NCBI RefSeq assembly: GCF_000979455.1 | Contig: NZ_JJOY01000023.1 | Coordinates: 62,001 to 126,000, forward strand | Length of the DNA: 64,000 bases | Direction of reading: 5' to 3' | DNA from: Methanosarcina sp. 2.H.T.1A.6 | Lineage (GTDB): Archaea > Halobacteriota > Methanosarcinia > Methanosarcinales > Methanosarcinaceae | In this document: piece after piece, positions 1-64,000 of the stretch | Position numbering within the stretch: position 1 is the stretch's first letter | Layout of the letters: the number at the start of each line of letters is the position of its first letter | Notes under the pieces: model-generated | What the model was told of the DNA's origin: nothing | Seen by the model: only the letters and a program-made list of their open reading frames with translations | Database searches by the model: none | Position numbers and translations under genes: made by a program

Positions 1-203
1 ATGAGATTGTTTTCTGGAAGTTCCGGGTAGAGGAAATCAGGGAAGAAGAAGGCGAGTACTCAATAAAAGCCCTGGCATCAGGTGAAAAATACTATCCTGG
101 AAGCCATCCCTTTGAAACTGAAATTAAGGCTGTCACTTATAATCAGCTGGAACTCGAGAAGACTGCCGCCGGCTGGAAGGCTCAGGTTGTTGTTGATATT
201 TAA
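1..203 (+). CDS. Archease, C-terminal part (gene begins before the window)
   Basis: An open frame enters from the left edge and stops with TAA at 201-203, giving about 66 residues. Seen: the stretch ending ...HPFETEIKAVTYNQLELE, then KTAAGWKAQVVVDI. This matches the archease C-terminus, which has a conserved E(I/V)KAVTYH-like strand and ends in a (V/F)DI tail whose Asp helps form the metal site. Archease is a small protein that promotes guanylylation and multiple turnover of the RNA ligase RtcB. The rtcB gene lies 541 bases downstream on the same strand, which supports the call. The long gap, with its own repeats and TATA-like elements, suggests rtcB also has its own promoter. The N-terminal half cannot be judged. 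Confidence 0.85.
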   Translation, partial: EIVFWKFRVEEIREEEGEYSIKALASGEKYYPGSHPFETEIKAVTYNQLELEKTAAGWKAQVVVDI

Positions 204-213
204 GGAGCAGTAG

Positions 214-291
214 TTTTTGATTTCTTTACGTATGGCTGGAATGCATAGCTGCTTTTTGATTTCTTTATGTATGGCTGGAATGTATGGCTGC
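214..291. repeat. 39-bp direct tandem repeat, two copies
   Basis: Units at 214-252 and 253-291 (TTTTTGATTTCTTTACGTAT... and TTTTTGATTTCTTTATGTAT...) differ at three positions. They follow the archease stop directly. No coding potential is evident. A local duplication is the simplest explanation. Confidence 0.85.
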
Positions 292-425
292 TATGCATGA
301 CTCTCATGTATGCTTCTTGTTTATTTCTATTATTTTGCGCCATACATATCTTCATGTACGTGAATTATTATCCTATTCTGCACTTAATCTGGGGTGAATT
401 TTTTATATGCTAAATTTACCTATCC

Positions 426-443
426 CACTTAACCGGTTAAGTG
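426..443. promoter_or_regulatory. 18-bp perfect palindrome in the archease-rtcB gap
   Basis: CACTTAACCGGTTAAGTG is a perfect self-complementary 18-mer about 300 bases upstream of the rtcB start codon. Its symmetry suits a dimeric DNA-binding protein or a hairpin. It has no T-run after it, so it is not a typical terminator. The function is unknown. Confidence 0.5.
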
Positions 444-648
444 AGTTTTAACAGCCAAATTTAAGTTAACTCGCTATATTAACTAATTAATTCAATCAGG
501 TTCTGGCGGCTTGTTATTATCGAGCTATACTCTTTCCAGGCATTTTGTAAAATTCCTGGTCTTTAATGCAGTCTGAAACAGTGTATCTTATTTGTGTTTC
601 CGGAGTAATTTGTAGATCATCAAGGAAACGTAAGGTAAATGGGTAATT

Positions 649-716
649 TCAGGATTATATTCATATCGGGATTATATTAATATCAGGGTTATATTAATAT
701 CAGAATTATATTCATA
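649..716 (+). repeat. Four 17-bp tandem repeats carrying TATA-like cores upstream of rtcB
   Basis: Units at 649-665, 666-682, 683-699 and 700-716 follow the pattern TCRGRRTTATATTMATA. Each holds a TTATATT core that resembles an archaeal TATA box. The last unit ends 28 bases before the rtcB ATG, just upstream of its AAGGAG/GGGAG ribosome binding site. They may be multiple promoter elements or iterated binding sites; only the repeat itself is certain. Confidence 0.7.
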
Positions 717-744
717 ACAAGTAAAGGAGCAGGGAGTATCAATT

Positions 745-2247
745 ATGGTAGAGAGTGAAGATATCGGTACTGAGGAATTGGGTACGGAAAATGTACACCG
801 AGACATAAATAGCATGGTCCGGAAGCTTTCCGATAATAGCTGGGAAATCCCGAGAGGGCACATTCCTAATATGAGGGTTCCAGGGCGCCTGTTTGTATCT
901 GAAAATTTACTTGGAAGCATTGAGCCCGGTACTATCGACCAGATTGCAAACGTTGCAACTCTTCCTGGCATTCAGAAATATTCCATGGCAATGCCTGATG
1001 CCCACCTCGGCTACGGTTTTGCTATAGGAGGCGTTGCCGCTTTTGATGCAGAGGAAGGAGTTATCAGCCCCGGTGGAGTGGGTTTTGATATCAATTGCGG
1101 GGTACGGCTAATCCGCACAAACCTTCAAAAGGAAGATGTAGTTCCTGAAATAAAAAGGCTGACTGATGAGCTTTTTAATAATATACCTTCAGGTGTCGGA
1201 TCCAAAAGTCGGTTCAGGGCTTCTGACCGGGAACTTGACAGTGCGTTTCTTGAGGGTGCAAAGTGGGCAGTAGAAGCCGGGTATGGTGTGGAAGCGGATG
1301 TGGAACACTGCGAGGGGAATGGCTACCTGGAAGGAGCAGATATTTCTCATGTGAGCGCAAAGGCAAGGACCCGCGGAAAACCTCAGATAGGAACTCTCGG
1401 GAGCGGCAACCACTTTCTTGAAGTCCAGTATGTGGACGAGATTTATGACAAAGAAGTGGCTTCCGCCTTCGGACTTGAAGAAGGCCAGGTTACGGTAATG
1501 ATCCACTGCGGGTCAAGAGGCGCAGGGCATCAGGTCTGCACGGACCATCTAAAAGAGCTCTCTCAGGCTGTGAAAAAGTACGGGATTGAAATTCCGGACA
1601 AGCAGCTTGCCTGTGCTCCGGCTCAGTCAAGGGAAGCACAGAACTATTTCAAAGCTATGCTCTGCGCTGCAAACTATGCCTGGGCAAACAGGCAGATGAT
1701 CACTCACTGGACACGCGAGTCTTTTGAAAAGGTATTTGGCAGGGACGCCGATGACCTGGGAATGAGCCTCCTGTATGACGTTGCTCATAATGTAGCAAAA
1801 CTGGAAGAACATACTATTGACGGCAGGAAAAAAGAGGTTTACGTGCACAGAAAAGGGGCAACAAGAGCATTTCCCTCCGGACACCCGGAAGTTCCAGCTG
1901 CATACAGGGATGTGGGACAGCCTGTTTTAATTCCCGGAAGCATGGGGACGCCTTCTTTCATACTCTGCGGTGCAAAAGAGGCTATGGACGTTTCTTTCGG
2001 CAGTGCCTGTCACGGAGCCGGGAGGATTATGAGCAGGGCTCATGCAAAGAAAGAGTTCCATGGGCAGAGCATAAAAGAGAACCTTGAAGCCCACGGAATC
2101 ACTGTAAGGGCAACTCACCCTTCAGTAATTGCGGAAGAAGCTCCTGGCGTGTACAAGTCCAGCAGTGAGGTAGTAAATGTCGTGCATGAACTTGGTATTG
2201 CCCGCAAGGTTGCAAGAGTAATCCCACTTGGGGTCGCAAAAGGTTAA
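745..2247 (+). CDS. rtcB: RNA-splicing ligase RtcB (3'-phosphate/5'-OH RNA ligase)
   Basis: RtcB joins RNA 2',3'-cyclic phosphate or 3'-phosphate ends to 5'-OH ends, using GTP and Mn2+. In archaea it completes tRNA splicing. The 500-residue product has the family motifs in order: [13 protein letters not shown] (about 84-96), the metal-binding [12 protein letters not shown] with Asp115 and Cys118, [21 protein letters not shown], and near the C-terminus [12 protein letters not shown], whose His forms the covalent GMP link. The length is normal for an intein-free archaeal RtcB. The first ATG follows AAAGGAGCAGGGAG. The N-terminal 24 residues are acidic and not family-typical, so an internal Met25 start is possible. 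Archease is encoded just upstream. A T-rich stretch (2260-2282) follows the stop and may terminate transcription. Confidence 0.97.
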
Positions 2248-2317
2248 ACTGGCAGAAATTTAACCTTCTTTTTTATTTTTTCCAGATTCTTTGAGCAGCC
2301 CGTCTTTCTCTGGAGTT

Positions 2318-3448
2318 TTAGTCTTTTGAACAGAAATCAGGTTCTCTGAATTCTTCCATTCCATATAAGTCGGAGCTGTCTGCAGATTGGTGTTCTTTAT
2401 CGAACCTGAACACGATCATACTTGAATATGAAGAAGTTACAAAAGGTGTACCGTTTTCTCTGAATATATTTGAAAAATATTCTGCAAGGTTATGGATAAC
2501 GTTTTCATTTTTGAAATCATGATAAATGGTTACTGATTCCTTTCCTGGTTCAAGACAGATTTCTATATTCTTTACCAGCTGGGTTGCCAGGTACATCTTC
2601 CTGAAGTAAACCAGTAAATCTGGAAGAGACATTTCACTTATTGATTGTTTGCACAGGCGTTCCAGTATCTTTGTCGGGTTCGGGACCTCTCCGGCTGCAA
2701 AAGTTTCGAACTGGGTTCGGTGCAAAGTCACAAGGTTGTATCTTTCAACATTGTATGTATTCATTAACTGGGTCCAGAACTCTGTATTATCGTCAAGTTC
2801 TCTGCAGACTATATCAAGGCAACCAAAGTGTTTTCGGATCCCTGGCATGGTCTCATTAAGAGATACTGAGAGGTTCTTTTTGAATGAGATCTGGGTTGAG
2901 TTTGCCCGTCTGAAAATGTGTTCCACATCAAGCTGTTTCCATCTGGCCAGAAAATGGGCTATAAGCTGGGCAAAAAACTCTCTGCTGTTTATGGTGGCAT
3001 TGGAAATGAGTATAAGGGCAGACTCAGGGTTGTGGATATCCTCACACTTGATTGATGTTCTGATTGTCCACTGGTAGTTTCTGGAAACCTTGTTAAGGTA
3101 GTCCTCTAGTTCTCTCATATCACTAATTTCAAAAGGATTGATTAGCTCATTAACCAGCTCTTCATCCGTAAGCCTTCCTTTTGTATTCCTGAAAAGCCAT
3201 TCGAGCATTGTTTTATTTATAATGATATTTTCCCCGTTCTTGATTGTGTCGTTCAGTTCTTCTTTTGCGGGGGTTTCTTTTAAAAATATAATTGCTTCAT
3301 CAATGCTTTTATGATACATAAGTGCTGTATCTGCAATTTCAATTGTGTCCCTGACTGCGGCGCTAAGATTCCCGTCATTGGCGTCTAGAAGGGGCTGCAA
3401 CTTTTTAAGGTATTTATCATCAAGGGATATATTTTTTCTGATCAGCAT
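2318..3448 (-). CDS. Hypothetical protein with ribbon-helix-helix-like N-terminus
   Basis: This is a 376-residue soluble protein of unknown function, convergent with rtcB. Seen: an N-terminal block MLIRKNISLDDKYLKKLQPL followed by NGNLSAAVRDTIEIADTA-like helical sequence. This has the pattern of a short strand plus two helices found in ribbon-helix-helix DNA-binding domains. The rest, about 330 residues, is alpha/beta with no motif I recognise. I chose the ATG at 3448 because GGTGA lies just upstream; a longer reading would begin at a TTG (3460) that overlaps this site. The family assignment of the N-terminus is inference. A regulator with a large C-terminal sensing domain is one reading, but I cannot assign a ligand. 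Confidence 0.75.
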   Translation of the reverse strand: MLIRKNISLDDKYLKKLQPLLDANDGNLSAAVRDTIEIADTALMYHKSIDEAIIFLKETPAKEELNDTIKNGENIIINKTMLEWLFRNTKGRLTDEELVNELINPFEISDMRELEDYLNKVSRNYQWTIRTSIKCEDIHNPESALILISNATINSREFFAQLIAHFLARWKQLDVEHIFRRANSTQISFKKNLSVSLNETMPGIRKHFGCLDIVCRELDDNTEFWTQLMNTYNVERYNLVTLHRTQFETFAAGEVPNPTKILERLCKQSISEMSLPDLLVYFRKMYLATQLVKNIEICLEPGKESVTIYHDFKNENVIHNLAEYFSNIFRENGTPFVTSSYSSMIVFRFDKEHQSADSSDLYGMEEFREPDFCSKD

Positions 3449-4532
3449 ATTTTCACCCAAGATGGTCTGGCTTTCCGGTCCTTTATGCTACGATCCATAA
3501 TCCGTGCCCCTGATACGAATGGCTTTTTTATCTCTTCCGGCTCAAAGCTTAGAAAATTTGTTTTATCATTATATAATATATTATTTTAAAATCTAAAAAT
3601 CTTTATCAGTAGTTTATATAATGGTAAGTGCTACCGAATATTAAATCTTTCTGTTTAGTGCCATTTTTTGATAATTTTTGTAAATTTATATTATTCTTCA
3701 GGAAGGTTAGTCAATCTGCAGTTACACATAATATTCCCTGTTTGGAACTTCTGGCAAATCCATCTGCTTCATTATTTTCGGTTCATTACTGTATGGCCCG
3801 CATCAGGTAGAACTTTCCTCCCATGTACTAAAGTGGGGAAGTGACACCGTATCTAAAACAGATAATATCAGTTCACAATTCTTTATATATATATGTAAAA
3901 CAGTGTACGACATGTAAATTAAATAAATTCGAATGTGAATGGGGGCTCGAATAGCCTTGAGAATCAGGTTACTTATTCCCTATATGCTCACAGTTTGTAT
4001 GGTCTTTGTTGTCCTCTCCAGTTTCGAAAGACACTGGTTAACTCTCTGACAAATGGTGAGTCTGGAAATGGATTTGTATACCTTCTGATTGGGTGGGGGT
4101 TCTGTATAAACATCCCGTCAGGACTTTACATATCCTTAATAATCTGATCTTCTACAGGGCATATTTGTTCCCCCTCAAAAGCGAGTTGGGAGTGGATTCA
4201 TCGTATCTGGCAGGCTCTTTAATACTTCCTCGTCTGTCAGGTACTTCCTTATAATAAATAATCTGAGAATACAAAAAATTCTTTCAGATTTAACTTTTTC
4301 TCTGTTTTTTTTTCTCTGTTGTTTTTTCTCTGTTGTTTTTTCTCTGTTTTTTTCTCTGTTTAAGTTTCTTTTTCTCTCATAATTTTTCTTTACTACTGAA
4401 GGAGAAGTAATTCCACGAGAAAGGTACCTTTAGGACTGGTGTACCTTCAGGGGCTGGTATGGCCTCACAGTTACCTCTACTATGGACTGGGAACGATGAG
4501 AAAACTTTGAAAGAAATTACTGAATCCACGGT
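3449..4532. other. Long intergenic region, no convincing gene
   Basis: About 1.1 kb between two minus-strand genes. Short open frames (for example 3628-3810 and 3935-4147) lack ribosome binding sites and recognisable sequence. The part from about 4300 to 4380 is a T-rich low-complexity run built on TTTTTTCTCTGTTG units. I see no RNA gene. Confidence 0.6.
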
Positions 4533-4574
4533 AAAACAAAAAAAGAAAAAGCAAAGAGAAAACGCCTCTTTGCT
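4533..4574 (-). terminator. Intrinsic-type terminator of the mtr operon
   Basis: AGCAAAGAG (4550-4558) pairs perfectly with CTCTTTGCT (4566-4574) around a 7-base loop. Read on the minus strand, the hairpin is followed by an almost pure T tract (complement of 4532-4550). It lies 36 bases after the mtrH stop codon. Confidence 0.85.
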
Positions 4575-4609
4575 TCTGGATCTTGCGATCCCTTTAATAT
4601 ATTTTGAAC

Positions 4610-5560
4610 TTACGTCAGTTTGGTGACCGGGTGGTTAGCCAGGTCGGCAATCTCAACGCCAAGTTCCTTTGCGGTTTCACCAAGCATGATGTCTACCATG
4701 GCTACAGCCGGGAAAATCTGGTTGACGTTTTCGATAGGACCGTAGAGCAGGAAGTCAGAACCTGCAATCTGGGCTACCAGGTTGGTACCAATGTCTGTAG
4801 GCATGTAGATTGCTTTTGGGTCAGGCTGGGTTTTCTTGAATTTCCGGAGCCAGTCCCAGGCTGAGGCCATGTTGTGGTATCCGCCGCCTACAGGAAGGCC
4901 GAGCTTTCCTTTGATTGTTGGCACTGAGCGGATTGTTGCGCCAGAACCTGCGCCAAGGGGCATTGCAGCAACGTCGATAAGGGGAATCTTGATTCCACAT
5001 TCCTCAGCGACCTGGAGCATACCTTTAGTCTGCCCGGAACCACCGACTTCAAGGATGTCAAGCTTTCCTTTTACGGTTGGGTCGGTTGCGTTGAAAGCCA
5101 GGACAATTGCGGCTTCCACATCGCTCTCTGCGAGTACGTCCATTTCTGACTGTTCAATACTTGCATTGATGGAGTTATGGATTGCCCTGTTTGCAACTCC
5201 GATTTCAGTACAATACTTTGCTGCGAATGCACGCACTTCTCCGGCTGAGGAGTCGATCAGGAAGGGGGTCCTGTCGTCGATCCCAACGAACCAGTCGATG
5301 TAATTCTTGATTGCTTCGGGGGTTTCGCCCACGATCTGGTTTACGTAGGGGTTTCCGGTGGCGTCGCTCATTGACACCTGGGTGTTCCACAGAGTTTCTG
5401 CAGCGGCTCTGTCAAAGAGACCTTTGTCCTCATCGGTCACGATCTTGTGCCTTGCATAGAACATGGTACTGACTAACACGGTTGGGTATTCACCCGGCTG
5501 TCCGCCGAACTTAACTCCACCTACTTCGTAAACTTCCTGTTTCTTGTCAAACTTGAACAT
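4610..5560 (-). CDS. mtrH: Tetrahydromethanopterin S-methyltransferase subunit H
   Basis: MtrH transfers the methyl group between tetrahydrosarcinapterin (H4SPT in Methanosarcina) and the cob(I)amide prosthetic group of MtrA. It is the cytoplasmic, methyl-pterin-binding part of the Mtr complex. The 316-residue product begins MFKFDKKQEVYEVGGVKFGG and has the glycine-rich barrel segments typical of MtrH. The length is normal. GGGATC precedes the ATG at a normal distance. It is the last of eight genes, 12 bases after mtrG, and is followed by a strong terminator. In methylotrophic growth the complex can run in reverse. Confidence 0.97.
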   Translation of the reverse strand: MFKFDKKQEVYEVGGVKFGGQPGEYPTVLVSTMFYARHKIVTDEDKGLFDRAAAETLWNTQVSMSDATGNPYVNQIVGETPEAIKNYIDWFVGIDDRTPFLIDSSAGEVRAFAAKYCTEIGVANRAIHNSINASIEQSEMDVLAESDVEAAIVLAFNATDPTVKGKLDILEVGGSGQTKGMLQVAEECGIKIPLIDVAAMPLGAGSGATIRSVPTIKGKLGLPVGGGYHNMASAWDWLRKFKKTQPDPKAIYMPTDIGTNLVAQIAGSDFLLYGPIENVNQIFPAVAMVDIMLGETAKELGVEIADLANHPVTKLT

Positions 5561-5572
5561 TTTGATCCCTCA

Positions 5573-5794
5573 TTATATTGTGAACATTGATGATACCGAG
5601 ACATAGATCAGGAAGAGAAGCAGTCCTACCACTGCGCCATACAGAATTCCTATGTCTCTTCCTACCTTCTTTCCGATCCTCTGTGCAACTTCACTGTTGA
5701 CAAACTCAACCTTTTCATCGATCTTTTCGAGCCTTTTCATTACTTCGTTAAACTCAGCTGGATCTACAAACGCTGCTGGTGCTTTTCCATCCAT
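5573..5794 (-). CDS. mtrG: Tetrahydromethanopterin S-methyltransferase subunit G
   Basis: A 73-residue small subunit of the Mtr membrane complex. It has a charged N-terminal helix with heptad-like spacing (VMKRLEKIDEKVEFVNSEVA) and one C-terminal membrane helix (about 50-70). I placed the start at the ATG at 5794, preceded by GAGGTG at a five- to six-base distance. An upstream TTG at 5809 would overlap that binding site. It lies between mtrF and mtrH in the conserved order. Confidence 0.93.
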   Translation of the reverse strand: MDGKAPAAFVDPAEFNEVMKRLEKIDEKVEFVNSEVAQRIGKKVGRDIGILYGAVVGLLLFLIYVSVSSMFTI

Positions 5795-5811
5795 AGTTTC
5801 ACCTCTCAAGC

Positions 5812-6030
5812 TTAGAGACCGGCCATTAACGGGAGTATGATCACCATCAGCAGTGAAAAGAGGAAGCCTGCGGCAAAGCCAATTATTCCGGTGGACATTA
5901 CCCCGGAATCCAGCTTCTGGTTCCTCGCAATCAGCTGTGCTCTGTACCGAATGCTCTCAACAGTAGCATCAATTGCGCCCATCTGAGGGTTGAGCACCAT
6001 TGGCACTCCTTTTCCGTATTCTTCTGCCAT
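5812..6030 (-). CDS. mtrF: Tetrahydromethanopterin S-methyltransferase subunit F
   Basis: A 72-residue subunit with one C-terminal membrane helix (about 48-70, [20 protein letters not shown]) and a soluble N-terminal part. Two ATGs are possible. The one at 6036 overlaps the mtrA stop and sits one base after GGAGGT, which is too close. The one at 6030 is seven bases from it, so I use 6030 (MAEEYGKG). The soluble part resembles the C-terminal part of MtrA, a known relationship in this complex. Confidence 0.92.
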
Positions 6031-6035
6031 TCTCA

Positions 6036-6758
6036 TTACCTCCCGAGCAGTAATAACCCAAGCAGGGATATGGTTACTGTCAACCCGATCATGGCACCTT
6101 CAATCTTTCCTGCATGAATCCCTGAGTGGAACTTGTTCAAGTTTCCTATGTCAAGCATCCGGGCTTCAATGCCTTTCAACCTGCTGCGGATGACTGCAAT
6201 CTCACCGGAGACCGGCCTGACGACTCCGCCCTCTTCTTCTTCTTCTCCCTCTTCGCTGATTTCCACAACCATTGGTTCTGCATCAAAGGCACCAGGGTCC
6301 TTTGATACAAGTTCCCTTACCTTGGCTGTGATTGCACCCATGTCTTCTGTGTCCAGCAGGTTTACGGTCTGGACCTGCTGCTGGAAGCGGGCAACTATAT
6401 CATCGTTCAGGTTTTCTACATACGGAATAGCACCTACAGCACCTACAATTCTATGGTCTTTTACACCATTTGCATGGATGCTGAGCACTGCCTGTCCTGT
6501 AACGTGCCCTTTGACTTCAGCTCCGGTTACAACCAGGAACCTGATATTGGGGTTTGAAATTACGTGGGCAACGACCTTCTCTATACCCAGGTTTTCGGTT
6601 TTACAGGATCCAGTAACTGCTGCTCCTGCATCGAGAATTGGCTTTCCGGGAAGGTGTGACGCACAGGTAATGACTGCGACACAGCTCTTTACATCGCCTA
6701 CTTCATATTCTCCTTTCAGGATTGGCCATCCCGGTGCGGGTTCTCTTTTATCTACCAT
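6036..6758 (-). CDS. mtrA: Tetrahydromethanopterin S-methyltransferase subunit A (corrinoid protein)
   Basis: MtrA carries the corrinoid that shuttles the methyl group between methyl-H4SPT (through MtrH) and coenzyme M. The 240-residue product starts [18 protein letters not shown]. The histidine that becomes the axial cobalt ligand is in EVKGHVTGQ (His85 here, matching His84 of the M. marburgensis protein). A very acidic linker ([10 protein letters not shown]) follows the corrinoid domain, then a helix and one C-terminal membrane anchor (about 217-238). The gene sits one base after mtrB, so it is part of one transcript. All key features are present. Confidence 0.97.
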
Positions 6759-6759
6759 T

Positions 6760-7086
6760 TTACATACCTCCCTCGATCAGTCTCTGTATGAATATGATCA
6801 GGGCAAGCAGCCCGCTGAAGGCAAGACCTAAAACGACTCCGTAGAAAGAGTTCCCATAAATTCCTGCCATATAGGAGGTGTTTTCACGGCCGGGCCATGA
6901 GTTCATGAGCGGTTTGCTGGGCGAAAGTGAGTTTAACAGATCTTCTGCAATTAAGTCCAGTTTGTCCATTCTCTCAAAGACAGGTTCCATGGAATAGAGA
7001 ACCGAGTCTGCCCTTTCTTCTGCTACAACTGCAGTGTCAGGGTCCATGACCAGGTGTACTTCGGGAGCTATGCGAATCATGCTCAT
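6760..7086 (-). CDS. mtrB: Tetrahydromethanopterin S-methyltransferase subunit B
   Basis: A 108-residue subunit with a soluble N-terminal region ([20 protein letters not shown]) and a single C-terminal membrane helix (about 80-102). The ATG overlaps the mtrC stop as ATGA, and GGAGG is seven bases upstream inside mtrC, so translation is probably coupled. MtrB is a structural subunit; it binds no cofactor that can be seen in the sequence. Confidence 0.95.
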
Positions 7087-7886
7087 TGCAATTCCTCCGC
7101 ACTGGGCAGCAGCCCGGTTCCAACAACCGCGTGTGCATCTCTCTTGACAAGCCCATAGTACTTCATAAAGGCAAAAGCCCAGATAATAAGTCCTATAAAG
7201 ATGTTTAATCCGGCTGCCATCAGTCCTTCATGGAGTGAAGATGCAAAACCTGCAATAACTACTGCGATGGCTGCCTTTTCAACAGCTAACATGAGAGTTC
7301 TGTCCTGTTTCTCATCAGGACCGAGGTTAGCATTGAAGGGGTGAAGGATTCCCATGCCGCCTATGATAAAGATCAGTGCAATGTATCCATTTGCGACTAC
7401 GTTCTCAATAACTGGGCCATATGTGAATTCCCCTGCAATGACAACGCTTAATCCTATAATTGCCAGGGTTCCTGCACCTGCAATTTCCACCATGGCTTGT
7501 TCCATAATGGGGATGCCCATTCCGATTACCTTGTTTGCAAGGACACCGATAATGGCACCTATAACTGCGGCTGCAATAAAGGACACTATGGGTCCTGCAA
7601 TGCCTCCTACGGAAAGCCCGAACAGGGCAGCGACAATTCCCATACCAAGGGCGATCATACCAATGGATGGAACCCCGGTACCAAGACCGTAGCTTGCAAC
7701 ACGGCGAACCGCATCAGCACCCCATACAATGGCGCAGATTGCTCCAAGGCCTCCGAAGAAGGAAAATGCTGGAGGCATGAAGTGGCCCAGGTAAATCCCT
7801 GCGAGACCGCCGACTGCACCAATAGCCATTATTGTTTGTTGAGGATACCCGCCTTTGGCTCCTCCTCCTGCTCCACCTGCAGACAT
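7083..7886 (-). CDS. mtrC: Tetrahydromethanopterin S-methyltransferase subunit C
   Basis: An integral membrane subunit of 267 residues with about seven to eight hydrophobic helices. It begins [18 protein letters not shown] longer open frame exists (to 7988), but the ATG at 7886 has GGAGGT upstream, gives the usual family length, and avoids a large overlap with mtrD. MtrC, D and E form the membrane globe through which two Na+ are moved per methyl transfer. Confidence 0.95.
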
Positions 7887-7888
7887 TT

Positions 7889-8638
7889 TTAGATACCTCC
7901 GAGCTGTGAAATTGCGATTACTGCCACAATGGCACAGAATATCGTTGCTATAAAGGAAGATATTACCGCCTTTGGCCACTTCTTCCACTTGGGGTCGTGG
8001 AAACCTTCGATTGTACCTCCGATGTTATAGGAGGGAATCACAGCGTTCACGAAGAAGATGCCTATTGCGAACATTGCAGCAATTCCTACAAGTTCATTTC
8101 CTGTAACCGAAGTGCTTGCGCCCACACTGAGACCGGCAGTAATGCCCACTTCTATAAGAGAATAATATATGAGGGCTCCGCCGATTCCACCAAGGCAGCC
8201 GCCAATTACACCACTGACAAATGAGACTGTTGGAAGTCCGTGCCCCTCAGTACCCTGGGAGACATACAGGTCCTGTCTGTATTTTGTAATAGGGTCGACT
8301 TTTACCTTTGCTGAGGAAGGTACACAGCCCACACCGTAGACGTAAACCCAGGTTCCGACGATCATGGTTACAGCAATCATGATCATTGCCCCTACTGCAC
8401 CCGAGGCAAGAATTAAGGGAAGATCCTTTGTCACGTTCATCATGAACCCGGCACTGACAAGTCCTGTCAGACCTGCTCCGGCTGCCAGTTGCACGGTACC
8501 AGTACCGATACCGGTTGCCTGAGCCATAGCTGCAGGTGCACCACCCACAGGCACGAAGTGGACACTCCAGGAAATCAGGACGCCACCAATTACAATGAAT
8601 GCCATCCAAATGATATTAGCCATAAGGGCGTCAATCAT
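7889..8638 (-). CDS. mtrD: Tetrahydromethanopterin S-methyltransferase subunit D
   Basis: A 249-residue polytopic membrane subunit with about six to seven hydrophobic segments and glycine-rich helices (GGCLGGIGGALIYYS, TAGLSVGASTSVTG). The start codon overlaps the mtrE stop (ATGA). The stop is three bases before mtrC, and the last codons of mtrD hold the mtrC ribosome binding site. It is thought to belong to the Na+-translocating core with MtrC and MtrE. Confidence 0.96.
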   Translation of the reverse strand: MIDALMANIIWMAFIVIGGVLISWSVHFVPVGGAPAAMAQATGIGTGTVQLAAGAGLTGLVSAGFMMNVTKDLPLILASGAVGAMIMIAVTMIVGTWVYVYGVGCVPSSAKVKVDPITKYRQDLYVSQGTEGHGLPTVSFVSGVIGGCLGGIGGALIYYSLIEVGITAGLSVGASTSVTGNELVGIAAMFAIGIFFVNAVIPSYNIGGTIEGFHDPKWKKWPKAVISSFIATIFCAIVAVIAISQLGGI

Positions 8639-9549
8639 GCTGAAGCCTCCTCGGTTTTGTCTTCTTTGTAAGGCCCAAATGCCTTGCGAGCTTCGACTTC
8701 AATCTTCCAGTTCCAGATAATTAAGATAAGGACAATGGCGACACCTGCGATAACAGAGAACCAGCCCTGTGTGAGGCCTTTAGCAGGATCAAAAATAGTG
8801 GTAACCCAGCTACCAAGGAATACAGTCATACCAAAAGCAATGCCTGTGACAGGACCTCCGAACTTGGCACAGAACCAGGAGTTATCGTACCCGTTTCTGA
8901 TCCCGGATTCTCCATATCTGACAATGTTTCCCGAATTTGAAGCATTGAGCCCGGAACCGAACTCGAACTGCTGGAATTCACGCTCTGCCCCGTAGTGGAC
9001 GTCACCTGTAGATGAACCAATTGCACCTACTGTAATACCCCAGATAAAGGCAAGCATGGTTAGCGGGAATGGATGTCCAAGCACGACGGTCATCATATAA
9101 GATACAATAAGGATACAGAAAGTTGTTATGAATGAGTATCCCATGATTACCGGGGTGTGACTTCTTATCATATCCAGATAAATTGGCTGCTTGAAGCGCT
9201 TCTGGCTGGCTGAACGGCCCAGTACAGAGGTGACGGCAAAGGTGCCGTGGACGCATGCTGCAACAAGGGAACCGATTACCAGTGCAAAGAGTGGAGATAA
9301 AGTAAATTCACTTATTAATACTGTAGCTACGGCTGCACCTACCGAGCACATTAACGCGTTTGAGGGTGGTTCCCCCGATACCGCTTTATTATATATTCTG
9401 TGCGGAAACATCATTTGGGGGGCTAACTGGACCTGTGAGTTGGGATTACTCTGGGATCCGACATCGGATTCGAGGTCCTCTGAGGCACCTGCAATGGTTG
9501 CAGCTACGCCAATAAGTGCCAGCACTCCCATGCCTATGAGTGGTTCCAT
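8635..9549 (-). CDS. mtrE: Tetrahydromethanopterin S-methyltransferase subunit E
   Basis: The first gene of the mtr operon, 304 residues, with about six to seven membrane helices and the cytoplasmic loop that docks the soluble subunits. It begins MEPLIGMGVLALIGVAATIA. GGAGG lies seven bases before the ATG. The conserved order mtrEDCBAFGH and repeated stop/start overlaps indicate one transcript. The palindrome at 9568-9585 is directly upstream of the ribosome binding site. Confidence 0.97.
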   Translation of the reverse strand: MEPLIGMGVLALIGVAATIAGASEDLESDVGSQSNPNSQVQLAPQMMFPHRIYNKAVSGEPPSNALMCSVGAAVATVLISEFTLSPLFALVIGSLVAACVHGTFAVTSVLGRSASQKRFKQPIYLDMIRSHTPVIMGYSFITTFCILIVSYMMTVVLGHPFPLTMLAFIWGITVGAIGSSTGDVHYGAEREFQQFEFGSGLNASNSGNIVRYGESGIRNGYDNSWFCAKFGGPVTGIAFGMTVFLGSWVTTIFDPAKGLTQGWFSVIAGVAIVLILIIWNWKIEVEARKAFGPYKEDKTEEASA

Positions 9550-9567
9550 TCATTTTCCTCCTTTATG

Positions 9568-9585
9568 TTATTAACATGTTAATAA
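9568..9585. promoter_or_regulatory. 18-bp perfect palindrome just upstream of mtrE
   Basis: TTATTAACATGTTAATAA is perfectly self-complementary. It lies 19 bases from the mtrE ATG, beside the GGAGG site. A TATA-like TGTATAAC on the minus strand (about 9601-9608) would put transcription initiation near the palindrome. An operator is plausible but unproven. Confidence 0.5.
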
Positions 9586-10302
9586 GCTGGATTCAAAAAC
9601 GTTATACATTTTTTTAAAAACGTCTGCCATCTCATTGCAAATAAAAATGATGATGACGAGCATTAAATTTTGGATTAGAGAGGATCATTCATAAACCTTT
9701 CGAATTAAGGACGCTTTTAAAATATTATTATATGATTATATATTATACAATCAATTTTATAAGATGTAGTGAGCCGGCTAAAATAAACAAAATTCCATAT
9801 ATATAAAAAAAAATAAATTATACTTTCTCCAGTATCATATAAAGATTCCGATTGTTACGAATGAATTTTTTTATTTATTTTTAATAATATATCATCTATT
9901 TTTATAATAATAGGTTATCACAACGTGGTTTTTATATTACTAACTTTTATAAAATGTAAATCTCACCAATATCCTTTATTTTTTTCAGGGACAAAAAGGA
10001 CATTTTTCCGTTTCATAATTTTTAATTATTTTCTATTGTCCTTCTTCTCCGTAAAAATATATTCTTCAGGACATAACTATCTATTTATTTAGAAACTATT
10101 TATTAATTCTTTTACTAAGAAGGGCTGGTAACAATTTATTATATATAAATATGTTGGCTATATTTCTGTCTTTATAGCAATTTAAAGCCTTCTGCCCCGG
10201 GTTACATGCAAATCTCATCTGTTTTTTCCTTCGTGGTACAAGTGCTTTCATAAATTAGCACAGTTTTGCCGCTTTCTGGTTGTTACGGGCACCGCAAAAG
10301 AA
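9586..10302. other. AT-rich divergent intergenic region between mtrE and a sugar isomerase-like gene
   Basis: More than 700 bases of very AT-rich DNA with many TATA-like runs, for example around 9730-9755 and 9880-9915. I see no supported open frame or structured RNA. It probably holds the mtr promoter and leader and the upstream part of the plus-strand promoter. Confidence 0.5.
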
Positions 10303-10310
10303 CTTTATAT
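10303..10310 (+). promoter_or_regulatory. TATA box for the downstream gene, consistent with a leaderless message
   Basis: CTTTATAT with an A-rich BRE-like GCAAAAGAA before it. Archaeal initiation about 25 bases downstream falls at the GTG start codon (10331), and no Shine-Dalgarno sequence is present. Confidence 0.6.
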
Positions 10311-10330
10311 TTGGTCTCCTTGCTTAATGC

Positions 10331-11140
10331 GTGATCTTCGGAGCTTCATCCTTTGCTGGTTCCCTTAAGGAACTAAAGGAAAATGTGAGGTCTATAGAAT
10401 TATATGTCCCTAAACTGGGAATTTATAATGGGTCGGTACTTGAAAAGAAAGAACTTGAGCGTATCCTTGACGAAATGTCAGCATACTATTTTGCAGGTAC
10501 TGTTCACGCCCCCTATTCTGCAGCAGATCCTAAGTACCCTGCAGCCTTGCAGGTGGATACTGCAAAAATGGGGGACAGAGAGTTTACTCTCATTGAAGAG
10601 TCCATGTCAATTGCAAACAAAATAGGGTCTCATGTAGTGGTGCTGCACCCTGGCAGAGTTGGGGCCGAGAGAGAAAAATCCTTTGCTTCAATGGTCAATA
10701 ACCTCAAATTTCTTGCCTCTCTGGCTGAAGACTATGGAGTTATGCTGGGGCTTGAAAATAAGGAAGGGACAGATCCCTCGAACTTTTGCTGTGAAGCAGA
10801 AGATCTTTCCCGGACCATTGAAATTGTGAACTCCGACCATCTTAAGGCTACTTTTGATATCGGGCACGCGAACCTCACCTGCGGGGGAGACTCTGAAAAA
10901 CTCAGGACGTTTGTCCGGACCCTGCAGGAACATATTATTCACCTTCATCTGCATGACAACAGCGGGCAGTGGACTGAAAAATATGATGGGGACGAACATA
11001 TGGTGCCAGGGAATGGATGCGTCGATTTTTCGGTCCTCAAACTGCTTTCCGACTACAGGGGTGTCTATAACCTGGAAGTCTTCTCCCTGGAAGATGTTCA
11101 GCTTGGGAAAAAAATCGTTGAAAAAGCTCTATATTCTTGA
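10331..11140 (+). CDS. Sugar phosphate isomerase/epimerase-like TIM-barrel protein
   Basis: A 269-residue protein of the xylose isomerase-like / AP endonuclease family 2 fold. Seen motifs are barrel strands with metal-ligand residues: TVHAPYS (about 57), VVLHPGR, LGLENKEG (Glu), TFDIGHANL (Asp-His), IIHLHLHDN (His pair), DEHMVPGNG (His) and NLEVFS (Glu). These are the divalent-metal ligands expected of an active enzyme. Methanosarcina does not use xylose, so the substrate is uncertain; endonuclease IV-like repair activity and sugar or inositol isomerisation are alternatives. The start is GTG. The frame of the nearby ATG ends quickly. It stands alone, convergent with the symporter gene. Confidence 0.85.
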   Translation: MIFGASSFAGSLKELKENVRSIELYVPKLGIYNGSVLEKKELERILDEMSAYYFAGTVHAPYSAADPKYPAALQVDTAKMGDREFTLIEESMSIANKIGSHVVVLHPGRVGAEREKSFASMVNNLKFLASLAEDYGVMLGLENKEGTDPSNFCCEAEDLSRTIEIVNSDHLKATFDIGHANLTCGGDSEKLRTFVRTLQEHIIHLHLHDNSGQWTEKYDGDEHMVPGNGCVDFSVLKLLSDYRGVYNLEVFSLEDVQLGKKIVEKALYS

Positions 11141-11214
11141 AGCGGTTAAACTCCAAAAAAGAAATAAATGGCCGGGGTCGATTAAGAACCTCAGCCTTTC
11201 TTAATAACCCTTTT

Positions 11215-13134
11215 TTAGTAGAAGTCCAGTTTAATTCCTTTCTGGCCAAGCACTTTTTTAAGCTCTTCATAAGCTGTAAAAAGCTCTTTTTTCTGTCTTC
11301 CAACGGTTTCAAGTTTTGGTTCGGCTTTGAGCCAGATATCCTGCTCTCCACTTCCCCTTGTAACAGCTACGCAGGCAAGCATGTCTCCATGGGTCAGCCT
11401 GTATACGGAATCAAGCCCTGTTGGAGTAACCCATGCCGGTGAGCTGGTTTTCAGCCTTTCCACAAGTTCGTGCCAGCTGAGAGTCCCCGAAGCCCGGAGG
11501 TTAAGCTGAAGGTGGGTGCGTTCCCCTGCAATGTTCTCATCAACATTTTTGAGGAAAGCACTGTATGAGGGGTCTGCCTCATTGATCTCACGTGTTTCGT
11601 AGCGGGCAAGCTTTTCGGCTTCCTCTTCGAAAAAGGGCGCAAGGTTAACCCTGCTTGAGGGTTTTGTCATAAGGGAGACTCCAATGAAGGTAATGGCACT
11701 CAGGCCCATTCCCACAATAACACCGTGGCTCATCAGGACCGGGTGGATTGTTTCAAGGTAGTAAGGTGCCATGGGAGGAGTCCTTATTAAGTCCAGGGCT
11801 ACAAGGGTTACCTGGACTGCAAATCCTACCAGCATCCCTGCAAACGCTCCTTCTTTCGTAGCTCTTTTCCAGTACAGGCCTCCCATGAGAGGGAAGAAGT
11901 AGGAAGCGCTTGCAATAAAGGTTGCAATATGAATTGCATCGATTATATTGGGAATTACAAATGAGCCGGCAGTCGCAGCAAGCACAATAATGAGCACGCT
12001 GATCCTGTTTACAACCAGCATTTCCTTCATTGTAGCATCAGGCTTTATGTATCTCTGGTAAATGTCCCTTGAGATACAGGATGCTCCTGAGGTTGCAAAA
12101 GTGTCCGCACATGACATGGAAGCTGCTGCAAGCCCGATTGCGCTGAGGGCTATTATCAGGGGAGCTGAGGCGAAACGTTCACTGACAAAGGCAAGAAGCG
12201 CAGGTTCTGCCAGAGCCATTCCTGCAGGAAAACCCATTCCTGCTATTTCAGGGTAAATGGCGTTGAGAGCTATTGCAATTACAGCACATGCCGCGAAAAC
12301 TACAGTGATCATAAGGGACCCTATGATCATCCCAAGACGGGCTGATTTTGCATCCCTTGCAGCCCATACCTTCTGCCAGGGGTCCTGTTCCGTGATCCAG
12401 CCCGGGATGATTGCCAGCACAAAGATAAGAACCATGGGAATTCCAATTGAGAAGGGGTTCCACCACGTATCCGGTACGTTTCCGAAAAGCTCTGAGCTGC
12501 TTATTGCAGGAGTATTAAGGCCTCCATCAGCTACTGCTCCTACTGCGGCAAAAGCCATTGCTATTGTGAAGATCGCAAGGAAACCAAACTGGACAACATC
12601 TGTCCAGACTACCGCCGAAAGCCCGCCCAGGGTTACGTAAAGGGAGACTGCAATTGCAACGATAGCTGCAGCATAAAGAGGATCAAGGCCGTAGAAGACC
12701 TGGAGCACCAGGGAGAGCCCTGTAACATCTGCTACCGCAAAAAGAATCATCACTACAGTAATGATCAGGGCAATCGGCCATCGGACTGCGCTGCCATAGC
12801 GCTGTTCCAGAAGTTCGGGTTGTGTGATTGCAGGCAGGTTCTTGATCTTCCCCACAAGTATTGCAATGATAAGAAGGGCGAGGATGTTGGGGGCGACAAA
12901 AGCCCATATAGAACCCATTCCCTGCAGCATGTAAAACCCGATAACCGCAAGAAGTCCTCCGGCTGTCAGCCATGATGCTGCAGCCGAAAATCCGAGGGCT
13001 GAGGGGCCAATCCGGCGTCCCGCAAGCCAGAAGTCAGTAACAGATTTCTGTTTTTTATTAAAGTACCAGCCAATAGCCACAAGTCCGGCTATGTAGACCG
13101 CAAGCAACGTCAAGAATATATTATAACCATCCAT
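11215..13134 (-). CDS. Sodium:solute symporter family transporter with long C-terminal extension
   Basis: A 639-residue membrane protein of the SSS (SLC5-like) family, which uses the Na+ gradient to take up organic solutes. About 13 helices cover residues 5-480. Family signatures include DFWLAGRRIGPSALGFSAAA (about 35) and the TLGGLSAVVWTDVVQFG region (about 170), which is the classic SSS signature. About 150 hydrophilic residues follow the last helix, longer than most relatives. They contain a compact part (LSWHELVERLKTSSPAWVTP...) and end KGIKLDFY. The substrate is unknown; amino acids, acetate-like acids, pantothenate or osmolytes are all possible. It is transcribed alone, convergent with the upstream isomerase-like gene. 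Confidence 0.88.
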   Translation of the reverse strand: MDGYNIFLTLLAVYIAGLVAIGWYFNKKQKSVTDFWLAGRRIGPSALGFSAAASWLTAGGLLAVIGFYMLQGMGSIWAFVAPNILALLIIAILVGKIKNLPAITQPELLEQRYGSAVRWPIALIITVVMILFAVADVTGLSLVLQVFYGLDPLYAAAIVAIAVSLYVTLGGLSAVVWTDVVQFGFLAIFTIAMAFAAVGAVADGGLNTPAISSSELFGNVPDTWWNPFSIGIPMVLIFVLAIIPGWITEQDPWQKVWAARDAKSARLGMIIGSLMITVVFAACAVIAIALNAIYPEIAGMGFPAGMALAEPALLAFVSERFASAPLIIALSAIGLAAASMSCADTFATSGASCISRDIYQRYIKPDATMKEMLVVNRISVLIIVLAATAGSFVIPNIIDAIHIATFIASASYFFPLMGGLYWKRATKEGAFAGMLVGFAVQVTLVALDLIRTPPMAPYYLETIHPVLMSHGVIVGMGLSAITFIGVSLMTKPSSRVNLAPFFEEEAEKLARYETREINEADPSYSAFLKNVDENIAGERTHLQLNLRASGTLSWHELVERLKTSSPAWVTPTGLDSVYRLTHGDMLACVAVTRGSGEQDIWLKAEPKLETVGRQKKELFTAYEELKKVLGQKGIKLDFY

Positions 13135-13365
13135 AAGGACACCTTTAAAAGGATCAAATAATGTATATGAGTACTATCCATTTTATAGAAATTTTTCCTG
13201 AAAATATCACAATCATTCAGGAGTACTTTGCTTTTATATATTCTCATCTTATTAAATATGGGTAAGTAAATTTTACTTCAATTCTACTATTTTATTTATT
13301 CCTTGGATGTTTTACGAGCTGCTTTTTTCAAATAAATGCAAGTTAACTTGGTTTTTACTCTTTTT

Positions 13366-13435
13366 GATTCTTGATTTTCGATTCTTGATTTTCGATTCTT
13401 GATTTTTGATTCTTGATTTTCGATTCTTGATTTTA
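13366..13435. repeat. Five 14-bp tandem repeats GATTCTTGATTTTC
   Basis: Units begin at 13366, 13380, 13394, 13408 and 13422, with one base varying in two copies. They lie in the divergent region between the symporter and wtpA. The rest of this roughly 430-base gap (13135-13563) is AT-rich, with no gene seen. Confidence 0.9.
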
Positions 13436-13563
13436 ATTCTGAATTACATTTTTTTATATGGACCGTTTTTTCGCATGGAAAACGCTTTTTTAAGCCTCTA
13501 CTCCTTCTTTTTTGTTTATCCAGGCTCCCTCTATGTGAAAACGTGGCCGTTTTACTCAAAAGG

Positions 13564-13570
13564 TTTATAT
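13564..13570 (+). promoter_or_regulatory. TATA box of wtpA
   Basis: TTTATAT preceded by the purine-rich CTCAAAAGG (BRE-like). Initiation about 25 bases on is near 13590-13595, leaving almost no leader before the ATG at 13596. Confidence 0.65.
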
Positions 13571-13571
13571 C

Positions 13572-14687
<1,116 letters not shown>

Positions 14688-14804
14688 AGATGAACTCTCC
14701 CTGGTCCGGAAACCTGTTTCAAACACCTCTGATAAGGTGAACTTCAGAATTCAAGGACTCAGGGAATTACTTAAAAACAAAAACGGCAGTAAAAGGGTAT
14801 AAGA

Positions 14805-15623
14805 ATGAAAGCCACAACCCGAAAAATCCGTCGAATTGAGCCTATGACTTTCGTCTTTTCCCTTATCTTGCTCGTTCTTTTCCTTTTTATTTTCCTGACT
14901 CTTGCAAACATGATCTTCGGGCAATTGGTGGGGGATTTTTCGGGCCTGGTAAAAGCCGCAGGAAACAGTTCAGTAATGGGAGCTATTTTCCTCTCTCTAT
15001 ATGCGGGTTTTCTTGCAACCCTCCTTGCTCTTTTTCTCGGAGCTCCGACAGGTTACATTCTTGCAAGGTTTGATTTTCCCGGAAAAAGGCTTGTTGAGAG
15101 CATAATTGATGTGCCTGTTGTAGTTCCGCATACGGTTGCAGGAATTGCCCTTCTTACGGTTTTCGGGTCAAGGGGGCTTATTGGCGGACCCCTTGAACCC
15201 TATATCCAGTTCCGCGATGCTCTTCCGGGAATTGTGGTCGCAATGCTTTTCGTGTCCCTGCCTTATCTGGCAAATTCTGCAAGGGAAGGCTTCAAAAGTG
15301 TGGACCCGAGACTTGAAAATGCAGCCCGTTCTCTGGGAGCTCCTCTCTGGAAAGCATTTTTCTTTGTAACCCTCCCGCTTTCAGCAAGGCATCTCTTAAT
15401 AGGTGCAGTCATGACCTGGGCAAGGGCTATAAGTGAGTTTGGAGCAGTCGTGATTATCGCCTACTACCCTATGATAGGGCCCACTCTTATCTATGACCGT
15501 TTTCTCTCTTACGGGCTTTCGGCGTCCAGACCCATAGCCGTACTGCTTATACTGGTCACGCTTTCGATATTTCTTGTAATAAGAGTCATTTCCGCAGGCT
15601 GGAGTATATATGATAGAGATTGA
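14805..15623 (+). CDS. wtpB: Molybdate/tungstate ABC transporter, permease
   Basis: A 272-residue membrane protein with about six helices. It has the ABC permease coupling motif near EGFKSVDPRLENAARSLGAP (about 165-185), where the EAA-type loop contacts the ATPase. VVVPHTVAGIALL is typical of ModB/WtpB. The gene begins 117 bases after wtpA and overlaps wtpC by 14 bases, so permease and ATPase are probably translated together. Confidence 0.95.
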   Translation: MKATTRKIRRIEPMTFVFSLILLVLFLFIFLTLANMIFGQLVGDFSGLVKAAGNSSVMGAIFLSLYAGFLATLLALFLGAPTGYILARFDFPGKRLVESIIDVPVVVPHTVAGIALLTVFGSRGLIGGPLEPYIQFRDALPGIVVAMLFVSLPYLANSAREGFKSVDPRLENAARSLGAPLWKAFFFVTLPLSARHLLIGAVMTWARAISEFGAVVIIAYYPMIGPTLIYDRFLSYGLSASRPIAVLLILVTLSIFLVIRVISAGWSIYDRD

Positions 15624-16656
15624 ATCCCTTTCCAGGATATGGAAGAATTTTTCCCTGAACGAGCTTAGCCTTAAAGTTGAATCAGGGGAATATTTTGTGA
15701 TCCTTGGGCCCACAGGAGCCGGAAAAACCCTGCTTCTTGAACTGATCGCAGGTTTTCATGTCCCTGATTCCGGAAGGGTCCTGGTTGATGGAAAAGATGT
15801 GACACACCTGCCTCCGGAAAAGCACAACCTTGCTTTTGTTTACCAGAATTATTCGCTTTTCCCTCACATGAGCGTGAAAAAAAATATCGAGTTCGGGATG
15901 AGGATGAAAAGAATAAAAGACCCGAAACGTGTTCTGGAAACTGCCCGAGATCTGAAAATCACCCATCTTCTTGACCGAAACCCTCTAACGCTTTCAGGAG
16001 GAGAACAGCAGAGAGTCGCCCTTGCAAGAGCCCTTGTCACTGACCCGAAAATTCTCCTCCTGGACGAGCCCCTTAGTGCGCTTGACCCCCGCACGCAGGA
16101 AAATGCCAGGGAAATGCTTTCGGTTCTCCATAAAAAGAATAAACTGACTGTGCTGCATATTACTCATGACCAGACAGAAGCCCGCATAATGGCTGACAGG
16201 ATTGCAGTCGTAATGGATGGTAAGCTTATACAGGTCGGTACTCCTAAAGATATTTTCGAAAATCCGGTTGATAGCCAGGTAGCCAGCTTTGTAGGTTTTG
16301 AAAACGTGCTGAAAGGCATGGTCATCTCTGCTGACCGCGGGCTTTTACGGATCGAGACCGGGGGAGCAGTAATCGACGCCTCGGGAGATATGGAAGCAGG
16401 AGATCAGGTCTATGCCTTCCTGAGGCCCGAAAACATAGCTTTAAGTAAAACTTCCACACAATCCAGCATCAGAAACTCTCTGCAGGGCAGGGTTACGGAA
16501 GTCTGGATACTTGGAGCTCTTGTGCGGGTGAAGGTTGATTGCGGGGTCCCCCTGAACGCCCTCATAACCCGGCAGTCGGCAGAAGAGATGGATCTCTCTC
16601 CGGGTGTCCCGGTCTATGCCCAGTTCAAGGCAAGTTCTGTCCATGTGCTCCGCTAA
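15610..16656 (+). CDS. wtpC: Molybdate/tungstate ABC transporter, ATP-binding protein
   Basis: A 348-residue ABC ATPase. Walker A is GPTGAGKT (33-40), the Q-loop is VYQN, the signature is LSGGEQQRVALARAL (from 128), Walker B is ILLLDEP (about 148-154), and the switch His is in HITHDQTEA. From about residue 230 there is a C-terminal regulatory domain. In the M. acetivorans ModBC structure the corresponding domain binds oxyanion and inhibits transport (trans-inhibition), so the same feedback is likely here. The start ATG lies inside the end of wtpB. Confidence 0.95.
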   Translation: MIEIESLSRIWKNFSLNELSLKVESGEYFVILGPTGAGKTLLLELIAGFHVPDSGRVLVDGKDVTHLPPEKHNLAFVYQNYSLFPHMSVKKNIEFGMRMKRIKDPKRVLETARDLKITHLLDRNPLTLSGGEQQRVALARALVTDPKILLLDEPLSALDPRTQENAREMLSVLHKKNKLTVLHITHDQTEARIMADRIAVVMDGKLIQVGTPKDIFENPVDSQVASFVGFENVLKGMVISADRGLLRIETGGAVIDASGDMEAGDQVYAFLRPENIALSKTSTQSSIRNSLQGRVTEVWILGALVRVKVDCGVPLNALITRQSAEEMDLSPGVPVYAQFKASSVHVLR

Positions 16657-16664
16657 AAAGGTGA

Positions 16665-17252
16665 ATGTCTGTGAAAGCGAAAACAAAGCTCTGGTTTACT
16701 GAAGATGGAAGAACGGTTATGGGTGCTGGCAGAGCTGAGTTGTTGAAAACAATTGACGAAGAACGATCTCTTCGGAAAGCCTGTCAGAAACTCGGAATCT
16801 CGTACAAGCACGCCTGGATGATGCTGAAAAAAATGAATGAAGCTCTCGGCGAACCTGCGGTAGTTACTGTGCGCGGGGGAAAGGACCAGGGTACTTTCCT
16901 GACCGAGCTTGGAAGAAAACTGCTGGTTGAATACGATCTGAACAAAAAACTGATCAATGAAGCCGTAGAAGACGAAACCTCCTGGGAAAACGTAGGTTTC
17001 AAATTTTCAGCCCGAAACAAGCTTCCCGGAAGGGTACTTGAAGTCGAGAAAAGCGGGCTTGTTTCCAAGATCACCATTGAGCTGGAACCTTCAGTCCTTA
17101 CTTCTGTAGTTACGGAAGAGGCAGTGGAAAAGCTGGATATAAAACCCGGAGACCGGATTTATGCGGTCATAAAATCCACTGAGGTAATGGTCGCAAAAGC
17201 TGTCAGTGAAAAAGGGCAGATAAAAACTGATTCAGCAGATTCTGATGAATAA
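16665..17252 (+). CDS. ModE-type molybdate/tungstate-responsive regulator (HTH plus TOBE domain)
   Basis: A 195-residue protein. The N-terminal part has a LysR-like winged helix (KTIDEERSLRKACQKLGISY, then KHAWMMLKKMNEALGEPAVV, about 25-65) typical of ModE. The C-terminal part (about 118-185, ARNKLPGRVLEVEKSGLVSK...) is one TOBE/Mop domain, which binds molybdate or tungstate. E. coli ModE has two Mop domains; a single one is common in archaea. It follows wtpC by eight bases, so the regulator is made with the transporter. The ATG at 16665 sits very close to its GGTGA; the GTG at 16671 is spaced better and may be the real start. Proposed targets are the four TATGT-N8-ACATA sites in this window (inference). 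Confidence 0.88.
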   Translation: MSVKAKTKLWFTEDGRTVMGAGRAELLKTIDEERSLRKACQKLGISYKHAWMMLKKMNEALGEPAVVTVRGGKDQGTFLTELGRKLLVEYDLNKKLINEAVEDETSWENVGFKFSARNKLPGRVLEVEKSGLVSKITIELEPSVLTSVVTEEAVEKLDIKPGDRIYAVIKSTEVMVAKAVSEKGQIKTDSADSDE

Positions 17253-17315
17253 TCGCTCCGGCTGAAAATTACTCTCTTAAAATCCTTTTAATTTAAAGGC
17301 CCCTTTTAATTTAAT

Positions 17316-17427
17316 GGCCATTCAATTCAAGGCCTATTCAATTCAAGGCCTATTCAATTCAAGGCCTATTCAATTCAAGGTCTATTCAATTCAAAGCCTA
17401 TTTCAATTCAAGGTCTATTCAATTCAA
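17316..17427. repeat. Seven tandem repeats of about 16 bp (GGCCTATTCAATTCAA)
   Basis: Units run from 17316 to 17427 with lengths 15-17 and a few substitutions (GGTCT..., AGCCT...). They lie between the convergent ModE-type and COG1361 genes. An open frame through the array encodes only a repeating peptide and is not a gene. The remainder of 17253-17646 holds nothing else I can support. Confidence 0.9.
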
Positions 17428-17646
17428 GGATCCATAGTTATCAGGGATTCTGAGTCTTTTTATATATCTCTCAGATTAAAATTTCAAATAAATTTTTTGA
17501 GAACTAATCGTTGAAAAAATGTTTTCCCGATTGAAAGAATCAATTGCTCTATTCCGGCTTGAGTTAACTCTCAAACCGGATGGCAACTGATTAATTGTTA
17601 TTTCTCAGGTATCGTTCTCTTTTGACCCTTTCACTTCTTCTTCACT

Positions 17647-18702
17647 TTAGTCCTGTTTCTTTTTTCTTAACATGATGAAACAGGCTCCGAGAGCCATTGC
17701 AATACCTGTCCCCAGCTCATATCCTGGGAGCGTCTGTTTAGCAGGCAGGACTTCTGTGTTGATCTTGACGGTATCTGAGATCTGGTCATGTCCGTCGGCG
17801 TCTTCATACATAATCTCGCTATTAAGGGAATAAGGCTTTGCAGTTGCTGTATCATCTACATCCATTTCAAACGCAGCAACAGCGCTTTTTCCCGGGTTCA
17901 AAGTTCCTAGATAAGCCTGGTCATCGGTGGTACTGAAGGGGTCAGCTGCACTGACTCTTACAGTCGCATCTTTTGCAGGTTCTTCTCCGGTGTTTTTGTA
18001 TACGACGTAAAGCATCCCGCTTTCGCCAGGGTAAAGGTCACCTGTTACATTTGTGGCTTCAAAGTAAGGTTCTTTTTTGACTTCTATCTCTATAGTCTGA
18101 GTCTGAGTCTTGTTTTCGTACCAGATGCCTACTTCCTTATTTGTCACAAGGCCTGTAATGCTATCAAATTCATCTCCTCCAACCTGAACATTGTTCTGGT
18201 ACTGGTATGAAAGTTCAAGAGTCAAGGGATAGGTACCTGCAGGAGTATTTTTGTTAATCTCTATCGCAAACTTTGTGGGACTTGCGCTTTGTTTCCCCTG
18301 CTTGAGAGTGCCTGCTTGCTGGGAACCCGATTTGACCTTAATATTCGGATCATCGGATTTAAGGGTTGCAAGGATGCCTACTGCTGTTGTAACCTGTGCC
18401 TCATACTGCATTTCTGATTGCTGGAGCATCAAATCCACATAATCTCCAAAAGTTGCTTCATTTTCAGACTTAAATCCGGATATAGTGCCTTTGTTCATCA
18501 TTTCTATGTTAAGGGTTACAGTATCTCCTCTGGAATACTCATTGTCTCCAATGAGTGTTGCATTAAGGTCAGGCCCTCCGTACACTGTGTAGTAGTTTTC
18601 ACTAATATCAAAATTTTTTGGTAGAGCTGCCTGTGCTGGCAGGACTGCAGAGCAAAGGATCAGAATGGTCGTGACAGCAATAAAAAATCCATTTTTATTC
18701 AT
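17647..18702 (-). CDS. COG1361-type secreted, membrane-anchored protein (second copy)
   Basis: A 351-residue exported protein: signal peptide (MNKNGFFIAVTTILILCSAV, cleaved near AQA-A), two or three beta-sandwich CARDB/NPCBM-like segments (for example ATNVTGDLYPGESGMLYVVY), and a C-terminal LPGYELGTGIAMALGACF membrane helix with an RKKK tail. This end resembles PGF-CTERM sorting tails. It is a paralogue of the protein encoded immediately upstream. The ATG at 18702 lies inside the end of the preceding gene, with GGTGA upstream. The gene is third in an operon with an RND exporter, suggesting an adaptor or cell-surface partner for export (inference). Confidence 0.82.
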   Translation of the reverse strand: MNKNGFFIAVTTILILCSAVLPAQAALPKNFDISENYYTVYGGPDLNATLIGDNEYSRGDTVTLNIEMMNKGTISGFKSENEATFGDYVDLMLQQSEMQYEAQVTTAVGILATLKSDDPNIKVKSGSQQAGTLKQGKQSASPTKFAIEINKNTPAGTYPLTLELSYQYQNNVQVGGDEFDSITGLVTNKEVGIWYENKTQTQTIEIEVKKEPYFEATNVTGDLYPGESGMLYVVYKNTGEEPAKDATVRVSAADPFSTTDDQAYLGTLNPGKSAVAAFEMDVDDTATAKPYSLNSEIMYEDADGHDQISDTVKINTEVLPAKQTLPGYELGTGIAMALGACFIMLRKKKQD

Positions 18703-19807
18703 TTTCATCACCTGATGCGTTCTCATTATTCTGGTTTCTTTTCCGGTGTGCATTTCCGATCTGGTAAAGGGTGATAAGGATAATCAGTACGATTGCTATG
18801 CCTGTTGTGCTGAATTTCTTCTCTGTAGCTTCAAGGGGCACATTCACTTTCATGTTTTCTGAAAAGGAAGTTTCCCCTTCTTCATCAACATATTTTATTT
18901 CGCTATTTATGCCGTAGTTTTTCACAATGGCTTCCTGGTCTGCCGAAATCTCGAAGCTGGCAGTCTTTTCTTCCCCGGGTCCTATATCTCCCAGCCTTAC
19001 TATAGGCTTCTCAGTACTCAGGGGACTCATGACAATTATCCGGGCTAAGGCATCTTTTGCTACGCTTTCTCTGGTGTTTTTATAGGTAACTTCAATAACT
19101 TTACTCTCTCCCTGCACCAGGCTGCCGGATACATTGGTTACTTCTAATTTAGGTTCGCTTTTTACGGAAACAGGTATTCTGAGAATTTCTGTTTTCGTTT
19201 TATACTCTCTTGTGTAATCCACATCCGTAAGCCCCAGGTTTATTACATCTGCAGTTACAGTTCGGACGTTTGCCTGGTATTCATAGGTTACAGGTAGGAG
19301 GAGTTCATAATCCCCTGCAGGTGTATCGCCATCGATTTTTATCGTGTAGCTGAGGGTTGACGTATGGCCTGTTTCAAGTTCTTCCACACTCTTAACACCG
19401 GTTGTGGACTCAATTTCAATGTACTCCGTTCCTGATTGAAGAGTAGCTTCGATGTCTTTTGCTGTCGTACATTCTTTTTCTTCTTTCATCTCTTCCAGTG
19501 CAATCGTTTCCTCCATGGAATCGTTTATTCTTTTCTGGTTTACGTTCAGCCTCTGAAAACCATCTATAATTCCACGATTCGCGATTTTTACCTTCAGGTC
19601 TGCAGTTTCTCCCCTGTTGAACTCGGGATCTCCTGTGATTGATACCTGCATGACCGGTTCCCCGTAACTCCTGTAATAGTCTACGGTGTACCCATGGTCT
19701 GGGATAATGAAGTTCGTTTCATCATCGTCATCGTTTCCGAGGGCTGGAAGTGCAGTCACTGATACTAGTAATAGAATTAACGCAAATGTAGTAACTTTCT
19801 TAATCAT
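18695..19807 (-). CDS. COG1361-type secreted, membrane-anchored protein (first copy)
   Basis: A 370-residue protein with a signal peptide (MIKKVTTFALILLLVSVTAL, PALG), an extracytoplasmic beta-rich region with NRGETADLKVKIANRGIIDG and TNVSGSLVQGESKVIEVTYK, and a C-terminal membrane helix (TTGIAIVLIILITLYQIG) with a basic tail. It shares layout and many residues with the next gene. A start at 19843 would overlap the RND stop (ATGA); the ATG at 19807 has AAGG six bases away and fits the signal peptide better. In archaea, COG1361 proteins recur beside RND exporters, possibly doing the job of bacterial membrane-fusion proteins (inference). Confidence 0.82.
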   Translation of the reverse strand: MIKKVTTFALILLLVSVTALPALGNDDDDETNFIIPDHGYTVDYYRSYGEPVMQVSITGDPEFNRGETADLKVKIANRGIIDGFQRLNVNQKRINDSMEETIALEEMKEEKECTTAKDIEATLQSGTEYIEIESTTGVKSVEELETGHTSTLSYTIKIDGDTPAGDYELLLPVTYEYQANVRTVTADVINLGLTDVDYTREYKTKTEILRIPVSVKSEPKLEVTNVSGSLVQGESKVIEVTYKNTRESVAKDALARIIVMSPLSTEKPIVRLGDIGPGEEKTASFEISADQEAIVKNYGINSEIKYVDEEGETSFSENMKVNVPLEATEKKFSTTGIAIVLIILITLYQIGNAHRKRNQNNENASGDENE

Positions 19808-19839
19808 TTTTTGCCTTAATTTTTTTATGGGCACTTGTG

Positions 19840-22200
19840 TCATATCTCGGCCCCCTGAATTTGTTTTTTTATCTCTGTTTCTTTTTCTACCATCCTGGCT
19901 CCTTTTCTCCTATCCCTCCAGGTATCAAGGAAAACTATCAGTGGTGGGAAAACCACAAAGGTAGCCAGGAGAGCCAGCACGACATCGATAACCGTAACCA
20001 TACCAAAGTCGGCTATCATGGGGAAAGGAGAAGCCAGCAGGGCCATAAACCCAAATACGGTAGTCGCTCCTGAAGCAACGATTGCACTTCCTATTTTGGA
20101 ACTGGCCATGTGGATTGCTTCCATAGGACTTTGCCCTTTATCCTTTTCTTCAAAGTAACGTTCCATCATGAGGACAGCATATTCGGACCCTACTCCTAAG
20201 ATCAAAGCTCCCAAAGTTGCTGTTAGAGGAGTGTAGCTGATGTTAAGATAACTCATGACTCCTCCTGACCAGCCGATAACTATGACCATTGGAATTATAG
20301 GGACCAGAGCTTTCACCCAGTCTCTGTAAACAATATAAAGCCCTGCGAGTACGAGGACAAGGCCGAGGAAAGTCATTGCTATCCGTCCACTGGTAAGAGC
20401 AGTAATGACCTCTATAAAGACGACCGAGTTTCCGGTAATCGTGGCTGTGATACCTGGGGGAGCTGGCATCCACTGCATATCCTGCTTAACGATGTTTGTA
20501 AGTTCTTTAATACCCACTACCTTGATGTCTGCAACCGCATTCCCTATATTGAAGTTCAGGAGAAGCATATTTTTCCCGTACATGTAGCGGTTCTTCTGCG
20601 CTTCAGGGATTTCGGAATAAATTTCCTCTATCTCCTGGCTGGTGTCAGGAATCACTCCCCCATTCCTTTCCTTTACGAGAGATACGATGCTCGAAGCGCT
20701 GTAAATATGGCTACTGGTTGCCACCTCATGTTCGGAAAACTGGTCAATCCATTTCAGGACATCAGGGTTGGCTGTGTCATCAACTTTTATTATAAGGTTT
20801 AATTCGTCGCTTCCGCCCATGATATCCCCCATGTGTTTGAGGTCCACAAGGGAAGGCATATCCTGGGGTACAAATTCTTGAACGTCAGTCTGGATAGGCA
20901 CGGACTGATCTAGGTAGATGCCGCCAAAGCAGAGCAAGCATGCGATCCCCAGTACGATAACATCATATTTGATCGTCAGGTCCGTTGTTTTCTGGAGGAC
21001 ATTTCCTATTAAGTGGTTGCTTTCTCCCTCTCCTTCAGGCTTTTTCTTCTTTCCCGAATCTGCAGGTTTTATCTTATTTGCTACCTTCCTCAAGGGGTTT
21101 TTATCTGAATATTTATCAAATATTGAGATTGTTGCAACACCTACGAATATAGAGGAGAGGTAACACATGGCAATGCCTATCAGGAGCAGTTTCCCAAAGT
21201 CCTGGATCATTGGCACCGTGGATGTGAAAAGGGAAAAAAAACCAAGGGCTGTCATTGTTAGGGCGATGAGGACCGCAGGACCTGTGTGCTTTACGGTTTC
21301 TATAACTGCTCTTTTTTTGTTCCCTTTTTCATGCAGTTCTTCTTCAAGTCTGTTATGGAACTGGATGGCATAGTCAATCCCTACGCCTATGAGGATCGGG
21401 AATGCAGACATTGAAACCATAGACATTGGAATCCCTACATAACCCATAGCTCCGAATGTGTAAACAATTCCGAGAAGCACTACTGGCAGAGGAAGAAGAC
21501 ACCAGCGGACATGTCTGAACACGAGGAGTAGTACAATAACCATGAAAATAGCTGAAAGCCCTAAAAGTACACCCATGCTGGAATTCATTTCTTTGTTCAT
21601 GGAGATTTGGAATGCCGGGTCACCTGTAACGATAATATTGTAAGAAGGTGGAAATTCCGCAAATGGAACTGCATCTTCAGTGGCAGTAAGGATGTCCTGC
21701 TGAGTTTTGTCATTGGCTGAGCCGGCCATTACTATCGAAATCAACATATGGGTATTGTCAGGGATAATCTGACCGAAAATAGAAGGATTTCCGTCTATGA
21801 TAGCTTCTATTTCTTCATTGGTTTCGGGAAGTTCATACCTCCCTGTTGTCTTGTAGTTGATCGTTTTGATAAGGGAGGCAGGGCTTGTAGTCTCAATCAC
21901 TCCGTCCGTTGCCGCAAGCTGATGTTCTAACCTGTCCACAGCCTCCATCAGGTCAGCATTTCTCACCTCGTTGCCCTCTACCATTACAACAATAGACTGT
22001 GTCTGAAAAATATTCTGATAAAGGTGATCGTAGTTCTGGTAGAGAGGAGAGTCTTTCCCGACAAAGGTCTCCGTCCCTGCTTTCATCTCTATTAGCTGTG
22101 CTCCCTGCATTGATATGATTATGAACAGGAAAGCTATCAGGAGTACGGAAAAACGGTTATTCTGAATAATAAACCCCAGTTTTTCAAAAGATTTTTTAAT
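19840..22200 (-). CDS. RND superfamily exporter (HAE3/MMPL-like), probable AUU start
   Basis: A 12-helix proton-driven exporter of about 786 residues with two homologous halves. Each half has a large external loop and a five-helix bundle; the charged motifs are GVGIDYAIQFHNRL in the first half and GVGSEYAVLMMERY in the second. The first ATG (22110) comes after the sequence for helix 1. In frame upstream are 30 more codons (KKSFEKLGFII..., FSVLLIAFLFIIIS) giving a typical cytoplasmic start plus helix 1. They begin with ATT at 22198-22200, eight bases after GAGG, and there is an in-frame TGA just before. Two COG1361 genes follow with overlaps. Cargo is unknown; hydrophobic molecules or lipids are typical of the family. 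A frameshift in the reference near 22200 is an alternative to the AUU start. Confidence 0.85.
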   Translation of the reverse strand: MKKSFEKLGFIIQNNRFSVLLIAFLFIIISMQGAQLIEMKAGTETFVGKDSPLYQNYDHLYQNIFQTQSIVVMVEGNEVRNADLMEAVDRLEHQLAATDGVIETTSPASLIKTINYKTTGRYELPETNEEIEAIIDGNPSIFGQIIPDNTHMLISIVMAGSANDKTQQDILTATEDAVPFAEFPPSYNIIVTGDPAFQISMNKEMNSSMGVLLGLSAIFMVIVLLLVFRHVRWCLLPLPVVLLGIVYTFGAMGYVGIPMSMVSMSAFPILIGVGIDYAIQFHNRLEEELHEKGNKKRAVIETVKHTGPAVLIALTMTALGFFSLFTSTVPMIQDFGKLLLIGIAMCYLSSIFVGVATISIFDKYSDKNPLRKVANKIKPADSGKKKKPEGEGESNHLIGNVLQKTTDLTIKYDVIVLGIACLLCFGGIYLDQSVPIQTDVQEFVPQDMPSLVDLKHMGDIMGGSDELNLIIKVDDTANPDVLKWIDQFSEHEVATSSHIYSASSIVSLVKERNGGVIPDTSQEIEEIYSEIPEAQKNRYMYGKNMLLLNFNIGNAVADIKVVGIKELTNIVKQDMQWMPAPPGITATITGNSVVFIEVITALTSGRIAMTFLGLVLVLAGLYIVYRDWVKALVPIIPMVIVIGWSGGVMSYLNISYTPLTATLGALILGVGSEYAVLMMERYFEEKDKGQSPMEAIHMASSKIGSAIVASGATTVFGFMALLASPFPMIADFGMVTVIDVVLALLATFVVFPPLIVFLDTWRDRRKGARMVEKETEIKKQIQGAEI

Positions 22201-22404
22201 ATTTGATTCCTCTCATAATTTTTAATATGAAGTACCATTTAGGAACCTTGATTCACATCTTCAACCTGCCGGGTTTCCCTTTTGGCTGGAGGTTCCCCAT
22301 CCAAGGTTTGTTATTATTACATTTCTATCCTTTTTATACTGTTTGATACGTTCTTAAGTCTCGTAGATTTGCTGGCTTATAGAGATAGAAAAGATTTAAA
22401 TCTA

Positions 22405-22425
22405 TTGTTACTTTAGGGGTAACAA
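22405..22425 (+). promoter_or_regulatory. Inverted repeat TTGTTAC-N7-GTAACAA at the TrmB gene start
   Basis: Perfect 7-bp arms around TTTAGGG end immediately before the ATG. They include the AGGGG ribosome binding site and lie just after the TATA-like TTTAAAT. This is a good candidate for an autoregulatory operator. It also lies about 200 bases upstream of the divergent RND gene. Confidence 0.6.
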
Positions 22426-23205
22426 ATGTTTTCACAACTTAATCCTCAGTTAATTCATAATCTGGAGAGGCTAGGGCTAACTGAAAACGAGGCAAAAGCC
22501 TATGTTGGGGTTGTCAGTTTGAGAGAGACTACGGCCAGGGAAGTCCATGAACTCACTAATGTGCCAAGAGCCAAGATATACGAAGTCCTTAAAGTGCTGG
22601 CAAAGAAGGGTTATCTGGAAATCCGCCAGGGTTCTCCAACCTATTTTCGTGCAGTTGACCCTAAGCAGGTAATAGGCAAGATAAAAGATGAATTCATCAA
22701 CTGCGCAATCGAGGCGCTTGACCAGCTCAATGAATTGAGTTACGAACTTCCTAAAACATCTCCTGTCTGGTGTATCCAGAGTGAGTGGGGAATAAAAAAT
22801 AGAATCCGTGAAATTCTCAGTGGAGTAAAGGAAGAGCTGATTGTTTTTGCATCCAGCCCCGAAATCTTGCAGGAATTTGAGGCAGATCTTAAAAAATTGG
22901 AAAAAACTTGTCGATTAACCTTTATTGTGAATGAACTGGACAGGTTCAAATTGCTGCCGTTTGAGTTTAGAGAGACTACAAAAGAATTCTCGGACTTCAT
23001 GAATAATATTGTAATTGATGGGCTCCAGTATGATGAACAATTCTTCATGATAGCGGATGGAAAAGAATCAATAGGAGTCCACAGTGCAGGAAACAAAAGA
23101 GAAGCAGTCGTAATCAAGTTGCCAGTCGTTTGCTACCTGCAAAAAATGATCTATAACAGGGTGCTTGAGCCGAGTTTCATTAAAAAAGATCTTAACTCTG
23201 TTTAA
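22426..23205 (+). CDS. TrmB family transcriptional regulator
   Basis: A 259-residue regulator. The N-terminal winged helix (about 10-80) reads LERLGLTENEAKAYVGVVSL, then TNVPRAKIYEVLKVLAKKGY and RQGSPTYFRAVDP, the standard TrmB DNA-binding domain. The C-terminal part (about 115-250) fits the TrmB effector domain with PLD-like strands (EELIVFASSP). TrmB proteins are classically sugar-responsive, but in Methanosarcina relatives also regulate non-sugar genes. The divergent position next to the RND/COG1361 operon makes that operon the likely target (inference). Confidence 0.9.
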   Translation: MFSQLNPQLIHNLERLGLTENEAKAYVGVVSLRETTAREVHELTNVPRAKIYEVLKVLAKKGYLEIRQGSPTYFRAVDPKQVIGKIKDEFINCAIEALDQLNELSYELPKTSPVWCIQSEWGIKNRIREILSGVKEELIVFASSPEILQEFEADLKKLEKTCRLTFIVNELDRFKLLPFEFRETTKEFSDFMNNIVIDGLQYDEQFFMIADGKESIGVHSAGNKREAVVIKLPVVCYLQKMIYNRVLEPSFIKKDLNSV

Positions 23206-23377
23206 GAACCTTAACATGTTGCCGATCTAAAGACGTTCATACTTTCGGATACTATTATTTGGCTACTATTAATATGATCTAATATTATCTAATATGATCT
23301 AATATGAGCTGAAAGTAGAGTTCTCTAACAGGGCTCTTTTCACAGATGCAGGGAACAGAGTTAAGCAGGTGTATAAT

Positions 23378-24040
23378 ATGAATAGTGTAAAAATTGAAGG
23401 CGTTAGTATTCAATGGTTCGGGAATTCCGGTTTTCTGCTTGAAGGGGATGGCATAAAAATCTATATCGACCCGTATAAGATCGATAAAGAACCAGCTTTT
23501 GATGACAAGGCAGATATTCTCCTCATCACACATGAGCACTTTGACCATTGCAGCCCCACGGATATTCGGAAAGTCCGGAGGTCTGACACAACCACATTGA
23601 TCCCTGAGAGCTGTTCCCTTGAGTTCAGAGGTGATGCCAGGAGGGTTGCTGAAGGGGATATCCTGGCTGACGGGCTTGAGATCAAAGGGGTTCGGATTGA
23701 GGTGGTCCCAGCCTATAACCTTGATAAACCATACCATCCCAGGGGACTTGGAGTGGGGTATATAGTAGAACTTGGAGGATTGAGGATCTACCATGCAGGA
23801 GACTGCGACTTCTTCCCGGAGATGGAGACTTTCAGTGCCGATATAGCTCTTCTGCCCATCGGGGGTACATATACCATGGATGAAGAAGAAGCTGCCAGCG
23901 CAGTAGCAGTTATCTCTCCGAGGTTTGTTATTCCCATGCACTACGGGTATTCAGAAGGAATGGACGGAGACCCCGAAAGGTTTAAAGCCCTTGTACACAG
24001 CAAGAATCCAGATATTAACGTGATTATTCTTGATTCCTGA
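23378..24040 (+). CDS. UPF0173-like metal-dependent hydrolase (metallo-beta-lactamase fold)
   Basis: A 220-residue protein of the UlaG/UPF0173-like branch. Seen: the zinc motif THEHFDHCSP (His52, His54, Asp56, His57), HAGDCD and PMHYGY, which supply the two-metal site. The N-terminus is IEGVSIQWFGNSGFLLEGDG. I start at the ATG at 23378, six bases after GGTG; a GTG at 23369 would be part of that site. The substrate is unknown for most of this family. It precedes rnp4 by 63 bases, so co-transcription with an RNA-processing gene is possible. Confidence 0.88.
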   Translation: MNSVKIEGVSIQWFGNSGFLLEGDGIKIYIDPYKIDKEPAFDDKADILLITHEHFDHCSPTDIRKVRRSDTTTLIPESCSLEFRGDARRVAEGDILADGLEIKGVRIEVVPAYNLDKPYHPRGLGVGYIVELGGLRIYHAGDCDFFPEMETFSADIALLPIGGTYTMDEEEAASAVAVISPRFVIPMHYGYSEGMDGDPERFKALVHSKNPDINVIILDS

Positions 24041-24103
24041 TTTCGCTTTTTGAGAAGGGCTGAAACAGGACTCCTTGATCAGAAAAAAAGGATCGGTCTA
24101 TCA

Positions 24104-24427
24104 ATGCCTAAAGTAGCCAGAAAAAAGCAGAAAAACCTTATTCTGAATATAGCAGTCCAGCGTATGTGGCGGCTTTTTGAGCTTGCGAAAGCTGAGTTTC
24201 CAGAAAACCCTGAGCGCAGCAGGCGTTACGTACAGCTCATACGAAATATCTCTATGAGGAACAGGATTAGCATTCCAGGGGAAATTAAAAGCAGGATCTG
24301 CAAACATTGTTATGCGTTCCTTATGCCTGGACACAATGCCCGTTACAGATTGAAAGGAGGGTTTATTGTCGTATCCTGCGAGCACTGCGGAAAGGAAATG
24401 AGGCACCCCTATAAAAGGTTGAAATAA
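24104..24427 (+). CDS. rnp4: Ribonuclease P protein component 4 (Rpp21/Rpr2)
   Basis: A 107-residue subunit of archaeal RNase P, which removes 5' leaders from tRNA precursors. It has the N-terminal two-helix region (NLILNIAVQRMWRLFELAKA) that pairs with Rpp29, and a C-terminal zinc ribbon with CKHC (66-69) and CEHC (92-95). The basic ends fit RNA binding. The ATG at 24104 gives the normal length; an in-frame TTG 54 bases upstream is less likely. Confidence 0.95.
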   Translation: MPKVARKKQKNLILNIAVQRMWRLFELAKAEFPENPERSRRYVQLIRNISMRNRISIPGEIKSRICKHCYAFLMPGHNARYRLKGGFIVVSCEHCGKEMRHPYKRLK

Positions 24428-24472
24428 AAAGGTTGGACTTATGGTTTCCGGCTGCTTCTTCCTGAACCGGAT

Positions 24473-24742
24473 TCAAGTTAGCATCGAAGTTAGAAGTTGT
24501 TTCACAATATAGGTTACAAGGAGAATAACGCTTACGATCATTAGATATGAGAATACGTTTCTGTATACTACGTCTTTTCCGGAACCTGCCTTCATCCCCA
24601 GGGATCCGGCACAGCCACCACAGGAAGCAGAGTCACACCCGCATCCCAGCTTGACTTCTTGATAGGGGCTCTTAACACTTTTTTTGATATTACCTGAACT
24701 GTTGTTTATGACAGGCAGTATTTTTTTATTGTTTTCGGACAT
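24473..24742 (-). CDS. Small Cys-rich single-pass membrane protein, unknown function
   Basis: An 89-residue protein. The N-terminal half is polar; then comes a cysteine cluster LGCGCDSASCGGCAGSLG (Cys34, 36, 41, 44); the C-terminal part is one membrane helix (about 66-86). The cluster could bind a metal or an Fe-S centre, or form disulfides. I use the ATG at 24742 because a TATA-like GTTTATAT about 28 bases upstream suits a message with almost no leader; a TTG at 24763 is possible. It is convergent with rnp4. I do not recognise the family. Confidence 0.7.
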   Translation of the reverse strand: MSENNKKILPVINNSSGNIKKSVKSPYQEVKLGCGCDSASCGGCAGSLGMKAGSGKDVVYRNVFSYLMIVSVILLVTYIVKQLLTSMLT

Positions 24743-24876
24743 GTATGCAGGGTTTGCATCCAAATGATATAAACGTTCTTTTTAAATCTCAAGAATATCC
24801 GGCATATTTCCCGAATATGAATGAGTTTTTCCCTAAGGGTGCTCTTTCCCTGCCATAAAGGTGTCAGCCAGTGAGT

Positions 24877-25188
24877 TTACGCCTTAGAAGGAATTTCCTG
24901 CCCTCTCATCTTTCTTATTGACAAAGAGATCTGCTTTGCAATAACGGATTTTGGACCCTTATCATCCACGAGCACTCTCCCGCTGACTTCCCACCAGGAT
25001 TTTGGATAGGCTTTTTCAGGCTCTACTTCAGGGTTCAGGCCCAGCTGCCTGGCAGCTTCCTTAATCTCATTCAGATGAGGCTCCTTTACGGCATTTTTTC
25101 GAGAGATTATCCTTCCATTGCTTCTGGATTTAGTCTGGTCAATGTATGCAGGCCAGATTACAAGTTTTCCTTTGTCTTTCATCATCAT
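24877..25188 (-). CDS. srp19: Signal recognition particle 19 kDa protein
   Basis: A 103-residue SRP19 that binds 7S RNA helices 6 and 8 and prepares the RNA for SRP54. Seen: KLVIWPAYIDQTKSRSNGRI (start of the RNA-binding fold), then AARQLGLNPEVEPEKAYPKS and the WWEVSGRVLV strand, all SRP19 hallmarks. The protein is rich in Lys and Arg. Three consecutive ATG codons open the frame; the exact one is unclear. It is near rnp4 but on the opposite strand. Confidence 0.96.
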   Translation of the reverse strand: MMMKDKGKLVIWPAYIDQTKSRSNGRIISRKNAVKEPHLNEIKEAARQLGLNPEVEPEKAYPKSWWEVSGRVLVDDKGPKSVIAKQISLSIRKMRGQEIPSKA

Positions 25189-25369
25189 GTTATCTTCGTT
25201 CTAAATTGCTTTCATCAAATTTAAAACTGCCCGGCAGCTTCTGAGTTTCTGAGTTTCTTTTTATCAATGTAAAGTTTCTTTTTGTCAATGTAAAGTTTCT
25301 GGTTTTTCTCCATATCTGATACCCTGTAACTATTTATCTTCCCCGGACAATTTCTGGACGGTGCATTAT

Positions 25370-25627
25370 ATGATTCCGGTGTTTTCAATTGATGAAAAAG
25401 TCAGGGCTTACATCAGGAAGAGCGAGCAGGACTTCAGGCTTTCCACTTCTCCGGAGGGGCCTGTGCTTCTCCCGCTTGGGGAATCCTCTTCCAAACCCTC
25501 TGACCTGAAAATCCTTGTTGGCAGCAATATTCTTTACGTTTCCAAACTTCAGGCAAAATATATCAAAAAAATTGACTGGCCTATGGTAGAAAGGTATCTG
25601 AGTTCATCAGGAGAATCAAAAACCTGA
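25370..25627 (+). CDS. Small conserved-looking hypothetical protein
   Basis: An 85-residue soluble protein starting MIPVFSIDEKVRAYIRKSEQ. GGTG lies six bases before the ATG at 25370, so it is probably expressed. No zinc motif or membrane helix is seen. The neighbour on the other strand is srp19. It does not match Gar1, which can occur near srp19 in archaea. I do not recognise the family. Confidence 0.6.
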   Translation: MIPVFSIDEKVRAYIRKSEQDFRLSTSPEGPVLLPLGESSSKPSDLKILVGSNILYVSKLQAKYIKKIDWPMVERYLSSSGESKT

Positions 25628-25882
25628 ACTTGAGCTTTGATTGCTATTTTTATTGTGGCTATTCCTATTTTTATTTTTATGCAATGATTTTTACTTTTCT
25701 GTTAGCTAAACCGGAGCTATTTTGTGTTTTTCTTCTGACAGGTTATCCGTTTTGTTTATTAAGAAGAGAGAGCATAGGATAAAGGCTGACCTGTTACAGA
25801 TCCTGCAAGCTTCGCTCTAAATAAAAGGAAAATTGCTGCAGGCTGAAAAGAGATCGCTTCAAGCCCAAGGGAGAATTCTTCC

Positions 25883-26749
25883 GTGAAAATGAGAACAAAA
25901 AGTATATTTATGCTCCTTGCCCTGCTGGTGGTCTTCATGTCGGGCTGTATTGACCAAAAAAAGGAGATCATTCTGGATGAGCCTGGTAATATCTCCAATT
26001 ATGAATATGAGGTTTTTCTGGATGAGTGGGATAATGAAATTCCAGCAAATACCACCACATATTATATTTTGGGAGACAAAACAGAGGTACAGGTCGTCCA
26101 GCTCGTCATAAATAGCAGCAAGCTTGAAATTTTTCCGTCAGACTCTCTTGGCGGAGGTTCTAATGAAGACCCCATTAAAAATCTTGTACTTCTGGCGGAA
26201 CCTGCAAATGAAACTGTAGCAAGTTCAAAAACTTTTATGAGGCTTTCAAATAGCAGCAACGTTTCGGATATCAATTATACTCTTACGCAGGAAATTACCC
26301 GGAATATGAAGGTAATAAACCTTGAATTTGAAGAACCTGTTACGGGTTTTATTGCGTACACCCTTGATACGCCCGGAACTCAGAGTTTTGCTTTTATGAA
26401 ACCTGACTCCGAGTTCATCCGTGTGATTCTTCCGAAGGGTTTTGCCACAGGTAATAGAGTATTCGGAATAGCAAGGCCTGAACCTTATGACACAAGCTTC
26501 GATGAAGAAGGAAGGCAGACTCTCCTGTGGATCTCTTCCAAGATGGGAGGACGGGAAGAGGCTATTCAGGTTAAATACTATGCTGAATCCGCACCCATGT
26601 ATTTCTTCGCTGCAATTGTAGCCCTGCTATTCGGGGTTGCTACGGTGCTTTCGCGTTATTCCAGGAGCAAAAAAGAACTGGAAAGCGTTCGGGAGATTTT
26701 CGAACTCGAAAAGGAATATGAAGAAAAAGCACGTAGGAAAAAGAAATAA
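25883..26749 (+). CDS. Predicted lipoprotein with C-terminal membrane helix (DUF5803-like)
   Basis: A 288-residue exported protein. Signal peptide and lipobox are at the N-terminus (MLLALLVVFMSGC, Cys about 22). The outer region is Asn/Ser-rich and probably beta-structured. Near the C-terminus is one membrane helix (SAPMYFFAAIVALLFGVATV, about 235-257), then a strongly basic, coiled-coil-prone cytoplasmic tail (KKELESVREIFELEKEYEEK). This lipobox-plus-helix layout reminds me of the archaeal DUF5803 family; that name needs a profile search. The GTG at 25883 follows GGGAGA; an ATG six bases later is possible. The function is unknown. Confidence 0.78.
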   Translation: MKMRTKSIFMLLALLVVFMSGCIDQKKEIILDEPGNISNYEYEVFLDEWDNEIPANTTTYYILGDKTEVQVVQLVINSSKLEIFPSDSLGGGSNEDPIKNLVLLAEPANETVASSKTFMRLSNSSNVSDINYTLTQEITRNMKVINLEFEEPVTGFIAYTLDTPGTQSFAFMKPDSEFIRVILPKGFATGNRVFGIARPEPYDTSFDEEGRQTLLWISSKMGGREEAIQVKYYAESAPMYFFAAIVALLFGVATVLSRYSRSKKELESVREIFELEKEYEEKARRKKK

Positions 26750-26785
26750 CCCGAGACAAATATTCTCCTTATTTTCAGTCGAATA

Positions 26786-26805
26786 CCCCGCAGCTTGCTG
26801 CGGGG
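26786..26805. repeat. REP-like palindrome (CCCCGCAGC-TT-GCTGCGGGG)
   Basis: A perfect GC-rich 9-bp stem with a 2-base loop in AT-rich surroundings, followed by TGCGCCAGCGCA. It lies 37 bases after the lipoprotein stop codon. Its composition, unlike the neighbouring DNA, suggests a dispersed repeat; termination is another possible role. Confidence 0.6.
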
Positions 26806-26911
26806 TGCGCCAGCGCAGTTTCAATTTATTCCAGGGTTCTTTTTTCAAACACTTATTTATTTTTAGACCAACAATCAACTATTTATTCAAGTTTTGCATA
26901 TTATATTCTTG

Positions 26912-27595
26912 ATGAAGGCGTGGGGAAGTCTCCGACACAAATTCTTTTATTTCTTAAATTCTGCACCGGAAGGTCTCTCTCCTGTTATCGGTTCCCTGCT
27001 CCTTCTTCTAATCGTTTTTGTGCTTGTGGGGGCAGTTGCTAGCAGCATTAATCTCTCCGAAGGCAGGACAAATTTTCAGCCTCCTTTTGCAAAAATTACT
27101 CTTGAATCCTGCGAAGGGGGGATTTACGGTGCCGGACCTGTAAGCAAATGGGTCACGTTTAAGGAAAATCAAATTGTCCTTATGCATGAGGGGGGAGATT
27201 CCCTTCCATTAGATTCTATCTCGATAAGAATTTCCGGATATGGCAATTCTTTCAAGGGAAATATTTCTAATGGAACTGGAAAAAGAATTGAAGGAGATGT
27301 AGAGGTTTTTTACCTGGACCTGAGCCAAAAAGGAAAAAATAAGGACTATACGGCTCGAAATCGTGCAGTTTTGGAGGATGGGTCCTGGGATGTGGGTGAA
27401 AAATTGATTCTTTGCGGAAGAGACAGTGCTAGTGGGAATATTTATTCCAGTGTTAAGGTCAGTGTAGGCGGGGTCGATGAAACTAAGAATAATTATGGTT
27501 TCAAAGCAGGCACTGAAATTACCCTGATGGTTATTGACCGCAAAGGCAGGAATGTTCTTGCTGAAAGGACAGCTATCGTCAAACTCGCCGAGTGA
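26912..27595 (+). CDS. Archaeal type IV pilin-like protein
   Basis: A 227-residue protein. A short basic N-terminus is followed by SAPEGLSPVIGSLLLLLIVF and VLVGAVASS, which is the class III signal of archaeal pilins (EGLSPVIG, cleaved before the hydrophobic helix by a PilD/EppA-like peptidase). The rest (about 60-227) is a beta-rich head. The family is often listed as archaeal type IV pilin N-terminal domain (DUF1628). No pilus assembly ATPase or platform gene is nearby, so it would rely on genes elsewhere. ATG at 26912 chosen; an in-frame start six codons upstream is possible. Confidence 0.83.
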   Translation: MKAWGSLRHKFFYFLNSAPEGLSPVIGSLLLLLIVFVLVGAVASSINLSEGRTNFQPPFAKITLESCEGGIYGAGPVSKWVTFKENQIVLMHEGGDSLPLDSISIRISGYGNSFKGNISNGTGKRIEGDVEVFYLDLSQKGKNKDYTARNRAVLEDGSWDVGEKLILCGRDSASGNIYSSVKVSVGGVDETKNNYGFKAGTEITLMVIDRKGRNVLAERTAIVKLAE

Positions 27596-27701
27596 TAAAA
27601 CATTTTGGCAAGTTCGATCCGGATCATATAAATACGTTGGGCGAGGCGAGAGATGAAATCGCCACCCATAACTGGACTTTCATGGAGTCTTCCCTTCAGA
27701 G

Positions 27702-28463
27702 TTATTTTTCCCCGTAGAGCAGATGATATTTGTAGTTATAGGCTATCCGTTTCCGGAATGGCATCTTCTTTTTCTGAATTTCCCTCACGTCTTTCAGGTC
27801 AAGGTCCTTTACATTTTTTAAACCTGCCTCCTTAAAGTATTCGAGCGTCTTTTCCGGCGGGACTCCGTGACAGTTAGGAAGTTCACTATTGATCTCTCTT
27901 GAATAGTGCCCTTTTCTGGGATTCCTTCTCTCGGCAAGCAAAGTGCAGAAATCGCTAACAAACCTCCTTGCCTTCGTTTCGAAGGTGCCGTCATTCCAGA
28001 CCCCGTCAACAACAATAAGCACTCCTCCTTTCTTCATTACTTTTTTCCAGTTCATGACTGCGGTATCGGGGTGCGGAAGGGTCCAGAGCAGGTGGCGGTT
28101 GACAACAACATCGAAGGTATCCTCCTCAAAAGGAGGGGCTTCGGCATCCCCTTTTTTGAAGACGCTGTCAAACCCTTTCTTAGATGCTTTTTCCCTGGCT
28201 TTTGCAAGCATTTTTTCCGAAAGGTCAAGGCCTGTAACGTGGTGTCCCATTTCAGCAAACAGCAGCCCTATTTCACATGTCCCGCACCCTACATCAAGTA
28301 TCTTTAGCCTGCCTGGAGGAAGCAGGCGTTTAAAAACACGTTTCCAGGCTTCCCTTTCGATTTCACTCTGAATTCCGTGCCCTTCCTGGCTGTCGTAGGT
28401 CTCGGATGAGACATCCCAGATACGAGCAATAGTTTGTTTTATCTGGTTTTCCTGAGTTGTCAT
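27702..28463 (-). CDS. Class I SAM-dependent methyltransferase, last gene of the ABC transporter operon
   Basis: A 253-residue methyltransferase. Motif I is LKILDVGCGTCEIG (about 53-66); the third Gly of the usual GxGxG is Cys here. Motif II is VTGLDLSEKM, motif III DAEAPPFEEDTFDVVVNRHL, and motif IV LWTLPHPDTAVMNWKKV. It is a clear paralogue of the methyltransferase at 33708-34475, which keeps the normal Gly. The ATG overlaps the stop of the upstream ATPase (ATGA), and GAGG lies before it, so it is co-translated with the transporter. The substrate is unknown; a molecule handled by the importer is a reasonable guess (inference). Confidence 0.88.
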   Translation of the reverse strand: MTTQENQIKQTIARIWDVSSETYDSQEGHGIQSEIEREAWKRVFKRLLPPGRLKILDVGCGTCEIGLLFAEMGHHVTGLDLSEKMLAKAREKASKKGFDSVFKKGDAEAPPFEEDTFDVVVNRHLLWTLPHPDTAVMNWKKVMKKGGVLIVVDGVWNDGTFETKARRFVSDFCTLLAERRNPRKGHYSREINSELPNCHGVPPEKTLEYFKEAGLKNVKDLDLKDVREIQKKKMPFRKRIAYNYKYHLLYGEK

Positions 28464-29167
28464 GTTTTAATGCCTCTATTTATATTTTCAATTGAGGTAA
28501 TGGTCCCGTTTTCAAGGTAAGCAATCCTGTGGCAGACTTTCCTTAACACTTCAAGGTTATGGGAGATCAGCAGGTAAGAAACCCCGGTTTCTCTCTGGAG
28601 TTTCTGCATAAGGCGCAGGATCTGAGCCTGGACTGAGACGTCAAGCATGGAAGTGGGTTCGTCAGCGACTATAAAATCAGGAGATAAAGCCATGATCCTT
28701 GCGAGCACTATCCTCTGGATCTCCCCTCCGCTGAGGTGGCCCGGATAACGGACAAGGTGTTCCGGACGAAGGCCAGTGAGTTCTGCCAGTTCTTCTCCTC
28801 GCTTCAGGAGGGAATCTTGCTTAAGCCCGGAATGGATTTTCAGGGGCTCGATAAGGTTTTCAAAGGCTTTCATGCGGGGGTCAAGGGAAGTTTCAGGGTG
28901 CTGGAAAATCATCTGGATTTTAGGGCGCAGTTTCCTAAACTCTTTTTTGCCCATGCTCAGGATATCCTCCCCATGGACCAGGATTTTCCCTCCGGTGGGT
29001 TTTTCGAGCCCTACAATACATCTTCCAATCGTGGTTTTTCCGGATCCGCTTTTTCCAAAAAGCCCCAGGGTTTCTCCGCGAGCTACTGAGAAACTGATGT
29101 TTTTGAACACCTCTGAAGTCCCAAACTTCATTGCCAGTTCGTTTACTGTAAGGACTGGAAATGACAC
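28460..29167 (-). CDS. ABC transporter ATP-binding protein (nickel/peptide family, NikE/DppF-like)
   Basis: A 235-residue ATPase: Walker A GLFGKSGSGKTT (about 35-46), signature LSGGEIQRIVLARI, Walker B FIVADEP, H-loop LLISHNLEV. The GTG start at 29167 is nine bases after GGAGG. It overlaps the other ATPase gene by 25 bases. It lacks the C-terminal oligopeptide extension of its partner and is shorter than most DppF proteins. Pairs of ATPases are normal for this transporter family. Confidence 0.93.
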   Translation of the reverse strand: MSFPVLTVNELAMKFGTSEVFKNISFSVARGETLGLFGKSGSGKTTIGRCIVGLEKPTGGKILVHGEDILSMGKKEFRKLRPKIQMIFQHPETSLDPRMKAFENLIEPLKIHSGLKQDSLLKRGEELAELTGLRPEHLVRYPGHLSGGEIQRIVLARIMALSPDFIVADEPTSMLDVSVQAQILRLMQKLQRETGVSYLLISHNLEVLRKVCHRIAYLENGTITSIENINRGIKT

Positions 29168-30084
29168 CTAACCCATCCTCCTTTATGTTTTTTTATTTCT
29201 GGATGTTTTTTAGAGCATTCGATTCCCGAGCACCTGCATCTTTCATTGAAAAAACAGCCTTCTGGAAGCTTTATCCTGCTTGGACTCTGCCCTCTCAGGG
29301 GAACAAGCCCGTTTCGAGGTTGAGCACTAATAAGTCCTTTTGTATAGGGGTGTACAGGCGTGTTCAGCACTTTTGAAGCCTCGTTCAGTTCTACAATTTC
29401 CCCTGCATACATCACAGCTATTCGGTCACAGACCTCAAGAGCCAGATCAAGGTCATGTGTGATAAGGAGCATTGTCTTTCCATATTCTTTTTTTATTTTT
29501 GTGAAAAGATCAACTGCGCCTGCCTTCGCCTCAGGGTCCAGACCTTTTGTAGGTTCATCGGCGATTAAAAGTTCGGGTTCAAAGGAAAGGGACATGCAAG
29601 CTATTAGCCTTTGCCTCATACCTCCAGATAATTGATGAGGATACAGGGTACAGAGTTTTTCGGGGTCTGTCAAAAAGAGTTTTTTCATGAGCTTCAGGGA
29701 TCTTTTCATCCCTTCCTTTTTGTCAACTCTCCTTTCTTCAAAAACCTCCTCTATCTGAAGTCCGTTTTTCAGGACAGGGTTCAGGGCACCGGCAGGGTTC
29801 TGAGGCATGAGTGAAATTTTCTTCCCTCTTATATTTCGGAGTTCTGAAGGTTTAAGGGAAAAGAGATTCTGCCCCTGGAAAATAACTTCTCCTGAAATCA
29901 CTGCACTTTCCGGGAGTAGCCGGAGCAGGGCAAGCCCTATTACAGATTTTCCTGATCCACTTTCCCCTATAAGCCCGAATGTTTCTCCTTCTTCTACTTC
30001 AAAAGACACGTTTGAGACTGCTTTTACAGCATTTTCTCCTGCAGGGAATTCAACAGAGAGGCCTCTTATTTCAAGCAGGCTCAA
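29143..30084 (-). CDS. ABC transporter ATP-binding protein (nickel/peptide family, NikD/DppD-like)
   Basis: A 313-residue ATPase: Walker A GLIGESGSGKSV (about 36-47), signature LSGGMRQRLIACMSL, Walker B LLIADEPTKGLD. It also has the oligopeptide/dipeptide C-terminal region (TPVHPYTKGLISAQP, then CFFNERCRCSGIECSKKHPE with a Cys cluster typical of DppD). The start is TTG at 30084, seven bases after a perfect GGAGGAG; the upstream permease ends in the overlapping TTGA. Confidence 0.94.
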   Translation of the reverse strand: MSLLEIRGLSVEFPAGENAVKAVSNVSFEVEEGETFGLIGESGSGKSVIGLALLRLLPESAVISGEVIFQGQNLFSLKPSELRNIRGKKISLMPQNPAGALNPVLKNGLQIEEVFEERRVDKKEGMKRSLKLMKKLFLTDPEKLCTLYPHQLSGGMRQRLIACMSLSFEPELLIADEPTKGLDPEAKAGAVDLFTKIKKEYGKTMLLITHDLDLALEVCDRIAVMYAGEIVELNEASKVLNTPVHPYTKGLISAQPRNGLVPLRGQSPSRIKLPEGCFFNERCRCSGIECSKKHPEIKKHKGGWVRCHFQSLQ

Positions 30085-30995
30085 TAGATTTCTCCTCCTT
30101 CATGGTTTGGGTCAAGGATATCTCTCATGCCATCCCCAAGGATGCTGAAAATCACTACTACGAAGGTTATGGCAAGCCCCGGAAAAATCGTCTGATAAGG
30201 AGCTGTTCTCATAAATTCTTTTCCTGCGGAAAGCATCGCTCCCCATTCAGGAACATCAGCAGGAAGCCCTATCCCCAGAAAACTCAGTGTGGCAATGGAG
30301 AGAATCACATGTCCGATGTCGATTGTGGCAAGTACAATTAGAGGGGCGATAGCGTTGGGTACTATATGCCTGCGGATGATATAGAAATCATCTGCCCCGC
30401 TTGTAACCGCAGAAAGTACAAACTCCTGCTTTTTAATGGAAAGAACCTGTCCTCTCATTACTCTTGCATATTTTGCCCACTGGACAATGGAGAGAGCAAG
30501 CATCAGGTTGAATACTCCTCTGCCAAGCACTCCCATTATGGCGAGGGCAAAAATAACTCCAGGAAAGGACAGAAAGACATCTATAACCCTTGAGATCCCT
30601 TCATCCACAATCCCTCCATAGTATCCTGCTGCACATCCCAGTGCAGTTCCTGTAATCAAAGAAATAAGCACAACTCCGAAGGCAATTGAGAGAGAAGTCC
30701 TGGCACCTATCAGGATCCTGCTCAACAGGTCTCTTCCAAGGTAATCTGTACCCAAAAGGTGATCTTCGGAGGGACTAAGGTTCTTGTTCCTGAGTTCGTT
30801 TGCGTTTGGGTCATAAGGGGAAATAAATGGGGCGAACAGTGCAAGCCCGGTAAAAAGCAAAAGTGCAACCAGGGCAAAAAGCATATCTTTTCTTTGAAAG
30901 AGTCTTTTTGAAAATTCGCTTCCGTAGACTTCTGTTATCAATACATCTTCTTTTTTCAACTTCTTAGCAAATGCATTGTCCATTGTATCAACCAT
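30081..30995 (-). CDS. ABC transporter permease (nickel/peptide family, NikC/DppC-like)
   Basis: A 304-residue permease. About six membrane helices; a preceding cytoplasmic N-terminus carries the OppC-type segment before helix 1. Seen: LLGTDYLGRDLLSRILIGAR (about 90-110), a hallmark of OppC/DppC/NikC, and the ATPase-coupling loop SAVTSGADDFYIIRRHIVPN (about 195-215). It overlaps both neighbours, so permeases and ATPases are translationally linked. Confidence 0.94.
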   Translation of the reverse strand: MVDTMDNAFAKKLKKEDVLITEVYGSEFSKRLFQRKDMLFALVALLLFTGLALFAPFISPYDPNANELRNKNLSPSEDHLLGTDYLGRDLLSRILIGARTSLSIAFGVVLISLITGTALGCAAGYYGGIVDEGISRVIDVFLSFPGVIFALAIMGVLGRGVFNLMLALSIVQWAKYARVMRGQVLSIKKQEFVLSAVTSGADDFYIIRRHIVPNAIAPLIVLATIDIGHVILSIATLSFLGIGLPADVPEWGAMLSAGKEFMRTAPYQTIFPGLAITFVVVIFSILGDGMRDILDPNHEGGEIY

Positions 30996-31929
30996 ACCTT
31001 ATCCGAGGGTCAAGATGTGTGTAGAGTATATCCACAATGAAATTCACAAGGAGGAACATGGTAACTATAGCAAGTACGCATCCCTGAACCATTGGCAAAT
31101 CCCTGGCCGAAATCGAGTCCACAAGCAGGCTTCCTATCCCTGGCCAGGCAAAGATCTTTTCAATCACTACTGCCCCTCCAAGCAGGTTTCCCATTTGAAA
31201 GCCAATAACAGTAACAACAGGGAGCATGGCGTTTTTTAAGGCGTGTCTGCTGATTATTTTCCATACAGGAAGCCCTTTGGCTTTTGCAAACCTTATGTAT
31301 TCCTGCCCAAGGGTTTCAAGCATGCTTGTCCTTGTAACCCTCATAACAGCAGCAACAGAGTGGAGAGAAAGGGCGGCTGCTGGTAAAATCAGGTTTTCCA
31401 GATTCCCGTAACCTGATACCTGGACAAGTTTTAGTTTTAGGGAGAATATTATGATAAGAATCAGTGCTATCCAGAATCCGGGCATCGAAACTCCAAAAAG
31501 CGTTACAATCCTTAGTATATGGTCCGAAATCCTGTTTTCCTGAAGAGCTGAATAGATTCCCAGGCTTACTCCTGCAAGTGTTGCAATAGCCATACTTGCC
31601 CCTGCAAGCTGGACCGTTGCCGGCAGGCGCAGAGTCAGGAGGTAAAGGACCGGTTTATTATATATATAGGAAGTTCCGATGTCCCCTCTCAATACGGCTT
31701 CTTTTACCCACCAGTAAAACTGCAGGTAAAGAGGGTCGTCCAGGTTGTACCTGCTTGAGATCTGGCTGAGCTGCTCTTCGGTTGCACTTTCCTCAAGACC
31801 AATAAGGGTGTGCTTGAGAATTAACTCAGCTGTGCCTCCTGGAATTACGTTCATAAGAAAAAAAGTCAGGGCGCAGACCGCAAAAACCGTAAATGCCATA
31901 AACCCTGCCCTTTTTATTAAATATTTCAT
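30988..31929 (-). CDS. ABC transporter permease (nickel/peptide family, NikB/DppB-like)
   Basis: A 313-residue permease with six helices. It begins MKYLIKRAGFMAFTVFAVCA and has NVIPGGTAE, GVSMPGFWIALILII, the coupling loop KAKGLPVWKIISRHALKNAM and the C-terminal GVVIEKIFAWPGIGSLLVDS motif usual in DppB/NikB (here with AVVIEK). TAGGAGGA precedes the ATG at a normal distance. A 107-base gap separates it from the binding-protein gene, where a partial terminator or processing site could raise binding-protein output. Confidence 0.94.
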   Translation of the reverse strand: MKYLIKRAGFMAFTVFAVCALTFFLMNVIPGGTAELILKHTLIGLEESATEEQLSQISSRYNLDDPLYLQFYWWVKEAVLRGDIGTSYIYNKPVLYLLTLRLPATVQLAGASMAIATLAGVSLGIYSALQENRISDHILRIVTLFGVSMPGFWIALILIIIFSLKLKLVQVSGYGNLENLILPAAALSLHSVAAVMRVTRTSMLETLGQEYIRFAKAKGLPVWKIISRHALKNAMLPVVTVIGFQMGNLLGGAVVIEKIFAWPGIGSLLVDSISARDLPMVQGCVLAIVTMFLLVNFIVDILYTHLDPRIRYG

Positions 31930-32036
31930 ACTTCCTCCTAAAACGGACAGAAGGCAAGAATACCCGTCTTTCCGTGTTATTTCAAGCGAGGGGAGGGTAT
32001 AGATCTAAAATCTACACCCATTCGAGCATCCCTTTT

Positions 32037-33677
32037 TTATTTTTCGATATACATACCTGCATTTATACGGTAATCATGGGCAGTCGGGTCAAACACATAT
32101 CCTTTTACGTGGTCTTTCTTTACAATTGCACAGCCGTAGTAAGCCACTATGATCATTGGCTGTTCTTCGTTTACAATGGCTTCGACCTCATTGAACTTTT
32201 TATAGCGCTCTTCCAGGTCCGTGATTTTTCTGGCTTCCGTTATCAGGGTATCTACTTTCTGATTAGAATATCCAGGTCCATTATCAGTGCCATTTGTCAT
32301 GTACCAGTTCGTTAGAATATATTCGGGGTCCGGAACCATTGCAATGTTATAAGCGGCAAGGTAGAGATCCCAGTCACCTTTTTCTTTTCGGTCATAAATT
32401 GACCCCATTTCCATTACTTCTATCTCTACGTCTATGCCTGCCTCCTTCAATTGGGCAGCCATAGCTTCAGCCATTGGAGGAAGGCCCGGCCTTGCGGAAT
32501 ATGTCATCATGTTGAGATTGAGGGATTTTCCGTCTTTGTCTCTTATCCCGTCCCCATCAGTGTCTACCCAGCCTGCAGCTGTCAGGAGTTCGTCAGCTTC
32601 CTCAAGGTCCCTTGTATAAGGGCTCAGGCTCTTATTTGCCCAGACCATCGTGGGCAGGAAAGGACCAGCAGCAGCTTCTCCTACATTGTAGAGTACATGT
32701 TCTGCGATTGCGTGCCTGTCTATGGCATAAGACATGGCCTGTCTGACTCTGATATCTTCAAGAGGCTCATGTTTCAGGTTGATATCGAGTTTGTAAACCC
32801 TCGGTGTTTTGTATTTTTCTACTGTAATGCCGTCTATCGCATCGATTCGGTCTGTTTCACTGTAGGGCACATCAACGGTAAAGTCAACTTCTCCATTTTC
32901 TATTGCCATTGCTCTTGTGTTTGGGTCAGGTATCCCTTTAAGAATCATCTTATCAAGCCCGACTTTTCCTCCCCACCAGTTTTCATTCTTAACAACCGTC
33001 AGAATTCTGGTCTGTTCGTCAAAGGATTCAAATTTATACGGACCTGTTCCAATGGGTTTTATGAACTCCTCTGATTCGTCAAAAGAAGAGGGGCTTATTA
33101 TGGCTGTATCGGGGTAATGGAGAATTCCAGGCAGAATGGGATTGATTTCCTTGGTTTTTATTTTGAGGGTATGGTCATCGACTGCCTCGATAGTGTCTAC
33201 CTTGAGCATGGATGCGACTTTCGTGTTTGCTTTAATGACATTTTCCAGGGTGAACTTTACTTCTTCTGCGGTCATCTCGCTTCCGTCATGGAAGGTAACA
33301 TTCTCTCTTAGTTTAAATTCCCAGGTATTTTCATCAAGCTGCTTCCAAGAACTTGCAAGCCCGGGTTTAAGGGAGAAATCTTCATTGGCACCAACGAGAG
33401 TTTCGGTTACTGCAGCTTTCTCACAGATAAGCGTTCCACCGTCTCCGTTTATAGTATTGATCGAGTCTATTTCCCACATTTCACCAAGTACAAGTGTATT
33501 ATCTTCAGAGTCTCCTTCTTGTTGGGAGACTGCATCAGATCCTGAGGCTACTTCCATCCCGGAAACAGCTTCTTTTGCGTTGTTTTCTTCTTTACTGCTG
33601 CATCCGGAAGTAATCAGGATGGCGCAGGTCAGCAGAATAATTAACAATATAAAGAAAGGGGAGTTTTTATTTTTCAT
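32037..33677 (-). CDS. ABC transporter substrate-binding lipoprotein (solute-binding family 5)
   Basis: A 546-residue exported protein with a lipobox (ILITSGC, Cys about 26), a Ser/Glu-rich linker and the family 5 fold: WEFKLRENVTFHDGSEMTAE (about 120-140), VRQAMSYAIDRHAIAEHVLY (about 310) and a DTDGDGIRDKDG acidic loop (about 375). Family 5 members bind peptides, nickel complexes, opines or sugars. A nickel role is attractive in a methanogen that needs Ni for F430 and CO dehydrogenase, but sequence alone does not settle it. The second gene of the operon, 30 bases after a methyltransferase. Confidence 0.93.
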   Translation of the reverse strand: MKNKNSPFFILLIILLTCAILITSGCSSKEENNAKEAVSGMEVASGSDAVSQQEGDSEDNTLVLGEMWEIDSINTINGDGGTLICEKAAVTETLVGANEDFSLKPGLASSWKQLDENTWEFKLRENVTFHDGSEMTAEEVKFTLENVIKANTKVASMLKVDTIEAVDDHTLKIKTKEINPILPGILHYPDTAIISPSSFDESEEFIKPIGTGPYKFESFDEQTRILTVVKNENWWGGKVGLDKMILKGIPDPNTRAMAIENGEVDFTVDVPYSETDRIDAIDGITVEKYKTPRVYKLDINLKHEPLEDIRVRQAMSYAIDRHAIAEHVLYNVGEAAAGPFLPTMVWANKSLSPYTRDLEEADELLTAAGWVDTDGDGIRDKDGKSLNLNMMTYSARPGLPPMAEAMAAQLKEAGIDVEIEVMEMGSIYDRKEKGDWDLYLAAYNIAMVPDPEYILTNWYMTNGTDNGPGYSNQKVDTLITEARKITDLEERYKKFNEVEAIVNEEQPMIIVAYYGCAIVKKDHVKGYVFDPTAHDYRINAGMYIEK

Positions 33678-33707
33678 TTCGGAACCTCCGTCTGTTTTTA
33701 ATGAATT

Positions 33708-34475
33708 TTATTTCCGGCCGCAGATGAGGTAGTACTGATAACTGCGTACAATCCGTTCACCTAACGGCATGTTCTCTTTCTGTGCCGCTCTTACCTCTTT
33801 CAGGTCAAAAACCTGGATCTTTTCAAAACCTTCACTCAACAGGTACTCCTTTACTTTTCCAAGCGGGGCCCCTCCGGAATGCGGAAGCTGGGCTTTGAGT
33901 TCATCGGAATATCCGGCGTGTCCTTTTCTGGGATCTTTTCTCTCAAGGAGCAGGGTTAAAAGGGAACCTGCACTTCTGCGGACTCTGGACTCTAGGGTCC
34001 CGCTGTCCCACACCCCATCGATAATCACAACCTTCCCATTTTTCCGCAGAATCCTCTTCCAGTTCTCTACGGCCGTTTTTGGATTAGGAAGGGTCCAGAG
34101 CAGATGGCGGCTGAACACAATATCAAAAGAAGACGTATCATAAGGGGGATTTTCTGCATCTCCTTCCTCAAAGGTTATGTCAGCTCCACGGGCTTCAGCT
34201 TTTGTTTTTGCTGCTTTCAGCATTTGTCTGGAAATGTCAATTCCAGTAACCTTATGCCCCATTTCAGCAAACAGTAAGCTTAATTCTCCTGTCCCGCAGC
34301 CGACATCAAGAATTTTCAAACCCTTTTTCGGAAAAACTTCCTGAAAAGCACGTTTCCAGGCATCTCTTTCTTTTTGGCTCTGGATCCCGTGTCCTGGATG
34401 GGTATCAAAAGTCTCGGATGCAAGGTCCCATTTATGGGCTACCATCTCTTTGATCTGGATTTCTGAAGACGACAT
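33708..34475 (-). CDS. Class I SAM-dependent methyltransferase, first gene of the ABC transporter operon
   Basis: A 255-residue methyltransferase with intact motif I (LKILDVGCGTGELS, about 53-66), VTGIDISRQM, DAENPPYDTSSFDIVFSRHL and LWTLPNPKTAVENWKRI. It is closely similar over its full length to the methyltransferase at 27702-28463, including a shared N-terminal GHGIQS motif and C-terminal tail. With its paralogue it brackets the five transporter genes. This gene leads the operon, so enzyme and transporter are made together. The substrate is unknown; maturation of a metallophore or of the imported compound is a testable guess. Confidence 0.9.
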   Translation of the reverse strand: MSSSEIQIKEMVAHKWDLASETFDTHPGHGIQSQKERDAWKRAFQEVFPKKGLKILDVGCGTGELSLLFAEMGHKVTGIDISRQMLKAAKTKAEARGADITFEEGDAENPPYDTSSFDIVFSRHLLWTLPNPKTAVENWKRILRKNGKVVIIDGVWDSGTLESRVRRSAGSLLTLLLERKDPRKGHAGYSDELKAQLPHSGGAPLGKVKEYLLSEGFEKIQVFDLKEVRAAQKENMPLGERIVRSYQYYLICGRK

Positions 34476-35144
34476 TCATCAGTACTTGTTAATCCTCTAA
34501 TTAATATTTTTCTATTTTGTAATACTTATTCTAATTAATTTATTCATTAGTAACATAGGATTCCCATATACTTACTATGATGTTGACAAAAACTATACGA
34601 ACATTTGTGTATGTATTACTGAAAACCTCCTAAAAAATAGATTTTTTGTCTTTCGAGTCAGTTACAAGAATCCGGACGACTCAATACTGACAGAAGGGCA
34701 AAATTGGACGGGTAAAATGGTGCCAGGCTTTTTCCTGTACAACTGGTTTGCTTTTTCAACTGGTCAAACCCGATATGTTATATCCGGGGCAGGGTGCAGA
34801 ATAGAAAAACCTTAAGATTTCAGGCAGGCTGCCCGGATCAATAATATATTTTTGTTTATAGGGGAAATTGGCCTTTTATAAAAAAGTTTTCACTATTGTC
34901 TTTTTTGAAGGAAAATCCCTTTTCCATCGACAATTTTATAAAATACTTGATTATATATTTTGAGCGCAAGATTCCAGTCTTCCGTTTTTATAGATATGTT
35001 GAGCTTTACATATCTGGAAGCTGTAGAGTTCTGGCTGGCGTTTTTTTCTGTGACCGGCCAATTATAAGGGGGTTCTGTCCCCTGTATTGAAATCTTGCCC
35101 CTGAATTATACCATAAATTAATGAATTTCTGTGAAAAAGTTACC
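34476..35144. other. Divergent intergenic region between the transporter operon and fmd
   Basis: About 670 bases. It holds the promoter of the minus-strand operon and upstream DNA of fmd. The open frame 34896-35090 has no ribosome binding site and no recognisable product. No RNA gene is seen. Confidence 0.5.
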
Positions 35145-35152
35145 TATAAATA
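35145..35152 (+). promoter_or_regulatory. TATA box of the fmd operon
   Basis: TATAAATA with AAAAAGTTACC upstream. Initiation about 25 bases downstream falls near 35173, inside the first ModE-like site. This gives a leader of about 160 bases before fmdE. Confidence 0.6.
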
Positions 35153-35167
35153 CAGTGTATCCTTCTG

Positions 35168-35191
35168 CGTTATGTTGAAATCTACATAATG
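35168..35191 (+). promoter_or_regulatory. ModE-like operator 1 of the fmd operon
   Basis: CGTTATGT-TGAAATCT-ACATAATG. It has the same TATGT-N8-ACATA core as at wtpA and modD and overlaps the predicted transcription start. It matches the E. coli modA operator layout closely. Confidence 0.75.
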
Positions 35192-35251
35192 CGATTCCTT
35201 CAAATATGCTGGCTGTATTACATTTATCCTGTCTGCATTCAACATCTTTGG

Positions 35252-35275
35252 CGTTATGTTTATTTAAACATAACG
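35252..35275 (+). promoter_or_regulatory. ModE-like operator 2 in the fmd leader
   Basis: CGTTATGT-TTATTTAA-ACATAACG. The arms are perfect inverted repeats (11 bp each side of TT). It lies 84 bases after site 1, eight helical turns, so two bound dimers could interact on one face of the DNA. A weak TATA-like ATTTATCC (about 35222-35229) might mark a second promoter. Confidence 0.78.
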
Positions 35276-35332
35276 GTGAAACCTACGGCGGTGTACACAT
35301 TGCATAAGAATTCAGATCAAGAGACACACAAC

Positions 35333-35902
35333 ATGGAGGCGATCCTTAAACAGGTAAAGGATCCTGAGCTGCTTTCACAGATTGAAAAGGTCGTCCCCTT
35401 TCACGGCTTCCTGACCTCCGGGGCGTTAATCGGCATCCAGATGCTCAATATCGCAAGACGGGAGCTCGATGTCCTGGACGGGGAGCGCATATACGTGACC
35501 TGTGAAACAAAAAGCTGCATGCCTGACCCCTTTCAGATCCTTGCCGGAGCTACCATCGGGAACAACGGTTTGAAGATCAAGAACTTTGGGAAAATGGCGG
35601 TCACGGTAAACAAACAGGCGTCTGAAGGGGTGAATGGAATAACAGGTATCCGAATCATCCTCGACACTGAGAAGACAAAGGACTATCCCAAACTCCATGC
35701 CTGGTACCTGAACACTGAAAAGCTTCCCCATGAAGAGGTTGTACCCATCCTCCTGGCTGCAGGAGAAAAGGTGTATTCCTGGAAACCTGTGGACCTGGAA
35801 GTTCCGGTCCGGAAGAAAAAGCGGATACAGTGCTGTAAAAATTGCGGTGAAATGTTTATTCAACACGATAATGAGCTGCTGTGCGGCGGATGCACAGAAT
35901 AA
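35333..35902 (+). CDS. fmdE: Formylmethanofuran dehydrogenase subunit E
   Basis: A 189-residue FmdE. The N-terminal domain (LKQVKDPELLSQIEKVVPFH..., GFLTSGALIGIQMLNIARRE, CETKSCMPDPFQILAGATIG) is the FmdE fold, and the C-terminus has a zinc ribbon (CCKNCGEMFIQ... CGGCTE). FmdE is co-encoded with the Mo enzyme but is not needed as a catalytic subunit; its exact role is unclear. I start at the ATG at 35333, where the family sequence begins; the longer frame upstream covers the leader and operators. It is the first gene of fmdEFACDB, an order reported for the molybdenum isoenzyme of Methanosarcina. Confidence 0.92.
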   Translation: MEAILKQVKDPELLSQIEKVVPFHGFLTSGALIGIQMLNIARRELDVLDGERIYVTCETKSCMPDPFQILAGATIGNNGLKIKNFGKMAVTVNKQASEGVNGITGIRIILDTEKTKDYPKLHAWYLNTEKLPHEEVVPILLAAGEKVYSWKPVDLEVPVRKKKRIQCCKNCGEMFIQHDNELLCGGCTE

Positions 35903-35920
35903 CGTTGAGAGGTAATCAAA

Positions 35921-36961
35921 ATGCAAGATGATATGCGATTGTCTGTCTTTTCCGAAAAAAAAGATCGGCAGCTGGTCTATAAGCCTGAAAAATGCATTGG
36001 CTGCGGGACCTGTGTACAGGCATGCCCTAAAGGCACCCTGGCTGTAGGGGCTGTGGGAGCTATAGCAAGAGGGCTCCTGGATGCTGATTTTCTGGAAATG
36101 AAAGAGAGTGAAGACTGCATTGTCTGTGGAATTTGTGCGAAAGTTTGTCCCACAGGCGCTCTTGAATTGAAGCAGGAAGGAAAACCCCTCACTGACATGT
36201 CCTATATTTCCAGGGCCATGAGGCCGACGTCAGTAAATGAAAGCTGCGTCCACTGCGGGCTTTGTGAAGATATCTGTCCCAGAGGCTGTATTGAGGTCAC
36301 AAGGGAGATTTCAACTGATGGGAACCTGAAGCTGGTTGGAAAGACCCACATTGATTCGGAGTGCTGTATCCACTGCGGCTGGTGTGCTGCAGTCTGTCCT
36401 GTGAATGCAATTTCCGTGGAAAAACCCTTTGAAGGACGCTGGACCCGGGATGAGACTGTCTGTCAGACCTGCCATACATGTGTGGAAGTCTGTCCTGCAA
36501 ATGCTATTTTCAATAAAAAGGCTAAACCCGGAGAAATAGTCGAAAAGATTACGCACAGACCTGATGCCTGCATTTACTGCGGGGCATGCGCAGTTGCCTG
36601 TCCTGTAGATGCCATTGATGTTAGAAAAACCGCAATTCTGCCGGATGTGGAGAAAAAGGGCCCCCTCGAGAAAAAGATACTTGAAGCCCCTGTTCCGGAG
36701 GCTCTGCTCCGTACCTGCCTGGAAACGGATGAAGCTGCTTGCCTGGGTTGCGGAAACTGTGTGATTGTCTGTCCGGTAAATGCTCTCAATAACCGTGAAC
36801 TTGCTGCAGGGCACCTTAACAACATGGACGAAAAAGCTCTCCTTGGGGTTAAGAACGGAATAATTTCGGTCGTAAACCAGGACCTCTGCGGAGCAGACGG
36901 AGCCTGTGCCCTTATCTGTCCTGTTAATGCGATCCGGCTTGTGAAAAAAGAGGTGGAATAA
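35921..36961 (+). CDS. fmdF: Formylmethanofuran dehydrogenase subunit F (polyferredoxin)
   Basis: A 346-residue polyferredoxin that wires electrons from ferredoxin to the active-site subunits. Eight [4Fe-4S] motifs are seen in tandem: CIGCGTC, CIVCGIC, CVHCGLC, CIHCGWC, CQTCHTC, CIYCGAC, CLGCGNC, and a last divergent one CGADGAC, each followed by xxCP. GAGGT is eight bases before the ATG. The stop TAA directly abuts the fmdA ATG, so translation is coupled. Confidence 0.95.
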   Translation: MQDDMRLSVFSEKKDRQLVYKPEKCIGCGTCVQACPKGTLAVGAVGAIARGLLDADFLEMKESEDCIVCGICAKVCPTGALELKQEGKPLTDMSYISRAMRPTSVNESCVHCGLCEDICPRGCIEVTREISTDGNLKLVGKTHIDSECCIHCGWCAAVCPVNAISVEKPFEGRWTRDETVCQTCHTCVEVCPANAIFNKKAKPGEIVEKITHRPDACIYCGACAVACPVDAIDVRKTAILPDVEKKGPLEKKILEAPVPEALLRTCLETDEAACLGCGNCVIVCPVNALNNRELAAGHLNNMDEKALLGVKNGIISVVNQDLCGADGACALICPVNAIRLVKKEVE

Positions 36962-38716
36962 ATGGCAGGAACAATTGCAATCAAGAATGGATACGTCTTT
37001 GACCCCCTCAACGAAATAAAAGGGGAGAGAATGGATGTCTTCGTCAGGGACGGAAAAGTCGTAAAAGAACTTTCTGCGGCCGAACTGATAAATGCAAAGG
37101 TCATTGACGCTTCAGGCATGACGGTCATGCCCGGAGGGGTTGACTCCCACTCCCACGTGGCCGGGGCAAAGGTCAATGCAGGGCGGTCGATGCGCCCCGA
37201 AGACCACTATAAGGCGACTCTCCAGAAAACTTCACTAACCCATTCGGGTTCAGGTTACACTGTCCCCTCGGTCTACAAACAGGGGTATGATTATGCAGCA
37301 ATGGGTTACACAACTGTCTTTGAAGCTGCAGTCCCTCCTATTGAAGCCCGCCACACCCATGAAGAGATGAGAGCAACTCCACTTCTTGATATGGGCGGGT
37401 ACATGGTGCTCGGAAACAACTTCTTTTTGATGCGCTACATCAGGGATGGAGACATAGAAAAGGCTGCGGCTTATGTTGCCTGGATGATGAAGACTCACAA
37501 GACCTACGGGATCAAATGCGTCAACCCTGCCGGAGTTGAGAACTGGGGTTGGGGTAAAAACGTAAGTTCGCTTGATGAGGCTAACATCCATTTCGAAATT
37601 ACCCCCAGGGAGGTCATAAAAGGGCTTACCGAGATCAACGAACGCCTTGGAATGCCAATGCCTGTCCACCTGCATGCCAACAACCTGGGACACCCCGGCT
37701 GTTATGCAGTTACCAAAGATTCCCTGAAAATTCCTGATGGAGTAAAGACCAGACAGAACATGGACGTTGAATGGGCTGAAACCAAAATGGATCCTTCAAG
37801 GGACCGTTCCGTATACCTCACCCACCTGATGTTCAACAGTTTTGCAGGCACCACCTGGGCAGATTGTGAATCCGGTGTTAAAGACATTGCTAACTACATC
37901 AACAACAAAGATCACGTGGTAATCGACAGTGGGTGCACGCCCTTCGGAGAAGCCACTGTTATGACCGGAGACGGGCCTGCTATTCATGACCTTTACACGC
38001 TTACAGGAAACAAGTGGTCGAATACCGACGTTGAGATGGAATGCGGCTCAGGTGTCATTCCCTTTACTTACCTAAAGTCCAACCCGGTGCACAGTCTGCA
38101 GTGGGCAATGGGACTTGAATGTCTCCTGCTTATCAACGACCCCTGGAAGACCATCATGACTACAGACAGTCCCAATGGTGGGCCGTTTACGAAATATCCT
38201 GAGGTCATGACCTGGCTCATGTCCGAGGCTTTCCGGAAACAGACTTTCAGTGAATGCCACAAGTGGGCAAATGACAGGAGCGCACTCGGAGGCGTAAATC
38301 GGGAACTTTCCCTCTATGACCTTGCGATACTGACCAGAGCTAACCCTGCTAAGACAATTGGCATGGCTCACAGGAAAGGTTCTCTTGGCGTGGGGGCAGA
38401 CGGGGATGTTACAGTCTATAACATAAACCCGCAGCAGCTTGACCCGAACAATTACGAGTCTCTCATCAGGACCTTCAGGAAAGCAGAATACACCGTGAAG
38501 GGCGGGGAAATTGTGGCTGTTAAAGGAGAAATCGTCTCCGTTCCCGAAAAGCGGACTTATTATTCCGAAGTGCACGTAGAAGACGAACGGGAAAAGGAGA
38601 TGTTGGCCGACGTTAAGGAGTGGTTCAGGTACTACACCATGGGCTTTGCCAACTACCCGACTCCGGAAAAGTATCTGGAAAATCCGACTCCTATAAAGGT
38701 TAACGCTGAGAGGTGA
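36962..38716 (+). CDS. fmdA: Formylmethanofuran dehydrogenase subunit A (amidohydrolase-type)
   Basis: A 584-residue amidohydrolase-superfamily subunit. It carries a dinuclear zinc site and condenses formate, made at the Mo site and passed through an internal tunnel, with methanofuran. Metal ligands are visible in VDSHSHVAGAKVNAG (about 60), then PVHLHANNLGHPG (about 235), HLMFNSF, and DSGCTPFGE/MTTDSPNGGP (Asp near residue 400). The length is normal. The next gene (fmdC) starts four bases after the stop. Confidence 0.96.
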   Translation: MAGTIAIKNGYVFDPLNEIKGERMDVFVRDGKVVKELSAAELINAKVIDASGMTVMPGGVDSHSHVAGAKVNAGRSMRPEDHYKATLQKTSLTHSGSGYTVPSVYKQGYDYAAMGYTTVFEAAVPPIEARHTHEEMRATPLLDMGGYMVLGNNFFLMRYIRDGDIEKAAAYVAWMMKTHKTYGIKCVNPAGVENWGWGKNVSSLDEANIHFEITPREVIKGLTEINERLGMPMPVHLHANNLGHPGCYAVTKDSLKIPDGVKTRQNMDVEWAETKMDPSRDRSVYLTHLMFNSFAGTTWADCESGVKDIANYINNKDHVVIDSGCTPFGEATVMTGDGPAIHDLYTLTGNKWSNTDVEMECGSGVIPFTYLKSNPVHSLQWAMGLECLLLINDPWKTIMTTDSPNGGPFTKYPEVMTWLMSEAFRKQTFSECHKWANDRSALGGVNRELSLYDLAILTRANPAKTIGMAHRKGSLGVGADGDVTVYNINPQQLDPNNYESLIRTFRKAEYTVKGGEIVAVKGEIVSVPEKRTYYSEVHVEDEREKEMLADVKEWFRYYTMGFANYPTPEKYLENPTPIKVNAER

Positions 38717-38720
38717 AGTG

Positions 38721-39530
38721 ATGTCAGAAGTAATTCTTACCCTTAAGAGAGAGATCGACATTAAACTGGAGGCAGATGTCATAACTCCTGACTCCTTTGC
38801 AGATAAAAATGCCGAAGAAATCGGAAGCCTGCCCATCTGGCAGGGGCCAAAGACCTACCCTCTTTCCGATTTTTTTGAAGTTAAAGGTAATGGAGGCAGC
38901 TCTGCAGCTGAGACTCTGATCCGCATAAAAGGCGACGTAATGAGGGTCAAAAGGATCGGAGAAGGCATGAGTGCAGGAAAAATTGAAATTGAAGGTTCTG
39001 CAGGCATGCATGTAGGGTCAGGGATGAAAGGAGGCGAGATTCTCGTGTCCGGAGATGCGGATTCCTGGGCTGGTATGGAAATGCTGGGCGGGCTCCTGCA
39101 TATCAAAGGCAATGCCGGAGACCATGTTGGCTGTGCTTACAGAGGTAAATGGCATGGCATGAAAGGCGGCCGCATAGTGATCGAAGGCTCGGCGCGGCAC
39201 CAGCTCGGAGGCGGTATGGACGGCGGAGAAATTCTGGTGGAAGGCAATGTTGAAGGCTTCTGCGGGATTCGCCAGAACGGCGGGGTCATCGTTGTTAAGG
39301 GCAGAGCTCTTCGCGGCGTTGGCGCTGAAATGGCAGCCGGTACCATAGTTATCGGGGGGTTAATCGAACGCTTCACTCCGGGTTTCGAATATACAGGTAT
39401 GGTAGACGGACTCACCCAGGGTGGGGTTGAGCTAACAGGAGAATTCAAGAAGTTCACCGGGGACTATGCGATCAGCAAGCGGGCAAAAGGAGTGCTCTAC
39501 GCGGCTGCAGATGCAAATCCGGAACTCTGA
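38721..39530 (+). CDS. fmdC: Formylmethanofuran dehydrogenase subunit C
   Basis: A 269-residue right-handed beta-helix subunit. Seen: repeated G-x-hydrophobic-x-G blades such as AGKIEIEGSAGMHVGSGMKG, GGRIVIEGSARHQLGGGMDG and GGVIVVKGRALRGVGAEMAA. This domain is also found in glutamate synthase. It scaffolds the B/D catalytic subunits next to A. AGGTG precedes the ATG at 38721; a GTG three bases upstream is possible. It is tightly placed between fmdA and fmdD. Confidence 0.95.
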   Translation: MSEVILTLKREIDIKLEADVITPDSFADKNAEEIGSLPIWQGPKTYPLSDFFEVKGNGGSSAAETLIRIKGDVMRVKRIGEGMSAGKIEIEGSAGMHVGSGMKGGEILVSGDADSWAGMEMLGGLLHIKGNAGDHVGCAYRGKWHGMKGGRIVIEGSARHQLGGGMDGGEILVEGNVEGFCGIRQNGGVIVVKGRALRGVGAEMAAGTIVIGGLIERFTPGFEYTGMVDGLTQGGVELTGEFKKFTGDYAISKRAKGVLYAAADANPEL

Positions 39531-39540
39531 GGTGAGAAAC

Positions 39541-39930
39541 ATGGAAGTATTACTCATTACCGGAAGTACGATTGATGAAGGCAGGCTTGCCAAAGGCGGG
39601 GACAAGTTCACGGACGATTACACCATGGAATGCGCATCCTGCTGGCTTTCCCCTGTGGATTTCGTGTCACTCTGCTCCCCTGAAAAAGTGAAGGTTACAA
39701 GCCGGAACGGAAAGCATTCTGTCGTGGTCTATACGAAATGTACGGATTCAGTTTGTCCGGGGCATGTATTCATGCCAAGGGCTATCTGGTCCAATGTTAT
39801 CATCGATCCGGACACCCTTTCTACAGGCTCTCCCCTCTACAAAGGTGCCCCCGTGCAGGTTGAGCCCACGGAAGAAGAGGTCCTGAGCGCTGAAGATGTA
39901 GTGCTGAAAGTTTATGTCGGAGGGCAGTGA
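39541..39930 (+). CDS. fmdD: Formylmethanofuran dehydrogenase subunit D
   Basis: A 129-residue molybdopterin-dinucleotide-binding subunit, equivalent to the C-terminal domain of formate dehydrogenase catalytic chains. It begins MEVLLITGSTIDEGRLAKGG and has ECASCWLSPVDFVSLCSPEKV and CPGHVFMPRAIWSNVI. GAGGTG precedes the ATG at 39541; the upstream in-frame extension overlaps fmdC and is unlikely. With fmdB it completes the Mo-bisMGD site. Confidence 0.95.
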   Translation: MEVLLITGSTIDEGRLAKGGDKFTDDYTMECASCWLSPVDFVSLCSPEKVKVTSRNGKHSVVVYTKCTDSVCPGHVFMPRAIWSNVIIDPDTLSTGSPLYKGAPVQVEPTEEEVLSAEDVVLKVYVGGQ

Positions 39931-39932
39931 GT

Positions 39933-41234
39933 ATGATTTACAAAAACATAGTCTGTCCGGTCTGCGGGGCGGCTTGTGATGATATCCAGGTCGAGTTCGG
40001 AGACGGAAAGATTGAAGCTAAAAATGCATGTAAGATGGGAAACGCCAAGTTCAAGGAAGTTGTAAGTTCCCACAGGCTCAGGCAGCCCCTTATAAAGGGC
40101 GAAGGAAAACTGACCCCCGCAGCCTGGGACGAAGCCCTTGAAAAAGCTGCTGATATCCTTGTTTCGGCAAAGCGCCCCTTGCTTTTCATGGGCAGTGAAA
40201 CCTCCTGTGAAGCGCATGAAGTCGGGCTCAAGATAGGGGAATACCTGGGTGCGATTGTTGACTCCAATGCAACAATCTGCCACGGACCAACAGCCATGGG
40301 AATCCAGGAATCCGGAAAAGTCGGAGCAACGGAAGGGCAGAAGAAAAACAGGGGCGACCTTATCATCTACTGGGGAACAAATCCTCTCGAGTCCATGCCG
40401 CGGCAGATGTCCAGATATGGGGTTTTCCCGAGAGGTTACTGGACCAAACGCGGGCGTTTCGACAGGACAGTCATCACCATCGACCCGAGAAAAACTCCCA
40501 CTGCAGAGGCTTCAGACCTGCACATTCAGCTCAAACCTAACTCTGATTATGAACTGGCCAGTGCCCTCCTTACCATGCTCCACGGAAAAACTCCTCACCC
40601 GTCAGTTGAAGAGGTTACAGGTATCCCTATCTCAGTGATGGAAGAGATGCTAGATATGATGAAGAACTGTAACTTCGGAGCCATCTCAGTGGGGCTCGGG
40701 CTTTCTTCTTCAATTGGAAAGCACAGGAATGCCGAAATTGCCATGAACCTGGTAAAGGAACTGAACAATTACGCCAAGTTCACCCTGGGCGCACTCCGCG
40801 GCCACTGCAACGTGGCAGGCTTTAACCAGGTCGCCTCTTACATGTACGGATACCCCTTCGGGCTTGACTTCACACGCGGATACCCGCGCTACAACCCCGG
40901 GGAATTTACAACCGTGGATGTGCTGCGGGAAAAGGATGTGGATGCAGCTTTTGTGATGTGCGCCGATCTTGTCTGCCACATCCCTGCGGACTGTGCTTCC
41001 TATCTTGCCGAAATCCCTATGGTCTGCCTGGACATTGCTCCCTGCCCGAGTACAGCTGCTTCGGATGTTGTACTCCCCGGAGTCCTTGATGCCATGGAAT
41101 GTGACGGAACCTTCTACAGGCTAGATGATGTGCCCGTGCACTTCGAACCTTTCACAACCTCGCCCTTCGAATTTACGAAGAGCAACGAAGATACCTTAAA
41201 ACAGCTCTTTGCTAAGATCAAAGCAAGGAAGTAA
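39933..41234 (+). CDS. fmdB: Formylmethanofuran dehydrogenase subunit B (catalytic, Mo-bisMGD)
   Basis: A 433-residue catalytic subunit that reduces CO2 to formate. An N-terminal [4Fe-4S] site is seen (CPVCGAACDD, with a later Cys33). The metal ligand is Cys116 in SNATICHGPTAMG, the position of the W ligand in FwdB of known structure; no selenocysteine codon is needed. I place the start at the ATG at 39933, eight bases from GGAGGG, rather than the GTG at 39927. The operon order E-F-A-C-D-B suggests the Mo isoenzyme; metal choice in the cell can still vary with supply. A terminator follows at 41292. Confidence 0.95.
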   Translation: MIYKNIVCPVCGAACDDIQVEFGDGKIEAKNACKMGNAKFKEVVSSHRLRQPLIKGEGKLTPAAWDEALEKAADILVSAKRPLLFMGSETSCEAHEVGLKIGEYLGAIVDSNATICHGPTAMGIQESGKVGATEGQKKNRGDLIIYWGTNPLESMPRQMSRYGVFPRGYWTKRGRFDRTVITIDPRKTPTAEASDLHIQLKPNSDYELASALLTMLHGKTPHPSVEEVTGIPISVMEEMLDMMKNCNFGAISVGLGLSSSIGKHRNAEIAMNLVKELNNYAKFTLGALRGHCNVAGFNQVASYMYGYPFGLDFTRGYPRYNPGEFTTVDVLREKDVDAAFVMCADLVCHIPADCASYLAEIPMVCLDIAPCPSTAASDVVLPGVLDAMECDGTFYRLDDVPVHFEPFTTSPFEFTKSNEDTLKQLFAKIKARK

Positions 41235-41291
41235 GTTAAGTCTGTTTTCACGGATTCTCAGTTAAAGGATAGTGCAAAACAAACAGATGAC

Positions 41292-41325
41292 GTGAGAGTG
41301 ATATAAAGCTCTCACCTTTTTTATC
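41292..41325 (+). terminator. Terminator of the fmd operon
   Basis: GTGAGAG (41292-41298) pairs with CTCTCAC (41309-41315) around a 10-base loop, followed by CTTTTTTATC. It is 58 bases after the fmdB stop. Confidence 0.8.
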
Positions 41326-41494
41326 TTTTCAGTTTCCTGTGAACACAATTTTTCCTGCAATATCATGTGGCTATCATAACTGCGAACGTAGTTGAAGTTT
41401 AAGGAATTCTTTAATATGTGTGCGTCCATTTATGGCTTGTTAGAATTGGCTGAATCGCCAGTTAACAAAGCATTGAACGAGGAGTATGTGAAAA

Positions 41495-42247
41495 ATGTCA
41501 CAGGAAAATAAAAACGATAAATCTTATTACGTTATCATTGCGCTATCAGTTGTTTTGGTGCTGATGTCAGCAACGATATACGCCATTTCACAGAGTGGGT
41601 CCGAAAAGGATACGGAAAATACTATTTCCATGAGCGGGTATTCTGAACAGAAAGTTGTCCCTGACACAGCAACATTGAGCATAGGTGTTGTAGTTCAGTC
41701 TGCAACTGCAAAGGAAGCATCCGATGAAAATGCAGCCCTTATGAGCGCTGTAATAGCAGAACTCAAAGCAATGGGATTGCAGGACAAGGAAATACAGACA
41801 TCCTATGTTTCCGTGTACCCGGTATACAACTATGATACGGCACAAACAATCACAGGTTACTCTGCATCCAACAGTGTGCAGATCACAACCACGAAGCTCG
41901 ACAACCTGAGTGAGATCATTGACAGGTCCACAGCTGCCGGAGCGAATGATATTGGACGCATTTCCTTCTCAGTATCTGGTGACATGCAAAAGCAGCTTCG
42001 TGAAGACCTGATGAATGAAGCAGTAGCTGACGCATCATCAAAAGCCACTACGCTTGCTAAGAGCCTGAGGGTTGAGATTACTGGCGTGCAGACTTCATCT
42101 GTAAGTGAAAACAGCGGTTCCAGAGTATATTACGAATACGATATGGTAACAGACGCAACAAAGAGCGCAGGGGCAGCTTCCACTCCTATTCAGCCAGGAG
42201 AGTCTACTGTTTCAATGTCAGTACAGGTCACATACTACATTGAATAA
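41495..42247 (+). CDS. SIMPL domain (DUF541) protein, membrane-anchored
   Basis: A 250-residue protein with an N-terminal signal anchor (YYVIIALSVVLVLMSATIYA, about 11-30) and one SIMPL domain (about 45-248): ISMSGYSEQKVVPDTATLSI at its start and TVSMSVQVTYYIE at its end. SIMPL proteins are oxidative-stress or envelope-associated proteins with no known catalytic activity. The gene is single and has its own upstream gap. A GAGGAG-like sequence (ACGAGGAGT) precedes the ATG by 11 bases. Confidence 0.92.
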   Translation: MSQENKNDKSYYVIIALSVVLVLMSATIYAISQSGSEKDTENTISMSGYSEQKVVPDTATLSIGVVVQSATAKEASDENAALMSAVIAELKAMGLQDKEIQTSYVSVYPVYNYDTAQTITGYSASNSVQITTTKLDNLSEIIDRSTAAGANDIGRISFSVSGDMQKQLREDLMNEAVADASSKATTLAKSLRVEITGVQTSSVSENSGSRVYYEYDMVTDATKSAGAASTPIQPGESTVSMSVQVTYYIE

Positions 42248-42511
42248 GAAATTTGGACTAAGTAGTTTGAACACTGAAGTATACAAATGATCAGGAGTTG
42301 CAGATGACGAATGTTATTTGCAACTTCTAAGGTCAACGCGTCTTCAAGCTCATTTTTTCAGGTAGTAATGCAATTTTTAATACTAATTTTGCTTTCCACA
42401 AGATCTTTCACCAAAATTCGATATTTCAATCAAAAAGTGAAAAAATCACTGGATTTTGGAACGGAGTCAAAATCCCTACTTTTATATTTTTTAAAGAAAC
42501 TTCGTATTCTA

Positions 42512-43519
42512 TCAATAAGTTTCCTTATGAGTGGTTTTGTATAAGGTTTTCGCGATTGAATATTTTTTGCTCTCCAGGGTCACACTATAGTACGGAATTA
42601 GCTCAGGAGAAAAGCCCATAATAAAATCCACAAATGTAGGAATATTTGCTGCCATTACGTTCATGTATTTGAAGTCTCGGGACTTCAGGTCGAGAAATTC
42701 ATTATAATACAGAAGAGCAATGGGACCCAAACGATCAAAATCAGGGTTCAGGGCTGAGGTCCAGATTATAGCGCATTTCTTTCCGTACAGATTTAAGTGA
42801 GCTGCAACAGCTTCACCCTCGGGTGTTTCTGAGACAAACATGTATCCAATGTTTTTTTCCTGAATCAACTTAAATACTCTTTCAAAGAACCCTCTGGACA
42901 AGGGAGGCTCTAAATTCTGCTTTTTATAGGCCAGTGAAAGCAGACGGTAATAAGTTTCAGGGTCATTCAATGCCCTGGTTTTAAGTCCTGCCTCAGTTGC
43001 GGTTTTAAGTTCCATCTGTCTTTCCCTTGAAAGGTTGCTGTCTATGTTTTCTTTCAGATCCAGATAATGTGTATAATGCACGGCGGAATCCCATCCATTC
43101 CACGTAAACGGTCTTATATCCTCAAAGCCTGGAGCGAACGTAAGATGAATGCTGTCAAATCCCTGCTTGCATAGAAATTCCCTGAGGGGATTGAGGATAT
43201 CATGAGTTTCCTGTATACGTTTACTTGCTTTAGAGCTGGCACTCTCTTTTATAAGAGGCCCACTGTAGCTGGTCATTCTACAGGTTGAAGTTGCCACTTT
43301 CAATATTCCCCTTATATTTTTTACAAAAAGGGGGCATCCTCCTACAAGCTCACCGTTTTTGAAACAGCCGTAGATTTTTAGATCTATTGACAGGGCATCC
43401 CTGCAAATTTCAAGCCATTCACTGGTATGAAAGAGTATACCGGGTTGAGCTTTTTCGACAAGCAAATTCCATTCTTTGTATTCGGATGACAATAATTCTC
43501 TAACTTCAATTCCGTCCAA
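42512..43519 (-). CDS. GNAT/FemAB-like acyltransferase
   Basis: A 335-residue protein with the duplicated GNAT fold of the FemAB / BioF2-like family (PF13480 type). Seen: NLLVEKAQPGILFHTSEWLE (about 18-37), LVGGCPLFVKNIRGI, and in the C-terminal half YMFVSETPEGEAVAAHLNLY and WTSALNPDFDRLGPIALLYY. Bacterial relatives transfer amino acids from aminoacyl-tRNA to cell-wall precursors or acylate polysaccharides. Archaea have no murein, so surface glycan or lipid acylation is a possible role (inference). The gene lies 163 bases from the methyltransferase on the same strand and may share a transcript. Confidence 0.82.
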   Translation of the reverse strand: MDGIEVRELLSSEYKEWNLLVEKAQPGILFHTSEWLEICRDALSIDLKIYGCFKNGELVGGCPLFVKNIRGILKVATSTCRMTSYSGPLIKESASSKASKRIQETHDILNPLREFLCKQGFDSIHLTFAPGFEDIRPFTWNGWDSAVHYTHYLDLKENIDSNLSRERQMELKTATEAGLKTRALNDPETYYRLLSLAYKKQNLEPPLSRGFFERVFKLIQEKNIGYMFVSETPEGEAVAAHLNLYGKKCAIIWTSALNPDFDRLGPIALLYYNEFLDLKSRDFKYMNVMAANIPTFVDFIMGFSPELIPYYSVTLESKKYSIAKTLYKTTHKETY

Positions 43520-43682
43520 TTTTAAGCCTCGTGCAAACAGATAATTATTTTTATCTGTGATGAATGACTCAGTTCCGATATCTGGTGGTAAAGTGAATGT
43601 TACTCGTCAACAAAAAATAAAATGAATTTTTACGTTTATCTGCCGAAAGCAGGTTTGATTCAATCTCCATCTGAACAGCCGT

Positions 43683-44459
43683 TTAACTCCTAAATATTAT
43701 TGCATGATATTTGTATTCATAATACATTGATTGTACACAAATCATTTCAAAACCATTTTTATTTGCAATTTTTTTAATTTTATTGGGATAATGGGAATAC
43801 CCCAAAATGTCTCTCGGACGTTTTTTCAAGCTTGATGATATTGAATTTTTTACCCCACAAACCACTTTGCTTAATATTTTCCTACAGCTTTTATCCTGTG
43901 AAAACAGCCCTATTTTCCACAATGGGTATAAGCGAGGGTCCAGCATGTCAAACAATACTATTTTTCCGTCTTTATTAATATATTTTGATGCATTGAAAAT
44001 AAAATCATCAATTTCTTGATATGTCAGGTACTGCAATACTCCAGCTGCATTTATTCGGTCAAAGGAAGAGTCCAGCTTGTCCCAGACAGTTTTGTCGTCA
44101 GCCAGAATTAAAGTTGTATTTTCACAATTCCTTTCCTTTATTTTTTTGCTTGCTTCCTCAAGCATGGACGGGGAAAAGTCAACTCCTATCGTCTTTTCAT
44201 ATTCTGGCGCATAGTAAACCAGGAGTTCTCCAGCTCCGCACCCAAAATCAAGAAGGGTTTTTCCACCATCCAGATGGAATAATTTTTCCCTTGCCTCCAT
44301 AGCAAGAAATTCTTCAGCTGAAGATCTGTGACCCCCACTTCTCTTATCTGCAAAAAACTCTTCCCATACGTTTTTTGGTTTCAATATCTTTTTTTCATAT
44401 TCCACAGACCTGTTTTTTTCATAAATCTCAGACCCTTTTTTTTCATGTCCCACCGCCAT
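43683..44459 (-). CDS. Class I SAM-dependent methyltransferase
   Basis: A 258-residue enzyme with motif I TLLDFGCGAGELLVYYAPEY (about 68-87), TIGVDFSPSMLEEASKK and DRINAAGVLQYLTYQEIDDF. The N-terminal 60 residues are highly charged. It is unlike the two methyltransferases in the ABC operon. Next to the GNAT-like gene, it may belong to a small surface-molecule modification unit. The coding region is AT-rich compared with the operons nearby, which may reflect recent acquisition. Confidence 0.85.
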   Translation of the reverse strand: MAVGHEKKGSEIYEKNRSVEYEKKILKPKNVWEEFFADKRSGGHRSSAEEFLAMEAREKLFHLDGGKTLLDFGCGAGELLVYYAPEYEKTIGVDFSPSMLEEASKKIKERNCENTTLILADDKTVWDKLDSSFDRINAAGVLQYLTYQEIDDFIFNASKYINKDGKIVLFDMLDPRLYPLWKIGLFSQDKSCRKILSKVVCGVKNSISSSLKKRPRDILGYSHYPNKIKKIANKNGFEMICVQSMYYEYKYHAIIFRS

Positions 44460-44998
44460 ATTTTCTTTATACCCCCAAATATTGCTTTTTTACCTCTCCC
44501 CATGCACTCTAAAATTGCTACACTATCAGTTCTCTTAGTTATTCCCCAAAATCACTCTAAACTGTAAATATATACTAAATAATTCTATTTTCATGCCTAT
44601 ATATAAGTTTCTCTGGCGGTTGAAGCTTCTTCAAATTTGTTTTTTAATATTCATTGCTTCCCGGTTCTATCTTTCTTTCCGTTCATGAATATGAATCTCT
44701 TCCCAATTTATTCTTAATTTAAATCCATATGATCTCAAAAAAATTATGTAGTCTTTGAGTCATAGTTTCTCGGTTTAAGCGAGTAAGTATATAATTAAAA
44801 AATTTAAAAAGTGTTTTATACTCTACCACTATCTCATTTAAGGAAATTGTGCAGTTGAGTTCTGAAGTCAGTAGTATAGAACACTAAGATTTCTAAATAT
44901 GCCATTTTTCACAAACTTGCAAGTACTTGATTTTGAGATTAATTTAAAGCAATAGTAAGAGTTAGAGCCCTGAATTAACTAATAAAGGTCTGATTTAA
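44460..44998. other. AT-rich intergenic region
   Basis: About 540 bases of AT-rich DNA with TATA-like runs (for example CTATATATAAG near 44599). It separates the minus-strand methyltransferase from a plus-strand secreted protein. I see no gene or structured element. Confidence 0.5.
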
Positions 44999-45988
44999 AT
45001 GTTCAAAAAAAGCAATATCGTCAAATGGCTGATGCTTACATTATTTATTTATATTTTATTATCCGGTTCTGCAAGTGCAGATGATAGTGAACTGAATGAT
45101 TCCGAATCTAATGAAATCTCTGATTCTATTACGGAATTCGCAAACGATCTCTCGTTCATAGCCTACAGGGGAACCATACCGGAAACAATTGATCGGGAAT
45201 GGGAAAATTCAATTGCAGATTGCTGGCTAAATCTTAACAAAATAGGGCCTTCCTATTCCGAATTTGACAAGTCTATTAAAAGCGTTGCTGCCAGTGATGT
45301 AATAATTATTGAACTGGGTTCTGCCTATAAAGGAGAAGTAGATAACTCCAGAATTGACGCTATGTATCAGAAAATAGAGAATTACTGCGAAGAGCAGGAA
45401 GGAATAAGTGATATTCCTGTGGTTTTTATGTGGGCACAGGACGAGGAAGATCTTCCGTTACCGGACTATGGGCCTCAGGTTTTCGAGGAAGTTAAAAATG
45501 AGCCCGGATTCATAGCTACTCGGGGAATTATGCCTGTTATTACAGATCCCAGTGAAAAAGTTGAATGGACAGAGACAGCAGGGAAGTGTATTCACAGCTT
45601 CAGTGGTGATCTTCGGCCCTACATGAAATCATCTGGTGGACAATTGACTGGTTTTGGCCATAATTATAGGGGATATATTTTTGTATGTTTTGATCCCGAA
45701 TCTATAGAAAGTGTTAATGATTCTATAATTGATGAAATATATCTAATAATTGAGGAACATTCTGAACAAAAAGGTGTAAATGATGTACCGGTAGTTTTTG
45801 AGTGGAGAGGAGAGTCAATTGAAGATATAGCAGTAGTTGATGGACCATATCCTGATGAAGCTGATGATTCCAATTTATCAGGTAATGAAGAAGAGATCAC
45901 TGGTAATGAGACAACCAATCAAATGCCTGGTTTCACTTTTATAATGTTAGTTCTGTGCTTATTGTTCTTAGTTAAATCAAGAAAATAA
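44999..45988 (+). CDS. Secreted protein with duplicated domain and PGF-type C-terminus
   Basis: A 329-residue exported protein. After a signal peptide (WLMLTLFIYILLSGSASA, cleaved near ASA-D) there are two copies of a domain of roughly 95 residues: FIAYRGTIPETIDREWENSI...DIPVVFMW (about 53-145) and FIATRGIMPVITDPSEKVEW...DVPVVFEW (about 175-270). Both end with the same (I/V)PVVFxW strand. The C-terminal end MPGFTFIMLVLCLLFLVKSR looks like a PGF-CTERM tail, recognised by archaeosortase for cell-surface lipid anchoring. The domain function is unknown. Confidence 0.8.
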   Translation: MFKKSNIVKWLMLTLFIYILLSGSASADDSELNDSESNEISDSITEFANDLSFIAYRGTIPETIDREWENSIADCWLNLNKIGPSYSEFDKSIKSVAASDVIIIELGSAYKGEVDNSRIDAMYQKIENYCEEQEGISDIPVVFMWAQDEEDLPLPDYGPQVFEEVKNEPGFIATRGIMPVITDPSEKVEWTETAGKCIHSFSGDLRPYMKSSGGQLTGFGHNYRGYIFVCFDPESIESVNDSIIDEIYLIIEEHSEQKGVNDVPVVFEWRGESIEDIAVVDGPYPDEADDSNLSGNEEEITGNETTNQMPGFTFIMLVLCLLFLVKSRK

Positions 45989-46079
45989 AGCTTGCATCTT
46001 AAGCAGGTTCCTCAAAAACGACTTTTTTAAGAGTTATTGTCCTGGCGCTGATCAAATCTCACAGCCGGAGTTATAAATT

Positions 46080-46694
46080 ATGATAAGTGAAAGTACAAAG
46101 AACTTGCATATCGCAATATTTGCTTCCCACAAAGGAACCAATATGCAAGCGATCATTGATGCTTGCAGAAGAGGGGATTTGAACGGGGAAGTATGTGCTG
46201 TTATAAGCAATAACTCAGATTCGCAGGCATTGGAGAAAGCGAGAATTGCAGGAGTTCCTGAATATCATCTAAGTAATAAAACACATCCAGAAGACGATGA
46301 ATTAGATGAAGCAATATGTACAGTACTGGCTGAAAGCGGTGCAGACATAATCGCGCTTGCAGGGTACATGAAAAAGCTGGGCCCTAAGGTTTTGAAACAG
46401 TACAAAGGACGTATACTCAACATTCACCCTTCACTCTTGCCCAAATACGGCGGCAAAGGAATGTATGGAGCTTACGTACACAGAGCGGTTATTGATGCCG
46501 GAGAGAATATAACAGGAGTTACAATTCATCTGGTAGAAGAGGAATATGATACAGGAAAGATAATTCGGCAATGTGAAATTGAGGTTCTGGAAGGTGATAC
46601 GATAGATTCCCTGTCAAAAAGGGTACTTGAAAGAGAAAACGCCTTCTATGTGGAGACCTTGAAACTGATAAGTGAAGGTGTAATCAAATTGTAA
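46080..46694 (+). CDS. purN: Phosphoribosylglycinamide formyltransferase (GART)
   Basis: A 204-residue PurN that formylates GAR in purine synthesis with a formyl-folate or formyl-pterin donor. The catalytic triad is visible: Asn114 and His116 in ILNIHPSLLPKYGG, and Asp157 in EEEYDTGKI. The N-terminal ASHKGTNMQAII region is the phosphate-binding loop. The length is normal. GGAG is found about ten bases before the ATG. Methanogens often use formate-dependent PurT/PurP routes, so a folate-type enzyme here implies a C1-pterin donor; which one is not settled. Confidence 0.93.
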   Translation: MISESTKNLHIAIFASHKGTNMQAIIDACRRGDLNGEVCAVISNNSDSQALEKARIAGVPEYHLSNKTHPEDDELDEAICTVLAESGADIIALAGYMKKLGPKVLKQYKGRILNIHPSLLPKYGGKGMYGAYVHRAVIDAGENITGVTIHLVEEEYDTGKIIRQCEIEVLEGDTIDSLSKRVLERENAFYVETLKLISEGVIKL

Positions 46695-46819
46695 TGGCAG
46701 AGATGGCAATGATAAGTGATTAATTTAGTCATTGTTTCTGTGTATTGATTGTCAAGTGCTCGTAATGTAATACTGGATCAATGGCTATTACTCCATAGGT
46801 ATCGCTCTTCCTGTGTCTT

Positions 46820-47668
46820 TCAAGCAGACTTATTTTCTTCTCGTTCTTTTCTTCTGAAAGCTACCTTCTCCCCGCACCACTTATGTAACTTTTTCGTTCC
46901 TCCCGCCTCACTGACCACCGTAAGCATTGTTAAGGGGTCAATAATTCGGGTTCCCATTATTGCAGTAATACCTCTACTAAAAAACGGTGCCGGATAGAGA
47001 GGCGCGCTTGGGCCGAGCAGGACAACTTCCCTTGCTGCACCCCGGAGGGAAAGAAGTTCATCAAAAGTCCGGTTGGCGAGGGTGCTTGCACTGAGAATTA
47101 TCACATCCGATGAAGGGAGTATTTCTCTGGCTTTTTCCGAGGGCAGGGTCATGGTTTGAGGAAATTCGATTTCACGCTTTTCAAGGACTGTAAGCTTATC
47201 GGTTATTTTCAGTATTCTCGGGACAAGAGGGCCGAAGTAACCTACCATTGCAACTTTATCTTCAGGTTTTATGAGGTCAAGGATATCTATGCTTGAAACA
47301 GGAAAGTGTTCGGGCTTCAGGTCACAGAGCATGTGGGAAAGCGCGTTTGCAGTTGCAACTCCAACTGCAGCTTCAAGTGGGTTTTCTGACAGAACAAGTT
47401 CAAGCAGTTTATCCGCAGTTTTGCCTTTCAGGGTATCTGCAAAACCGAGGGCAGGGCAGCCTGAAAACTCATAGAGGGGGGTGCAGGCCACCCCTCCGTA
47501 GCTTTCTGAAAGCAGGACTCCGGTATAGGCAAGCCCTATCCTGACGTCTTTTACCTCGATTTCTTCAAAGGAGGGGCCAAAGTCTTTTTTGAGCGCACTT
47601 ACAAGGGTGGGCAGGATTCCTTTTTCTTCTTTTTTCCCGGTTTCCTGTAAATTTTTGCTTTCTGGCAT
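46820..47668 (-). CDS. DUF364 (putative heavy-metal chelation) protein
   Basis: A 282-residue protein with an N-terminal DUF4213-like part (VRIGLAYTGVLLSESYGGVA) and a C-terminal DUF364 Rossmann-like part: MVGYFGPLVPRILKITDKLT, then VIILSASTLANRTFDELLSL and PSAPLYPAPFFSRGITAIMG. Structural relatives suggested a metal or cofactor chelation role; no enzyme activity is established. AGGTGG lies five bases before the ATG. It follows modD by 24 bases, so the two are co-transcribed, and the pair has a ModE-like site upstream. A role in molybdate/tungstate handling is therefore a fair inference. Confidence 0.88.
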   Translation of the reverse strand: MPESKNLQETGKKEEKGILPTLVSALKKDFGPSFEEIEVKDVRIGLAYTGVLLSESYGGVACTPLYEFSGCPALGFADTLKGKTADKLLELVLSENPLEAAVGVATANALSHMLCDLKPEHFPVSSIDILDLIKPEDKVAMVGYFGPLVPRILKITDKLTVLEKREIEFPQTMTLPSEKAREILPSSDVIILSASTLANRTFDELLSLRGAAREVVLLGPSAPLYPAPFFSRGITAIMGTRIIDPLTMLTVVSEAGGTKKLHKWCGEKVAFRRKEREENKSA

Positions 47669-47692
47669 GAGTCCACCTTTTATTTTCTCAGC

Positions 47693-48484
47693 TTACAGTC
47701 TTTCGATCTTCGTTGTAAAGTCAAGAGGAGTTGCATAATAGGGAGCGCTTGTGACGATTATGTCCACTAGAGGGGCGTATTCGGGGATTCTTTTTGCCTC
47801 GATTCCTCCGACTGCAAGTTCAAGTTTCGGGTTCAGCTTCTTAAGTTCGGGCCCGACCTTCTGCATTTCTGCCGGAGACAGGTGGTCAAGGAGCATTATA
47901 TCTGCATGTATTGCGTACCTGAGGGCTTCTTCCCTCGACCGGGGCTCGATTTCTATTTTTTTCATAGCTCTGAGTTCTCCCAGTTCCCCGGCAACTTCCA
48001 GGTGGTTCTGGCTGAGCTGGATGGAATCGCTGAGGGAGTTCCTGTGGATGTCTCCTCCGCCTGCCCGGACGGCTTTAAGCTCAAATAAGCGGACTCCGGG
48101 GTGGGTCTTTCGGCTTGTTGCAATAATAAGGCCAGGGTTTGCCTTCCGGCCAGCGCTTACGAAAGAGGCTGTTCTGGTGGAAATGGCGCACATGAGCGAG
48201 AGGAATGTCTGGGAAACCCTCCAGAGCTTGAACAGGAGTTTTAGGTCTCCTTCGGCTTCGATAATCGCATCTCCGGGCTTGAAAGGCTGACCATCTTTGA
48301 GGCAATTCAGGTTTTTCAGACCTTTTCTTTCATAATATTCCGCCAGGTCGCCGGCGCAGGCACAGATCCCTTTTTCTCTCGAAACAATCCTCATTTTTCC
48401 CCTGCCTTCAAGCCTGAGCAGTTCTGCGCTTTCATCCTGATAGGGACAGTCTTCATAAAAGTAAAGCTCAAAAAGGTCTATCAT
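47693..48484 (-). CDS. modD: ModD-like protein (nicotinate-nucleotide pyrophosphorylase fold)
   Basis: A 263-residue protein related to quinolinate phosphoribosyltransferase (NadC). Seen: TRTASFVSAGRKANPGLIIA, TSRKTHPGVRLFELKAVRAGG, RNSLSDSIQLSQNHLEVAG, and LELAVGGIEAKRIPEYAPLV, i.e. the PRPT barrel residues as in NadC but with ModD-type changes. ModD genes often lie with molybdate transport genes; the reaction is unknown. The ATG at 48484 has GAGG six bases upstream; a TTG at 48496 would overlap it. Leader of about 170 bases with a ModE-like operator at 48649-48672. Confidence 0.87.
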   Translation of the reverse strand: MIDLFELYFYEDCPYQDESAELLRLEGRGKMRIVSREKGICACAGDLAEYYERKGLKNLNCLKDGQPFKPGDAIIEAEGDLKLLFKLWRVSQTFLSLMCAISTRTASFVSAGRKANPGLIIATSRKTHPGVRLFELKAVRAGGGDIHRNSLSDSIQLSQNHLEVAGELGELRAMKKIEIEPRSREEALRYAIHADIMLLDHLSPAEMQKVGPELKKLNPKLELAVGGIEAKRIPEYAPLVDIIVTSAPYYATPLDFTTKIERL

Positions 48485-48648
48485 GTTTTGCCTCAAAAAT
48501 TCCCTTCATAAATTTCTTATTTTTATGTTTCTATTTTCCTTTGCTGCCGTTTTTTTCCCTTGCTACCGTTTTTTCGTATCAATTTCTTTGATTCCGGCCT
48601 GTGTCCACTTTATTTCTAATTTTTCCACGCACCTGTATGGGATTTAAA

Positions 48649-48672
48649 TGATATGTTTGAACATACATAACG
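48649..48672 (-). promoter_or_regulatory. ModE-like operator upstream of modD-DUF364
   Basis: On the minus strand: CGTTATGT-ATGTTCAA-ACATATCA. It has the TATGT-N8-ACATA core of the wtpA and fmd sites. A minus-strand TATA-like ATTTATTAA (48674-48682) lies just before it, so initiation near 48655 would fall inside the site. Confidence 0.72.
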
Positions 48673-48792
48673 GTTAATAAATCTTTTTACAAAAATAGTG
48701 TATACAAATATTATTTAAAAGTCGTATAAGGCGCAGGCTACGCTTCATTCCTCAATTTTCAAAAAAACAAATAAAGGCGTTTTCTTCTCTAT

Positions 48793-49434
48793 TTAAAGTT
48801 CCAGAATTCTATTTCTATACTTATCGATTTCTTCTGCCCCTTTTTCCTTTGAAAAGCTGCTCACTTCATAGAGGATGTAAGAAGGCAGCACTTTCATCCC
48901 CATGAACTCAAAGACGCAGTGGGTTACGGATTCCAGATGTCTGTTCATGTCCCCGTGTACCCCTCCTTCTACATACAATGCCTGCGGAGTCCCGGTGGTG
49001 GCGACAATCATTGCTGATTTTCCTTTCAGGAGCCCGGTTTCGTAGGTGTTTTTTGTAATCGGGTTAAAGCTAAAGCCCGGAGCCAGAACCCGGTCAATCC
49101 AGCCTTTCACTATCGCGGGCATGGACGTGAAGTAGATCGGAAACTGGAAAATCAGCAGGTCAGCCCATTTTACTTTCTCCATCTCAGCCAGGATGTCGGG
49201 AGCAAAAGCCCCGGCTTTGGAAGCTTGGATTGCTTCAAAGAAAGGCTTGAAAATGTCCGGTTTTTTCCGGTCCGTGAAATCCCCCTCAGTGAGCACGGGA
49301 TTGAAGTTCATTGCGTAAAGGTCTGAGAGTTTGACTTCGTGACCCTTTTCCTTCAGGGCAGAGAGAGCTGTTTCTTTCAGGGCAGCGTTAAATGATTTAG
49401 GTTCCTGATGCGCGTAAATGTACAAAATTTTCAT
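48793..49434 (-). CDS. NAD(P)H quinone oxidoreductase, flavodoxin-like fold (NQO1/MdaB-type)
   Basis: A 213-residue flavoprotein. Seen: MKILYIYAHQEPKSFNAALK at the N-terminus (FMN/FAD phosphate loop), LLIFQFPIYFTSMPAIVKGW (about 93-112) and GLLKGKSAMIVATTGTP. This is the flavodoxin_2 family, which makes two-electron reductions of quinones or other acceptors; methanophenazine-like or xenobiotic acceptors are possible here. It is the last of four minus-strand flavoenzyme genes. Confidence 0.9.
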   Translation of the reverse strand: MKILYIYAHQEPKSFNAALKETALSALKEKGHEVKLSDLYAMNFNPVLTEGDFTDRKKPDIFKPFFEAIQASKAGAFAPDILAEMEKVKWADLLIFQFPIYFTSMPAIVKGWIDRVLAPGFSFNPITKNTYETGLLKGKSAMIVATTGTPQALYVEGGVHGDMNRHLESVTHCVFEFMGMKVLPSYILYEVSSFSKEKGAEEIDKYRNRILEL

Positions 49435-49506
49435 TTTATTCCCCCTTATTCTACCTATGGAATTCGTTTCCCTGAATAAAAATGTAAGGCTGCCTCTTTC
49501 GTTAAG

Positions 49507-50082
49507 TTACGGATGGAGCTTTTTCAAAAGCCATGCCATGTTCTGGCCCAGGGTCTCCATTGTCCGGACACCTTCTTCATCCTTTTCAACGTCCCCTTCG
49601 GCAAGCCCTATTCCAATGTTCCAGTAGCTGGATCCGGGAATTATCATCTGGGAAATGGTGAAGAAATGGTTGATAGAATCAAAAACATGGATTGATCCGG
49701 CTCTCCTTACTGCAACAACGGCTGCTCCAACTTTGTACCTGAACATTTCGTTATTGACTTTCGCAACAAAGCCCGCCCTATCTATAAGAGCTTTGAGCTC
49801 AGGTGTCAGGTCGGCGAAATATGTAGGCGATGCAAGGATTATACCATCGGCTTCAATCATTTTTTCAATACATTCGTTGACAATGTCTTTGTCGATTACA
49901 CACCTTCTATCCATGTTTTCGAAGCATTTCATACAGGCTATGCAGCCGTGAATGCTTTTTCCCCCAACCTGCACGGTTTCGGTTTCAATGCCTTCTTTTT
50001 CAAGTTCTGAAAAAACGTGTTCTATGAGAGAGGCTGTATTACCCTCCTTCCGCGGGCTTCCGTTAAATGCGACGACTTTCAC
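49507..50082 (-). CDS. Iron-sulfur flavoprotein (Isf family)
   Basis: A 191-residue FMN protein. The flavodoxin-like loop is [12 protein letters not shown] (8-19). The compact cluster-binding motif is [15 protein letters not shown] (Cys47, 50, 53, 61; CX2CX2CX7C), the defining feature of methanogen Isf proteins, which carry FMN and one [4Fe-4S]. Characterised relatives reduce O2 or H2O2 with electrons from ferredoxin. A Shine-Dalgarno-like GGGGGAAA precedes the ATG. Likely an oxidative-stress protein of this strict anaerobe. Confidence 0.93.
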
Positions 50083-50243
50083 TGTTTGTTTCCCCCATAC
50101 TTATTACTCATTCACCTTTCAGCTTGCCGTAGCAAATTTCAAAAAGCTTTGATTTGTCTTCCTTCAAAGTCCTAAATTCTGCACTCTTTGCCTTCACAAA
50201 GATCCAGGTTTAAAATTCGCCTGGATTTCGGTTTTCAGGCAGA

Positions 50244-50768
50244 TTATTCTTTCTTTTGACCGTACCTGTTGTGGTAAACTTTCTCTTCCCTATACCTTTC
50301 CTGAGGTTCGGGCTGCTGGGCAGGGTAGCCGATAGGCACAAGACCAAGAGGAAACACATGGTCAGGCAGCCCAAAAGCTTTACGAAAACCATCGACCCTG
50401 TCCTTCATCGGATAAATCCCCGTCCAGACTGCCCCAAGCCCGAAATCGTGAGCTGCAAGCAGGAGGTTCTGAGTGGCTGCCGAGCAGTCCTGTACCCAGT
50501 ACCCGGGGGCTTTTTCCATAGTCGTATCCCCGCAGATCAGGATTGCGAGAGGAGCTTCCCTGCACATTCCGGCATAGGGGCTGTATGTGGGAATTTCATC
50601 GAGGATTTTTCGGTCATCGATAACAATAAAGACCCAGGGCTGGGCATTAACTGCGGATGGAGCACTCATTGCAGCTCTCAGCAGTTCGGTAACAAGCTCC
50701 CTCGGAACTGGCCTGTCGGTATATTTTCGAATGCTTCGGCGAGTGTGGATTGCTTCAAGAGTTTCCAT
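50244..50768 (-). CDS. Nitroreductase family protein
   Basis: A 174-residue FMN-dependent nitroreductase-fold protein. Seen: ETLEAIHTRRSIRKYTDRPV (2-21) with FMN-binding Arg/Ser, LRAAMSAPSAVNAQPWVFIV (about 30-50), and DCSAATQNLLLAAHDFGLGA (about 94-113). It is the usual short form. The substrate is unknown; reduction of quinones, nitro compounds or other electron sinks is typical. It lies between two Isf genes, so a shared redox-stress function is likely. Confidence 0.92.
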   Translation of the reverse strand: METLEAIHTRRSIRKYTDRPVPRELVTELLRAAMSAPSAVNAQPWVFIVIDDRKILDEIPTYSPYAGMCREAPLAILICGDTTMEKAPGYWVQDCSAATQNLLLAAHDFGLGAVWTGIYPMKDRVDGFRKAFGLPDHVFPLGLVPIGYPAQQPEPQERYREEKVYHNRYGQKKE

Positions 50769-50877
50769 ATTCGGACTCCTTATTTATTCCTGAAAGAGCT
50801 CTAATAGAACCGGGCGAGGAAATGCCTCTTCAGTTTTCTCTCGCCCTGGTTTGTTTTCTTTCCTGTTTTATTTTTCT

Positions 50878-51435
50878 TTATTTGAACAGGTTAAGGCCTG
50901 TGTTTTTCGCTTTTTCCATAAGTTCTAAATTGTCCTTTACTTCTCCGGGAGCGTGATATCCCACTCCCACAAGGGTATCCTTTATTTCCATGGCCATGAC
51001 GCCGGAAATTTGCCCTCCGAATTCTTCATAGACACTTTTGAAAGCCGAGGGCTCAGGCGCTCCCTGAACTCCTACAATCACAGCCTTTTTCCCGGCAGGG
51101 AGGCGGGGGGAGAAATCAGCGTTTATAAGTGAATAGCAGCGGTCAAGGAAGAGCCGCATCTGGCCTGTAAACTGGGCAAAGTAAATCGGGGAGCCGAATA
51201 CAACACCGTCAGCTGCTGCAATCTCATTGAATACTTCCACAAGGTCGTCTTCAAGCTTGCATTCTTCGTGGGCCTTGCAGTAGTTGCAGCCCTGGCAGCC
51301 TCTGTAGTTCATTTCATTTAGGAAGAAGGTCCGGGTTTCGGCACCTGCTTCTGCTGCGCCTTCGAGGACCTGCTGGACAAGGACATTTGTATTTCCATTC
51401 TTTCGGGGACTTCCAACAATACCTATAACTTTCAT
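50878..51435 (-). CDS. Iron-sulfur flavoprotein (Isf family), second copy
   Basis: A 185-residue protein with GSPRKNGNTNVL (8-19) and a cluster motif GCQGCNYCKAHEECK (Cys47, 50, 53, 59; CX2CX2CX5C). It shares the layout of the other Isf in this cluster but the last spacing is shorter, within the reported CX2CX2CX4-7C range. It stands first of the four flavoenzymes, divergent from the HxlR regulator by about 160 bases. Confidence 0.93.
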   Translation of the reverse strand: MKVIGIVGSPRKNGNTNVLVQQVLEGAAEAGAETRTFFLNEMNYRGCQGCNYCKAHEECKLEDDLVEVFNEIAAADGVVFGSPIYFAQFTGQMRLFLDRCYSLINADFSPRLPAGKKAVIVGVQGAPEPSAFKSVYEEFGGQISGVMAMEIKDTLVGVGYHAPGEVKDNLELMEKAKNTGLNLFK

Positions 51436-51593
51436 TTTTACACCTTTTATCTGTTAATTTGAGCCTCTTTAACAAAATAGAGTCTCTTCTGTCAGTAACG
51501 TGTATTTGCTGATATTTAATTTACCGCAACTATACTTATATACCATACACGCAATCCGGATACTTAGTAACAAAAAGGATAGTATGAAAGCTT

Positions 51594-51950
51594 ATGGTTA
51601 GTGAAGCAAAAAATAATAAACACTATAATTGTCCTGTTGAAGCAACTCTGGACGTAATAGGCGGCAAATGGAAACCCCTTATCCTCTGGCAGTTGAGAGC
51701 AGAGAAACTGCGATTTTCAGGGCTCCAGCAAAGCATGCAGGGGATTTCTCCCAAAATGCTCACAAAACAACTTCGTGAACTTGAAGAAGATGGGCTTGTC
51801 CTCAGGGAGATTTATCCTGAAATCCCGCCCAGGGTTGAATACTCTCTGACTGAATTTGGAAAAACTGTGCTTCCGGTTCTGGATGCGCTCTGTGAATGGG
51901 GAAATGGGTACCTCGGCAGGGAGTGCATGCTTGATAAAAAAAGGGCGTAA
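51594..51950 (+). CDS. HxlR family transcriptional regulator
   Basis: A 118-residue winged-helix regulator: NCPVEATLDVIGGKWKPLIL (about 12-31), LQQSMQGISPKMLTKQLREL and PRVEYSLTEFGKTVLPVLDA. Cys13 is at the position used for redox or electrophile sensing in HypR/YodB-type members. The divergent flavoenzymes are therefore likely targets. Upstream is TACT-T-AGTA (51561-51569), a short inverted repeat that might be part of an operator. The ATG at 51594 has only a weak upstream AGGAT. Confidence 0.92.
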   Translation: MVSEAKNNKHYNCPVEATLDVIGGKWKPLILWQLRAEKLRFSGLQQSMQGISPKMLTKQLRELEEDGLVLREIYPEIPPRVEYSLTEFGKTVLPVLDALCEWGNGYLGRECMLDKKRA

Positions 51951-51989
51951 AAACCGTTGACAGGATTTTGCAGTAACTTCTTTTATCAA

Positions 51990-52043
51990 CCTGTCAATTC
52001 CCGCGGGCCTGTCAATTCCCACGGGCCTGTCAATTTCCGCGAG
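51990..52043. repeat. Three 18-bp tandem repeats overlapping the end of the MATE gene
   Basis: Units at 51990-52007, 52008-52025 and 52026-52043 (CCTGTCAATTCCCGCGGG and variants). The array starts between the convergent HxlR and MATE genes and runs into the last codons of the MATE gene (stop at 52030-52032), so repeat expansion may have altered its C-terminus. Confidence 0.85.
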
Positions 52044-53433
52044 CAGGTAAATTCCCTGCAGTCGGGTCAATTTTCACATTTTCTCCTGCTTCAGCTAACA
52101 GCTTGAACTCCCGGATAACCATAATCAGGGTTACCGTAAAAGCCAGGACATCTGCAAGCGGGAAGGCTGCCCAGACACCGAAGAGGTCCAGGTATTTAGG
52201 GAGTACAAGCACCAGGGGAATCAGGAAAAGTATCTGCCTGCACATGGACAGGAAAAGAGATGGTTTTGCTTTGCCCAGAGCCTGATAGAGTGCTGCTCCA
52301 ACTACCTGGAATCCAATAAGCGGGGTTGCAAGCACCACTATCCTCACAGCACTTTTTCCTTCAACTATCAGCTGGTGGTCTCCACTGAAAATCCCAAAAA
52401 GCTGCTCCGGAAACAGGTAAAGTATCAGGAAACCTGCAACAGACATAACTGTGGTAGTGAGGATGGCAAGTTTTACAGTTTCCCTGACGCGTTCAAAGTT
52501 TTTTGCCCCGTAATTGAAACCCACTATCGGCTGAAGTCCCTGGATAATTCCGAACATGGGCATGAGTGTAAACATCAGGAGCCTGTTGATTATCCCGAAC
52601 ACGGCAATGGCTATGTCTCCTCCGTAGAAGGCAAGGAGGTTGTTCAGGATTATTACCATGAAACTCCCTGAAAAGTTTCTGGCAAAAGGGGACACCCCTA
52701 TGGCAAGGACTTCTTTTATGATTTTGTTGTCCGGTTTGAGGTCAGCAGGGTGGAGTCTGAGTGTACTTTTTCCGCTCAGGAAGTAACGGATAACATAAAG
52801 CACTCCTATTGCCTGTGCCAGTACGGTTGCAATGGCAGCTCCCCTTATTCCCATCCCGAAGCTAAAAATAAAGATTGGGTCAAGCACAACATTGAGGCCG
52901 CCGGAGATGAGCATGGAGTTCATGGCGACTTTTGCGTTTCCTTCGGAACGGATCACAGCGTTTGTCACCATTGCAAGAGAAAAAAGGATAGTACCGTAAA
53001 GGATTACTTCCAGGTATTCAAGTGCATAAGGGAGAATAGTATCAGTCGCCCCGAAAATTTTCAGGAGCGGCACGATATAGATAAGCCCTGCTCCTGTTAT
53101 CAGGAAGCTCGAAAACAGGGAAAGGAAGATCAGGTTTGCAAATATTTTTTCGGCTTTTTTCGGCTCTCTCTCCCCAAGGCGGCGAGATATGATGGACGCA
53201 CCCCCGATGCCGATAGCAAGGCTTACAGCCATTCCGATCATCTGGATTGGAAATGCAACTGCAATTCCTCCGATTGCCTGGATGCTTTCGGCCCCATAGG
53301 CCCTGCCTACGAATACCGTATCCACAAGGTTGTAGAAGGCTTGCATCAGCATTCCTATGGTTGCGGGTACTGACATTTTAAAAAGAAGTTTTCCGATTTT
53401 TTCGTCTGCCAGCATCCGGCTTATTTCGTCCAT
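52030..53433 (-). CDS. MATE family multidrug/cation antiporter
   Basis: A 467-residue exporter with 12 helices in two halves. Typical sequence is seen in each half: SVPATIGMLMQAFYNLVDTV near the N-terminus, FVGRAYGAESIQAIGGIAVA, and in the second half FGIIQGLQPIVGFNYGAKNF. It uses Na+ or H+ gradients to expel organic cations, flavins or xenobiotics. It lies near an HxlR regulator and flavoenzymes, so a shared stress function is possible, but it is convergent to hxlR and has its own promoter region. Confidence 0.94.
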   Translation of the reverse strand: MDEISRMLADEKIGKLLFKMSVPATIGMLMQAFYNLVDTVFVGRAYGAESIQAIGGIAVAFPIQMIGMAVSLAIGIGGASIISRRLGEREPKKAEKIFANLIFLSLFSSFLITGAGLIYIVPLLKIFGATDTILPYALEYLEVILYGTILFSLAMVTNAVIRSEGNAKVAMNSMLISGGLNVVLDPIFIFSFGMGIRGAAIATVLAQAIGVLYVIRYFLSGKSTLRLHPADLKPDNKIIKEVLAIGVSPFARNFSGSFMVIILNNLLAFYGGDIAIAVFGIINRLLMFTLMPMFGIIQGLQPIVGFNYGAKNFERVRETVKLAILTTTVMSVAGFLILYLFPEQLFGIFSGDHQLIVEGKSAVRIVVLATPLIGFQVVGAALYQALGKAKPSLFLSMCRQILFLIPLVLVLPKYLDLFGVWAAFPLADVLAFTVTLIMVIREFKLLAEAGENVKIDPTAGNLPARGN

Positions 53434-53757
53434 CCTTTAATTCCTCTGAACTGTTTCCGCATATTAATTCTAATTGTTTTTATATTAAAGTATGAAACTT
53501 ACAAGAACAGTTAATTGAATATAGTCTTATCGGCTTTATGGTTTATACCATGAAGTCTGAAGATAAGGCAGGAAAAAAACTTTATCTGGCTGTCTTTCTT
53601 CTGTCTTTCATATATCTTTCATCTATCTTTCTTCTGTCTTCGGATAACTGGTCAAGCAATAACACCTCACTCAACAAGTAAAAATAAATCCTCTCCCTCT
53701 GTGTTGGTGTAGTACCAGGAATTCATTTTTATCTGGCTTATCCGGTGGACAGTATAA

Positions 53758-53797
53758 ATGATTCAATGATTCAATGATTCAATGATTCAATGATTCT
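53758..53797. repeat. Five 8-bp tandem repeats ATGATTCA
   Basis: Perfect units from 53758, the last one ending in T instead of A. They lie in the 570-base divergent region (53434-54003) between the MATE exporter and the helicase gene. Also there is a CTTTCTTCTGTCTT-like simple sequence near 53590-53640. Confidence 0.9.
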
Positions 53798-53930
53798 CGG
53801 AAAAATAGTTCTCCGAAAATAGGCCTCAAAAATAACTCTCAAAACGGGTTTCAATATATTTATCTACTGTTGTTGAGGATAGTTAATCACGGTTCTTAAA
53901 GATGGTTAATGACAGTTCTCAGAAAGATAT

Positions 53931-53970
53931 TAAGAGAAACTATATGTTCCTAAGAGAAACTGTATGTTCT
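53931..53970 (+). repeat. 20-bp direct repeat (two copies) upstream of the helicase gene
   Basis: TAAGAGAAACTATATGTTCC (53931-53950) and TAAGAGAAACTGTATGTTCT (53951-53970), ending 33 bases before the ATG at 54004. The second copy is near the expected promoter position. Possible paired binding sites. Confidence 0.7.
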
Positions 53971-54003
53971 CCAGTATACTAAATAAATTAATAAATTTTC
54001 AAA

Positions 54004-56391
54004 ATGAATAAATTCCGATGGACTGTTCGGGGTTCAGGAAACCGGAGAGGTATCAGGGTTAAGCGTATGATGCAAAAGAACGGATACATGCGATATTTTA
54101 CAAAACAAAGTTGCTACCCAAATCAGGCAGAAGCCATGGAGAAGATTCACTCTGCCCTCCTGCATGAGAAAATAGTGCTTTTTGAGGGAGCGTGCGGGAC
54201 AGGCAAGACTCTAAGTTCACTTGCTCCTGCCCTTCACGTGGGTAAGAAGCTCAACAAGGTCGTAATCATAGTCACGAATGTCCACCAGCAGATGGTCCAG
54301 TTTATCCATGAGACCAGGGACATCAACAGGGACAACAGCATAAAAACAATTGTTTTCAAGGGCAAGACATCAATGTGTCCCGAGAACCTCGACTATGAGG
54401 AGTGCAAGCTAAAAGGGGAAAACACCTACGATCTCCTTGAGTTTGAGAGGGAAGTCTCTTCAAAGGAAAAAGAACTCAAAGATGCCTCCGAAAAACACAA
54501 ACGGACAAAAGACCCTTCCCTCTACGCCCTCAGGAACGAGCTTGAAAAAGAAATCGAGGAAGCCCGAAAAAAGGCCCAGTCTTTGAGAAACCACTCCTGC
54601 CCAAAGCTTTATGAGGTCCTCAAGTACGAAGGAAATGAATTTTCCTCCTGGCTCTTTTCTGATGTAAGAAGTCCTGAAGAAGTTATGGAATATGCGGAAG
54701 ACCGGGACATGTGCGGGTATGAGCTGCTTAAAAAGGAACTCAAAAACACAGAACTTCTTATCTGCAATTTCCATCATGTGCTCAGTGCTGACATCTTCAT
54801 GACCCTCCTTAAATGGCTTGAGAGAGACCCTGAAGATATCATTCTTATCTTTGATGAAGCTCACAACATTGAGGCTTCAGCCCGTTCCCATTCCTCCGTA
54901 ATGCTTTCTGAAATAACCATTGAAAAAGCCCTTTCCGAGGTCGGGGAGATTCCTGAGTCTGACAGTTCTCCTATGTTCGGGGGAGGCTCCGGGCAGGGTC
55001 TCGGGATTCCTCTTGACCAGGACTATGCCTCCCGGATCTACGCAAAAAGGCTTTTTTCCTGTTTGCTGACCTCTATCAGGGATACTTATGACTCAAAGTT
55101 GAAGTTCGGGGAGAGGAACAGGCTTGGAAAACACTGGCAGGATATTCAGATTAGCGATCCTTATGAGCGCCTCGATGTCCTGAAAGTTCGTTTTTTGCGG
55201 GATGCAAAGGTAGAAGGGTTTGCAGACGAAGAAAAGGTTCTGACCCGGCTGCGGGAAATCGGAGAGTTCGGAGGCAGGCTGGAAGAGATTTATGCTGAAA
55301 ACTACAAAAAAGGGCTTCTTTCCGTTCCAAAGCGTTCCCAGATCCGTTATGTTGCAGATTTTCTTTCTTCTTATCTTGTGCTTTCGGACAGGCAGAACTA
55401 TTATCCGATCCTGAACATGCGCAGGGACTTTAAAAGCGATAGGGTAGTCGGCAGGCTTGAACTTTTCACCTGCATTCCCAAAAATGTGACCCAACCGTTG
55501 CTTGATTCCGTTTATTCGGCAGTGCTGATGTCGGCTACACTTCGACCTTTTGAGATGGTAAAATCCACACTGGGAATTACCCGGGAAGTGGAAGAAATCA
55601 CCTATGGGACCACCTTCCCACCGGAAAGAAGGCTTACTCTTGCAGTTTCAGTCCCTCCCCTCTTTGCAAAAAACAGGGACAGCCCTGAAACCCTGGAAAG
55701 TTTGAAAGAAGCGCTTCTTGCTGCCACTGCTGCATCGCCAGGGAATGTGGTCGTTTATTTCCAGAGCTATGCGGAAGCCCTCCGCTATAAAAAACTCCTT
55801 GAGCCCGAACTTTCGATCCCTATTTTCCTTGATGAGGTCGGGGTCTCAGCCCAGGAGATCAGGCAGGAGTTTTTCAAAATAGGGGAACAGGGAGGAAAAG
55901 CTTTGCTCATAACCTATCTCTGGGGAACATTGAGCGAAGGCGTTGATTTCAGAGACTCCCGCGGCAGAACCGTGATCGTTGTAGGTGTAGGATACCCGGC
56001 TCTGAATGACAGGATCAAAGCTGTGGAGTCGGCATATGATACGGTTTTTAACTGTGGAGATGGCTGGGAGTTTGCAGTCCAGGTGCCAACGACCAGGAAG
56101 GTAAGACAGGCAATGGGGAGAGTTGTCCGCTCTCCGGGAGATTTCGGGGTAAGGATTCTCCTTGATGCCCGTTACCAGGGCTCTCAGATGCGCAAGCTGG
56201 GTAAATTTTCGGTATTCGGATACTTCCCTCCTGAAGAAAGTAGAGAGTTTCTCGATGTAGCTCCAAGGGACGTGGGAAGCCTGGTAAAAGAGTTTTTTGC
56301 AAATGTAGTGCCCTATTCCCCTGAAAAAAAGGAGCCGGAATCTCCGGCTTCAAGTCGGCTGGAGTTCGGGAGCTTTGCAGAAAAGCTCTAA
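54004..56391 (+). CDS. XPD/Rad3-like 5'-3' DNA helicase with Fe-S domain
   Basis: A 795-residue superfamily 2 helicase. Walker A is EGACGTGKT (61-69) and the DEAH box is at 284-287. Four cysteines, Cys125, 134, 199 and 237, are spaced as expected for the [4Fe-4S] domain. Between Cys134 and Cys199 lies a charged coiled-coil-like insert (about 145-195). C-terminal motifs V/VI are seen in GTLSEGVDFRDSRGR and RQAMGRVVRSP. Such enzymes act in repair or transcription-linked strand opening. The first ATG has no clear binding site; Met22 (54067) starts closer to the family alignment and may be the true start. The C-terminal 40 residues are variable. Confidence 0.93.
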   Translation: MNKFRWTVRGSGNRRGIRVKRMMQKNGYMRYFTKQSCYPNQAEAMEKIHSALLHEKIVLFEGACGTGKTLSSLAPALHVGKKLNKVVIIVTNVHQQMVQFIHETRDINRDNSIKTIVFKGKTSMCPENLDYEECKLKGENTYDLLEFEREVSSKEKELKDASEKHKRTKDPSLYALRNELEKEIEEARKKAQSLRNHSCPKLYEVLKYEGNEFSSWLFSDVRSPEEVMEYAEDRDMCGYELLKKELKNTELLICNFHHVLSADIFMTLLKWLERDPEDIILIFDEAHNIEASARSHSSVMLSEITIEKALSEVGEIPESDSSPMFGGGSGQGLGIPLDQDYASRIYAKRLFSCLLTSIRDTYDSKLKFGERNRLGKHWQDIQISDPYERLDVLKVRFLRDAKVEGFADEEKVLTRLREIGEFGGRLEEIYAENYKKGLLSVPKRSQIRYVADFLSSYLVLSDRQNYYPILNMRRDFKSDRVVGRLELFTCIPKNVTQPLLDSVYSAVLMSATLRPFEMVKSTLGITREVEEITYGTTFPPERRLTLAVSVPPLFAKNRDSPETLESLKEALLAATAASPGNVVVYFQSYAEALRYKKLLEPELSIPIFLDEVGVSAQEIRQEFFKIGEQGGKALLITYLWGTLSEGVDFRDSRGRTVIVVGVGYPALNDRIKAVESAYDTVFNCGDGWEFAVQVPTTRKVRQAMGRVVRSPGDFGVRILLDARYQGSQMRKLGKFSVFGYFPPEESREFLDVAPRDVGSLVKEFFANVVPYSPEKKEPESPASSRLEFGSFAEKL

Positions 56392-56467
56392 AAAGGACAT
56401 AGCCCGATTACTCCAGCCTTTTAATTTACTTTCGTTTAATCCCTGTTAAACCGACTTCACAGTGCTC

Positions 56468-59400
56468 TCAGGCCTTTGAAACTACTATGTAGTTGTATTT
56501 TGTTACCGAAGTGCTACCTGCTGCATTGGTTACTGTCAGTTTTATCGTGTAACTTCCTGCTGCTGAATATGTGTGCTTCGGGTTCTGGAGGGTTGAGTAC
56601 GTTCCGTCTCCGAAACTCCAGTTCCATGCAGTAGGCGAACCTGTGCTACTGTCCTTAAAGTACACATTCAGAGGTGCAGTTCCCGTTCTTGGAGAGCCCC
56701 AGCAGTTTATTACTGGTTTTTGTGTCGTTGTTCCTGTACCGGTTGTCCCTGCAGTTATATAGCTGGATTTTGTTGCCGTATTGCTGCCTGCAGCATTAGT
56801 TACTGTAAGCGTTACAGTGTAGGTTCCTGCTGTTGAATATGTATGTGTTGGACTCTTCTGAGTCGAACTTGTTCCGTCTCCGAAATTCCAGCTCCATGCT
56901 GTGGGTGTACCTGTACTGCTGTCAGTGAAAGCCACATTCAGGGGTGTATTTCCGGAAGTTGGAGATGCCGAAAACGCAGCAATCGGTGTTTGTGCAGCTG
57001 TTCCTGTCACTACAATATAATTGTACTTTGTCATTGTAGTACTGCCTGCCGCATTGGTTGCTGTCAGCTTTATCACGTAATTTCCTGCTGTTGAATATGT
57101 GTGTTTTGGGTTCTGGTCTGTTGAACTTGTTCCGTCTCCGAAATCCCAGTTCCACGCAGTAGGTGTTCCTGTAGTAATGTCTTTAAAGGTTACAGTCAGC
57201 GGTGCATTTCCTGATCTTGGGGTGCCCCAGAAGTTTACGACTGGTTTTTGTGCCGTTGTCCCTCCAGTTATTGCGGTTATATAACTGGACTTTGTCACCG
57301 TATTGCTGCCTGCAGCATTAGTTGCCGTAAGCGTTACTGTGTAGGTTCCTGCTGTCGAATATGTATGTGTTGGACTCTTCTGAGTTGAACTTGTTCCGTC
57401 TCCGAAATTCCAGCTCCATGCTGTGGGAGTTCCTGTACTGCTGTCAGTAAAGGTCACATCCAGAGGTGCATTTCCGGAAGTCGGAGATGCCGAAAACGCA
57501 GCAACAGGAGTTTGTGCAGCTGTTCCTGTCACCGTTGTGTAATAATACTTTGTTAGCGTATTACTGCCTGCAGCATTGGTTGCTGTCAGTTTAATCGTGT
57601 AACGTCCTGCTGCTGAATATGTGTGTTTTGGGTTCTGTTCCGTTGAATTAGTTCCGTCTCCGAAATCCCAGTTCCACGCAGTAGGCGATCCTGTAGTAAT
57701 GTCCTTAAAGGCCACACTCAGCGGCGCATTCCCCGATCTTGGAGAGCCCCAGAAGTTTACGACTGGCTTCTGTTCCGTTGTCCCTGCAGTTATATAACTG
57801 GACTTTGTTGCCGTATTGCTGCCTGCAGCATTAGTTGCCGTAAGCGTTACTGTGTAGGCTCCTGCTGTCGAATATGTGTGTTTTGGGTTCTGATCTGTTG
57901 AAGTAGTCCCGTCTCCGAAATTCCAGTTCCATGCTGTGGGAGTTCCCGTACTGCTGTCAGTAAAGGTCACATCCAGAGGTGCATTTCCGGATGTTGGAGA
58001 TGCCAAAAACTCAGCAACAGGAGTTTGCGCCGCCTCTGTCCCTACACTTATATAACTCGTTTTTGTTAGCGTATTACTGCCTGCCGCATTGGTTACTGTA
58101 AGCGTTACAGTGTAAGTTCCTGCTGAGGAGTATTTGTGTACAGGGTTCTGGACTGCTGAATTAGTCCCATCTCCGAAATTCCAGCTCCATGCTGTGGGAG
58201 TTCCTGTACTTGTGTCCGTAAATAGGACATTAAGCGGCGCGTTTCCTGAAGTAACATTGCTGTTGAAGCTTGCAACAGGAGTTTGCAAAGAGGTTCCTGT
58301 CACTGTTATGTAATAGTACTTTGTTAGCGTATTACCGCCGGCTGCATTGGTTGCTGTCAGCTTTATCGTGTAACGGCCCGCTGCTGAATATGTGTGTTTT
58401 GGGTTCTGTTCCGTTGAATTGGTCCCGTCTCCGAAATCCCAGTTCCATGCTGTGGGGGATCCTGTAGTAATGTCCTTAAAGGTTACAGTCAGCGGCGCAT
58501 CTCCTGACCTCGGAGAGCCCCAGTAATTTACGACTGGTTTTTGCGGGGCTGTTACTTTTATATAATCCGCTTTTGTTTTTGTGTCGTTTCCAGCCGCATT
58601 GCTTGCTGTAAGTGTTACTGTGTAACTCCCGGCTGCTGAATATATATGCACTGGATTTTTCTGGGTTGAATATGTCCCGTCTCCAAAACTCCAGTTCCAT
58701 GCAGTGGACGTTCCTGCGCTTGCATCAGTAAATAAAACATTCAACGGCGCGTTTCCTGAGGTTACATTGCTGCTGAAGTCCGCATCAGGGGCTGCAGGAT
58801 TGGAAGGAGTTACAAGAGGCAGGTAATCTGAGTATATGCTGTTTGGTATACTATACGCGGAATCGGAAATCCCATCTCCATCCTTATCCACTGCGGTATT
58901 GGAAAAGCCTGACCCATCGGGTTTTCCCCAGAAGTTCCCTCCAATATAGCTTCCATAGATGATGTTTTTGCCTGCGGTTTTTGCGGTATTATAAGAGTTT
59001 CCGGTTCCGCTTTTAATGATCATATTGGTGTTATTGAAGTAGTTGTTATAAATGAGGTTTCTATCGCTCAGGCCGCAAACATACATGCCGTAAGCACTGT
59101 TCGAAGTAACAGTGTTGCCTGAAAGGGTATTGCCGTCAGAGGAACCAACATGGATGCCGCGGGCGTCGTTAGAAGCCGTATTTCCGGAGATTGTATTGCC
59201 GCTGGAGCTCCCAAGCACAATTCCATAAACCCCGTTATTTGTAACTGTATTTTTCGAGACGGAGCATCCTTTAGAACTCACGAGATAAATTCCACGCCCG
59301 TTGCTCATGAGCTTGTTATTCTCAATTATACAGTTATTGCATCCGGACAGATAGATTCCTGAATAGCTGGACCCGCTTGCTCCAATAGCTTTAATCCCGC

Positions 59401-59713
59401 TAATTTTTACATTATCTGCCTGTACGGAAAGTACATTTATAGTTGAACTTTTAGCTTTAATTATTGTATTATCAGGGTTTCCGGACTCAGACCTGATAGT
59501 GAGATCACCTGTAGATATTTTTATATTTTCGGTATAGGTCCCGGGTTTTATGGTAATTACATCACCCGAAGCTGCATTGTTTACGGCAGTCTGTATTGAA
59601 CTTCCTGGCTGGACAATTATCTCTGCCGCTGCTCCAATACCTGAAATTAATGAGAATATGATAAAAATTCCTAATAATGTGATTAATTTATTTCTAATTT
59701 CCAATTCCTCCAT
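56468..59713 (-). CDS. Large surface protein: NosD beta-helix plus nine PKD domains
   Basis: An exported protein of about 1,080 residues. The signal peptide is in NKLITLLGIFIIFSLISG. A NosD-type right-handed beta-helix (about 30-300) follows, with GSSIQTAVNNAASGDVITIK and SNGRGIYLVSSKG-like turns. Then nine PKD domains of about 85 residues each carry the (N/D/S)FGDGT motif. Two PKD types occur: one starting KPVVNxWGSPRSG (second, fifth, seventh and ninth) and one starting TPVAxFxAxPTSG or similar (the others). It ends after the ninth PKD with no visible anchor, unlike the neighbour gene. The ATG at 59713 precedes GGAGG; an ATT at 59696-59698, eight bases after that site, is a better start (see findings). 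Confidence 0.9.
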   Translation of the reverse strand: MEELEIRNKLITLLGIFIIFSLISGIGAAAEIIVQPGSSIQTAVNNAASGDVITIKPGTYTENIKISTGDLTIRSESGNPDNTIIKAKSSTINVLSVQADNVKISGIKAIGASGSSYSGIYLSGCNNCIIENNKLMSNGRGIYLVSSKGCSVSKNTVTNNGVYGIVLGSSSGNTISGNTASNDARGIHVGSSDGNTLSGNTVTSNSAYGMYVCGLSDRNLIYNNYFNNTNMIIKSGTGNSYNTAKTAGKNIIYGSYIGGNFWGKPDGSGFSNTAVDKDGDGISDSAYSIPNSIYSDYLPLVTPSNPAAPDADFSSNVTSGNAPLNVLFTDASAGTSTAWNWSFGDGTYSTQKNPVHIYSAAGSYTVTLTASNAAGNDTKTKADYIKVTAPQKPVVNYWGSPRSGDAPLTVTFKDITTGSPTAWNWDFGDGTNSTEQNPKHTYSAAGRYTIKLTATNAAGGNTLTKYYYITVTGTSLQTPVASFNSNVTSGNAPLNVLFTDTSTGTPTAWSWNFGDGTNSAVQNPVHKYSSAGTYTVTLTVTNAAGSNTLTKTSYISVGTEAAQTPVAEFLASPTSGNAPLDVTFTDSSTGTPTAWNWNFGDGTTSTDQNPKHTYSTAGAYTVTLTATNAAGSNTATKSSYITAGTTEQKPVVNFWGSPRSGNAPLSVAFKDITTGSPTAWNWDFGDGTNSTEQNPKHTYSAAGRYTIKLTATNAAGSNTLTKYYYTTVTGTAAQTPVAAFSASPTSGNAPLDVTFTDSSTGTPTAWSWNFGDGTSSTQKSPTHTYSTAGTYTVTLTATNAAGSNTVTKSSYITAITGGTTAQKPVVNFWGTPRSGNAPLTVTFKDITTGTPTAWNWDFGDGTSSTDQNPKHTYSTAGNYVIKLTATNAAGSTTMTKYNYIVVTGTAAQTPIAAFSASPTSGNTPLNVAFTDSSTGTPTAWSWNFGDGTSSTQKSPTHTYSTAGTYTVTLTVTNAAGSNTATKSSYITAGTTGTGTTTQKPVINCWGSPRTGTAPLNVYFKDSSTGSPTAWNWSFGDGTYSTLQNPKHTYSAAGSYTIKLTVTNAAGSTSVTKYNYIVVSKA

Positions 59714-60230
59714 CCATTCAAGAAAGTTAGGGGTGAAATCTGTATCAGGGGCGAAAATTGTATTATTAGTAATTCATGAAAACATGTACTCAATGCCCAA
59801 TGAATGTACAAATGTAAAGCTCTGCGTTTGCGCTGAATTTACTAAAATCCAGAGTAAAATCCCTGCGTCAATCAATTTAACTACGCGGGAATGTATATAA
59901 ATAAATATAAATATACTGATTTAATCTATTACTTTTATAAAAATATAAAACAGCATGCTGCTCAGTAAAGTAATAGTTCAATTGTAAGGCAAGAATTAGT
60001 ATTTTAACTTCGTTAAACAGCTATCCTTATTACATTCTTATCTTTTTTATTATTGGTAATCAGTCTCTTTCAAAACAGGCAATAATATGCTCTTGATGGG
60101 TTGCTATTCAAAAATTATTATTTATGAGGAAACCGGGGCTCTATATATCTATCCGGATTAAGAAACGATATGGATTCAGAAATTAAGAAATCAAGTTAAA
60201 ATACTGAGAAAACTGAAACTGTAGAAAATA

Positions 60231-60326
60231 AGATTTGTAGATAATGAGATTTGTAGAAAATGAGATTTGTAGATAATGAGATTTGTAGAAAATGAGATTT
60301 GTAGAAAATGAGGTTTGTAGAAAATA
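60231..60326. repeat. Six 16-bp tandem repeats AGATTTGTAGAWAATG
   Basis: Units start at 60231, 60247, 60263, 60279, 60295 and 60311. T or A alternates at one position and the last copy has two further changes. Confidence 0.9.
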
Positions 60327-60384
60327 AGATGAAGGGATAAACCCCTCATCAATCGCTTTTCTGTATCAAAGCTTGACATTTAGC

Positions 60385-60460
60385 TTTGATTTGATTTGAT
60401 TTGATTTGATTTGATTTGATTTGTTTGATTTGATTTGATTTGATTTGATTTGTTTGATTT
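60385..60460. repeat. GATTT pentanucleotide microsatellite
   Basis: Long GATTT array with two interruptions (TTGTTTGATTT), ending 25 bases before the stop codon of the downstream minus-strand gene at 60485. Such runs can change length by slippage. Confidence 0.9.
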
Positions 60461-60484
60461 CCTTTTTGTATCCTTTTAGCTTTT

Positions 60485-63244
60485 TTACTTTCTTTTATAC
60501 AGGAAAACTGCAAGCACGCAGGCTATCCCATAGACTATTTCAAATCCTGGAGCCTTTGTATCCTCTCCCTGTGCAGAGCTCTGTTCAACTTCTTCACCCA
60601 TGCTTTTTTCATCTTCTCTCTCAATGGAGCGAATTTCCTGTCCAGGCTCTGTTTCTGCTGTAGCTTCTTCTGAGAGGCTTTTTGCCTTACCTGTTATTGC
60701 AAAGGAAGAGAAGCCCGGGACCTCGGCAGTGAAGTACAGGAATTTCTCATCTTCCCCTGATAGGGTAACTGGCAGCTGCACCCAGGCTTTGTCCTCGTAC
60801 CTGTTCAGGGCAATTGAAGCCTTATCTATCCTTTTATCCTCCATCCAGGTCTTTTCAACCTTGAAACAGATGACAGGGTTTTCTATATTCTTTGAGGTTG
60901 CATACCCGCTGTTTCCTACCCAGACGTTAAAGGACTTGTAGACCTCTCCTTCAGGCAATTTGGAAACAAGTGCAGACTTATTTTTTAATTCCTCGGTAAT
61001 CGTTGTGGTCTTGCCAGCTGTCTTTTTTGCATCAAAGCTCACATATACAACACAGGTGGCGTTCTTTGTGAAATCAAACTTTACGGCTTTGTCATTTGTT
61101 ATGTAAACCTGTGAAAGCTCTTTGGTTTCAACGTTTCTTGCAGGTTCGGGGGAACCACCACCGCCACCGCTGCTGTGGCTGCTTCCTCCGCTGCTGTGGC
61201 TGCTTCCTCCGGAACTGCTCTCTTTCAACACCTCTATATCAAGAGTTTTTGAAACCGTACCATTTTCGTTGGTTGCGAGCAGGTTTACTGTATAGGTTCC
61301 CGGAGCTGTGTACACATAAACTACGGTACTGGAACTCACGTCAGCCACTCCATCATTGTTAAAATCCCACCCGATCTCAGTTGCTTTTTGTGAGCGGTCT
61401 TTAAAGAGGACCTCAAGGGGAGCATAGCCGCTCGTAACATTCGCACTGAAGTCTGCAACAGGAAGACCTTTATCCTCTTCTGCCTCCAGCACTTTTATTT
61501 CGAGAGTTTTTGAAGCTGAACCGTTTTCGTTGCGTACCGTCAGGTTAACGGTATAGTCTCCCGGAACTTCATATACATAAACCGGACTCTGGTCGGTGGA
61601 GTCAGGCTGTCCGTTGTTGTCAAAATCCCAGCTCCAATAAACTGTATTTTGTGAACGATCGGTAAACTGGACAGTAAGAGGAGCAGGGCCCTGAATAGCA
61701 TTGGTGCCGAAATCTGCAACCGGGATTACAGGCTCGGGTACAGGCTCAGAGGTTTGAAGAACAGTTATTGCACCGATTTTTGAAGTCTGACCGTTTGAAT
61801 TGCTTACTGTAAGTGTTACCGTGTAAGTTCCTGCTGAGGAGTATGTGTGTGCAGGGTTCTGATCTGCTGAATTCGTTCCGTCTCCGAAATCCCAGTTCCA
61901 TGCAGTGGGAGTTCCTGTGCTTTTGTCAGTAAATAAGACATTTAGCGGTGCATTCCCTGAAGTTACATCGCTGCTGAAGTCTGCAATAGGGATTAAAGGT
62001 TCAGGTACAGGCTCAGAGGTTTGAAGAACCGTTATTGCACCGGTTTTTGAAGTCTGACCGTTTGAATTGCTTACTGTAAGTGTTACCGTGTAAGTTCCTG
62101 CTGAGGAGTATGTGTGTGCAGGGTTCTGGTCTGCTGAATTCGTTCCGTCTCCGAAATTCCAGTCCCATTTAGTGGGAGTTCCTGTGCTTTTGTCCGTAAA
62201 AATGACATCAAGCGGTGCATTCCCCGAGTTAACATTGCTGCTAAAGTCTGCAATAGGGATTACAGGCTCAGGCAAGTTAGAAGCATGTGTAAGAGGCAGG
62301 TCATCTGAATATATGCTGCCTGGTATACTGTACGCGAAATCGGAAATTCCATCCCCATCTTTATCCACTGCTTTATCGGAAAAACCCTCCCCATTAGGTT
62401 CTCCCCAGTAGTTCCCACCAATATAGGTCCCACCAATAATATTTTTTCCTTCCTTTTTTTCAATATTATAAGAGTTTCCAGCCCCGCTTTTAATTGTCAT
62501 TTTGGTGTTATTGAAGTAATTGTTATAAATGCGGTTATTGTCGCTCAGGCCGCAAACATACATGCCGTAATCACTGTTCGAAGTAACAGTGTTGTCTGAA
62601 AGGGTATTGCCGTCGGAGGAACCAACATGGATGCCGCGGGCGTCGTTAGATGCCGTATTTCCGGAAATGGTATTACCGCTGGAACTCTCAAGCAGAATTC
62701 CATACACACCGTTATCCGTAACAGTATTTGTCGAAACTTTACAGCCTTTAGACCACAATATATGAATTCCACGCCCGTTGCTAGTGAGCTTGTTGTTTTC
62801 AATTATACATTTGTTGCATCTTGACAAACAGATTCCTGAGTAACTGGCCCCAGCTCCAATAGCTTTAATCCCGCTAATCCCAACATTATCTGCCTTCACT
62901 AAGAGCACGTTTTCTTTTGAACTTTTAGCTTTTATTATTGTATTCTCAGGGTTTCCGGACTCCGACCGGATAGTGAGGCTATCGATACCGAGGCTATCTT
63001 TAGATATTATGATATTTTCGGTATAGGTCCCGGGTTTTATGGTGATTATATCACCTGAACTTGCGTTGTTTATGGCAGCCTGTATTGAATCTTCTGGCCA
63101 GACAATAATCTCATCTGCAGTTCCGATTCCAACACAGAATATCAGAATGAGAAAAGCAATTAGTAAAACGGTTAATTTATTTCGAATTTCGAATTCCTCC
63201 GTCCATTCAAGAAAGTTAGGGGTGAAATATGGATGAAATTCCAT
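60485..63244 (-). CDS. Large surface protein: NosD beta-helix, four PKD domains, PGF-CTERM
   Basis: An exported protein of about 900 residues. Signal peptide (LTVLLIAFLILIFCVGIG), NosD beta-helix (PEDSIQAAINNASSGDIITI...), then four PKD domains; the first two nearly identical, the other two with DFDNNGQPDST and DFNNDGVADVS loops. Next comes a Ser/Gly/His-rich linker, a PGF-pre-PGF domain (AVKFDFTKNATCVVYVSFDA... to TAEVPGFSSFAITGKAKSLS) and a PGF-CTERM tail (APGFEIVYGIACVLAVFLYK). This architecture marks archaeosortase-processed, lipid-anchored surface proteins. The upstream ATG (63244) has no ribosome binding site; GGAGG at about 63196-63200 points to an ATT start at 63187, as in its paralogue. 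Confidence 0.91.
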   Translation of the reverse strand: MEFHPYFTPNFLEWTEEFEIRNKLTVLLIAFLILIFCVGIGTADEIIVWPEDSIQAAINNASSGDIITIKPGTYTENIIISKDSLGIDSLTIRSESGNPENTIIKAKSSKENVLLVKADNVGISGIKAIGAGASYSGICLSRCNKCIIENNKLTSNGRGIHILWSKGCKVSTNTVTDNGVYGILLESSSGNTISGNTASNDARGIHVGSSDGNTLSDNTVTSNSDYGMYVCGLSDNNRIYNNYFNNTKMTIKSGAGNSYNIEKKEGKNIIGGTYIGGNYWGEPNGEGFSDKAVDKDGDGISDFAYSIPGSIYSDDLPLTHASNLPEPVIPIADFSSNVNSGNAPLDVIFTDKSTGTPTKWDWNFGDGTNSADQNPAHTYSSAGTYTVTLTVSNSNGQTSKTGAITVLQTSEPVPEPLIPIADFSSDVTSGNAPLNVLFTDKSTGTPTAWNWDFGDGTNSADQNPAHTYSSAGTYTVTLTVSNSNGQTSKIGAITVLQTSEPVPEPVIPVADFGTNAIQGPAPLTVQFTDRSQNTVYWSWDFDNNGQPDSTDQSPVYVYEVPGDYTVNLTVRNENGSASKTLEIKVLEAEEDKGLPVADFSANVTSGYAPLEVLFKDRSQKATEIGWDFNNDGVADVSSSTVVYVYTAPGTYTVNLLATNENGTVSKTLDIEVLKESSSGGSSHSSGGSSHSSGGGGGSPEPARNVETKELSQVYITNDKAVKFDFTKNATCVVYVSFDAKKTAGKTTTITEELKNKSALVSKLPEGEVYKSFNVWVGNSGYATSKNIENPVICFKVEKTWMEDKRIDKASIALNRYEDKAWVQLPVTLSGEDEKFLYFTAEVPGFSSFAITGKAKSLSEEATAETEPGQEIRSIEREDEKSMGEEVEQSSAQGEDTKAPGFEIVYGIACVLAVFLYKRK

Positions 63245-63732
63245 CTATCAACAATTAACTTAAATTTCCTTAAAAATTTATAAATGTGCATATTTAACAA
63301 TAAATATTTTATAACTGAATTACTTATTCACACACCGGATCCTTTATATTAAAGACTTTTATTTAATTGGAAAACGCGTGAAACAATATAAATATACTGA
63401 TTTGGATTAATACTTTTAAATAGATATAAAAAAGAATATTTACAGAAGAGTAAAGAATATTCGAATTGTAAGATGATAGTCAGTCTATTTTACTCAATTA
63501 GGCAGCTTCTTTTACAACCTCAGGAGAGGTAAAAGTCTGGGTAATATCCGGATAAAAGATTTCCGAGATAAAATGAGGGTAAAAGATTTCCGAGATAAAA
63601 TAAGGATAAAAGATTGGGCAGAAACTGATAATGTAGAAAAATAAGATGAAGGCGTAAAACCTTCATCAATCATTTTTCTGTATCAAAACTGATACTTGAC
63701 TTTTGATTTGACTGCCTTTCTTTTGTATTCTT
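63245..63732. other. Intergenic region between surface-protein genes
   Basis: About 490 bases. It has the TATA-like TTTATAAAT on the minus strand (about 63277-63285) for the gene to the left and a 27-bp direct repeat. No gene is supported. Confidence 0.5.
63550..63615. repeat. 27-bp direct repeat, two copies and a partial third
   Basis: GGATAAAAGATTTCCGAGAT... at 63550-63576, a second copy at 63577-63603 and a 12-base start of a third at 63604-63615. Confidence 0.85.
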
Positions 63733-64000
63733 TTAGTTTTTTTGCTTTCTTTTATGCAGGAAAATAGCGGACATGCATATTATCCCATATCCAATTTCGA
63801 ACCCGGGGGCCTTTGTGTCTTCTTCCTGCCCGGAATTCGGTTCAACTTCTTCCTCTATACTTTTCATCTCTTCTTCTGCGGCGCGAGTTTCCTTCTCAGG
63901 CTCCGTTTCTGTTGAGTCTTCTTCGGAGAGGCTCTTTGCTTTTCCTGTTATTACGAACGAAGAAAATGCCGGAGTTTCGGCTGTGAAGTACAGGAATTTG
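63733..64000 (-). CDS. C-terminal part of a third PGF-CTERM surface protein (continues past the window)
   Basis: An open frame runs from the right edge to TAA at 63733-63735, about 88 residues. Seen: KFLYFTAETPAFSSFVITGK (end of a PGF-pre-PGF domain), a Glu-rich linker, then APGFEIGYGIICMSAIFLHK and a basic tail, i.e. a PGF-CTERM tail. It is a close paralogue of the C-terminus of the gene at 60485-63244. Its N-terminal domains are outside the window, so NosD/PKD content is expected but not seen. Confidence 0.88.
   Translation of the reverse strand, partial: KFLYFTAETPAFSSFVITGKAKSLSEEDSTETEPEKETRAAEEEMKSIEEEVEPNSGQEEDTKAPGFEIGYGIICMSAIFLHKRKQKN

Follow-up and report, generated by a model that had tools for sequence, protein, structure and literature searches.

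The window, that is, the whole stretch of 64,000 nucleotides that was analysed, lies within a 228-kb contig of the nearly complete 4.07-Mb genome of Methanosarcina sp. 2.H.T.1A.6, the close relatives of which are other Methanosarcina species. Its plus strand carries an fmd operon for formylmethanofuran dehydrogenase, an enzyme that in many methanogens carries out one step of the central one-carbon pathway. The operon consists of fmdE (35300-35902; Pfam FmdE, 3e-31) and the remaining genes fmdF, fmdA, fmdC, fmdD, and fmdB (35921-41234). Adjoining it on the minus strand, at 27702-34475, are two methyltransferase genes around a NikA/Opp-like ABC transporter. The composition of this divergent cluster is suggestive of metal or metallophore uptake, and it is not a conserved neighbour of fmd.

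Three palindromic sites that resemble the operator of the molybdenum/tungsten sensor ModE precede fmdE. Matched against the palindrome CGTTATrT-N8-AyATAACG, the predicted operator C, CGTTATGTTTATTTAAACATAACG (35252-35275), a perfect palindrome in the leader, agrees in all 16 arm positions, and the predicted operator B, CGTTATGTTGAAATCTACATAATG (35168-35191), in 15 of 16. In site A, AGATATGTTGAGCTTTACATATCT (34992-35015), the two 8-bp arms are perfect and stand 8 bp apart; the site keeps the TATGT/ACATA core while its outer bases deviate from that palindrome. An earlier note on this DNA had described two ModE-like sites 84 bp apart; these are B and C, with exactly that distance from start to start, and A had been missed.

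The comparison of the leader among Methanosarcina species that the earlier note had called for revealed a fixed interval between site C and the start codon, with fmdE beginning 47-50 bp downstream of C in 24 of 24 fmd1 loci. Sites A and B are present in most of these loci. For B the distance to the fmdE start is 127-137 bp, or at least 250 bp in a clade with an insertion in the leader, and for A it is 294-441 bp in most of the loci. The upstream neighbour genes vary among the species while A stays conserved in most fmd1 loci, which indicates that all three sites belong to fmd. The possibility that A is the operator of the divergent cluster was rejected since A is conserved and the cluster is not. 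In the clade with the insertion (L121, L125, L128-L130, L132, and L137), an insertion of about 120 bp separates B from C; C is intact, while B has decayed in its right half. One Methanosarcina MAG (L133/L021) has a conserved fmdE start region and none of the sites A, B, and C.

The proximal promoter, P2, has its TATA box, CTATAAATAC, at 35145-35152 on the plus strand, conserved 22-25 bp upstream of B. This box puts the predicted start of transcription near 35174, inside B, so that the earlier placement of the first site over the predicted start holds. The leader would be about 125 nt long and not about 160 bases, as fmdE probably starts at TTG 35300 rather than at the alternative ATG 35333. 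This start is favoured by the conservation of a GGYGGTG-type ribosome-binding site (GGCGGTG at 35287-35293 in the window) together with the TTG, which is found in 28 of 29 loci, by a CTG that one relative has at the position of the downstream ATG, and by codon-like variation in between: the 11 codons from TTG to ATG are free of indels, with 49 minority letters at third positions against 32 and 20 at the other two. No paper with a mapped fmdE transcript start was found, and no fmd 5′ end was mapped in the study of M. acetivorans (PMC2838876).

A second promoter had also been considered in the earlier note. Between B and C it was rejected, since no conserved TATA box is present there across the aligned fmd loci; a second promoter is suggested instead farther upstream, outside the interval of that note. 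The block at 34927-34971 on the plus strand contains the TATA-like elements TTTATAAA (34935-34942) and ATTATATA (34950-34957), the latter of which reads TTTATATA in most relatives. Its conservation, about 0.9, is as high as that of any other upstream segment; a strict match is found in 18 of 25 loci, and the genome has a single copy of the 19-bp core. With site A just below it, at about +12 to +35 relative to the inferred start, this block is a candidate for a distal promoter, P1.

The full palindrome pattern with up to three mismatches gave 4 matches in the window, where 0.11 would be expected. The genome-wide statistics, which come from pattern searches, are similar in kind: with up to one mismatch, 4 matches were found in the 4.07-Mb genome and none with the reversed control pattern, and across the family such a site was found in 85 of 111 genomes against 2 of 111 for the reversed control. 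Ranking of the window by a matrix built from transporter-operon sites of other genera placed C first, followed by the site upstream of modD, B, the site at wtp, and A, which is the weakest of the fmd sites; no random sequence in 8 Mb equalled B or C, although the training sites had been located using the consensus of the window, so that their genomic positions are independent of the window and their letters are not. A chance origin of B and C is excluded. The best sites in the related genera lie upstream of molybdate/tungstate transporters, and 28 of 30 sites fetched from family genomes adjoin modA, wtpA, a MolA-like binding protein gene, or modD. Two loci of related genera (L088 and L111) carry near-perfect ModE sites that do not adjoin any of the Mo/W genes tested.

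A candidate regulator is encoded about 18 kb from the fmd sites in the same window. modE (16665-17252, plus strand; 195 aa) is the last gene of an operon with wtpA, wtpB, and wtpC (13596-16656, plus strand) for a tungstate/molybdate ABC transporter, in which WtpA scores over the NCBIfam cut-off while WtpB and WtpC are best matches under it. Pfam and NCBIfam searches assign the protein an N-terminal LysR-type winged HTH (PF00126, 29.2 bits with a cut-off of 26.6) and a C-terminal Mop/TOBE oxyanion-binding domain (PF03459, 4e-16; TIGR00638, 61.9 bits with a cut-off of 55). It remains below the curated cut-offs for ModE itself (TIGR00637, 63.1 against 98.5 bits; NF007957, 60 against 369), and it has one TOBE domain where the E. 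coli type has two in tandem. On these scores and the single TOBE domain, the protein is classed as a divergent single-Mop ModE-type protein and not as an E. coli-type ModE. It matches the ModE structures 1b9m and 1o7l and is 34 % identical to E. coli ModE over 82 residues; the GISYKxAW helix motif, the SARN ligand motif, and the lysine equivalent to 183 are common to both.

The genes that share the operator are related to molybdenum and tungsten. One site (13572-13595) heads the wtpABC-modE operon, between its TATA box and ATG, and another (48649-48672), second in the window by matrix score, lies upstream of a minus-strand operon (46820-48484) of a modD-like phosphoribosyltransferase gene followed by one for a DUF364/DUF4213 putative metal-chelation protein. 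Outside the window, sites with up to two mismatches are found upstream of modABC (C6:69206) and at C11:260583-260606 (L048:2584). The latter heads an operon for a MolA-like periplasmic binding protein, a methyltransferase, a radical SAM protein, a FecCD-type permease, and an ATPase; this operon, which has unusual additional enzymes, is a candidate for a MolBCA-like molybdate/tungstate importer. One more match at this threshold is inside an unrelated gene. In the family, modE was found in 99 of 111 genomes, and a site with up to one mismatch occurs in 84 of these 99 as compared with 1 of the 12 that are without modE. As independent proof this co-occurrence is weakened, since the genomes without modE are also without an intact fmdE.

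The likeness to the E. coli ModE regulon extends from the operator to the protein. The E. coli modA operator, CGTTATATTGTCGCCTACATAACG, has 15 of 16 arm bases equal to those of site C and an identical 8-bp spacer; the two systems have in common an operator of the form CGTTATrT-N8-ACATAACG, the GISYKxAW motif, the Mop oxyanion ligand motif, and a site near the start of a transporter gene. Unlike in E. coli, the sites in Methanosarcina are at archaeal TATA promoters, formylmethanofuran dehydrogenase operons are among the targets, and one operon has three operators; E. coli ModE moreover has two Mop domains and the ModE of the window has one. The match to modA, the presence of modE in the window, the shared Mo/W regulon, and the matrix ranking together make it very probable that A, B, and C are ModE operators. 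Direct ModE-type control of fmd, as proposed in the earlier note, has good in silico support from the match of the operator, the regulator in the window, the shared regulon, and the conservation over 24 loci. It has been stated that modABC is ModE-controlled in Methanosarcinales (PMC9765008), and the same paper cites Studholme and Pau (2003; BMC Microbiol 3:24) for the conservation of ModE and its DNA element in Archaea. The three-site layout of fmd and the opposite placement at fwd described below were not found in the literature, the site list of Studholme and Pau (2003) aside.

In Methanothermobacter, the protein Tfx binds downstream of the promoter of fmdECB (PMC3087415). The geometry is similar, with a metal-linked regulator downstream of an fmd promoter, and the protein is different. 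The contrast with Tfx drawn in the earlier note was borne out: a search for the TFX_C domain (PF14601) came up empty both in this genome and in that of M. acetivorans, used as a control, so that by this domain the present operon does not qualify as Tfx-controlled.

The same genome has an operator, again matched with up to two mismatches, at fwdDBAC, which encodes the tungsten isoenzyme (C11:136811-136834; L047:7812-7835). In 17 of 17 Methanosarcina species this operator is located just upstream of a TATA box, which itself is 300-750 bp from fwdD. The fwd leader is conserved and includes an inverted repeat (GCTTTC/GAAAGC); farther out there is a divergent tRNA-like gene. At the transporter genes, fmd2, and fmd1-B, the operator is on the opposite side, between the TATA box and the start. 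It follows the beginning of the TATA box by about 9 bp at wtpA, the MolA-like gene, and fmd2, and by 22-28 bp at most modA genes (about 25 bp) and most copies of fmd1-B. A under P1 and C in the leader are well below a TATA box. By principles established for archaea, an operator about 9 or 22-28 bp past the TATA box blocks recruitment of the polymerase, and one just before the TATA box is compatible with activation. The in silico analysis establishes the sites, their conservation, the regulator, its regulon, and the positions relative to TATA; from it we infer that ModE binds, with which sign it acts on fmd and fwd, which metal it senses, and that P1 is used.

Operator placement relative to the TATA box leads to a best model in which uptake and fmd are repressed and fwd is stimulated. 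Once loaded with molybdate or tungstate, ModE would bind A, B, and C as a dimer. On B it would cover the P2 start, as at the promoters of the molybdate/tungstate transporters, and block transcription; on A it would block just below P1, and on C it would add a block within the leader shared by both promoters. The same loaded ModE would bind upstream of the fwdDBAC TATA box and stimulate fwd. A full pool of the sensed oxyanion, most plausibly one rich in tungstate, would then reduce both uptake and the molybdenum enzyme and raise the tungsten enzyme. The arrangement suggests that the cell swaps its molybdenum and tungsten enzymes according to the available metal.

The full model with its signs, in which ModE carrying its metal acts negatively on fmd and uptake and positively on fwd, has in our judgement an even chance of being correct. 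A reciprocal isoenzyme switch by one ModE, with three fmd1 operators distributed among two promoters in tandem and the leader, is put forward tentatively and with some doubt. Expression data from other methanogens speak against the full model: fmd is induced by molybdate in Methanothermobacter (PMC3087415), contrary to what simple repression by Mo-ModE would give, and on methanol M. acetivorans expresses both fmd1 and fwd1 together at a high level (PMC2838876), so that in this medium a switch, if any, is less than absolute. The latter study left it to be established how metals control fmd1 and fwd1. E. coli ModE, moreover, is not known to discriminate molybdenum from tungsten. The partial decay of B in one clade also weighs against the model. 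At fwd, the operator could serve another transcript, given the distance of the TATA box from fwdD and the near symmetry of TATA boxes.

The induction by molybdate fits a different sign, namely that molybdate-loaded ModE activates fmd via A, which is upstream of P2, and perhaps via C, with B for fine-tuning. Such activation has physiological logic, E. coli ModE is annotated as a dual regulator, and most species have A some 160-180 bp ahead of B. It is nevertheless considered unlikely, as B is placed like the operator of the transporter promoters, A scores lowest of the three sites and is immediately downstream of a conserved TATA block, and the sole site of fmd2 directly follows its TATA box. 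Whether C acts as DNA at all bears on another reading, in which only B (and A) regulate and C is a hairpin of the leader RNA that acts on translation or stability. A stable hairpin is possible there (z = -2.7), and the distance to the start codon is fixed. However, among 14 distinct C sequences the arm changes gave 8 broken cells versus 1 compensated, and the matrix of DNA operators from other operons scores C highest in the window. The uncompensated changes favour a DNA operator, and an Rfam search of 34400-35500 gave no match up to E = 1, including to any known metal-cofactor riboswitch; the RNA hairpin was rejected on these grounds and is regarded as improbable.

Cooperative binding or looping by two in-phase sites had been proposed in the earlier note from the spacing of B and C, which in this window corresponds to 8.0 turns. 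This proposal did not survive the comparison between species. The B-C distance is 79-88 bp in most species and 202 and 207 bp in two, the distinct spacings span 7.5-8.4 and 19.2-19.7 turns with a phase vector of 0.15, and those between A and B span 15.6-17.6 and 22.2 turns. Neither spacing keeps to one helical phase; on the spacings in 17 loci the phasing of B and C was rejected, and looping is highly improbable. It is hardly credible that the palindromes are bound by another dimeric regulator, even though the ModE of the window is divergent, scores under the TIGR00637 cut-off, and has one Mop domain: the sites are nearly identical to the E. coli modA operator, they co-occur with modE (with the qualification on fmdE given above), and the regulon is related to Mo and W.

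ModE operators are already a known kind of element, and the three-site layout at fmd with the opposite placement at fwd adds something testable. For the choice between the Mo and W forms of formylmethanofuran dehydrogenase in Methanosarcina, the sites supply a named regulator, exact operators, and a prediction of sign for each operon. If the model is true, a bacterial-type metalloregulator would operate at archaeal TATA promoters, where its placement may decide between activation and repression.

Follow-up and report, generated by a model that had tools for sequence, protein, structure and literature searches.

What do modD and a DUF364 gene do behind an operator of the ModE type? The two genes lie side by side in the window, the whole stretch of 64,000 nucleotides from Methanosarcina sp. 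2.H.T.1A.6 that was analysed. To our knowledge, no reaction has been assigned to ModD, a long-annotated member of molybdenum operons, or to DUF364 proteins, for which structures have been available since 2010. In Methanosarcina, for which genetic methods are established, both genes follow the same ModE-like operator, which makes their role testable. A sequence-only reading of the window had proposed that they form one operon and act together in an undescribed pathway of molybdenum (Mo) or tungsten (W) storage, sensing or cofactor chemistry.

Organisation of the modD-DUF364 locus

The features of the locus, from the DUF364 gene back to the putative promoter, are:

46820..47668, minus strand: DUF364/DUF4213 gene, 282 aa (PF04016 141 bits, PF13938 74 bits; relatives 3npg and 3l5o)
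47669..47692, minus strand: gap of 24 bases between the modD stop and the DUF364 start (read from the sequence)
47693..48484, minus strand: modD, a QPRTase paralog of 263 aa from the conserved ATG (PF01729/PF02749)
48485..48649, minus strand: leader from the ModE-like site to modD, holding the putative junction of modABC loss (blastn to locus L054)
48650..48671, minus strand: ModE-like palindrome GTTATGT-ATGTTCAA-ACATATC, 1 mismatch, conserved at the operon head in other genera
48709..48720, minus strand: TATA-like AT-rich element TTTTAAATAATA, upstream of the site (sequence reading; conserved in L054, L056 and L060)

The longest modD ORF (47693-48496, minus strand) begins at a TTG at 48496. 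A Met conserved in modD orthologs, Met5 of that ORF, points to ATG 48484 as the likely start of modD. In a Pfam profile search the DUF364 product matched PF04016 (E 3e-41, 141.1 bits against a cut-off of 23) and PF13938 (E 1e-20, 74.3 bits against a cut-off of 23.5), passing both. Both ORFs are intact and retain all family-invariant residues, and they share one strand with 24 bases between them, exactly as had been described. The ModE-like site had been placed over the predicted start. This does not hold for the start codon, as the site is 165 bases upstream of ATG 48484; at that distance and near the TATA-like element, which is inferred to be the promoter of modD-DUF364, it would at most overlap the start of transcription. 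A search of the region for riboswitches gave no Rfam match, and matches in a bacterial promoter and terminator scan were not above chance, the models being bacterial and unsuited to archaea.

ModE-like sites and their regulator

The operator pattern, GTTATGT-N8-ACATAAC, was derived in this analysis, and binding of ModE to it is predicted. With up to two mismatches it occurs five times in the window, compared to 0.11 expected from 100 dinucleotide shuffles, none of which had five. All five sites are upstream of Mo/W genes, namely wtpA, the formylmethanofuran dehydrogenase operon (three sites) and modD. Those outside the modD locus, together with the regulator gene, are:

13573..13594, plus strand: ModE-like site before wtpA (pattern match)
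13596..16656, plus strand: wtpABC tungstate/molybdate transporter, adjoining modE (WtpA above cut-off; WtpB and WtpC are best matches but under cut-off)
16665..17252, plus strand: modE, putative molybdate/tungstate-responsive regulator (TIGR00637, TIGR00638 and TOBE match)
35253..35274, plus strand: perfect ModE-like palindrome preceding the formylmethanofuran dehydrogenase operon (35169-35190 and 34993-35014 are weaker matches)

The modE product matches TIGR00637 with an E value of 2e-17 but below the cut-off of that model, and Mop with an E value of 4e-17. Across the 4.07-Mb genome there are eight sites with no more than one mismatch, against one for a reversed-pattern control. Seven precede Mo/W genes: wtpABC, the fmd operon (twice), modD, a second modABC, an fwd operon, and an operon for an ABC substrate-binding protein, whose role in Mo/W is inferred; the eighth is inside an unrelated ORF. 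Among 31 Methanosarcina genomes, the same threshold gave 199 sites and 19 for the reversed control. ModE elements in Archaea were reportedly noted before, by Studholme and Pau in 2003. Of 112 Methanosarcinaceae genomes, 100 encode ModE, so that its presence does not explain the distribution of DUF364 described below.

Several further arrangements were seen in the course of this survey. The three sites before the formylmethanofuran dehydrogenase operon stand in tandem, and for the first gene of that operon ATG 35333 is a more probable start than position 35189, where its longest ORF begins. Also within the window, two similar SAM methyltransferase genes (27702-28463 and 33708-34475) lie on either side of a gene set for an oligopeptide/nickel-type ABC transporter (27702-34475). 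The operon of the ABC substrate-binding protein (L089:4585-9947, in the same genome from C11:260584 onward) continues with genes for a SAM methyltransferase, a radical-SAM-like protein, a FecCD-type permease and an ATPase, all named from our own reading of the sequences, and is a candidate for another system of Mo/W (or V) uptake, one that includes unexpected enzymes. A 5.75-Mb Methanosarcina genome (G001) has nine sites with up to one mismatch in 15 kb amid nitrogenase-type genes (L080:3513-18198), and two more between a FecCD-type permease and a further modABC (L081:1173-1419), representing a candidate ModE regulon for alternative nitrogenases.

The full operon and the probable loss of modABC

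Most of the Methanosarcina regions that were examined have modA-modB-modC-modD-DUF364 behind the same site, and this full operon is also found in another genus (G184, G322 and G323). With up to two mismatches, the site heads 23 of 27 Methanosarcina operon regions and is also present at the operon head in other genera, including Methanohalophilus and Methanococcoides. The window copy has no modABC. Alignment by blastn with the nearest full operon, L054, gave two matches, one extending from the upstream gene across the site as far as 48647 (81% identity) and the other from 48549 into modD (90% identity). Between them, L054 carries about 2.8 kb with modABC that is absent from the window, and nt 48550-48646 of the window, which contain the junction, have no match in L054. 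This junction is consistent with a deletion of modABC that fused the site to the modD leader. Loss is likelier than gain, because another genus has modABC at the same place.

The window is not alone in this. Five other Methanosarcina operons (G004, G012, G014, G026 and G028) are without modABC and have kept the site, modD and DUF364. Two more (G011 and G002) have lost both modABC and modD, leaving DUF364 directly behind a ModE-like site, and in G002 the DUF364 frame is broken. On the best reading, modD and DUF364 are what is left, at the 3′ side, of a Mo/W-uptake operon under ModE control, of modABCD type with DUF364 added, that was trimmed in this lineage. The earlier view of a single operon under a ModE-type site is thus upheld by conservation of the site, gene order and strand in several genera, and a link of the pair to mod genes is supported for Methanosarcinaceae, where the ancestral operon includes the molybdate transporter. 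The genome has other Mo/W transporters, wtpABC and the second modABC, under ModE-like sites of their own.

Conservation of the modD-DUF364 pairing

Orthologs were sought in the 112 Methanosarcinaceae genomes, with a threshold for ModD of E below 1e-40. DUF364 was found in 48, ModD in 87 and both in 46. The two genes are adjacent in 42 of the 48 DUF364 genomes, always on the same strand (42/42), with modD first in 40 cases and DUF364 first in two. In the six others, the genes are split over draft contigs (G021 and G025), ModD is missing (G011 and G029), a fragmented ModD is encoded elsewhere (G002), or the genes are apart (G330). Outside this family the picture is different: none of 33 sampled DUF364 neighbourhoods contained ModD, although mod/wtp-type transporter genes were near DUF364 in three (L139, L142 and L145). 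That modD and DUF364 are rarely neighbours elsewhere, which would have counted against the earlier proposal, is thus contradicted within Methanosarcinaceae and holds for the neighbourhoods sampled beyond it.

The dependence is also one-sided. DUF364 nearly always occurs with ModD (46/48), as expected if the two act together, but 41 of the 87 genomes with ModD have no DUF364, and in two genomes DUF364 is alone. ModD without DUF364 is the rule in all Methanolobus; at the Methanolobus loci that were read, modD has a thioredoxin-like gene and further housekeeping genes as neighbours, usually with no ModE-like site close by, suggesting that ModD may act beyond Mo/W. Four Methanococcoides loci (L169, L170, L206 and L213) have a near-perfect site and modD, and DUF364 is absent.

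Two further loci carry modD in other company. In G017, a 92%-complete genome in which a search for modE and DUF364 found neither, modBC and modD adjoin nitrogenase-type genes (L171:4226-11228). A contig binned as an Anaerolineae bacterium has wtpA, modABC-modD, wtpB and wtpC in a row (L225:3118-10345). Its ModD is 53% identical to archaeal ModD, and the arrangement would reflect either gene transfer or a binning error.

ModD and the quinolinate site

The window ModD scores under the cut-offs of both relevant models, with 136.6 bits against nadC (TIGR00078, cut-off 198.4) and 120.1 bits against modD (TIGR01334, cut-off 178.85). An Archaeoglobaceae ortholog (L209), 59% identical to it, passes TIGR01334 with 180.0 bits. 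In a phylogenetic tree the window protein groups with ModD and not with NadC; the ModD clade, which includes Archaeoglobaceae and Anaerolineae MAG orthologs and, as the one bacterial ModD, the Cereibacter protein on a long branch, is separated from NadC with support of 100/99. A structure model of the protein (pLDDT 86) has the fold of quinolinate phosphoribosyltransferases (TM 0.85 to QAPRTases).

Active-site residues were compared between 11 ModDs and 7 NadCs. Equivalents of Arg139, Lys140, His161, Arg162, His175 and Glu201 are conserved in all 11 ModDs, and those of Arg105 (in an AER motif) and Asp222 in all except the Cereibacter protein. The equivalent of Lys172 is Ser, Thr or Phe in 11/11 ModDs (Ser162 in the window protein) and Lys in 7/7 NadCs, so that the window ModD does not have the full quinolinate site (Arg105, Arg139, Arg162, Lys172 and His175). 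In the M. tuberculosis QAPRTase, Lys172 and Arg105 hold the C2 carboxylate of quinolinate and Arg139 and Arg162 the C3 carboxylate, and the mutants R105A, R139A, R162A, K172A and H175A show no detectable activity (PMC4065032). Loss of Lys172 makes it unlikely that ModD is a normal quinolinate enzyme. The loss of this C2-carboxylate ligand with retention of the C3 ligands Arg139 and Arg162 is also a hint to the substrate, for which a related aromatic carboxylate is a natural guess. Equivalents of Ser248 and Gly270 of QAPRTase are replaced as well, which leaves the use of PRPP by ModD less than certain.

The DUF364 protein

The DUF364 product is predicted to combine an Enolase-N domain with a Rossmann-like domain, in a structure model of modest quality (pLDDT 72.7). 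The best Foldseek matches of the model are 3l5o and 3npg (E 2e-15), with a TM of 0.77 to 3l5o by target length. By motif, the pocket residues described for Dhaf4260 (3l5o; PMC2954201) have conserved counterparts in our mapping, for example Gly143, Glu163 and Asn108. Two cysteines, Cys71 and Cys265, never vary among the Methanosarcinaceae sequences compared; most outside sequences lack Cys265. The structure paper of 2010 had already associated DUF364 with molybdate and tungstate transport genes by gene context, including Mbar_A1307 of M. barkeri (PMC2954201). Given this published link, and since modABCD operons and their control by ModE are known, to call the pathway undescribed was an overstatement. 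Among the papers searched, none covers both ModD and DUF364, and neither protein appears in a paper on tungsten maturation (PMC13197769).

Proposed role and alternatives

The explanation that best covers these results as a whole, and in which we have moderate confidence, is that ModD and DUF364 are accessory enzymes of a modABCD-type uptake operon, induced at low Mo/W and acting after uptake. ModE loaded with molybdate or tungstate would bind the palindrome near the transcription start and repress; when Mo/W is short, modD-DUF364 would be transcribed. ModD would be a phosphoribosyltransferase-type enzyme whose acceptor would not be quinolinate but probably a different aromatic carboxylate. DUF364 has two domains, an adenosine-binding-like cleft and the family-specific Cys71 and Cys265, and may bind or work on the ModD product, the metal or a nucleotide. 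Together they would help to retain, deliver or insert scarce Mo/W, whichever transporter had brought it in. It is the persistence of the pair without modABC that suggests this placement; that both genes outlast the transporter genes would put both steps after uptake, and a role independent of the transporter would in turn explain how the pair survives modABC loss. That the two genes take part in Mo or W supply is very probable, and that they are Mo/W-regulated and functionally linked is probable. A more specific version, which we regard as a long shot, is that the ModD product is a nucleotide of an aromatic carboxylate, of the pyridine type or another, which DUF364 modifies or loads with metal, giving a small organic Mo/W ligand. 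In principle such a ligand would resemble the nickel-pincer nucleotide found in lactate racemase.

The alternative that deserves most attention, although we think it unlikely, is that DUF364 is a passenger behind modD in one archaeal family and works in some other metal or stress pathway. The absence of ModD from all 33 outside neighbourhoods fits this, as do the bacterial DUF364 genes adjoining FecCD-type iron transporters, bacterioferritin or a VWA/AAA pair, and the many genomes with ModD and no DUF364. A passenger would hardly be expected to stay adjacent to modD over several genera, or to be kept behind a ModE-like site once modABC and modD had gone (G011 and, with its frame broken, G002), and the three outside loci with mod/wtp-type transporters near DUF364 also speak against it.

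ModD might instead be a second quinolinate/nicotinate phosphoribosyltransferase for NAD synthesis, its place in a Mo operon being historical. The QAPRTase fold, the slightly higher score with the nadC model, the retained equivalents of Arg105, Arg139, Lys140, His161, Arg162 and His175, and the Methanolobus genes outside any Mo context are all compatible with such an enzyme. We nevertheless rate it as improbable, because the same genome encodes a bona fide NadC elsewhere (313 bits), and because the lysine required in the M. tuberculosis enzyme is lost throughout the ModDs compared and kept throughout the NadCs, with Ser248 and Gly270 also changed and a clearly separate ModD clade. Least credible, along with the organic ligand, is that the window genes are a decaying remnant of the uptake operon with no present function. 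The loss of modABC and the broken modD or DUF364 of some relatives (G002 and G027) point that way, but both window ORFs are intact, the operator has been kept, and the same reduced form recurs in the five other Methanosarcina operons. Accessory enzymes acting after uptake remain our preferred explanation for the pair.

Comparison with known systems

ModD shares its fold and most active-site residues with NadC, from which it differs in forming a separate clade and in the replaced equivalents of Lys172, Ser248 and Gly270. The DUF364 protein belongs to the same DUF364/DUF4213 family as Dhaf4260 (3l5o) and PH1506 (3npg), with which it shares the predicted fold and a metal-transport gene context (PMC2954201); the Methanosarcinaceae group is distinguished by its two invariant cysteines and the modD neighbourhood. 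As in the bacterial ModE regulon, a ModE-like protein with HTH and Mop/TOBE parts is accompanied by a palindromic operator that precedes genes for uptake and for Mo/W enzymes, but the archaeal palindrome, the predicted ModE target, is one derived here from sequence. A further parallel is with bacterial modABCD operons, such as that on plasmid pRSKD131B of Cereibacter sphaeroides, in which a QPRTase-family ModD (TIGR01334) is likewise beside molybdate transporter and TOBE-domain genes. Bacterial and archaeal ModD have in common the signature [VI][TS][ST][AS]PYxAxPxD, the lost Lys172 and one clade against NadC, whereas the window ModD is about 29% identical to the bacterial protein and under the TIGR01334 cut-off. 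The archaeal operon differs further in carrying DUF364, and the window copy in having kept modD and DUF364 without modABC.
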